A program made the position numbers and the translations under genes. Under the pieces are notes generated by a model. It searched no databases. It worked only from the letters and a program-made list of their open reading frames with translations, and had not been told where the DNA came from. This document shows positions 1 to 30,432 of a stretch of 30,432 bases of DNA, in pieces. The stretch is from a virus, in the IMG/VR virus record IMGVR_UViG_3300045884_000127, positions 1-30,432 of that record. One strand, given 5' to 3'. Each line of letters starts with the position of its first letter. Positions within the stretch are counted from its first letter, which is position 1.

Positions 1-1
1 G

Positions 2-133
2 CAACTCCTCAGAGAGCTCGGCCTGACCCCCGCTGCACGTCATCGTATGGGGTTGTGGGATGAGCAAGTCGACGATGCCTTCGCCAACGTTCTTAGCATC
101 GCCCAGGCCAAGGCTGGGAACGGCGAGAAGTAG
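2..133 (+). CDS. Small terminase subunit, C-terminal part (cut by window start)
   Basis: The reading frame enters from the left edge and stops at TAG 131-133. It encodes the last 43 residues of the same protein that is complete at 15229-15573, including the LGLTPAARHRMGL stretch typical of P27-type small terminases, and ends NGEK. Small terminases bind the packaging site and load DNA onto the large subunit. The first 127 bases are identical to 15441-15567, so the missing 5' part is probably the one at the window end (30126 onward), or the one at 15229 if the two units are cross-joined. The large terminase ATG at 60 lies inside this gene in another frame. Confidence 0.8.
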   Translation, partial: QLLRELGLTPAARHRMGLWDEQVDDAFANVLSIAQAKAGNGEK

Positions 134-1469
134 CCGGCGGACCCGTTCCCATGAGGCGGCTGCGGTCATGGAAGTGGTGGGCCGGCCCCTTCTCGACTGG
201 CAGGCCTACGCCCTCGACGTCGGCCTCGAAGTCACCCCGGACGGTTCGTGGGCTTTTCAGGATGTGGCGGTGGCGGTGGCCCGTCAGAACGGGAAGACGG
301 GCGGTGTCCTCGAGCCTCGCATCCTGGTCGGCCTCCTCTTATGGGGTGAGACGATCCTCCATTCCGCACAGAACCGGGATCTGCCCCGGGAATCGTTCCT
401 GGCTATCGCCGAAGTCTTAGAAGCCCGTTTCGGTGGCCGGTTGGCCTCCCGACCGCGGAGGGCGAACGGGCAGGAGACGATCCGGATGCGTAACGGTGGC
501 TCCTACCGGATCATCGCCCCACGCCCCGACGCCCCCCGCGGGCATCATGCCGACCTGGTCGTCCTCGACGAAGTACGGGAATACCGGGACACCAGCTTCA
601 TTTCGGCGATTCTTCCGACCCAGAACACCAGTGCTAACCCGCAAGTGTGGTGGGCATCCAATGCCGGCGACCCCGATTCGGTCGTGTTGAACGGCCTCCG
701 CGCGAGGGGCCTCGAGGGGGATCCGAGCCTGGCCTGGATGGAATGGTCGGCCGACCCGGCCCTACCCGACGATTCCCCTGAAGCCTGGGCCCAGGCCAAC
801 CCGTCGCTCGGCACTCTCATCGATGAGGAGCGGATCGCCCATCTCCAGGCCACGTTGACACCGGAAGCCTTCCAGACCGAAGTATTGTGCCGGTGGGTCG
901 ACATCAGCGGTACCAGGACAGTCCCAGCAGTCCTTTGGGATGCCGCCAGATCCAGGGACATGGAGGGACCGGCCGCTCCAATCCGGCCGGTCCTCTCCAT
1001 CGACATCGACCCCGATCGGAACGCTGTGGCCATGGCCGCCGCCTGGACCATGGGAGACGGGCGGATCGGCACCGACCTCGTCTTATACCGGACCGGCAAC
1101 CTCGACCAGCTCGAAGAGACGGTCCTGGGAGAAGTGTCAGCCCTCGGTCCTAGTCTCATCGGATATGACCCGTGGACGACCCAGGCTCTCGCCGACCACC
1201 TCACAGCATCCGGATTCGTCCTCCAAGCCGTAACCGGGAGAGCCTGGGTGTCCGCCTGCCAAACCCTCATCGACCTGTTGACCACCGACCGGCTCCGTCA
1301 TCCCGGCCGTGAAGCATTGGAAGCCCAACTGGCCCATGCCGCCCGGCGGGATACCAGGGAGGGCCGCTGGTGGATCTCCCGGGGCTCGGAGCCGATCCCG
1401 GCGGTGACCGCTACCGCCCGCGCCGTCTACCTCGCCTCCCGACCCCGCCCGGTCTACGCCATCCACTGA
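60..1469 (+). CDS. Large terminase subunit (ATPase and nuclease), unit A
   Basis: This is the DNA-packaging motor: an ATPase that pumps DNA into the prohead and a nuclease that cuts the concatemer. The 469-residue protein has an N-terminal ATPase domain with a Walker A-like RQNGKT (about residues 75-80), Walker B LVVLDE (166-171) and a coupling motif SNAG (200-203). An RNase H-like nuclease domain follows, with acidic residues in SIDIDPD (about 313-319) and GYD (368-370). The homologous region starts before VMEVVGRPLLDWQ, so an upstream start is needed; ATG 60 (or ATG 75) gives a 59-74 base overlap with the small terminase. Unit B's copy at 15500 has the same length and is nearly identical. 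Confidence 0.95.
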   Translation: MSKSTMPSPTFLASPRPRLGTARSSRRTRSHEAAAVMEVVGRPLLDWQAYALDVGLEVTPDGSWAFQDVAVAVARQNGKTGGVLEPRILVGLLLWGETILHSAQNRDLPRESFLAIAEVLEARFGGRLASRPRRANGQETIRMRNGGSYRIIAPRPDAPRGHHADLVVLDEVREYRDTSFISAILPTQNTSANPQVWWASNAGDPDSVVLNGLRARGLEGDPSLAWMEWSADPALPDDSPEAWAQANPSLGTLIDEERIAHLQATLTPEAFQTEVLCRWVDISGTRTVPAVLWDAARSRDMEGPAAPIRPVLSIDIDPDRNAVAMAAAWTMGDGRIGTDLVLYRTGNLDQLEETVLGEVSALGPSLIGYDPWTTQALADHLTASGFVLQAVTGRAWVSACQTLIDLLTTDRLRHPGREALEAQLAHAARRDTREGRWWISRGSEPIPAVTATARAVYLASRPRPVYAIH

Positions 1470-1563
1470 CCAGCCATCGGGTCAAGGTGGCGAGAAACAT
1501 GACGACCAGGACCAGGCCGACACCGACCGCCGACCCGATGATGAGCTGCTCGAGGATCTGCAT
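1411..1563 (-). CDS. Possible small holin-like membrane protein, reverse strand, unit A only
   Basis: A 50-codon reverse frame runs from ATG (1563-1561) to TAG (1413-1411). It would encode an N-terminal LE pair, one hydrophobic segment (about residues 7-27, rich in G, V, L and I), then a very basic Arg/Gly tail that overlaps the 3' end of the large terminase gene. The N-terminal pattern (M..LE..I, Gly-rich membrane helix, A..R) resembles the holin-like protein at 10850-11011. Unit B has no such frame here and carries a hairpin instead. No good ribosome-binding site is visible, so this may be a chance frame or an inverted relic of a holin-like gene. Confidence 0.3.
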   Translation of the reverse strand: MQILEQLIIGSAVGVGLVLVVMFLATLTRWLVSGWRRPGGVGRRGRRRGR

Positions 1564-1594
1564 CCTGTCAAGCATCAAACACCTGTTCTAAGCC

Positions 1595-1609
1595 TCAACT
1601 AGAGGTTGA
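1595..1609. promoter_or_regulatory. Small palindrome overlapping the late promoter -35 (unit A)
   Basis: TCAAC-TAGAG-GTTGA is a perfect 5+5 inverted repeat whose right arm overlaps the -35 hexamer. It is preserved in unit B (about 16986-17000). It is a candidate operator for a late-gene regulator; the arms are short, so this is only suggestive. Confidence 0.35.
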
Positions 1610-1634
1610 AGGTTGGCTTACCAGAGTGTAATTT
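1606..1634 (+). promoter_or_regulatory. Probable late promoter giving a leaderless portal mRNA (unit A)
   Basis: A -35 TTGAAG (1606-1611) and a -10 TAATTT (1629-1634) are separated by 17 bases. Transcription would start near 1641-1643, at the portal ATG (1642). The arrangement is kept in unit B, where the -10 reads TAGTTT. There is no Shine-Dalgarno sequence before the ATG, which fits leaderless translation, common in actinobacteria. Confidence 0.6.
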
Positions 1635-1641
1635 CCGTCCC

Positions 1642-2760
1642 ATGGGGTTCCTCGAGTGGCTGCGTGGTGATCAGACACCGACCCTCGAAGTACGACACAC
1701 CGACACCGACCCGTCCGCCTATCCCATCGAATGGCAGTTGGATGCGGTCGTCTGGCATCAATACCACGGGCAGGTAAGCCCCGAACGGGTTCCGGCTGTC
1801 TACGCCGCGATCGATCTCATCTCGGCTTCGGTAGCTCAACTGGCGACAGTGGAGACGACACCACTGTCACGACAGCCGGACCCGTTCGACACCCGATACA
1901 ACTTCCTGTTCGAAACCGTCCAGTCTCTCTGCTGGCATGGAGACGCCTACTGGCTGCTCACCCCTACTGACCGGGGTATCGATTCGATGCAGGTATTGGA
2001 CGCCGTCGACGTCGATGTGGAATGGACCGACCTGTTCCGCCGCCGGCTCCGCTCCTACCGCTGGAAGACAGAAGAGATCCCCCGCTCGAGGATCGCTCAT
2101 CTCCGGTTTCATCCCCGTGCCGGCCAGCTCGAAGGGCTCAGCCCGATCGAAGCGGCCCGGATGACCTGGGAGGGTGCCGCCTACTCCGAGGAGTACGGGT
2201 CCTCCCTGTTCGGAGCCTCCGGCGTCCCCTCCGGAGTACTGCGTGCTCCAACCCCCCTCTCCAAAGAGGAGGCCGAAGAGTTGCGGTCCCAATGGAACAC
2301 GGCACGCTCCGGCGGACGGAACACCGCGGTCCTGTCAGGTGGGATGGAATACCAGCCGGTCGAGCTCAGCCCATCGGACATCGGATGGTTAGAAACCAGA
2401 GCCTCCAATGCGCAAGAAGTCGCCCGGATCTTCCACATACCCGGCGACCTCCTCGAAATCGCCATTCAAGGCGGAGCCTCATCGGTCACCTACAAGAACC
2501 TTGCTGAAGTCGGCGCCGACTTCGTCCAATACTGTCTCAGCCCCTACATCACCATCATCGAAGAAGCATGGGCTGCCCTGCCCGGCCAGCCCGCCCTCCA
2601 ATTCGACACATCCCCCCTCTACCGGGAGAGCCTGGAGACCCGGGCTCGGACCCTCGGCCTCCTCGTCGCGGCCGGCGCCGATCCCGATGCGGCTGCTGAT
2701 GAGACCGGCTTTGACACTCTGCCCATGACCAACCCGGTACAGGAGGTTCAAGGCGTATGA
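1642..2760 (+). CDS. Portal protein (HK97 type), unit A
   Basis: The portal forms the ring at the capsid vertex through which DNA enters and leaves, and it docks the terminase and the connector. The 372-residue protein starts MGFLEWLRGD and contains the HK97-type portal core, including the AAIDLISASVAQL helix, the GLSPIEAAR stretch and the IFHIPGDLLEI and QGGASSVTYKN motifs. ATG 1642 is chosen because the frame upstream overlaps promoter elements and is not well conserved between units. The stop overlaps the start of the next gene (ATGA at 2757). The position directly after the large terminase is the usual one. Confidence 0.93.
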   Translation: MGFLEWLRGDQTPTLEVRHTDTDPSAYPIEWQLDAVVWHQYHGQVSPERVPAVYAAIDLISASVAQLATVETTPLSRQPDPFDTRYNFLFETVQSLCWHGDAYWLLTPTDRGIDSMQVLDAVDVDVEWTDLFRRRLRSYRWKTEEIPRSRIAHLRFHPRAGQLEGLSPIEAARMTWEGAAYSEEYGSSLFGASGVPSGVLRAPTPLSKEEAEELRSQWNTARSGGRNTAVLSGGMEYQPVELSPSDIGWLETRASNAQEVARIFHIPGDLLEIAIQGGASSVTYKNLAEVGADFVQYCLSPYITIIEEAWAALPGQPALQFDTSPLYRESLETRARTLGLLVAAGADPDAAADETGFDTLPMTNPVQEVQGV

Positions 2761-4280
2761 CCGACCTGCTGCAAATGGTTCTGCCCCTCGAGGTACGCAA
2801 CGCCGTCCAGGACACGGAGGGCGATGGTCGCACCCTCGAGGGGCGGATCGTCCCCTACGGAGAGACCATCACTCTCGGCGACAGTCAGGAGGCTTTCGCC
2901 CCCGGCGTGTTCAGTGAAGTAGAGCCCGGAGATGTCGTTCTCTTATGGCAGCACGACACGACGGCGCCCATCGGCCGGATGACCATCCTTCGTGAGGAGG
3001 AAGACGGTGCTTACGGCACATTCCGGCTGGCCGACACCGAACGAGCCCGGGAAGCCCGCAGCCTCATCAGTGAAGGTGTGATCCGTGGCCTGTCTGTCGG
3101 CTTCCAACCCGACCAAACCCAAAACCAGAAGGGTGTCAGAACGCATGTAAAGGCCAGGCTCAGAGAGACGAGCCTGGTCACATTCCCGGCATACCCCACC
3201 GCGGGGGTGCTGGCCGTCCGCGAGGAGGAGAGAATGGACGAACCCGAAGTGATGGTCGACGAGGCCATCCCCGAACCCCCGACGGTCGACCTGACGCCCA
3301 TCGAGACCCGTCTCGACGAACAGTCGGTAGCCCTCCGCGAAGTGAGGAATCAGATCGCCAACATCCAGACCCCAGGTGCTCCGCCCGAACCGACCATCAC
3401 CCTCGGCGAAGCCTATGCCCAGCTGTTGAAGATGGTCCTCAAGGACCGGCAGGAGCGTGCCCTCGCCGACGTGATCGGCACCGGCACCGGAAATGCGGAA
3501 GGCCTCGTCTACAACCAGTTCGTCTCCGAACTGCTCGGCTACATGGACGTTCGCCGCCCGCTCTTCTCAGCAGCCGGAACGGTCGGATTCCCCTCGAGCG
3601 GCTACGGGCTGGTCTTCCCGAGAATCACCCAACATGTCCTCGTTTCGAAGAGGACAGGTGAGAAGACGGAAGCCGCGTCGAGAGAGCTGACCGTCGCTCA
3701 GGCCACCTACAGCGCGGAATGGTTCGCCGGTGCGGTCGACGTTTCGATCGAACTGATCGAACAGTCCGAACCGTCGGTCCTGGAAGTGGTTGGCCGTGAC
3801 CTTCTGGGCATGTATGCGGTCGCGACCGAAACAGAGTTCGCCGTCGACGTGGCCGCAGCCGCCACCGCCACCGGCGACACTCTCACCTTCACCACTTGGG
3901 GTGATTTCGTCGCTGATGTGGTGTCCGCCTCGGCGGCTATCCAGACGGCCACCGGGGCTCCCGGCGACCGGCTGGCACTTACTTCGGCGTCCTGGCTGAA
4001 CATGATGGTTCTCCTGAACCCGAGCCAGCCGGCCACATCGTTCAACACGGCGCCGGACTTCACCGCTGAGAGTGTGAACGTGGGTGGAGTCATCGCATTC
4101 CACGCCCCGACGATCACCGTCGACACCCAGTTCAACACGACGTCGCTGCGGAAGGCGGAGAAGCCGCCGGTGCAGGTGTCCGCCACCAACGTTGCCCTGA
4201 TGGGCCGAGACATCGGGATCATCGGAGCGACCATCGCACTGCCTCTCTACCCGGCAGGGATCCTCAAGCACGCCGTCTAA
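2757..4280 (+). CDS. Fused prohead protease / major capsid protein, unit A
   Basis: One 507-residue frame carries two functions that are normally separate genes. Residues 1 to about 155 form an HK97-type prohead serine protease, with probable catalytic His66 in LWQHD and Ser113 in GLSVGF. Residues about 160-205 are acidic then helical, with coiled-coil character like the scaffolding delta domain. Residues about 215-507 are the HK97-fold major capsid protein (AAGTVGFPSSGYG, GEKTEAASRELTV, ALMGRDIGIIGAT). Fusions of this kind occur in very small actinobacteriophages. A strong internal ribosome-binding site before Met160 could yield capsid protein without protease. The gene starts by ATGA overlap with the portal gene. 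Confidence 0.93.
   Translation: MTDLLQMVLPLEVRNAVQDTEGDGRTLEGRIVPYGETITLGDSQEAFAPGVFSEVEPGDVVLLWQHDTTAPIGRMTILREEEDGAYGTFRLADTERAREARSLISEGVIRGLSVGFQPDQTQNQKGVRTHVKARLRETSLVTFPAYPTAGVLAVREEERMDEPEVMVDEAIPEPPTVDLTPIETRLDEQSVALREVRNQIANIQTPGAPPEPTITLGEAYAQLLKMVLKDRQERALADVIGTGTGNAEGLVYNQFVSELLGYMDVRRPLFSAAGTVGFPSSGYGLVFPRITQHVLVSKRTGEKTEAASRELTVAQATYSAEWFAGAVDVSIELIEQSEPSVLEVVGRDLLGMYAVATETEFAVDVAAAATATGDTLTFTTWGDFVADVVSASAAIQTATGAPGDRLALTSASWLNMMVLLNPSQPATSFNTAPDFTAESVNVGGVIAFHAPTITVDTQFNTTSLRKAEKPPVQVSATNVALMGRDIGIIGATIALPLYPAGILKHAV
3223..3236 (+). promoter_or_regulatory. Internal ribosome-binding site and start for free capsid protein (unit A)
   Basis: AGGAGG (3223-3228), a 5-base spacer and an in-frame ATG (3234-3236, Met160 of the fusion) form a textbook initiation site at the protease/delta-domain boundary. 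It would give a 348-residue delta plus capsid protein ending at 4280. The same arrangement is present in unit B (18614-18627) although neighbouring bases differ. Confidence 0.6.
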
Positions 4281-4289
4281 GGAGGGCCA

Positions 4290-4415
4290 TTGACCACAGA
4301 ACAAGACCCGGACATCACACCTGAGGAAGAGCCCGAGCCCGAAGCCCATCCCGAACCCGAAGAGGATCAGGACGAGAACGGAGACGAAGAGGAGGTTGAA
4401 GGCGCACCGGCATGA
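4290..4415 (+). CDS. Tiny acidic Pro/Glu-rich protein, unit A
   Basis: This 41-residue protein is almost entirely Glu, Pro and Asp, ends EVEGAPA and has no predicted fold. The start is TTG 4290, preceded by GGAGGG (4281-4286). The homologue in unit B starts at ATG 19686 with the same ending, which supports the reading. The stop overlaps the next ATG (ATGA at 4412). It lies between capsid and connector genes, so a role in head assembly or decoration is possible, but no function is recognised. It is easily missed because of its length and TTG start. Confidence 0.75.
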   Translation: MTTEQDPDITPEEEPEPEAHPEPEEDQDENGDEEEVEGAPA

Positions 4416-4891
4416 CACTCGAGGAACTGCTTGCCCTCCTGCCCGACAATGAGACGGGTCAGATCGGCGCCGACGATCTACGGACGGTGACCACCGAACT
4501 GTGGACCAAGATCGAAGATCTAGGACACTTGGTAGCCCGGTCGGCGCCGTTCAAATGGACCACAGCAGCCACTCCCGGCGACGGGCAGATGAAGACCAAC
4601 GATGGGACCTGGTCCACATCACCGACCACGCTGCTCGTCTCGAGGGTGGCCGCCTCCCTAGGCAACCCGCCCTGGGACTGGGTACAGCAGGCCCTTCAGG
4701 TCGGCTCTGTGATCCGAGTCCGTAACACGTTGACCACACCGTTGGACAACATGACCGGAGAAGTCACCGGCGCCCTCGTCATCCAACCGACCTACATCAC
4801 CATCCCCGTCTCGATCACATCGGCGGCAGGGACGGTGCCAACCAACAACAAGGCGGTCGCCATCGACATCCTCCAGGAGGTCTCCACATGA
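4412..4891 (+). CDS. Probable virion appendage or decoration protein, unit A only
   Basis: This 159-residue protein begins with LLPDNETGQIGADDLRTVT, resembling the LPDN..G.I...DLR segment often found at the start of phage structural and tail-fibre proteins. The rest is Thr/Ser/Val-rich and predicted beta-rich, as expected for an exposed virion module. It has ATGA overlaps on both sides. Unit B lacks it entirely, its connector gene following the acidic gene directly, so it is a recent gain in A or a loss in B. A host-range or decoration role is inferred from composition and context. Confidence 0.6.
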   Translation: MTLEELLALLPDNETGQIGADDLRTVTTELWTKIEDLGHLVARSAPFKWTTAATPGDGQMKTNDGTWSTSPTTLLVSRVAASLGNPPWDWVQQALQVGSVIRVRNTLTTPLDNMTGEVTGALVIQPTYITIPVSITSAAGTVPTNNKAVAIDILQEVST

Positions 4892-5289
4892 GCTTCAGCC
4901 ATGCGTTCGCCTCCGACCTGGATGTGGTCACCGACCCGCCCCCGTCGAGCGGACAGACGGAACGGTTGAAAACGGCGCTAATCCAGAAGGCGGCCCGGTT
5001 CCTCATCTTCCCCGAAGGGCCTCTCGGCTTCTTCGGTGAGATCACGGAACTGGGCCAGCCGTTCATCCGGCCCGACTATCAGATCCGCGAGCTCCTCTTC
5101 GGACTCCACTTGACAGTGGCAGTGGTCGACCTGGCATCCCTGGTCACAACCGATGATGTGATCCGGGCCGGATTGCAAGCAGATCCGGCGAACTTCCCCA
5201 CAGAGCGGCTTCCCGACGTGCAGCGCAGTATCGATGCGGCCGCCGATTGGATCGAACTCGAGCTAACCGGAGCGTTTGGAGTGGCATGA
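4888..5289 (+). CDS. Head-tail connector protein (gp6-like), unit A
   Basis: This 133-residue, mostly helical protein has the pattern of head-tail connector (adaptor) proteins that form a ring under the portal: LIQKAARFLIFPEGPLGFFGE, VTTDDVIRAGLQADPANFP and a C-terminal helix RSIDAAADWIELELTGAF. The first 22 residues differ from unit B's copy (19823), which has a shorter N-terminus, because of the neighbouring insertion of the 4412 gene in A. It is followed directly by the next start (TGA then ATG 5290). Confidence 0.65.
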   Translation: MSFSHAFASDLDVVTDPPPSSGQTERLKTALIQKAARFLIFPEGPLGFFGEITELGQPFIRPDYQIRELLFGLHLTVAVVDLASLVTTDDVIRAGLQADPANFPTERLPDVQRSIDAAADWIELELTGAFGVA

Positions 5290-5664
5290 ATGACCGACCC
5301 GACCACGCTCGAGGAGGCTCTGGCCGCCGAATTCGCCGGAGAAGTCCTGTTCGTGCCGACAGTGCCCGCCCAGATCTCACCACCCCAGGTGATCGTCGTA
5401 CCCGGAGACCCCTACCTGGCCCCGGCGACCCATGGGGCCGTGGAGGAACAATGGGAGGTGACCGTCGCCGTATCGATCAAAGAGCCCAAAGTTGGACTCG
5501 ACCAGCTCCGTACGTTGAGTCTCCGCTTGGCCCGGGTCTGCCAGCAGGCGGGTGCGGTCTGGGATCAGGCGGGCGGTCCCCTCTCGTCGACGGTGACCAA
5601 CGCTCAGACCGTCATCTCCCGGAACACGATCCGGTTCAAGTACACCCCACAACCAGAGGAGTAG
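5290..5664 (+). CDS. Probable tail terminator / tail completion protein, unit A
   Basis: This 124-residue protein has a beta-alpha-beta pattern with WEVTVAVSIKE and LSLRLARV, as in tail terminator proteins that cap the tail tube and join it to the head. Its position between connector and tail-tube genes supports this. There is no diagnostic motif, so the call rests on synteny and size. It starts immediately after the connector stop, and its own stop lies within the AGAGGAG ribosome-binding region of the tail-tube gene. Confidence 0.55.
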   Translation: MTDPTTLEEALAAEFAGEVLFVPTVPAQISPPQVIVVPGDPYLAPATHGAVEEQWEVTVAVSIKEPKVGLDQLRTLSLRLARVCQQAGAVWDQAGGPLSSTVTNAQTVISRNTIRFKYTPQPEE

Positions 5665-5668
5665 TCAT

Positions 5669-6088
5669 ATGACATCCGGTCCCACGTTCATTCCCGGCTA
5701 TCTCGGCACCGTCCTCCTGAACGCTGACGACATCAGTGCTATCGGATCGGTTGTCACTCTCGGCCAGTCCCGTAACCTGATGACCAAGCCCACCTTCGGC
5801 TCAGCCTTCGCCCACAGTCTGGGCGGCCAGAAGCTAGCCACTTTCTCAGCGAACGGTCATGTCTCAGCCGAACAGCTCGCCGACCTGCAGACCGCCTTCA
5901 ATTCGGATGCGCCCATCGCGTTCAGCCTCCAGATCGGTGATGCGGCCGGACCGACCGACGCCGGCATCTACTCGGGGGATTGTGTCCTCTCCAGCTTCGA
6001 AATAACCGCCTCAGCTGATGGGGAATGGGACTGGAGCATCGAAGCGCAGACGTCGGGGGATGTCACCTACGCACCGGCGACACCTTGA
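5669..6088 (+). CDS. Major tail (tube) protein, unit A
   Basis: This 139-residue protein is compact for a tail-tube subunit but matches the class: an N-terminal GYLGTVLLNADDIS strand pair, a central polymerisation-loop region (FGSAFAHSLGGQKLATFSA) and a C-terminal SSFEITASADGEWDWSIEA beta segment. It forms the stacked hexameric tail tube. It has a strong AGAGGAG site before ATG 5669. It is one of the most conserved proteins between the two units, as expected for an assembly component. Confidence 0.75.
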   Translation: MTSGPTFIPGYLGTVLLNADDISAIGSVVTLGQSRNLMTKPTFGSAFAHSLGGQKLATFSANGHVSAEQLADLQTAFNSDAPIAFSLQIGDAAGPTDAGIYSGDCVLSSFEITASADGEWDWSIEAQTSGDVTYAPATP

Positions 6089-6089
6089 T

Positions 6090-6569
6090 GTGGCCTCCCA
6101 GATCGCGGTCAAAGGGCTCGCCGACTTCCAACGGGACCTCCGGGGGGTAGACCCCCGGCTCGCCAAAACCCTCCAGGTCGCCCACAAGAAGGTCTCCTCC
6201 CGGGCCGTGGAAGGGATCAAACCGGCAGTCGGCCGTCTACCTTCACCGGGCTCGTCGAGGACGACGGGAGGGATCACCCCCCGGGCCGGCCAAAAGTACG
6301 CCCGGGTCGCCTTCAGTGGAGCGACCCGCTCCAAACCGCTCCACGCTTCCATCCTCGGCGCCAACTGGCATCCCGTCTTCGGCCGGTACATCCAGGCCGA
6401 CCGGATGAAACGACGGCTCTGGCAGCCCCACTTGGGGGCTACCTGGTCCTACGACCAGTTGTACGGGGCCGGCCCTGTCTTCACCCGGATCGCCGACACT
6501 TTCGCATTGGACGAATACGCCGACGCCATCATGGACTCTTTCGCTGAAGCGTTCCCGGAGCGGACCTGA
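6090..6569 (+). CDS. HK97 gp10-like minor head-tail/tail protein, unit A
   Basis: This 159-residue protein begins at GTG 6090, one base after the tail-tube stop, with VASQIAVKGLADFQRDLRGVDPRLAK at its N-terminus; FQRDLR..D..LAK is characteristic of gp10-like proteins. Frames upstream of GTG are not conserved with unit B, so the shorter start is preferred. The position between tail tube and tape measure is where frameshifted tail-assembly chaperones usually sit; none is recognised here, so this protein may take part in tail assembly. The stop overlaps the next start (TGATG). Confidence 0.65.
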   Translation: MASQIAVKGLADFQRDLRGVDPRLAKTLQVAHKKVSSRAVEGIKPAVGRLPSPGSSRTTGGITPRAGQKYARVAFSGATRSKPLHASILGANWHPVFGRYIQADRMKRRLWQPHLGATWSYDQLYGAGPVFTRIADTFALDEYADAIMDSFAEAFPERT

Positions 6570-7846
6570 TGCCCGACCGTAGACGGACCATCGAAGTCGA
6601 CTTCCTCGTCGACGATTCGGAAAAGCGGAAACTGACCGGGATCGGTGATGAAGCCACCATCACAGGTGGCAAGTTCGACGGTCTGAAAGGGGCAGTAGGC
6701 GGATTCCTCACTGTTGCCGCCGCCCAGCAGATCGGCCAGTTCATCGTCGACGTCACCAAACTGGGCGAACAGGCCACCATCGCTGCCGACTCTGCTTCCA
6801 AAGTCCTCGGCCCCGCCCTCGACGGTCTCCGTACCGACCTCGAGGAGGTCAGGGGGACGATGGGCTTCAACCGGAGCGAGCTCGACGAGACCATCGCCAA
6901 ATTCGGGCTGCTCACCGATTCGATGGGGCTCACCGACGACGCCCAAGCCGAATTCATCGGCTGGCTGATCGAAACCGGCGGGGAGCTCGCCGCCTTCAGA
7001 GGCGATCTGAGCCTCTCCGACGAAGCAGTCGACGCGCTCGGCGCCACCCTCCGCGGTGAATACGACAGCCTTGAACAGTTCGGAGTGAAAGTTTCCGACG
7101 CGGCCATCGAAGAGCGGAAACTGGAACTGGCCGCCGACCCGGCCAACACCGCCCTCTCCGACCAGCAGCTGGAACTGCTCGCCCTTCAGCAGCTCATCAC
7201 CGAAAAGGCAGCCCCGGCCATCGGGTCGTTAGCGGAGGCGCAGGACGGGCTAGCCGGGAAGACCAACGAGCTCAACGCCCGTTTCGAAGACATGAAGATC
7301 GCACTGGGCGAGAGGCTCATGCCGGTGGTCCTCACCCTCGGCGACGAGCTGCTCAAAACCTTCGACTCTTGGGATCGGCTGGTCAACGCCGAAACCTTCG
7401 GTAACACCGCTCTCGGCTCGTTCATCGACAACATTGCCGACGATGTCCAGACCCTCATCGACAGCTTCAAGACCCTCTTCGACATTGTTGGAGATGCGGC
7501 CGACGAGGTCAGAGACTTCTTCAATATGCAACCCGGGAATGCGCCGGCGCGGATCAGCTCGGGCATCGGCAGTCACGCTAGGGACATGACACGTTCCGGG
7601 CCCGGCCGTCAGCATGGCGGTCCCGTCCATAGCGGCAACCCGTATCTGGTCGGTGAACGCGGCCCCGAGATCTTCGTCCCATCAGCCAACGGACATATCA
7701 ACCCTGGCGGAGGGATGACCGCCAACATCACGATCAACGCCGGGATGGGCGCCGACCCGAACGCAATCAGTAGGGCTGTCGTCGAAGCTCTCCAACGCTA
7801 CGAACGGGCTAACGGATCGATACCGGTACGGGGAATGGGCCGGTAA
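6569..7846 (+). CDS. Short tape-measure protein, unit A
   Basis: The tape measure sets tail length and fills the tube before ejection. At 425 residues it is very short, implying a short tail for a siphovirus. It has a hydrophobic stretch near residues 40-60, long helical Ala/Glu/Leu-rich segments, and the classic C-terminal motif HGGPVHSGNPYLVGERGPE followed by FVPS.NG.I, seen in many actinobacteriophage tape measures. The C-terminal ITINAGMGADPNAI part is nearly identical in unit B, while the segment before it (about residues 270-340) diverges. TGATG overlap upstream and ATGG overlap downstream indicate coupled translation. Confidence 0.88.
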   Translation: MPDRRRTIEVDFLVDDSEKRKLTGIGDEATITGGKFDGLKGAVGGFLTVAAAQQIGQFIVDVTKLGEQATIAADSASKVLGPALDGLRTDLEEVRGTMGFNRSELDETIAKFGLLTDSMGLTDDAQAEFIGWLIETGGELAAFRGDLSLSDEAVDALGATLRGEYDSLEQFGVKVSDAAIEERKLELAADPANTALSDQQLELLALQQLITEKAAPAIGSLAEAQDGLAGKTNELNARFEDMKIALGERLMPVVLTLGDELLKTFDSWDRLVNAETFGNTALGSFIDNIADDVQTLIDSFKTLFDIVGDAADEVRDFFNMQPGNAPARISSGIGSHARDMTRSGPGRQHGGPVHSGNPYLVGERGPEIFVPSANGHINPGGGMTANITINAGMGADPNAISRAVVEALQRYERANGSIPVRGMGR

Positions 7847-8505
7847 TGGCAGTCCAAGCCATCTGGAACAATGAGCGGCTTGGTGATCCCGCCTATCTCG
7901 GTCTCACCCTGGGCGGGACCATCGAATACACGGCGAGTGGTTCCTTCGTCAAGGCGGACTATCCGGGATTGCGGGCTATCCGCCAGGACAACGACGAGCC
8001 GATCCTGGCAGTGGACCTGCCCGCCTCCCATCCGATCACTCCGGCCACCACGACCGGAACCCCGGGCACCCCTCCAGGCGGGACGCTCGGCTATGCCCAG
8101 GTGACCGCCAACCAAACCGGGATATCGAGCGCGACCGACCTGACTGGGCTTGCTGTCACCGTGACTGTCGCAACGAGTCGACGGATCAAGATCACCGGAC
8201 ATCATCAGATCGTCGCCACCGTTGCCGGTCTTGCCTTCGGAGAAGTACGCGAATCTACAACCACACTGGGCCGTTATGACGGAGCGAACATCGCCGTTAA
8301 CAGCAGGGACACTTACGACGGTTCGATCATCGTCTCACCAAGCACCGGATCACACACCTACAAGTTGACGTTGGTGCCCGCATCCGGCACCTTCAGCCTG
8401 GAAGCAGCCGCCACGATCCCTGCGTTCATCCTCGTCGAAGACATCACTCTGGCCACCGCCGCCGGTGGCGGCAGCACCGGTTCGGTCCTGGAACTCTGGT
8501 ACTGA
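7846..8505 (+). CDS. Post-tape-measure tail protein with inserted beta-rich tip domain, unit A
   Basis: Residues 1-60 match the 73-residue protein at the same place in unit B (22727), including GDP.Y.GLTLGG and KADYPGLRA, and the last residues (VLELWY) match its end. Between them lies a Thr/Pro/Gly linker (about 62-80) and a domain (about 81-200) beginning LGYAQVTANQTG and ending FILVEDI. Unit B carries a homologue of that domain on a different gene (24254). The domain is beta-rich and probably exposed on the tail tip, perhaps in receptor binding; function is inferred. The stop overlaps the next start (TGATG at 8503). Confidence 0.7.
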   Translation: MAVQAIWNNERLGDPAYLGLTLGGTIEYTASGSFVKADYPGLRAIRQDNDEPILAVDLPASHPITPATTTGTPGTPPGGTLGYAQVTANQTGISSATDLTGLAVTVTVATSRRIKITGHHQIVATVAGLAFGEVRESTTTLGRYDGANIAVNSRDTYDGSIIVSPSTGSHTYKLTLVPASGTFSLEAAATIPAFILVEDITLATAAGGGSTGSVLELWY

Positions 8506-9821
8506 TGACCGTCCTCGTCCCTCCTCCCGGTCAGATCCTCCACTGGTTGGGCGGGCCAGTCGACGTCCGAGTGGAGATCGACACCGGACTGGAAGGATCC
8601 GCTCTCGCCGACTGGGATGGCGCCCAATGGGATGAAGAACTCTGGGGCCTCGACGATCCGGGCTGGGCCGATCTGACCCCCTATGTGTTCGCAGTGAACA
8701 TCAACGGCGGCTCCCGTCGCTGGGGGGAACGTTTCGACGCCCGTTCGGCGGTCGTCACCGTCGACGACACAACCGGGATCTTCACTCCCGAATCGGGAGT
8801 CGACCCCTGGCCACTGCCCTTCCGACCCGGGCGGACCCTCCGAATAGTCGCCATCCCCGACGAGAGCACCGGTGTGAAATGGCCCATCTTCACCGGAGAA
8901 ATCGACTCGACTCAGGATCTCTACGACGACGCCGGCCATGCCATCACCACCGACATCTTCTGTAACGACTTCCTGGCTCGGATGGCCCGGGTCAACCCGC
9001 TGATGATGGCCACCGCCACCGGAGTGCAGACCACTGACGAGCGGGTAGATGCAGCCCTGGACCGGATGTCGGATCCGCCCGAACGGGACGTCCAAACCGG
9101 CCTTCACACCATGCAAACCTCATTCCTCGCCCAGACCGTCCTCGAGGAGTGCCAGCGGGCGGCTGATGCTGAGGGTGGTGCCTTCTACATGTCAGGAGAT
9201 GGGACCGCCACCTTCCGGGCTCGGGACTGGCTCATAACCGACGCCCGATCGGTCAACATTCAAGGCTATCTCGGCTATACGGAACTGCCCGTACCTGCCA
9301 GTGCCTCCGTATGGGATACCGCCGTCTGGGACACCGATATTTGGGAGGGTTTCGAACGGAACGCCGCCCACATCCTCAGTGTCACGGCCTCATGGGAGAC
9401 AGCCCGGATCGTCAACGATGTCAGCTTCGCCCGGGTCGGCTCCGTCGTCCAAGAGTCAGAAGACCTGACATCCCAGGATCAACATGGGATCCGCTCCTAC
9501 CAGCGGACCGACCTCGAAAACAATGCGGACACTGAAGTCGCCTTCCTCGCCGACCGGCATGTCACAGCCTTCAAAGACTCCCGGATGCGTGTCGAAGAAG
9601 TAACTGTCACCACCGTCGAAGACGCCGAAGGGGAGGACCGGCATCGTCTCTTCTACGACACCCAATTCGGAGATCGGCTCTCCATCCTCATCCAATCCGC
9701 CTGGGGCTGGTCGGTCGAAAAGGAGGTCCATGTGATGGGGATCAGCCATCAGATCACCGGCGACGACTGGACGGCCACCTTCCAGCTCGACGACGCCCAA
9801 ACCTATGAAGGGAGCATCTAA
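8505..9821 (+). CDS. Minor tail protein (tail tip/hub), unit A
   Basis: This 438-residue protein follows the tape-measure block and resembles actinobacteriophage minor tail proteins: ILHWLGGPVDVRVEIDTGL at the N-terminus, a beta-rich Ig/hub-like first part (GGSRRWGERFDARSA, TGIFTPESG, PFRPGR), and a C-terminal LDDAQTY. Two Trp-Asp repeats with Trp every five residues occur near residues 37-47 and 270-280. The second repeat sits in a stretch missing from unit B's copy, while unit B has a repeat at its C-terminus. It probably forms the baseplate or central tip. The stop overlaps the next start (TAATG). Confidence 0.75.
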   Translation: MTVLVPPPGQILHWLGGPVDVRVEIDTGLEGSALADWDGAQWDEELWGLDDPGWADLTPYVFAVNINGGSRRWGERFDARSAVVTVDDTTGIFTPESGVDPWPLPFRPGRTLRIVAIPDESTGVKWPIFTGEIDSTQDLYDDAGHAITTDIFCNDFLARMARVNPLMMATATGVQTTDERVDAALDRMSDPPERDVQTGLHTMQTSFLAQTVLEECQRAADAEGGAFYMSGDGTATFRARDWLITDARSVNIQGYLGYTELPVPASASVWDTAVWDTDIWEGFERNAAHILSVTASWETARIVNDVSFARVGSVVQESEDLTSQDQHGIRSYQRTDLENNADTEVAFLADRHVTAFKDSRMRVEEVTVTTVEDAEGEDRHRLFYDTQFGDRLSILIQSAWGWSVEKEVHVMGISHQITGDDWTATFQLDDAQTYEGSI

Positions 9822-10423
9822 TGCCCGAAATCGCCAATGTGGTCAGCGGCAACACCATCACCAGTACCTGGGGGAATCAGATTCGCGACCGGACCATCCA
9901 ACGGTACGCCTCGGCTACCGCCCGAGCTACTGCCCATCCGTCCCCTGCTGCCGGGGATCTCTCCTATCTGACCGACGTCGACGACATTGCTCTCTACGAC
10001 GGGGCTAATTGGATTCCACTACGTCTCGACGTCGAAATGGGCGGGAACGTATCGAGCACCCTGATAAATCTGAACACGGCCCCCTACGTGGAGATCGTGG
10101 CTGTCACCTTCACCAAGCCGGCCCACTGGAACACGTTCAAGATCATGGCCTGGGGCGGGGCCACTATCCGTGCCAACCCCACCGACTCATGGAATGTGGA
10201 AACCCGGGTTGTCATTGGTGCCAGTCTGGGGACCGGAGTCACAACCAACCCGCAAAGCACTAGTGGGGCTAGTGAGACCTGGCATGCTGCCGCCCGCCAC
10301 GAAGTAGCCGGCTTGGCCGCAACCGTCGCCATTGCCCTTCAAGGAAAGACAAGCGACGCCCCAACCGAAACATCACAAGTGGGTGGAGCCGTAATCAATT
10401 ATCTCGCCGTCCGAACCACCTAG
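9821..10423 (+). CDS. Variable tail-tip / receptor-binding candidate, unit A
   Basis: The first 25 residues (EIANVVSGN....TWGNQIRDR) match the N-terminus of the equivalent protein in unit B (24254), and the following DLSYLTDVDDIALYDGANW segment is of the attachment type common in small tail proteins. After residue 70 the two proteins are unrelated: A has a Thr/Val/Ala-rich beta domain of its own. A conserved anchor with a swapped C-terminus is typical of receptor-binding or tip proteins. The function is inferred from position and mosaicism; 200 residues. Confidence 0.6.
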   Translation: MPEIANVVSGNTITSTWGNQIRDRTIQRYASATARATAHPSPAAGDLSYLTDVDDIALYDGANWIPLRLDVEMGGNVSSTLINLNTAPYVEIVAVTFTKPAHWNTFKIMAWGGATIRANPTDSWNVETRVVIGASLGTGVTTNPQSTSGASETWHAAARHEVAGLAATVAIALQGKTSDAPTETSQVGGAVINYLAVRTT

Positions 10424-10437
10424 AGGGAGGCATCCAA

Positions 10438-10650
10438 ATGGCAGAGAAGAAGAAGACGACCAAACCCCGACAAAAAGCGACATTGAACCTCGAGGAGACC
10501 GCCGAATATCTGGGGATCACCGTTGAAGAGCTGATGCAATCCCGCGGGAGGGGATTGAGCCCCGGGAAGGACGGCTACAAGAAGGACGGCACCCTCGTCT
10601 GGGACCGCAAGAGCCTCCCGGCGAAGGATGAGGCCGTCGAAGAACAGTGA
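10438..10650 (+). CDS. Small basic helix-turn-helix-like protein, unit A
   Basis: This 70-residue protein has a Lys-rich N-terminus (AEKKKTTKPRQKA) followed by LNLEETAEYLGITVEELMQ, which has the spacing of an excisionase-type or AlpA-type helix-turn-helix, then a Gly/Lys-rich end with VWDRKSLPAKDEAVEEQ. It has a good ribosome-binding site AGGGAGG before ATG 10438. Both units keep it between tail and lysis genes. It could be a late regulator or a DNA-binding structural protein; no specific function can be assigned. Confidence 0.65.
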   Translation: MAEKKKTTKPRQKATLNLEETAEYLGITVEELMQSRGRGLSPGKDGYKKDGTLVWDRKSLPAKDEAVEEQ

Positions 10651-10679
10651 CAGTTTTCGCGATCTTGAGCGGTACTCTT

Positions 10680-10698
10680 ACACCGTATGGAACGGTGT
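10680..10698 (+). promoter_or_regulatory. Start-codon hairpin of the zinc-ribbon gene (unit A)
   Basis: ACACCGT (10680-10686) and ACGGTGT (10692-10698) are perfect 7-base arms around a 5-base loop ATGGA that holds the start codon. No Shine-Dalgarno sequence precedes it. The same hairpin and flanks occur in unit B. This may be a translational switch, an operator, or part of a leaderless start. Confidence 0.5.
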
Positions 10699-10845
10699 CG
10701 CTGGTGCCGGTCCGACGATCTCGACCAGGTCGAATACATCGAGGTCGACCTGTTCGGCACTCAAATCCGGGTGATCATCACCTACTGCAATACCTGCGGG
10801 AACGCAGAGACTGTCTCCTCGAAGGCGGTCCCAGCTTCAGCCTGA
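10687..10845 (+). CDS. Zinc-ribbon miniprotein, unit A
   Basis: This 52-residue protein has CRWC (Cys4, Cys7) and CNTC (Cys34, Cys37), two CxxC knuckles around a beta-rich core (VEYIEVDLFG, RVIITY), a standard zinc-ribbon layout. Unit B encodes the same protein at 25102 with nearly identical bases through the core. It lies just before the holin-like gene. Zinc ribbons of this size often bind DNA, RNA or proteins; the exact role is unknown. The start codon sits in a hairpin loop. Confidence 0.8.
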   Translation: MERCRWCRSDDLDQVEYIEVDLFGTQIRVIITYCNTCGNAETVSSKAVPASA

Positions 10846-10849
10846 GGGC

Positions 10850-11011
10850 ATGACTCCTCTCGAGACGATGATCGCAGTAGGGCTCGGCGGTTTCGGCTTG
10901 GGTGTGGGCATCGTCCTCGCCGCTTTCATCGCCCGGACTCTCCGCCGTTACATGAGCGACGAGGAGATGAAACCCTACGACCGGAAACGGAACGGGAATG
11001 GCGTCAAGTAG
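10850..11011 (+). CDS. Holin-like small membrane protein, unit A
   Basis: This 53-residue protein (MTPLETMIAVG start) has one Gly-rich hydrophobic helix at about residues 7-29 followed by RTLRR and a charged tail (DEEMKPYDRKRNGNG). A short N-terminus, single membrane span and charged C-terminus are typical of one-span holins. It precedes the endolysin, whose ATG (10998) lies inside this gene in another frame, suggesting coupled translation. Unit B's homologue is at 25262. Holin function is inferred from topology and position. Confidence 0.75.
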   Translation: MTPLETMIAVGLGGFGLGVGIVLAAFIARTLRRYMSDEEMKPYDRKRNGNGVK

Positions 11012-11648
11012 CCAGGTCCGCGCCTGGTGGGCCGACTACGAATGCAACCCGAACCTGTACACCAAGGTGTCGTTCCCCGGTGAAGGACGATCCTGGAATC
11101 TGTCAGTGGCCCGGGAGTCGGCACCGATCTGGTCGGCCGTCTCTCAGATCATGACCTCCGAGCCCTACCTGTTCAGAGAGTCAGCCGGCGGCACCTACAA
11201 CTGCCGACCCCCCTCACTCCACGCCTATGCCCTGGCCCTCGACTTGAACCCGTCGCAGAATCCGATGCGGAACCCGCCCACCTATGACTATCCGGACACA
11301 TTCATCATCCGGATGGAGGGGATCCGGGCCAACGGCCATCAGGCTCTCACCTGGGGAGGCCGCTGGCCGGCATCCAACCCGCCGGACACCATGCACTGGC
11401 AGGTCAACGTCCCACCCTGGGACTGTGACTACATCGAATGGGATACAGGAGGAGGACAGATGGGGAACTGGACCAGACCCGGCGACCCGGTCGACGACCT
11501 GGCCGACGCCCGCCGGGTCAACGAATATCAGGGATGGGACTTCTGGCGGCAGTCAGACTTCGACTACGACGAGAACGATCCGAAACAGCTCGACGAACGG
11601 TTCAAAGTCATCAGCTCACGTCTCATCGACTGGATGATGCGGCACTGA
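10998..11648 (+). CDS. M15-family endolysin (D-Ala-D-Ala / L,D-type peptidase), unit A
   Basis: This cell-wall peptidase would release progeny at lysis. The 216-residue protein has the M15 zinc motifs: SLHAYALALDLN (His75, Asp82; SxHxxxxAxD) and TMHWQ (His133). An N-terminal region (WWADYECNP, WNLSVARESAPIW) precedes the core, and a Tyr/Asp-rich C-terminal part (GNWTRPGDPVDDL onward) may be a wall-binding or dimer segment. It overlaps the holin-like gene by 14 bases. The gene is tail to tail with the lipoprotein gene, whose stop begins at the next base. The C-terminal part diverges from unit B's copy. Confidence 0.9.
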   Translation: MASSSQVRAWWADYECNPNLYTKVSFPGEGRSWNLSVARESAPIWSAVSQIMTSEPYLFRESAGGTYNCRPPSLHAYALALDLNPSQNPMRNPPTYDYPDTFIIRMEGIRANGHQALTWGGRWPASNPPDTMHWQVNVPPWDCDYIEWDTGGGQMGNWTRPGDPVDDLADARRVNEYQGWDFWRQSDFDYDENDPKQLDERFKVISSRLIDWMMRH

Positions 11649-12107
11649 TCATTCGCAGCCGAGCGACAGTCCATGGTCGATGGCAGCCTGCCCGTAGGCG
11701 AGCTGCCGCCAGTAGAGATCCTGGGAGTCTGAACCGTCTGTCGAATCGATCCAAAAGTTGGCTTCGGCGACGATGGTGGGACAGTCGGTCATCGCTTCGA
11801 TGAGAGCGACAGGCTCGGGCAGTTCTTCTTCGAGATTCCACGAGTAGTCGCCTTCGTCGTCCCGGTCGAGAAGCTCATCGTTGAGCCAGGTTTCGGTCGG
11901 ATAGCCATCGGGCAGATCACCGCGGAGGGTGACCTGATCGTCTTCGACCATGATCGACCATTCCAACTGGTCGACGGTCGGGGCTGTAGATGTGTCAGTG
12001 GTTGCGGTTGATCCGCCGCATGCTCCAATGGCGACAGCGCAGGCCAGTAGAACATATCGGATAGTGGTTTTGCTCAAGAGAGGCTTATCGGCCCAGAATC
12101 TAGGCAC
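11649..12107 (-). CDS. Secreted lipoprotein, candidate superinfection-exclusion factor, unit A
   Basis: The N-terminal part has a lipoprotein signal: basic residues, a hydrophobic run and the lipobox AIGAC, with lipidated Cys followed by GGSTATT. The mature domain is about 120 residues and acidic (DLPDGYPTETWLNDELLDRD, WRQLAYGQAAIDHGLSLGCE), with one further Cys pair candidate. The start may be GTG 12107 or TTG 12077; neither has a clear ribosome-binding site. It is transcribed from the lysogeny side against the lytic genes. Prophage lipoproteins in this position often block superinfection; that role is inferred. The mature domain is conserved in unit B but the signal region is not. Confidence 0.75.
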   Translation of the reverse strand: MPRFWADKPLLSKTTIRYVLLACAVAIGACGGSTATTDTSTAPTVDQLEWSIMVEDDQVTLRGDLPDGYPTETWLNDELLDRDDEGDYSWNLEEELPEPVALIEAMTDCPTIVAEANFWIDSTDGSDSQDLYWRQLAYGQAAIDHGLSLGCE

Positions 12108-12108
12108 C
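12092..12108. repeat. 17-bp direct repeat, left copy, flanking unit A integration module
   Basis: CCCAGAATCTAGGCACC here matches CCAAGTATCTAGGCATC at 13433-13449 in 14 of 17 positions, same orientation. A shorter CTAGGCA also occurs near 13226. The two copies bracket the structured region, the integrase and its control region. They may be integrase or regulator binding sites, or scars of module exchange. Confidence 0.4.
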
Positions 12109-12137
12109 TTGACTGCTTGCTTGTATTATCGGGAGGA

Positions 12138-12216
12138 GGTGCGGGCCCTGGCGTAACTCTTACCGGGAGGCAGACCCGGTTCGCCGGGGATGTCTTCCGT
12201 TCGCCGGACCCGCACC
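12138..12216. other. Cloverleaf-like GC-rich fold, unit A
   Basis: GGTGCGGG (12138-12145) pairs perfectly with CCCGCACC (12209-12216), enclosing three smaller hairpins: CCTGG/CCGGG, CCCGG-TTCG-CCGGG (12175-12188, a UUCG tetraloop) and TCCG/CGGA (12196-12208), the last stacked directly on the outer stem. The size (79 nt) and layout recall a tRNA-like fold, but no tRNA T-loop or anticodon arm is recognisable. It lies between integrase and lipoprotein genes, where unit B keeps its attP. It could be a small RNA or part of the attachment site. Confidence 0.4.
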
Positions 12217-12280
12217 ACTCGTTGCGACACCCTTAGACCGGAAAGCACTCATCGTTAGGTGGGGGCGCCCCCCGCGGTCC

Positions 12281-12347
12281 GGTCCAGTTGCACCTAGACC
12301 GAACGTTGGAGGTCGCCCCCCTGTCGTCCTACCGGTGCAACTGGCCC
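12281..12347. repeat. Long inverted repeat downstream of the unit A integrase
   Basis: CCAGTTGCACC (12284-12294) and GGTGCAACTGG (12334-12344) are perfect 11-base arms, extendable to 14 with one mismatch, around a 39-base loop. Together with the palindrome GGGGGCGCCCCC just upstream (about 12261-12272) and the cloverleaf-like fold, it fills the 290-base stretch between lipoprotein and integrase. No gene is supported here. It is a candidate attP arm region or a terminator-like structure. Confidence 0.45.
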
Positions 12348-12397
12348 GCAGTGCAATGCGGTCGATAGTCATGTCGGAAATTCTGGCAGATGTGGTC

Positions 12398-13212
12398 TCA
12401 TTCGTTGACCGCCGGCCAGACCTGGGCGTAAGACAGGTTCTGTGAGGCGAGGATCATCCGGTCTCGGGTGACCCGGGTGTATCCGGCGGTCGTTTCAGGT
12501 GAGGCATGTCGGGCGAGTTCTTGGGCGACCCGGAGGTCTCCCGACTTGTCGTTCACGTCGGAGATGAACGTGTGTCGCAGCTTGTGGGGGGTCAGGTCGG
12601 GTATGCCGGCTGCGGTTCCGATCTGGGCGACCCACAGGGCGACAGTGGCCGGGTTTACATGGGCGGTCCGGTTCCCGGGGAACAGGTACCGGTATGCGGT
12701 TTGCCGGCCCTGGATTTCTTCCCGGACGATGTGATGGACCGGGATCTCTTCGACGATGTTGCCTTTCCCGTATACCTCATACCAGTCGAGCTGGGGGGTG
12801 AAGCGGGTCCAGTCGACGGCGGCGATCTCGAGGCGGCGTAGTCCCATGAGCAGTCCGAAGAGGACGGCGGTGCCTTCGGGGTAGACGCCCCTTGAGGTTT
12901 GGACGAGGGCGGCGGCCTGTTCGTCTTCGACGCCGTTCCATTTCATCCGTCGCCGTTTCGGAGCTCGGATGGCGCCGGTCGGGTCGTCTTCGACGCCTCG
13001 CCACCGGTACCAGTGGCCGAGGGCGACTGCATGTTGACGGCGTGAGGCGGACGTGTCGGGCAGCGTTTCGCTGTAGGCGCGCATGGCGAGCGGGTCCGTC
13101 TCCAGCGTTCTACAGCATGTCCGTAGATCCTGATTGTCCGGTCGGAAAGTCCTCGCCCGACCAGATAGTTAACGAACCCAATCGTTGTGTCTTCAGATCC
13201 CAGCATTCCCAT
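12398..13212 (-). pseudogene. Tyrosine integrase split by a frameshift, unit A
   Basis: The N-terminal core-binding part (ATG 13212 or 13206: GFVNYLVGRGLSDRTIRIYG, then HAVERWRR) and the catalytic part lie in different frames. The second frame picks up at DPLAMRAYSETLPD near 13085 and continues to 12398. A shift of -1 near 13095-13105 joins them into one normal protein of about 270 residues. Catalytic residues are present: GLRRLE (Arg), LTPHKLRHT (His, Arg), LARHASPETTAGY (His, Tyr). No clear slippery sequence is visible, so this is a disabling mutation, a sequence error, or a gene read as two pieces. The integrase would mediate site-specific recombination with the host chromosome. Confidence 0.75.
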
Positions 13213-13362
13213 GGTGCCCCTCTTACTAGGCACTGGAATGATGTCCGGGTCCGACCCTACCCCGCCTGTGGGAAAGTTATGCACGAGTCGCGAAAACTTT
13301 CCCCGCATTCTGCTTGCACAACCCCCCTGCCGGGTGGGTAGGGTGAATGGTTAACAGTTTGC

Positions 13363-13456
13363 GTGACGGTGTTTTGAGCTACCGCGGATTAATTCCAGTG
13401 GACGTTACAGCGCCCACAGTAGCTCAAGCCTGCCAAGTATCTAGGCATCCCGTCAC
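13363..13456. promoter_or_regulatory. Divergent control region with nested inverted repeats, unit A
   Basis: Between the leftward integrase and the rightward winged-helix gene, TTGAGCTAC (13374-13382) pairs with GTAGCTCAA (13419-13427), and outside them GTGACGG (13363-13369) with CCGTCAC (13450-13456). A copy of the 17-bp repeat lies at 13433-13449. The 264-base gap 13213-13476 holds no supported gene. It must contain the integrase and early promoters; a unique -35/-10 pair could not be fixed. Confidence 0.45.
13433..13449. repeat. 17-bp direct repeat, right copy (unit A)
   Basis: This is the partner of the copy at 12092-12108 (14 of 17 bases identical, same orientation). It sits just upstream of the winged-helix gene's ribosome-binding site, so it could also act as an operator. 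Confidence 0.4.
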
Positions 13457-13476
13457 CTGAGTTTTTGGAGGTACGC

Positions 13477-13740
13477 ATGGACGTATCCGCAACGCCGGGT
13501 GTCCTCGAGATCCCCTATGCCCTCGCGTTCAAGGCGGAACAGCACTCGGATCTGGCCGTCTACCTGGCCATCGCCCATTTCATCAGAGGGGGGATCAACC
13601 GGCCCTCCCACGGGTCGATAGCCGAGCTTGCCCAGATCAGCCGGGAAACGGTCAGCGCCTCGCTCAAGCGTCTCGTCGCCGGCGGGTACATCACCGTCGA
13701 CAAGGAAGCCGCCCCCCACGCCTACTCGCTCGCAGCATGA
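13477..13740 (+). CDS. Winged-helix DNA-binding protein, early regulator candidate, unit A
   Basis: This 87-residue protein has a winged helix-turn-helix: LAVYLAIAHFIRGG, then SHGSIAELAQISRETVSASL (helix-turn-helix), then KRLVAGGYITVDKE (wing). It has a strong GGAGGT site six bases before ATG 13477. The pattern resembles replication-initiator N-terminal domains and MarR/GntR-like regulators. It is the first gene of the rightward early operon and divergent from the integrase, so a lysis-lysogeny or replication control role is likely. Unit B has an unrelated DNA-binding protein in this place. Confidence 0.75.
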   Translation: MDVSATPGVLEIPYALAFKAEQHSDLAVYLAIAHFIRGGINRPSHGSIAELAQISRETVSASLKRLVAGGYITVDKEAAPHAYSLAA

Positions 13741-13757
13741 GCATCGAGATCCCATCA

Positions 13758-13780
13758 CTTCCCCGCACCATCGGGGGAAG
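13758..13780 (+). terminator. Hairpin after the winged-helix gene (unit A)
   Basis: CTTCCCC (13758-13764) and GGGGAAG (13774-13780) form a perfect 7-base stem with a 9-base loop just after the stop codon. There is no T-run behind it, so it may be an attenuator or the first element of the structured leader rather than a full terminator. Confidence 0.4.
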
Positions 13781-13806
13781 GAGAACCTGAAGGCCGAGTA
13801 GTGATC

Positions 13807-20988: not shown

Positions 20989-21468
20989 GTGGCATCTCAG
21001 ATCACAGTCAAAGGGCTCGCCGACTTCCAACGGGACCTCCGGGGGGTAGACCCCCGGCTCGCCAAGACCCTTCAGGTCGCCCACAAGAAGGTCTCGTCGA
21101 GGGCAGTGGAAGGTATCCGGCCGGCGGTAGGACGCTTACCCTCGCCGGGAAGCTCGAGGACGACAGGGGGGATCACCCCGCGGGCCGGCCAGAAATACGC
21201 TCGGGTCGCCTTCTCCGGAGCGACCCGTTCCCAACCGCTCCACGCTTCGATTCTCGGCGCCAACTGGCATCCCGTCTTCGGCCGGTTCATCCAGGCCGAC
21301 AAGATGAAACGACGACTCTGGCAACCCCATCTCGGCGCCACCTGGTCCTACGACCAGCTGTACGGGGCCGGACCTGTCTTCACCCGGATCGCCGACACCT
21401 TCGCATTGGACGAATACGCCGACGCCATCATGGACGCTTTTGCTGAAGCTTTCCCGGAGCAGACCTGA
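20989..21468 (+). CDS. HK97 gp10-like minor head-tail/tail protein, unit B
   Basis: This 159-residue homologue of the unit A protein starts at GTG 20989, one base after the tail-tube stop. FQRDLRGVDPRLAK is unchanged. The upstream codons of the longer frame differ completely from A, which supports GTG as the start. TGATG overlap with the tape-measure gene. Confidence 0.65.
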   Translation: MASQITVKGLADFQRDLRGVDPRLAKTLQVAHKKVSSRAVEGIRPAVGRLPSPGSSRTTGGITPRAGQKYARVAFSGATRSQPLHASILGANWHPVFGRFIQADKMKRRLWQPHLGATWSYDQLYGAGPVFTRIADTFALDEYADAIMDAFAEAFPEQT

Positions 21469-22727
21469 TGCCCGACCGTAAACGCACCATCGAAGTCGAC
21501 TTCCTCGTCGACGATAAAGAGAAGAGGAAGCTGAAGGACATCGGTGATGAAGCCGACACGACATCAGGGAAGATCAGCGGTCTCGGAGGGGTCCTCGGCA
21601 CCGTTTTCACCGTGGCCGCCGCCCAGCAGATCGGCCAGTTCGCCTTCGAAGCCGCCCAGATCGGCGCCAAAGCAGAAACCGCCGCCCAATCCGCCGAGAA
21701 AGTCCTCGGCCCAGCCCTCGACGACCTGCGGGGCCGACTCGACGACGTCCGGGGGACGATGGGTTTCAACCGACTCGAAATGGACGAGACCATCGCCAAA
21801 TACGGTCTCCTCACCGATTCGATAGGCCTCACCGACGATGCCCAAGCCGACTTCATCGGATGGCTGATCGAAACCGGCGGTGAGCTTGCCGCCTTCCGAG
21901 GAGATCTAAGCCTCTCCGACGAGGCGGTCGACGCTCTCGGTGGTGCCCTCCGCGGGGAGTACGACAGCCTGGAACAGTTCGGCGTGAAAGTCTCCGACGC
22001 CGCCATCGAAGAGGAGAAGCTGAGGCTCAAGGCCGAACCGGCCAACGCCGCCCTCAACGACCAGCAGCTCGAACTGCTCGCCCTGCAAACCCTGATCAAC
22101 GAGAAGGCAGCCCCTGCTCTCGGATCATTGGCTGACGCTCAGGACACTCTCGCCGGGAAAACCAATGATGCGACCTCCCGTTTCGAAGACCTGAAAATCG
22201 AATTGGGCCAGCAGATCCTTCCCGTCATCAACGATGTGCTCGGCTTCCTCCTCGAGGCCTTCGAATCCTGGGATCGGCTAGCCAACCCGGACACCTTCCA
22301 AAACACACAACTGGCGCAATGGATACGCGATTTCGATAGTGCTCTAGGCCCAATCGATGATTTCATCGGCGACCTGATCGACTCATGGTTGAGTTTCGAA
22401 CAGACCGTCGAAGATGTCGCCGCGACAGTCGTCGGGAAAAACCAGGAATTCGGTAAAGGTGTCGGCGGCAAACCCAAAATTCCCACCTCTGCGGGTCGTC
22501 AACATGGCGGTCCTGTCCACAGTGGCAATCCGTATCTGGTCGGCGAACGCGGCCCGGAAATGTTCGTCCCCTCTTCCAACGGGAGTATCAGTCCCGGTGG
22601 TATGACCGCCAATATCACGATCAACGCCGGCATGGGCTCCGATCCGAACGCCATCAGCAAAGCTGTCGTCCAGGCCTTACAGCGGTATGAACGGGCCAAT
22701 GGGGCGATCCCGGTGAGGACCCGGTAA
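21468..22727 (+). CDS. Short tape-measure protein, unit B
   Basis: This 419-residue tape measure is six residues shorter than in A. The N-terminal 30 residues, the central TMGFNR....ETIAK block, the SLSDEAVDALG....EYDSLEQFGVKVSDAAIEE region and the C-terminal HGGPVHSGNPYLVGERGPE motif are shared, while about residues 40-80 and 265-340 have been replaced. Tail lengths of the two phages should therefore be nearly the same. TGATG upstream and TAATG downstream overlaps. Confidence 0.88.
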   Translation: MPDRKRTIEVDFLVDDKEKRKLKDIGDEADTTSGKISGLGGVLGTVFTVAAAQQIGQFAFEAAQIGAKAETAAQSAEKVLGPALDDLRGRLDDVRGTMGFNRLEMDETIAKYGLLTDSIGLTDDAQADFIGWLIETGGELAAFRGDLSLSDEAVDALGGALRGEYDSLEQFGVKVSDAAIEEEKLRLKAEPANAALNDQQLELLALQTLINEKAAPALGSLADAQDTLAGKTNDATSRFEDLKIELGQQILPVINDVLGFLLEAFESWDRLANPDTFQNTQLAQWIRDFDSALGPIDDFIGDLIDSWLSFEQTVEDVAATVVGKNQEFGKGVGGKPKIPTSAGRQHGGPVHSGNPYLVGERGPEMFVPSSNGSISPGGMTANITINAGMGSDPNAISKAVVQALQRYERANGAIPVRTR

Positions 22728-22948
22728 TGCCCGGTTCGATCTGGCTCGACGCCCAAATCGGCGATCCGGTCTACCAGGGCTTGACTCTGGGCGGGGTCAT
22801 CATCAACGCCGGCGCCTGGAGTTTCCTGAAAGCGGACCATCCCGGCCTGCGGGCTCTCCGTATCAACAATGGAGTGCCCATCCTGGTCGGTGACCTGCCC
22901 GACTCCCAGTCCATTCCCGCCTCGGCCACGGTCGACCTCTACTACTGA
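22727..22948 (+). CDS. Small post-tape-measure tail protein, unit B
   Basis: This 73-residue protein matches the first 60 and last few residues of the 219-residue protein in unit A (GDPVYQGLTLGG, KADHPGLRALR, VDLYY end). It lacks the inserted LGYAQVT-type domain. This appears to be the minimal form, showing that the A version gained a domain. It lies between tape measure and minor tail genes and overlaps both; probably a small tail-tip component. Confidence 0.7.
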   Translation: MPGSIWLDAQIGDPVYQGLTLGGVIINAGAWSFLKADHPGLRALRINNGVPILVGDLPDSQSIPASATVDLYY

Positions 22949-24243
22949 TGACTGTCACCCTGCCTCCACCGTCTCAGATTCTCCACTGGCTGGGCGGTCC
23001 CATCGACGTCCGGGTCGAAATCGACACCGGCTTGACTCCGGAGACGACCGCCCTCTGGGACTCCGCCCTCTGGGATGTGGGCGTGTGGGGGACTGAAGAC
23101 CCGTCATGGGCGGATGCCACCCAATGGGTGATGAGGGTCGACATCAACGCCGGTGCGGCCCGTTGGGGTGAAAGGTTCGAATCAGCATCCTGTTCGATCC
23201 TCGTCGACAACACCGAAGGCATCTTCACCCCCGACAGTGATGTCCCCTACTGGAGCCTTCCGTTCCGGCCGGGCCGGCGGATCCGGGTCGTCGCCATTCC
23301 CGACGAGACCACCGGAGAGAAGTGGGCGCTGTTCACCGGGCAGATCGACGCTATCAACGACAGTCACGACGCCGGCGGCTACGACCTGAGCACCCAGGTC
23401 CTCTGCTCGGATTACATGGCCGTCTTCGCCGCCTACAACCCGCCGATGATGGAAATCCCCACCGGTGTCCAAACCACCACCGAACGGGTAGAAGCAGCAT
23501 TGGACCGGATGGACTGGCCGGCCACCGACCGGGATCTCCAAGCCGGTGAGCACACCATGCAAACCTCGTTCCTGGCTCAGACCACCCTCGAGGAATGCGG
23601 CCGGGCCGCCGACGCCGAAGGCGGCGCCTTCTACGCCGACCGTAACGGATGGGCTGTCTTCAAAGCCCGGGACTGGCTGACCACCGATGAGCGCAGCATC
23701 AACATTCAGGCCTACCTGGGATATGAGGAGATACCAGCGGGGGCGGTAGGAGCTCACATCATCGGCCTCGAAATCAGCCATGAAGCAGCCCGGGTCGTCA
23801 ACGATGTGGCCTTCGCCCGGGTCGGCTCCCATCTCCAACACTATGCCAATGCGGGCAGTCAGGCCCTCTTCCGGAAACGGTCCTACCAGCGGACCGACCT
23901 GGAAAACAATCATGACGATGAGGTCCGGTTCCTCGCCAAACGGTATCTACGAGCCTTCAAAGACGACCGGGCGCGGGTCGACTCGGTGACCATCGACGCC
24001 ATCGACGACCCCGACCACGACCGGATCCTCTACGACACCCGGTTCGGTGACCTCTGGTCGGTCCTCGTCGACACTCCCTACGGCTGGTCCTATGAGAAAC
24101 AGGTCCATGTCATGGGTCTCGAACAGCACATCACCGCTGATGATTGGGTCGCCACCTTCCGACTCGACGACGCTCAAACGTTCATCATCCTCGAACCCGC
24201 CTACTGGGACACTCAGAACTGGGATGAAGGCTTATGGCAATAG
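22948..24243 (+). CDS. Minor tail protein (tail tip/hub), unit B
   Basis: This 431-residue protein is homologous to unit A's (ILHWLGGPIDVRVEIDTGL, RWGERFESAS, PFRPGRRIRVVAIPDE, HTMQTSFLAQT.LEEC, RSYQRTDLENN). A Trp-Asp repeat lies near residues 37-47 as in A. A second one ends the protein (YWDTQNWDEGLWQ), whereas A has its second copy internally at 270-280. It probably forms the tail hub. A clear GGAGGT site for the next gene overlaps its stop. Confidence 0.75.
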   Translation: MTVTLPPPSQILHWLGGPIDVRVEIDTGLTPETTALWDSALWDVGVWGTEDPSWADATQWVMRVDINAGAARWGERFESASCSILVDNTEGIFTPDSDVPYWSLPFRPGRRIRVVAIPDETTGEKWALFTGQIDAINDSHDAGGYDLSTQVLCSDYMAVFAAYNPPMMEIPTGVQTTTERVEAALDRMDWPATDRDLQAGEHTMQTSFLAQTTLEECGRAADAEGGAFYADRNGWAVFKARDWLTTDERSINIQAYLGYEEIPAGAVGAHIIGLEISHEAARVVNDVAFARVGSHLQHYANAGSQALFRKRSYQRTDLENNHDDEVRFLAKRYLRAFKDDRARVDSVTIDAIDDPDHDRILYDTRFGDLWSVLVDTPYGWSYEKQVHVMGLEQHITADDWVATFRLDDAQTFIILEPAYWDTQNWDEGLWQ

Positions 24244-24253
24244 GAGGTAAGTG

Positions 24254-24841
24254 ATGGGATGGGAATCAGAAATAGCGGATGTGGTCACCGGGGAGCCGGT
24301 CGAATCCGAATGGGGCAATCAGATCCGGGATCAGATCGTCCATGTCATCCCCACCGCCGCCGGCCTTCCCTCCGACGCTGCTGATGGGGCGGTCTGCTAC
24401 GCCCAGGACACCGACAAACTGTATCTACGCCGGGTCGGAGCCTGGATCGTCCAAGGGGGCGGCGCTGGAGTCCTCGGCTACGCCCAAGTCACAACAGCAC
24501 AAACGGTGGGTACTACACCTACCGTTTTGACCGGCCTAACCCTGACCGTCACGGTCCCAGCATCCCGTCGGATCAAAGTGACCGGCAAGATGATTGTGAG
24601 TCCCAACGCGGGCGCAGTAATAGCACCGTCGATCTACGCCGACGCCGTCGAAGTGCAAAAGTCGACGACGGTCCTCCAAACCGGCGAATTCATGGGAGTC
24701 CACCTCGAAGTCGTGTTGACGCCGACCGCGGGCAATCACACTTACGATCTGAGACTGTCGACCAATAGCGGCCAAGTATCGAACCAGGCCGCTGCCACCT
24801 TCCCGTCCTTCATCCTCGTCGAAGACCTCGGACCCGCATAG
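24254..24841 (+). CDS. Tail-tip protein with mobile beta-rich domain, unit B
   Basis: ATG 24254 is chosen for its GGAGGT site (24243-24248). Residues 1-25 (ESEIADVVTGE....EWGNQIRD) are the anchor shared with unit A's 9821 protein. An attachment-type segment (GAVCYAQDTDKLYLRRVGAW) follows. Residues 74-191 (LGYAQVTTAQT to FILVEDL) are homologous to the domain inserted in A's 7846 protein. So the two phages carry the same exposed domain on different carriers. A receptor-binding role is inferred; 195 residues. Confidence 0.65.
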   Translation: MGWESEIADVVTGEPVESEWGNQIRDQIVHVIPTAAGLPSDAADGAVCYAQDTDKLYLRRVGAWIVQGGGAGVLGYAQVTTAQTVGTTPTVLTGLTLTVTVPASRRIKVTGKMIVSPNAGAVIAPSIYADAVEVQKSTTVLQTGEFMGVHLEVVLTPTAGNHTYDLRLSTNSGQVSNQAAATFPSFILVEDLGPA

Positions 24842-24855
24842 AAAGGAGCCCTACG

Positions 24856-25065
24856 TTGGCTGAGAAGAAGAGCACGAAACCCCGTCAGAAGGCACAGCTT
24901 TCCCTCGAGGAGACCGCCGACTATCTGGGGATCACACCCGACGAGCTGATGGCCTCCCGCGGTCGGGGTCTCCCACCCGGCAAGGACGGCTACAAGAAGG
25001 ACGGGATCCTCGTCTGGGACCGCAAGAGCCTGCCGGCGAAGGATGAGGCCGTCGAAGAACAGTGA
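24856..25065 (+). CDS. Small basic helix-turn-helix-like protein, unit B
   Basis: This 69-residue homologue of the unit A protein starts at TTG 24856 with AAAGGAG upstream. SLEETADYLGITPDELMASR is the helix-turn-helix-like part, and the C-terminal VWDRKSLPAKDEAVEEQ is unchanged from A. The strong conservation of this small protein across units that swap their tip genes suggests an important late function, but none is recognised. Confidence 0.65.
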   Translation: MAEKKSTKPRQKAQLSLEETADYLGITPDELMASRGRGLPPGKDGYKKDGILVWDRKSLPAKDEAVEEQ

Positions 25066-25094
25066 CGAATTTCGCGTTCTTGAACGGTACTCTT

Positions 25095-25113
25095 ACACCG
25101 TATGGAACGGTGT
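25095..25113 (+). promoter_or_regulatory. Start-codon hairpin of the zinc-ribbon gene (unit B)
   Basis: ACACCGT (25095-25101), loop ATGGA with the start codon, ACGGTGT (25107-25113). It is identical to unit A, while the bases 20-30 upstream differ at several places. Confidence 0.5.
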
Positions 25114-25260
25114 CGCTGGTGCCGGTCCGACGATCTCGACCAGGTCGAATACATCGAGGTCGACCTCTTCGGCACTCAACTCCGGGTGATCATCACCTAC
25201 TGCAACACCTGCGGGAACGCAGAAACCGTCGGGTCGAAAGCGTTGCCCGCTCCCGCCTGA
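25102..25260 (+). CDS. Zinc-ribbon miniprotein, unit B
   Basis: This 52-residue protein with CRWC and CNTC knuckles at the same spacing as in A; only the last dozen residues vary (ETVGSKALPAPA). The nucleotide sequence is almost unchanged over the first 110 bases, including third codon positions, so a constraint beyond the protein may act here, for example RNA structure around the start. The holin-like gene begins two bases after the stop. Confidence 0.8.
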   Translation: MERCRWCRSDDLDQVEYIEVDLFGTQLRVIITYCNTCGNAETVGSKALPAPA

Positions 25261-25261
25261 G

Positions 25262-25417
25262 ATGACTCCGCTCGAGACGATGATCGCCATCGGACTCGCC
25301 GGATTCGGACTGGGAATGGGTCTCGTCCTCGCCGCTTTCATTGCCCGCACCCTCCGCCGTTACATGGGCGAAGAAGAGATGAAACCGTTCGACCGGAAAC
25401 GGGACGATGGCGAGTAG
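25262..25417 (+). CDS. Holin-like small membrane protein, unit B
   Basis: This 51-residue protein (MTPLETMIAIGLAGFG start) has one Gly-rich membrane helix (about 7-29), RTLRR and a charged tail (EEEMKPFDRKRDDGE). It is homologous to the A protein and overlaps the endolysin start at 25407 by 11 bases. It is a one-span holin candidate by topology and by its place before the endolysin. Confidence 0.75.
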   Translation: MTPLETMIAIGLAGFGLGMGLVLAAFIARTLRRYMGEEEMKPFDRKRDDGE

Positions 25418-26084
25418 CAGCCAGGTCCGCGCCTGGTGGGCCGACTACGAATGCAACCCGGGCCTCCACACCAAGGTCAGCTTCCCCGGAGAAGGCCGCA
25501 CCTGGAATCTGTCCGTCGCCCGAGAGTCAGCACCCATCTGGAACGCGGTCGCCCAGATCATGGACTCGGAGCCCTACCTGTTCCGAGAATCCGCCGGCGG
25601 CACCTACAACTGCCGCCCGCCCAGCCTCCACGCCTACGCCCTCGCCCTCGACCTCAACCCATCAGCCAATCCGATGCGCAACCCGCCCATCTACGACTAC
25701 CCGGAAAGCTTCATCACCCGGATGGAAGGGATCAGAGCCAACGGCCATCAAGCTCTCCAATGGGGCGGCCGCTGGCCCCCATCCAACCCGCCCGACACCA
25801 TGCACTGGCAGATCAACGTCCCACCCTGGGACTGTGACCACATTCAATGGGATGCAGGAAACGGAGGCACCATGACCTGGAGCAAAGTAGGAGATCCGAT
25901 CAACAATCTGACCGACGCCGACGCGGTCCTCGCCTACCAGGGCACCTTCGCCCCCGGCTCGAAGGAAGCCTCCTACAACCCCGGCTCAGATTCGGAGCTC
26001 AACGACCGGATCTGGGTCGTCCTCGGACGGATCACCGACTGGTCAATGCAGATCGACCAGCGACTCCGCAAAGGCGGCCTCTGA
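25407..26084 (+). CDS. M15-family endolysin, unit B
   Basis: This 225-residue peptidase has the zinc motif SLHAYALALDLN and the later TMHWQ, as in unit A. The catalytic part is closely similar. The C-terminal 60 residues (from about NGGTMTWSKVGDP onward) differ and are longer, ending with a helical region (LNDRIWVVLGRITDWSMQ). Such C-terminal variation could reflect different wall binding. It is tail to tail with the lipoprotein gene, one base apart. Confidence 0.9.
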   Translation: MASSSQVRAWWADYECNPGLHTKVSFPGEGRTWNLSVARESAPIWNAVAQIMDSEPYLFRESAGGTYNCRPPSLHAYALALDLNPSANPMRNPPIYDYPESFITRMEGIRANGHQALQWGGRWPPSNPPDTMHWQINVPPWDCDHIQWDAGNGGTMTWSKVGDPINNLTDADAVLAYQGTFAPGSKEASYNPGSDSELNDRIWVVLGRITDWSMQIDQRLRKGGL

Positions 26085-26085
26085 C

Positions 26086-26481
26086 CTATTCGCAGCCGAG
26101 CGACAGGCCATGATCGATAGCCGCCTGGCCGTAGGCGAGCTGCCGCCAGTAGAGGTCCTCGGGATCATCATCAGTGGTCGAGTCGATCCAGAAGTTCGCT
26201 TCGGCGACGATGGTGGCACAGTCGGTCATCACTTCGATGAGAGCGACCGGCTCAGGTAGTTCGGCTTCGAGATTCCAGTCGAAGTCACCCTCCTCGTCGC
26301 GGTCGAGAAGCTCGTCGTTCAACCAGGTTTCAGTCGGATACCCGTCGGGCAGGTCACCGCGCATGACCACCTGATCGCCGTCGACGTCGATGGACCATTC
26401 GACCTGATCGACGGTCGGAACAGTGGAAGTGGTTGCGGTTGATCCGCCGCAGGCTGAGACGGTGATGAGGACCGCCAGCAG
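26086..26481 (-). CDS. Lipoprotein without a canonical start codon, unit B
   Basis: The mature domain from CGGSTATT to the LSLGCE end matches unit A's lipoprotein closely. The signal part (RRALLAVLITVSAC, lipobox VSAC) differs. No ATG, GTG or TTG occurs in frame near the signal; the first usable codons are CTG 26481 or CTG 26478, or a start inside the end of the excisionase-like gene. So it either uses a rare start, depends on coupling to the upstream gene, or lost its start when the integration module was exchanged. Superinfection exclusion is a plausible role, inferred from type and place. Confidence 0.6.
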   Translation of the reverse strand: MLAVLITVSACGGSTATTSTVPTVDQVEWSIDVDGDQVVMRGDLPDGYPTETWLNDELLDRDEEGDFDWNLEAELPEPVALIEVMTDCATIVAEANFWIDSTTDDDPEDLYWRQLAYGQAAIDHGLSLGCE

Positions 26482-26488
26482 GGCTCGT

Positions 26489-26812
26489 CTAGCTGTCGTT
26501 GCCGTTCTCCTGGGAGTCCTGCCAGGTCGTGGTCGCCCAGTACTCCTTGATCTCGTCGCGGAGGACGTCGGGCGCGTAGAACCAGGTCGCTCCGAACTGT
26601 CGGGCCTGGTTGCCGGGGAAGTGGTCGTGGTCGCGTTGCCGTTTGAGAGTGGAGACGGACATGCTGAGCAGGTGGACGGCGTCGCGTTCTTTGATGAGGA
26701 GACGCCGGTCCAGGGCGACAGAATCTGCCCCACTTCTGCCCCACTTTTCGTGATCTGCCCCACTTTTGCCCACTTCTGGCGAGAGGTCATGAGTGGTCTC
26801 TGGTGGTGGCAT
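26489..26812 (-). CDS. Excisionase-like DNA-binding protein, unit B
   Basis: The 107-residue frame has a C-terminal winged helix-turn-helix of the excisionase/AlpA class: LLIKERDAVHLLSMSVSTLK (helix-turn-helix), GNQARQFGATWFYAPDVLRD (wing), EIKEYW. The N-terminal 35 residues are encoded by a tandem repeat (TGCCCCACTT units) and may be untranslated, since GTG about 26773 is also possible. An excisionase directs the integrase toward prophage excision. It lies just beyond attP from the integrase, and its stop is eight bases before the lipoprotein's possible CTG start. Confidence 0.7.
   Translation of the reverse strand: MPPPETTHDLSPEVGKSGADHEKWGRSGADSVALDRRLLIKERDAVHLLSMSVSTLKRQRDHDHFPGNQARQFGATWFYAPDVLRDEIKEYWATTTWQDSQENGNDS
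26726..26775. repeat. Left arm-type repeats of attP (unit B)
   Basis: Four direct copies of TGCCCCACTT or one-base variants: 26726-26735, 26737-26746, 26756-26765 and 26767-26775. Two more lie on the other side of the core (26973-26993). GGCGAGAGGTCA adjoins at 26778-26789. This resembles integrase arm sites around a core. Confidence 0.6.
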
Positions 26813-26862
26813 GGCGTGTCGGAATGTGTAACTACTGTCGGCATAAATGGCAACTTCACCTG

Positions 26863-26906
26863 GGTGGGCGATACTGGACTTGAACCAGTGGCCTCTCGCG
26901 TGTGAG
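26863..26906 (-). other. attP core matching the 3' part of tRNA-Val(CAC), unit B
   Basis: On the minus strand the bases read as a tRNA from the anticodon loop (CTCACAC, anticodon CAC at 26904-26902) through the 3' anticodon stem GCGAG, variable loop, T arm ACTGG-TTCAAGT-CCAGT, acceptor strand ATCGCCC and ACC. The 5' half of a tRNA is absent. Tyrosine integrases commonly use such tRNA 3' segments as attP. It lies nine bases beyond the integrase stop. Its presence in unsplit form shows that unit B is not integrated in this sequence. Confidence 0.85.
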
Positions 26907-26914
26907 TAGAGAGG

Positions 26915-28177
26915 TCATACATCGTTTTTCTCCTTTTCTGATATGGCGTTTCTGTTGTCGAGAGGAATGATCTGCCCCACTTTTGCCCCAAGTAGATGAG
27001 ACGGCGAGAGGTCAAGGCGTCCGACCAGCTGATCCTGGGCTGAGGCGACCCGGTCGGAGATGGCGTCGGTCTGATGGGAGTAGATCCGGGATGTGATCGC
27101 CACCGAAGCGTGGCCGGCGTGCTTGGAGACGGTCTCGAGGTCGATGCCAACCTCCCGCAGGGCGGACACGTTGGTATGCCTCAGCCAATGGAATTTGGCT
27201 TCGGGCCGGCCGATGGCGGCGACGGCCGGCTTCCAGAACCGATTGCGGAAGTTGCCCGGTCGGAGGACACCACCACCGGGAGCGGGGAACACCCATCCGT
27301 CCCGGGAGTGCCGGCCCATATGGTCGATGAGGATCTGGGCCAGCTCGTCGCCGAGGCGGATGACCCGTCCCGGGTTTCCGCCCTTGAGCCACTCTTCGAC
27401 GTGGACCCGGCCTCCGACTTCAATCACCTTCCGAGAGAAGCTGAGGTCCCGGGTGCGCGGGTTGAAATCGGTGATGGCCAGACCGGCCCATTCCCCGATC
27501 CGGGCGCCCGCTCCATACGAGCCGAGCGGGATGAGAGCCCGGTAGCGGGGATCGAAGATGTGCCACAGCTCGGTCAGCTCGCCGGGGTTGAACACCGGCT
27601 GAGCGCCGTGATAGCGGTGGGCGCGGGTGACGGTGATGTCGACCAGGTCGACCCGGGCCGGGCTCTCCGAGATCATGCCAAGGCGGATCGCCTCGGTGAG
27701 CACCTGGTCGAGACATCTCCGATACTTGTGGACCATCCCCTCGGAGAGGGCTTCGCCGTTGCGGGCGTTCTTATGCGGCTGGCCTTCGAGGACCTTGTCG
27801 ACCCAGTCCTGAACATCGAGCGGCTGGATCTGATCGACCTTCCAGGAACCCCAATCGGGAATGATCCGCGCCTCGAGGTAAGCCCGGTCCGCGGCCAGGG
27901 TCTTGCGGGCCAGGTTCTTACGGACCCGCCGTTTGTACCAGAGCCCGGCCACTTCGGCGACGGTCTGGGCGGGCCGTCTTCGACCTTTTCCGGCTAGTCG
28001 ACGTTCGTGCTCGGACCAGAGATGAGCGTTCGCTTCTTCGATGGTGTCGTGAGTGAGATCGACCCGGCCCACCGGCGCCGCATAGTTGATCCGTGTGATG
28101 GGACGTCCATTCTTGGTGTCGTCCCGAATGATGACCTTGCCGAACGGCGAGAGGTCAAGAGGGGCTTGCTTGCCCAT
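26915..28177 (-). CDS. Tyrosine integrase, unit B
   Basis: This 420-residue recombinase integrates the phage at tRNA-Val. An N-terminal arm-binding-type domain (GKVIIRDDTKNGRPITR, about 12-60) is followed by a core-binding domain (TVAEVAGLWYKRR to DVQDWVDKVLEG) and a catalytic domain with Arg226 (GARIGEW), His330 and Arg333 (FHWLRHT), His356 (HAGHAS) and nucleophile Tyr366 (RIYSHQ). It is complete, unlike the unit A integrase, and unrelated in detail. Its 3' end (KVGQIIPL) is encoded by the right-hand attP arm repeats. Confidence 0.93.
   Translation of the reverse strand: MGKQAPLDLSPFGKVIIRDDTKNGRPITRINYAAPVGRVDLTHDTIEEANAHLWSEHERRLAGKGRRRPAQTVAEVAGLWYKRRVRKNLARKTLAADRAYLEARIIPDWGSWKVDQIQPLDVQDWVDKVLEGQPHKNARNGEALSEGMVHKYRRCLDQVLTEAIRLGMISESPARVDLVDITVTRAHRYHGAQPVFNPGELTELWHIFDPRYRALIPLGSYGAGARIGEWAGLAITDFNPRTRDLSFSRKVIEVGGRVHVEEWLKGGNPGRVIRLGDELAQILIDHMGRHSRDGWVFPAPGGGVLRPGNFRNRFWKPAVAAIGRPEAKFHWLRHTNVSALREVGIDLETVSKHAGHASVAITSRIYSHQTDAISDRVASAQDQLVGRLDLSPSHLLGAKVGQIIPLDNRNAISEKEKNDV
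26973..26993. repeat. Right arm-type repeats of attP (unit B)
   Basis: TGCCCCACTT (26973-26982) and the partial copy TGCCCCAAGT (26984-26993) repeat the left arm units in the same orientation. They lie inside the integrase 3' coding end. GGCGAGAGGTCA follows at 27003-27014 and again at 28146-28157. Confidence 0.55.
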
Positions 28178-28232
28178 CTTCCCAGCCTTTCTTTTCGCGA
28201 CCTGTAGTGGTGAGTGGTGCTAAGTCCCAGAT

Positions 28233-28335
28233 AGTAGTGGCACGCCTGAGATTGCGTCTGGCTTAATCTGATCGCATCTGATAGTTCTAGACTCTTGAAG
28301 GGTATATCCCCAGATTCATCCACAGAGCCACTACT
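28233..28335. promoter_or_regulatory. Divergent control region, unit B
   Basis: Between integrase and early gene, AGTAGTGGC (28233-28241) pairs with GCCACTACT (28327-28335). Inside are two direct copies, GATTGCGTCTG (28250-28260) and GATCGCATCTG (28270-28280), spaced 20 bases, two helical turns. TAGTGG also recurs at 28205-28210. These are candidate operator sites for the DNA-binding protein at 28349 or the excisionase. Promoter hexamers could not be fixed. Confidence 0.45.
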
Positions 28336-28348
28336 GAAGGAGGACCCT

Positions 28349-28546
28349 GTGACGATGATCGAACCCCGGCTGGACACCGACCAAGTCCTGACCGTATCCG
28401 AGGTAGCCGCCCGCCTCAAGGTCGTCGAAGAAACAGTCCTCCGACTGCTACGCGCCGGCGACCTGCGCGGATTCAAGGTTGGAGCCGCCTGGCGCGTCTA
28501 CGAATCGGACCTCGAGGCGTTCATAGCTGCCAATGCCAACTGGTGA
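28349..28546 (+). CDS. MerR/excisionase-type DNA-binding protein, unit B
   Basis: This 65-residue protein has one winged helix-turn-helix: VLTVSEVAARLKVVEETVLR (helix-turn-helix), LLRAGDLRGFKVGAAWRV (wing), YESDLEAFIAA. GTG 28349 is chosen for its GAAGGAGG site five bases upstream; ATG 28355 is possible. This class includes excisionases and phage regulators. It opens the rightward early operon, opposite the integrase, in the place held by an unrelated winged-helix protein in unit A. It may set lysis or lysogeny. Confidence 0.8.
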   Translation: MTMIEPRLDTDQVLTVSEVAARLKVVEETVLRLLRAGDLRGFKVGAAWRVYESDLEAFIAANANW

Positions 28547-28561
28547 CTTGAACGGCCGGTG

Positions 28562-28597
28562 GACATCCGGTGTAGGAGGGAAGCTGACCCGGATGTC
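28562..28597 (+). other. Hairpin after the MerR-type gene (unit B)
   Basis: GACATCCGG (28562-28570) and CCGGATGTC (28589-28597) are perfect 9-base arms with an 18-base loop, shortly after the stop codon. It is the first of two successive hairpins leading into the structured RNA. Confidence 0.5.
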
Positions 28598-28608
28598 GAA
28601 AGAGATAT

Positions 28609-28637
28609 GGAAGGGCCGGCAGTTGCTCGGCCCTTCC
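28609..28637 (+). terminator. Terminator-like hairpin before the structured RNA (unit B)
   Basis: GGAAGGGCCG (28609-28618) and CGGCCCTTCC (28628-28637) form a perfect 10-base stem with a 9-base loop, followed by TGTCTT. It may attenuate early transcription or process the leader. Confidence 0.55.
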
Positions 28638-28690
28638 TGTCTTCCGCACCACTCACAGGCTGGGAAGGAGGACAAGTCTACAGACCACTG

Positions 28691-28962
28691 ATGACACGCT
28701 CGAACATTGCGGATCCGCGGACCTCTGAACGGTCGGAAGCGTTGAATCTCACGTCCGCCGATACCGCCCACCAGCGCACGATCATCATCGGGCTTAGGCA
28801 CTGGTGTGAGCACCACGGTGCTCCATTGGGCAGCCCGCGCCCCCGGTTCTTCACAGGATCAGCGGCAACTCACTCCCAGGGGCGCGGGAGGCCCAGCACA
28901 CGGAAACACCGGGAAGCCCCGGCTTTGCGGGGCGAACCCGGCGCTCTTAGACAGTGAGGAGA
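28691..28962 (+). ncRNA. Conserved structured RNA / leader of the early operon, unit B
   Basis: This is the homologue of 13807-14075. Stems kept: GACC/GGTC around TCTGAAC; GAGCAC-CACG-GTGCTC (28808-28823); TGGGC (28827-28831) with GCCCA (28891-28895), enclosing CCCGCGCCCC (28834-28843) with GGGGCGCGGG (28879-28888); CCGGG (28909-28913) with CCCGG (28937-28941), enclosing GCCCCG/CGGGGC. The apical loop of the long stem differs completely from A. The 419-base stretch 28547-28965 holds no gene I can support, only this element and the two hairpins above. Confidence 0.65.
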
Positions 28963-28965
28963 CGC

Positions 28966-29337
28966 ATGAGACTCGACGAGCTCCCCGAATCCTGGACACG
29001 GAACCCCTACCAGCATGAGTACCCGGAGCATCCCGTCTTCGACGATCCTGGCACCGTCCGGGTCATCGACATACCTGACGTGGTCCGCTACACCGACGAC
29101 TTGCCGACCCCACCCGTTGAAGACGATGGTGCCAGGTTGAAAGCCAAACCGTGGGATCAGGAGAAGGTCGATGATCTGAGCAAGGCTTTGGACGCCGCGC
29201 TCGAAATGCGGGCCGCAGCCGAAGCTTTCGTCGGATGGTTCACCAATGCCCGGCCCCTCCTGGCCGACGACTATGCGGATCTCATCGATGAGGCTGACGC
29301 CCGTATCGCCCGGGTCAGACGTCTAGCCGAGCAATGA
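28966..29337 (+). CDS. Early protein of unknown function, unit B
   Basis: This 123-residue acidic protein (MRLDELPESWTRNPYQHEYP) is homologous to the unit A protein at 14079, most similar in the first 45 residues (HPVFDDPGTVRVIDIPDVV) and in the last 30. GAGGAG lies before ATG 28966. The central loop is variable. It follows the structured RNA and overlaps the next gene by ATGA. Confidence 0.75.
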   Translation: MRLDELPESWTRNPYQHEYPEHPVFDDPGTVRVIDIPDVVRYTDDLPTPPVEDDGARLKAKPWDQEKVDDLSKALDAALEMRAAAEAFVGWFTNARPLLADDYADLIDEADARIARVRRLAEQ

Positions 29338-29579
29338 GCATCGACCTCGGCGTCCAGATGCACGGCCTGGATCCTCGAGACCGACTCCATCTGGACCTCA
29401 ACGTGACCGGCTCCGGGGAGATCCAAGTGCATACGCCGAAAGGAGCCATGCACTTCGACATCGACGTCGAACGACTCCGACATCTTCTCCTGATGCTCGA
29501 CTCCATGCTCGAGGACTACGACAAGATCACCCTGGGAGTAGACCGCCTCGACCAGGCCGAGGACACGGTGCCGCTGTGA
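29334..29579 (+). CDS. Small early protein of unknown function, unit B
   Basis: This 81-residue protein (MSIDLGVQMHGLDPRDRL) matches the unit A protein, with conserved LHLDLNVTGSGEIQVHTP, MHFDIDVE and the helix LRHLLLMLDSMLEDYD. Two strands, a strand pair and a helix suggest a small alpha/beta fold. It is translationally coupled on both sides, between the unknown early protein and the HNH gene. Confidence 0.7.
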   Translation: MSIDLGVQMHGLDPRDRLHLDLNVTGSGEIQVHTPKGAMHFDIDVERLRHLLLMLDSMLEDYDKITLGVDRLDQAEDTVPL

Positions 29580-30019
29580 GCTCGGCTCTGCGTCGTGGTG
29601 GGAGTACCCGGAAGTGGCGGCGGCTGCGTGATCTGATCCTGATCCGGGACCGTCACATCTGCGGCTACTGCGGTGCGCCCGCCACGGTGGTGGATCACAT
29701 CATCTCGAGGGCTGAGTGCAAAAGCCGTGGCATCTATGCGGACCACCCGGTGAACCTGATCGCGGCCTGTTCCGACTGCAACACTTCGAAAGGGGCCTCA
29801 ATCGGAGATGCCCGAAAAAAGAGGGCCGGATTGGAGGGCCCTTTTTTCAATGGCGGCAGCGCTGGACACCCCCACGCCGTGTCCTCTCTCTCCCCTGAGG
29901 CCTCCAGCCCCCAAAACGGGCACTATCTGGTAATACCTGGGAGCAGCGGTGTCGAGCGGGACCGGGCCGGCCTCGAGCTCAGTGATCCGGGCCCATTGGG
30001 TCGTGGCGTGACCCGGTAG
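29576..30019 (+). CDS. HNH endonuclease next to the packaging site, unit B
   Basis: This 147-residue protein starts at GTG 29576. HNH residues are as in A: CGYC, VDHI, HPVNLIAAC, CSDCNTSKG. The extra C-terminal 70 residues have the same length as in A and end LGRGVTR. The intrinsic terminator at 29815-29847 lies inside the frame. By established knowledge of cos phages, HNH proteins beside terminases take part in cutting concatemers. Confidence 0.88.
   Translation: MSSALRRGGSTRKWRRLRDLILIRDRHICGYCGAPATVVDHIISRAECKSRGIYADHPVNLIAACSDCNTSKGASIGDARKKRAGLEGPFFNGGSAGHPHAVSSLSPEASSPQNGHYLVIPGSSGVERDRAGLELSDPGPLGRGVTR
29815..29847 (+). terminator. Intrinsic terminator inside the HNH gene (unit B)
   Basis: Six A (29815-29820), stem GGGCC/GGCCC with loop, six T (29842-29847). 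The loop-side base changes from unit A keep a GC stem between the A and T runs. Confidence 0.75.
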
Positions 30020-30068
30020 GGCGGCCTCAATCGGCTGTGAGACACCGCATCCGCCGCCCTCCGGGTCA
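30009..30068. other. Candidate packaging (cos/pac) region, unit B
   Basis: TGACCCGG (30009-30016) pairs with CCGGGTCA (30061-30068); inside, GGGCGGC (30019-30025) pairs with GCCGCCC (30053-30059). The outer arms are those of unit A, the inner stem is new. The repeat again straddles the HNH stop codon. The gap 30020-30125 holds no supported gene. Confidence 0.45.
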
Positions 30069-30125
30069 TGCCACCACGAAAACCGCCCGTACAGGCCAAC
30101 CTCATCGGTCTCCGCAGGTCACAGC

Positions 30126-30432
30126 ATGAGCAAAGTCCGAAGGCCGGCTCCGTCGACTCTGGAACGGGCGGTGATCGCTTCGGCGAAGGATGCGGACTGG
30201 ATCGTCAAAAGCGATGACGCCTCCTACTGGCTGCTCCGCGACGTGAGCCTGGCCCTGGATGGGGTGAGAAGACAGGCCACCTTGGATGGGATGCTTAGCA
30301 TTTCACCACGGGATCTGGCCGAGCTCGCCGGTAGAGCTCTGCAACTCCTCAGAGAGCTCGGCCTGACCCCCGCTGCACGTCATCGTATGGGGTTGTGGGA
30401 TGAGCAAGTCGACGATGCCTTCGCCAACGTTC
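30126..30432 (+). CDS. Small terminase subunit, unit B (cut by window end)
   Basis: ATG 30126 opens MSKVRRPAPSTLERAV, with the helical DASYWLLRDVSLALDGVRRQ region and LGLTPAARHRMGL near the edge. The N-terminal 35 residues differ from the 15229 gene (for example SAKDADWIVKSDDAS against SVRDAEWLKKTDDAS). The last 123 bases are identical to 15410-15532. The remaining codons are presumably those at 1-133 if the sequence is circular. Confidence 0.85.
   Translation, partial: MSKVRRPAPSTLERAVIASAKDADWIVKSDDASYWLLRDVSLALDGVRRQATLDGMLSISPRDLAELAGRALQLLRELGLTPAARHRMGLWDEQVDDAFANV
30310..30432. repeat. Terminal copy of the shared exact repeat
   Basis: Bases 30310-30432 equal 15410-15532, and 30341-30432 equal 1-92. 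The window therefore begins and ends in the same sequence, which indicates a circular or terminally redundant molecule or assembly path. Confidence 0.9.

Follow-up and report, generated by a model that had tools for sequence, protein, structure and literature searches.

In lambda C/Nu3 and Mu I/Z, the head protease gene contains an internal in-frame start with its own Shine-Dalgarno (SD) sequence, and this start yields a shorter product that ends at the same stop codon as the longer one. In both phages, the shorter product comprises just the scaffold, and a separate gene encodes the major capsid protein. HK97 gp4/gp5 have the order S78-type protease, helical delta domain and HK97 capsid fold, and they are encoded by separate genes with separate starts. 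In the smallest tailed phages, protease and capsid are instead fused in a single gene, and the fusion taken literally means one protease per subunit, which is far above the presumed need of the capsid.

Studies of Arthrobacter and Microbacterium phages report that this fusion is common among siphoviruses whose genomes are very small (PMC5513430, PMC7302621); an internal start is unmentioned in these two papers, and the word 'internal' occurs 0 times in either. For the Pseudomonas phage PAJU2, free capsid protein has been proposed to arise by autocatalytic cleavage, as quoted in the Nocturne116 paper, which itself considers a natural fusion (PMC8306868). In the open-licence full-text literature, we did not find an internal start described for such fusions, and an earlier mention elsewhere is possible.

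The stretch of DNA analyzed here, all 30,432 nucleotides of which we call the window, is a metagenome virus record (IMG/VR IMGVR_UViG_3300045884_000127) whose more distant relatives are actinobacterial phages and prophages. It contains two units of 15.4 kb (A) and 14.9 kb (B), each with the gene order terminase, portal, fusion. The units fit the small-actinophage fusion genomes, which are ~14-18 kb long and have the order terminase, portal, fusion, adaptor, tail, and they share the same fused gene and gene order with the ~15-17 kb genomes of clusters AN, AX, FE, EE, CW and DM and of RRH1. Like lambda C/Nu3, each fused gene has an in-frame internal start that shares the stop codon of the longer open reading frame (ORF), and this start has a ribosome-binding site of its own that appears to be under selection. 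Unlike lambda C/Nu3, the predicted short product consists of the delta scaffold together with the major capsid protein itself. The domains and their order are those of HK97 gp4/gp5, but here they lie in a single ORF in which the capsid start is nested. What is new here is a nested major capsid gene, very likely a real one as judged from sequence, within a protease-capsid fusion; for the nested start as such, lambda C/Nu3 is a known example among head protease genes.

The protease-capsid seam in units A and B

The first-pass annotation had claimed that both units carry AGGAGG, five bases and then an in-frame ATG at Met160 of the fused ORF, and we found an exact match to this description in each unit (Table 1). 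The spacer reads AGAGA in unit A and AAAGA in unit B, and codon 160 occupies positions 3234-3236 and 18625-18627, respectively. Just two copies of AGGAGG-N5-ATG exist in the 30-kb window, both at the Met160 seams, where shuffling predicts 0.29 copies and gives at least two in 3 of 100 shuffles. When the gap between AGGAGG and ATG is widened to 4-10 nt, the window contains 13 sites compared with 2.3 expected, since strong SDs are a general habit of this phage. The fused proteins of the two units are 77% identical at the amino acid level, and because the two copies are related, the chance argument within the window alone is weak and the relatives must carry the weight. Both units have a hairpin whose loop contains the SD; it was set aside, as it is apparently not kept in the sequences of closer relatives.

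Table 1. Positions of the fused genes, their two SDs and the proposed nested capsid genes in the window
Feature	Positions	Strand	Basis or remark
Unit A fused prohead protease-delta-capsid ORF, 507 aa	2757..4280	+	PF04586, phrog_2263, AlphaFold, Foldseek
Unit A SD of full-length start, AGGAGG	2741..2746	+	10 nt before ATG 2757
Unit A protease part, 159 codons	2757..3233	+	Pfam match, AlphaFold model
Unit A internal SD, AGGAGG	3223..3228	+	5 nt before internal ATG; kept in relatives
Unit A proposed nested capsid gene (delta + HK97-type capsid), 348 codons	3234..4280	+	
Unit B fused protease-delta-capsid ORF, 509 aa	18148..19677	+	PF04586, PF05065, phrog_2263
Unit B SD of full-length start	18132..18137	+	
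Unit B internal SD, AGGAGG	18614..18619	+	
Unit B proposed nested capsid gene, 350 codons	18625..19677	+	Begins at ATG 18625

Profile and structure searches identify a single ORF with an N-terminal S78 protease and a C-terminal HK97-type capsid domain. Peptidase_S78 (PF04586, Pfam) is matched in both units and covers residues 19-156 of the unit A ORF, PF05065 is matched in the unit B ORF, and the phrog_2263 major head protein covers residues 17-489 of the unit A ORF, which is nearly its whole length. An AlphaFold model of the fused protein has a mean pLDDT of 70.9 and a pTM of 0.46, and is good for domain borders only. It places the final protease strand at residues 150-154, a stretch of low confidence at 154-176 that contains Met160, the first delta helix at 180-201, a further helix at 216-230 and the capsid domain at 253-507. 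Foldseek matches the modelled capsid part to HK97 heads. Met160 falls in a linker, predicted to be disordered, that joins the S78 protease to the helical delta/HK97 capsid part, and the protease/delta-domain boundary that had been placed at this residue is borne out by the agreement of the Pfam protease end at 156 with the AlphaFold linker at 154-176. In unit A, the full-length start overlaps the portal stop codon as ATGA.

Conservation of the seam start in relatives

All of the first 14 relatives taken from IMG/VR (57-100% identical) have an in-frame seam ATG with a purine SD before it, and the seam peptides of these relatives differ in both sequence and length (REEERM, RKEDDM, SKEDQM, REEGKPM and REEHPPM). 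Isolates whose annotation reads 'major capsid and protease fusion' and that are 22-31% identical carry the seam site too. They include Microbacterium phages of cluster EE, Exiguobacterium phage phiExGM16, the Curtobacterium phages Root and Penoan, the Arthrobacter phages Decurro, MooKitty, Atraxa and others, the Gordonia phages Schiebs, GMA5, McGonagall and Coeur, Rhodococcus phage RRH1 and Streptomyces phage TieDye. The site is weak in Berka (-5.3) and in Corgi and Yavru (-6.3), and in Gordonia phage Emperor (L115 1351-3210) we examined the seam and found the SD and start to be absent. The present data say that most fused genes of small actinobacteriophages also bear a putative nested capsid start.

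The same arrangement, in which a protease is fused to a capsid protein and an SD and ATG lie at the seam, is seen in phages that are far from the window in sequence. PAJU2 ORF003 has CCAGGAGGGCAACGAC and then ATG at Met197, and Lactococcus phage Q54 and Nocturne116 have purine SDs before the seam ATG. The Nocturne116 major capsid protein (L124 1595-3145; PDB 9sz9/9sza, 516 aa entry) is a protease-capsid fusion and is the one fused relative that was found by a PDB sequence search. In unfused relatives, the capsid gene begins at or just after the protease stop codon and often overlaps it.

To quantify the site, we scored ungapped complementarity to the 16S tail at a spacing of 4-10 nt, and the ATG that was scored was the first one after the protease motif, picked regardless of any SD. 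An earlier metric (RNAduplex gapped energy, best ATG in the seam interval, no spacing rule) had shown no excess over synonymous shuffles (Stouffer p ~0.7); the spacing-aware score was adopted after seeing the data and was then frozen for genes that were fetched later. In the first set of 33 fused genes less than 60% identical, 32 of which had an ATG, the median score was -9.7 kcal/mol compared with -4.3 kcal/mol for 232 other ATGs (p = 1.6e-12), and the synonymous excess was modest (p = 0.002). For the held-out set, IMG/VR and GTDB (one genome per species) gave ~160 fused ORFs, from which we kept 68 genes that are less than 60% identical both among themselves and to genes of the first set. Here 58 of the 68 genes had an ATG in the seam interval, with a median of -8.5 kcal/mol compared with -3.3 kcal/mol for 404 other ATGs (p = 3.6e-19), and a score of -7.5 or better was reached by 69% of the seam ATGs and 11% of the others. 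The excess over synonymous shuffles in the held-out genes had p = 2e-9, which, like the other p-values here, overstates independence because the fused genes appear to be largely one old radiation. The same shuffle test applied to the 404 control ATGs, which have the same ancestry as the seam ATGs, yielded a mean p of 0.504 and no excess. Conservation above the codon expectation, which the first-pass annotation had named as the check on its proposal, is thus found in the held-out genes and is flat in the controls.

In a protease-domain tree, which has few columns and weak support, fused and unfused genes separate with two changes only, and many independent origins of the fusion are not supported by it. 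We looked for a sharp peak of synonymous conservation at the site among the 14 closest relatives and did not find one; the rise there is only mild (rank ~63-70 of 510 windows).

Translation start versus peptide

Where the seam ATG is absent, a GTG with a strong SD takes its place in four relatives (L040, L058, Idaho (L027) and L095) and in ~10 of the held-out genes. The SD core occupies each of the three codon phases (58, 22 and 8 genes, n = 88), which encode K/E-E, Q/T-G-E and E-R peptides, and the spacings between SD and start cluster at 5 and 8 nt. The RNA from -20 to +20 is less folded than that of synonymous shuffles (mean z +0.72, p = 4e-8), as is the RNA from -4 to +30, which mostly lies outside the SD (p = 2e-5); no such relaxation was seen at other ATGs in the same test. 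GC3 drops just after the internal start, and relaxed RNA and low GC3 are the usual marks of translation initiation regions. Given that the SD occurs in three codon phases, that the peptides differ and that ATG changes to GTG with the SD kept, these comparisons point to selection that acts on a translation start and not on the peptide.

The capsid start of unfused relatives lies at the same place and often overlaps the protease stop, as would fit a relic in which separate protease and capsid genes were joined by loss of a stop codon and the old capsid start was left unused. However, an unused signal should decay, and this one is kept above codon expectation in genes less than 60% identical, in different codon phases and with start-like RNA structure, and it persists while the surrounding linker is rewritten. 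We therefore regard the relic as improbable. It is slightly harder still to credit that the linker needs charged KE or EE residues for cleavage or flexibility and that their GAG and AAG codons form an SD by chance. Such a constraint accords with the 58 of 88 SDs that are in the frame reading K/E/Q-E and with the lack of a codon-level excess in the unspaced metric, but it does not account for the 30 of 88 sites in other phases that give Q/T-G-E, E-G or E-R peptides, for the finding that Met gives way to Val only where the codon is GTG and the SD is strong, or for a spacing-aware codon excess that the controls do not share. SD-like sequences within genes have been proposed to slow ribosomes, and although the position at a domain boundary fits a site that acts chiefly as a pause and lets the protease domain fold before capsid synthesis, a pause needs neither a start codon at a fixed spacing of 5-8 nt nor replacement of ATG by GTG nor an unstructured downstream region, and we give it almost no credence.

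Proposed products of the fused gene

It is highly probable that the gene comprises two in-frame starts and one stop and would give both the fusion and free delta-capsid protein. We infer ribosome use of the internal start, the ratio of the two products, their co-assembly and their cleavage. Initiation at 2757 (18148 in unit B) would produce protease-delta-capsid, and the internal SD and ATG 3234 (18625) would produce delta-capsid without the protease. Both products would be expected to co-assemble through their delta and capsid parts, such that some subunits would bring protease into the prohead and the remaining subunits would leave space for DNA, and maturation would later cut off delta and protease. 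Since the capsid gene of unfused relatives begins at or after the protease stop, the fused state would retain the old capsid start inside a longer frame, where selection would keep it working.

The first-pass annotation had also proposed that the virus makes little fusion and much free capsid protein. Its nested capsid start is upheld by the held-out conservation, the RNA structure, the GTG replacements and the codon phases, whereas the claim about the ratio of the products was dropped, because the upstream and internal SDs are about equal in strength on average: among 20 annotated genes, the full-length start averages -8.9 and the internal start -9.0. In unit A, the match is longer for the upstream SD (-15.3, at a spacing of 10 nt).

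We consider it probable that fused HK97-type protease-capsid genes have the seam start as a general rule in phages of Actinobacteria, Firmicutes and Proteobacteria, that these 'fusions' are two overlapping genes, and that free capsid protein arises by translation and not only by autocleavage. With a nested start at the seam, one gene would supply both fusion and free capsid, and the annotations of hundreds of such phages would miss a gene. The nested start suggests a simple way to uncouple the dose of protease from the supply of capsid protein.

Several other features of these genomes were observed. Emperor has an N-terminal membrane-like stretch ahead of its protease-capsid fusion; the SD CGAAAGGACCCCACC and the ATG of Met121 come right before the protease, and Met121 is possibly another nested start. 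In EpicDab, an ATG ahead of the protease domain was pointed out in a Gordonia study, which linked it to a holin idea (PMC9671378), and the Emperor stretch may be compared with the holin-capsid fusion idea for EpicDab in that study. Directly behind the capsid gene of both units of the window lies a short, very acidic frame (4290-4415 and 19686-19826) that starts with TTG in unit A and ATG in unit B, has a good SD before it in each case, and falls under the usual length cut-offs.

The 30.4-kb record itself resembles two ~15-kb phage genomes joined in a circle (unit A, 1-15440; unit B, 15441-30340), and an identical stretch of ~120 bases upstream of the terminase gene marks the joint (1-92, 15410-15532 and 30310-30432). 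The IMG/VR contig 3300045978_000302 (15027 b) begins and ends with the same 123 bases and consists of unit B by itself, closed into a circle of 14.9 kb; the tandem record may therefore have arisen by co-assembly, or it may be a real dimer. Both units encode a tyrosine integrase on the minus strand (12398-13084 and 26915-28177), and the unit A frame is 228 aa long compared with 420 aa in unit B and lacks the N-terminal domains.

Follow-up and report, generated by a model that had tools for sequence, protein, structure and literature searches.

The locus described here lies in a 30,432-nt virus record, IMGVR_UViG_3300045884_000127 (the window), in which a tyrosine integrase gene, the 3′ half of a tRNA-Val(CAC) gene, and a gene encoding a small excisionase-like HTH protein follow one another in the same direction on the minus strand, with a lipobox protein gene behind them (Table 1). 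The tRNA half, the core of an attP, begins 8 nt past the integrase stop codon and ends 50 nt ahead of the HTH ORF, and from 26906 to 26863 comprises, in order, the anticodon loop CTCACAC, the 3′ strand of the anticodon stem, the variable loop, the T-arm, and the acceptor strand. Position, strand, and gene order are as the original prediction, a reading of the bare sequence, had placed them. Neither ARAGORN (0 genes) nor Rfam reports a complete tRNA in the window, in keeping with the presence of a half.

Table 1. Coordinates of the genes, sites, and segments of the window
Feature	Coordinates	Strand	Remarks
Phage A	1–15440		Aligns with phage B over most of its length
Phage B	15441–30340		~14.9 kb; carries the tRNA-Val attP
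Junction segment with the same sequence in both phages	15410–15567		158 nt; exact extension, 31 + 127 nt (blastn)
Lipobox protein (VSAC)	26086–26499	−	Stop 1 nt from convergent endolysin stop (26084); overlaps HTH stop
Small HTH protein, excisionase-like	26489–26812	−	107 aa from first ATG; assigned by homologues
Three P′-side candidate arm-type repeats	26721–26771	−	Direct-repeat family; within 5′ part of HTH ORF
Spacer, tRNA half to HTH ORF	26813–26862	−	50 nt; no terminator hairpin
attP core, tRNA-Val(CAC) 3′ half	26863–26906	−	44 nt; anticodon loop to acceptor end
CTCACAC, anticodon loop, likely overlap region	26900–26906	−	Between inverted half-sites GACCTCTCTA and GGCCTCTCGC
Tyrosine integrase	26915–28177	−	420 aa; Pfam Phage_integrase 5.6e-14, Phage_int_SAM_3 1.5e-7; PHROG integrase 3.1e-42
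P-side candidate arm-type repeat (AAAAGTGGGGCAGATCA type)	26968–26988	−	Direct-repeat family; within integrase 3′ end; conserved in L005
HTH_17/TIGR01764 "excisionase family" gene	28349–28546	+	Divergent from integrase; Pfam HTH_17 1.4e-13; NCBIfam excise 3.8e-12, above cut-off

The window has to be read with caution as a composite, since it consists of two related phage genomes of ~15 kb joined end to end; the finding concerns the second of these, phage B, only. Phages A and B are 68 to 94% identical over most of their length, and the final 92 bases of the window repeat its first. Contig 3300045978_000302 (15,027 nt) is phage B on its own (100% match), and its end repeats its first 127 bases, leaving 14,900 nt (15,027 − 127), the length of phage B; 11,880 bases, most of phage A, recur at 99.98% in contig 3300045910_000147. 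The 127-nt overlap resembles an assembler k-mer, and the joining of the two phages is therefore most likely an assembly artefact, a true dimer being less likely. The phage A integrase is split over two frames (12398–13308, minus strand) into a SAM-like N-terminal ORF (12943–13308) and a catalytic part (12398–13084), the latter identical in contig L126. The gap between this integrase and the phage A lipoprotein gene harbors, as read by eye, an inverted repeat, CCAGTTGCACC ... GGTGCAACTGG (12260–12350), that might serve as a different type of attachment site.

Among the matches listed, the core agrees in 43 of 44 bases with the tRNA-Val(CAC) genes of three contigs, one of them from an Acidimicrobiia bin (L122), the sole differing base lying in the variable loop, and when we joined the core by script to the 5′ half of the L122 gene, ARAGORN called a complete tRNA-Val(CAC). 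These two results bear out the claim that attP overlaps tRNA-Val(CAC). The class (395 genomes) and order (138 genomes) searched in this work are those of the Acidimicrobiia genome that contains L122. Genome contigs yielded no exact copy of the core, the best host tRNAs among the matches listed being one base off; these nearest tRNAs come from a looser pattern scan that returned at least 117 stretches, and seven of the 395 class genomes have a tRNA that departs from the core pattern (C or T allowed at the differing base) by at most one mismatch. In the half carried by the related phage L005, the T-stem is altered on both sides (ACTGG/CCAGT to GCAGG/CCTGC) in compensatory fashion. By likeness to known tRNA-targeting integrases, we presume that crossover occurs in the anticodon loop, which makes CTCACAC the likely overlap region for strand exchange.

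The order integrase, tRNA half, and HTH gene is common to four distinct phages, namely, phage B, L005, L203 (3300045953_000089), and L204 (3300045927_000101). These fall into two integrase groups that are ~30% identical, with the integrase of L005 sharing 97% identity with that of phage B and those of L203 and L204 sharing 32 and 28%, respectively. L203 and L204 harbor integrase, tRNA 3′ half, HTH gene, and endolysin in the order and on the strands of phage B, and their half is, judged by the anticodon, the end of a tRNA-Val(GAC); an exact host copy of it was not found among the loci compared, and the four tRNA-Val(GAC) genes set beside it are clearly different. Searches of viral contigs with the integrase, the HTH protein, and the lipoprotein returned two loci each, and an integrase profile returned five loci, corresponding to the four distinct phages and a second-sample copy of L204 (99.97%). 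A terminase search returned 28 viral loci, six of which were checked along with L126 and L005, with an integrase found in six of these eight. L163 and phage A carry other integrases and are without this attP; L163 also carries the small membrane protein that is found behind the HTH gene of L005.

Short repeats flank the core on both sides. The motif CTGCCCCACTT has four exact occurrences, all around attP, and with one mismatch allowed there are five hits in the window versus a chance mean of 0.39; the motif AAGTGGGGCAGA has one copy on the integrase side of the core and three toward the HTH gene. L005, L203, and L204 carry the arm motif at the corresponding position, and it overlaps the start of the HTH gene in all four phages. 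Such a placement to either side of the core is as would be expected of the arm-type sites of a heterobivalent integrase, for which the repeats are candidates. The sequence GACCTCTCGCC, considered as an additional core-type site in the arms, gave three hits, a number reached in 25 of 100 shuffles, and was dropped. On the far side of the integrase gene, the divergent HTH_17 gene has an 88% identical homologue in L005, and L203 and L204 also harbor an HTH_17 gene there. The divergent region itself (28178–28348) contains, as read by eye, repeated TAGTAGTGGC and GCCACTACT-like motifs that are possibly operators.

For the tRNA-proximal HTH ORF itself, Pfam, PHROG, and NCBIfam yield no match; it owes its excisionase label to its homologues in L203 and L204 (L211 and L213), which are 29 to 30% identical to it over the core domain and match PHROG phrog_66, "excisionase and transcriptional regulator" (E = 9e-5), with Pfam HTH_17 below the cut-off. 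The L005 homologue, also located behind attP, is 72% identical. Structure models of the HTH protein are too poor to use (pLDDT 49 and 55) and retrieved no match from the PDB. The tRNA-proximal protein is a candidate recombination directionality factor, while the divergent HTH_17 gene is the clearer and better supported member of the excisionase family; either may encode the directionality factor. The spacer between tRNA half and HTH ORF contains two blocks conserved with L005, GTTGCCATTT and GTTACACATTC, which are possibly a promoter or Xis sites. No sigma-70-like promoter upstream of the HTH gene passed the scan in the window, L005, L203, or L204, and the arrangement TTGCCA-N17-TACACA, considered as such a promoter, was rejected for its poor second hexamer and was likewise not reported by the scan.

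What follows the tRNA half differs between the two integrase groups. A hairpin of 11 to 12 bp with a TTTT tail is found in L203 and L204, 3 to 4 nt behind the half (−20.7 and −21.4 kcal/mol, z of −6.3 and −5.6); the terminator pattern scan reported that of L204 and not that of L203, whose tail falls just outside the rule. No comparable hairpin is present behind the half in phage B (z of 0.5), and L005 has a 5-bp stem only (z of −0.9). The hairpin in L203 and L204 should stop transcription of the tRNA ahead of the HTH gene, which in these phages would then be unable to depend on read-through from either the integrase or the tRNA; in phage B and L005, which lack the hairpin, transcripts may run on into the HTH gene. 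The original prediction had pointed to a strong terminator between the tRNA and the excisionase gene of integrated relatives as evidence against itself. What we find is a strong hairpin in the attP, rather than in integrated copies, of two of the four phages, and none in phage B. A hairpin of at least eight Watson–Crick pairs within 60 nt follows 12 of the 22 integrase-adjacent convergent Acidimicrobiia tRNAs described below, and by the same criterion none of 10 other tRNA-Val(CAC) genes, which were presumed to have no integrase nearby. The terminator may simply be typical of the host tRNA. In the Acidimicrobiia integrase loci, a strong hairpin often stands between the tRNA and the convergent integrase (L129, L130, L132, L138, L142, L144, L146, L148–L150, L155, and L156), and many have the form GAAACCC(C/T)TGC...GCAAGGGTTTC.

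The host of phage B is likely to be an Acidimicrobiia bacterium because of the 43 of 44 matching tRNA bases and the presence of relatives of its terminase in that class. These relatives, at 42 and 39% identity, are found in two of the 395 class genomes; the best identity among 1819 matching phage records is 31%. The original prediction had called for a search for prophages with this integrase next to tRNA-Val(CAC), and no integrated copy came to light in a search by integrase of eight chosen genomes, the 395 genomes of the class, and the 138 of the order, where relatives are at most 37% identical; the L204 integrase matched none of 137 order genomes at 1e-25. To place the geometry of phage B, we compiled 31 Acidimicrobiia loci with integrases ~30% identical to its own (the best 30 of 59 matching genomes, plus one). 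A convergent tRNA lies at the integrase 3′ end in 22 of these, the tRNA precedes the integrase in one, and no tRNA was called in eight, one of which (L152) has an opposite-strand T-arm motif at the contig end. None of the 31 shows an integrase followed by a co-directional tRNA fragment, so that the arrangement in phage B is unusual among the loci compared. Six of the 31 lie beside tRNA-Val(CAC), in convergent orientation (L129, L135, L139, L140, L147, and L157).

The lipobox protein stands apart from this conserved unit. Of the four phages with the integrase–attP–HTH order, phage B alone harbors it behind the HTH gene; the slot is filled by the small membrane protein in L005, and nothing precedes the endolysin in L203 and L204. 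In phage A, where no tRNA half was found, a 75% homologue adjoins an unrelated integrase and takes the corresponding position ahead of the endolysin, so that the lipoprotein tracks the endolysin end of the genome and not attP. The match between the two lipoproteins begins at the lipobox, from which we infer that the signal peptide in phage B may come from an exchanged cassette. Between 26700 and the lipobox Cys (26451), ATG, GTG, and TTG are all absent from the phage B frame, and the best candidate for a start codon is an ACG at 26499, 7 nt behind an AGGAG. With default thresholds, the protein has no match in Pfam or PHROG, and an exclusion role for it is without sequence support.

We consider it probable, on balance, that the locus is a conventional tRNA-Val(CAC) attP, with the HTH gene under its own control and the lipoprotein gene a mere neighbor. 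On this explanation, phage B would be a temperate actinophage of ~14.9 kb with a conventional heterobivalent tyrosine integrase, which would integrate into the anticodon loop of the host tRNA-Val(CAC) by way of core and arm sites that span about 26721 to 26988, the P′ arm overlapping the start of the excisionase-like HTH gene. Integration would restore the tRNA, place the HTH gene directly behind it, and leave the integrase gene at the far end; since the tRNA half is co-directional with the integrase, it is the HTH gene and not the integrase that would come to lie behind the restored tRNA. To this extent the geometry supports what had been predicted, namely, that integration parts the integrase from the downstream genes, with the HTH gene first behind the tRNA. 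After the tRNA and the HTH gene, the order implied continues with the lipoprotein in phage B, with the small membrane protein in L005, and with the convergent endolysin in both L203 and L204. Control of the HTH gene would most likely reside in the stretch that separates it from the tRNA, with integrase occupying the overlapping arms, the hairpin would insulate the gene from the tRNA in the relatives, and the lipoprotein gene would belong to the endolysin end of the genome, adjoining by chance. Against this explanation stand the negative promoter scan, the failure to find an integrated copy or an exact copy of the core in the genomes searched, and the missing hairpin in phage B, where the insulation does not hold.

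Other readings make transcription across attP decisive. The original prediction took the tRNA promoter of the lysogen to drive both the HTH gene and the gene for an exclusion lipoprotein, the two being silent before integration. The co-directional order, the 50-nt gap without a terminator, and the lipobox fit such a switch, and lysogeny-module lipoproteins can exclude superinfection, as described for Ltp of phage TP-J34 (PMC3952083). This switch is nevertheless not supported and very unlikely, given a lipoprotein that occurs in one of the four phages of this architecture and again in phage A with another integrase, that has no canonical start in phage B, and that is joined to an architecture with a terminator-like hairpin in two of four cases; silence before integration, which would call for a transcription gap between integrase and HTH gene, is, moreover, an assumption. 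For an integration-dependent switch, it is not enough that genes follow attP in a suitable order. Reduced to the excisionase-like gene, with the lipoprotein as passenger, the proposal would have read-through from the tRNA promoter link excision to growth rate. The hairpin is absent in both CAC-type phages, phage B and L005, and PMC2951348 quotes a suggestion by Swenson et al. that an element may be coupled to tRNA transcription; constant excisionase should, however, destabilize the lysogen unless Int or translation is limiting, and relatives of the same gene order are insulated, which together leave the reduced proposal unlikely. The switch might also work in the opposite sense, with integrase transcription on the phage circle crossing attP into the HTH gene, and integration cutting this link so that excisionase falls and the lysogen is stabilized. 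The two genes are indeed co-directional and separated by 102 nt (26915 to 26812), an interval that holds no terminator in phage B and L005, but the L203 and L204 hairpin between tRNA half and HTH gene would block this route too, and we regard it as unlikely. A further reading, in which the excisionase comes under the tRNA promoter upon integration and the gain or loss of the terminator serves as a tuning device, open in the CAC phages (phage B and L005) and closed in the GAC phages (L203 and L204), seems to us improbable as well. The four phages nonetheless form a natural series of two integrase groups and two tRNA-Val genes, some members having a terminator and some lacking one, in which one could test directly how transcription of the host tRNA affects the excisionase-like gene.

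In the open-license literature searched, we found no account of a restored tRNA with an excisionase gene behind it; four papers provide the closest parallels. The KplE1 study sorts 1273 cases into "InTr shapes" termed STI, SIT, OC, and OD, with 736 STI, 438 OC, and SIT and OD below 8% (PMC2951348). Phage B shares with these a tyrosine integrase that uses a tRNA, an integrase orientation to the tRNA that has regulatory consequences, and recombination-protein sites that overlap a gene start, and transcriptional coupling to the tRNA was already proposed there; the InTr shapes have the integrase beside the intact tRNA, whereas in phage B the integrase would lie beside the displaced fragment and the HTH gene beside the intact tRNA. 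Mycobacteriophages of the BPs type, with integration-dependent immunity, are likewise described (PMC9262239) as having an attP that overlaps a tRNA and an integration event that changes the gene arrangement. There, however, attP lies inside the repressor gene rather than between genes, repressor and integrase carry ssrA-like tags whereas the phage B integrase ends in EKEKNDV and is untagged, and neither arm-type sites nor a directionality factor are used, in contrast to the arm repeats of phage B. Ltp of TP-J34 is a lipoprotein of ~140 aa near the integrase gene and on its strand, features shared by the phage B lipoprotein, which differs in having no family match and in its placement behind attP and the HTH gene (PMC3952083). 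In tRNA-dependent lysogeny, attB also overlaps a host tRNA gene, but the system described there has ~10 bp of shared sequence and a whole phage tRNA (PMC10865867), where the 44 nt of phage B would restore the tRNA and a whole tRNA was not found.
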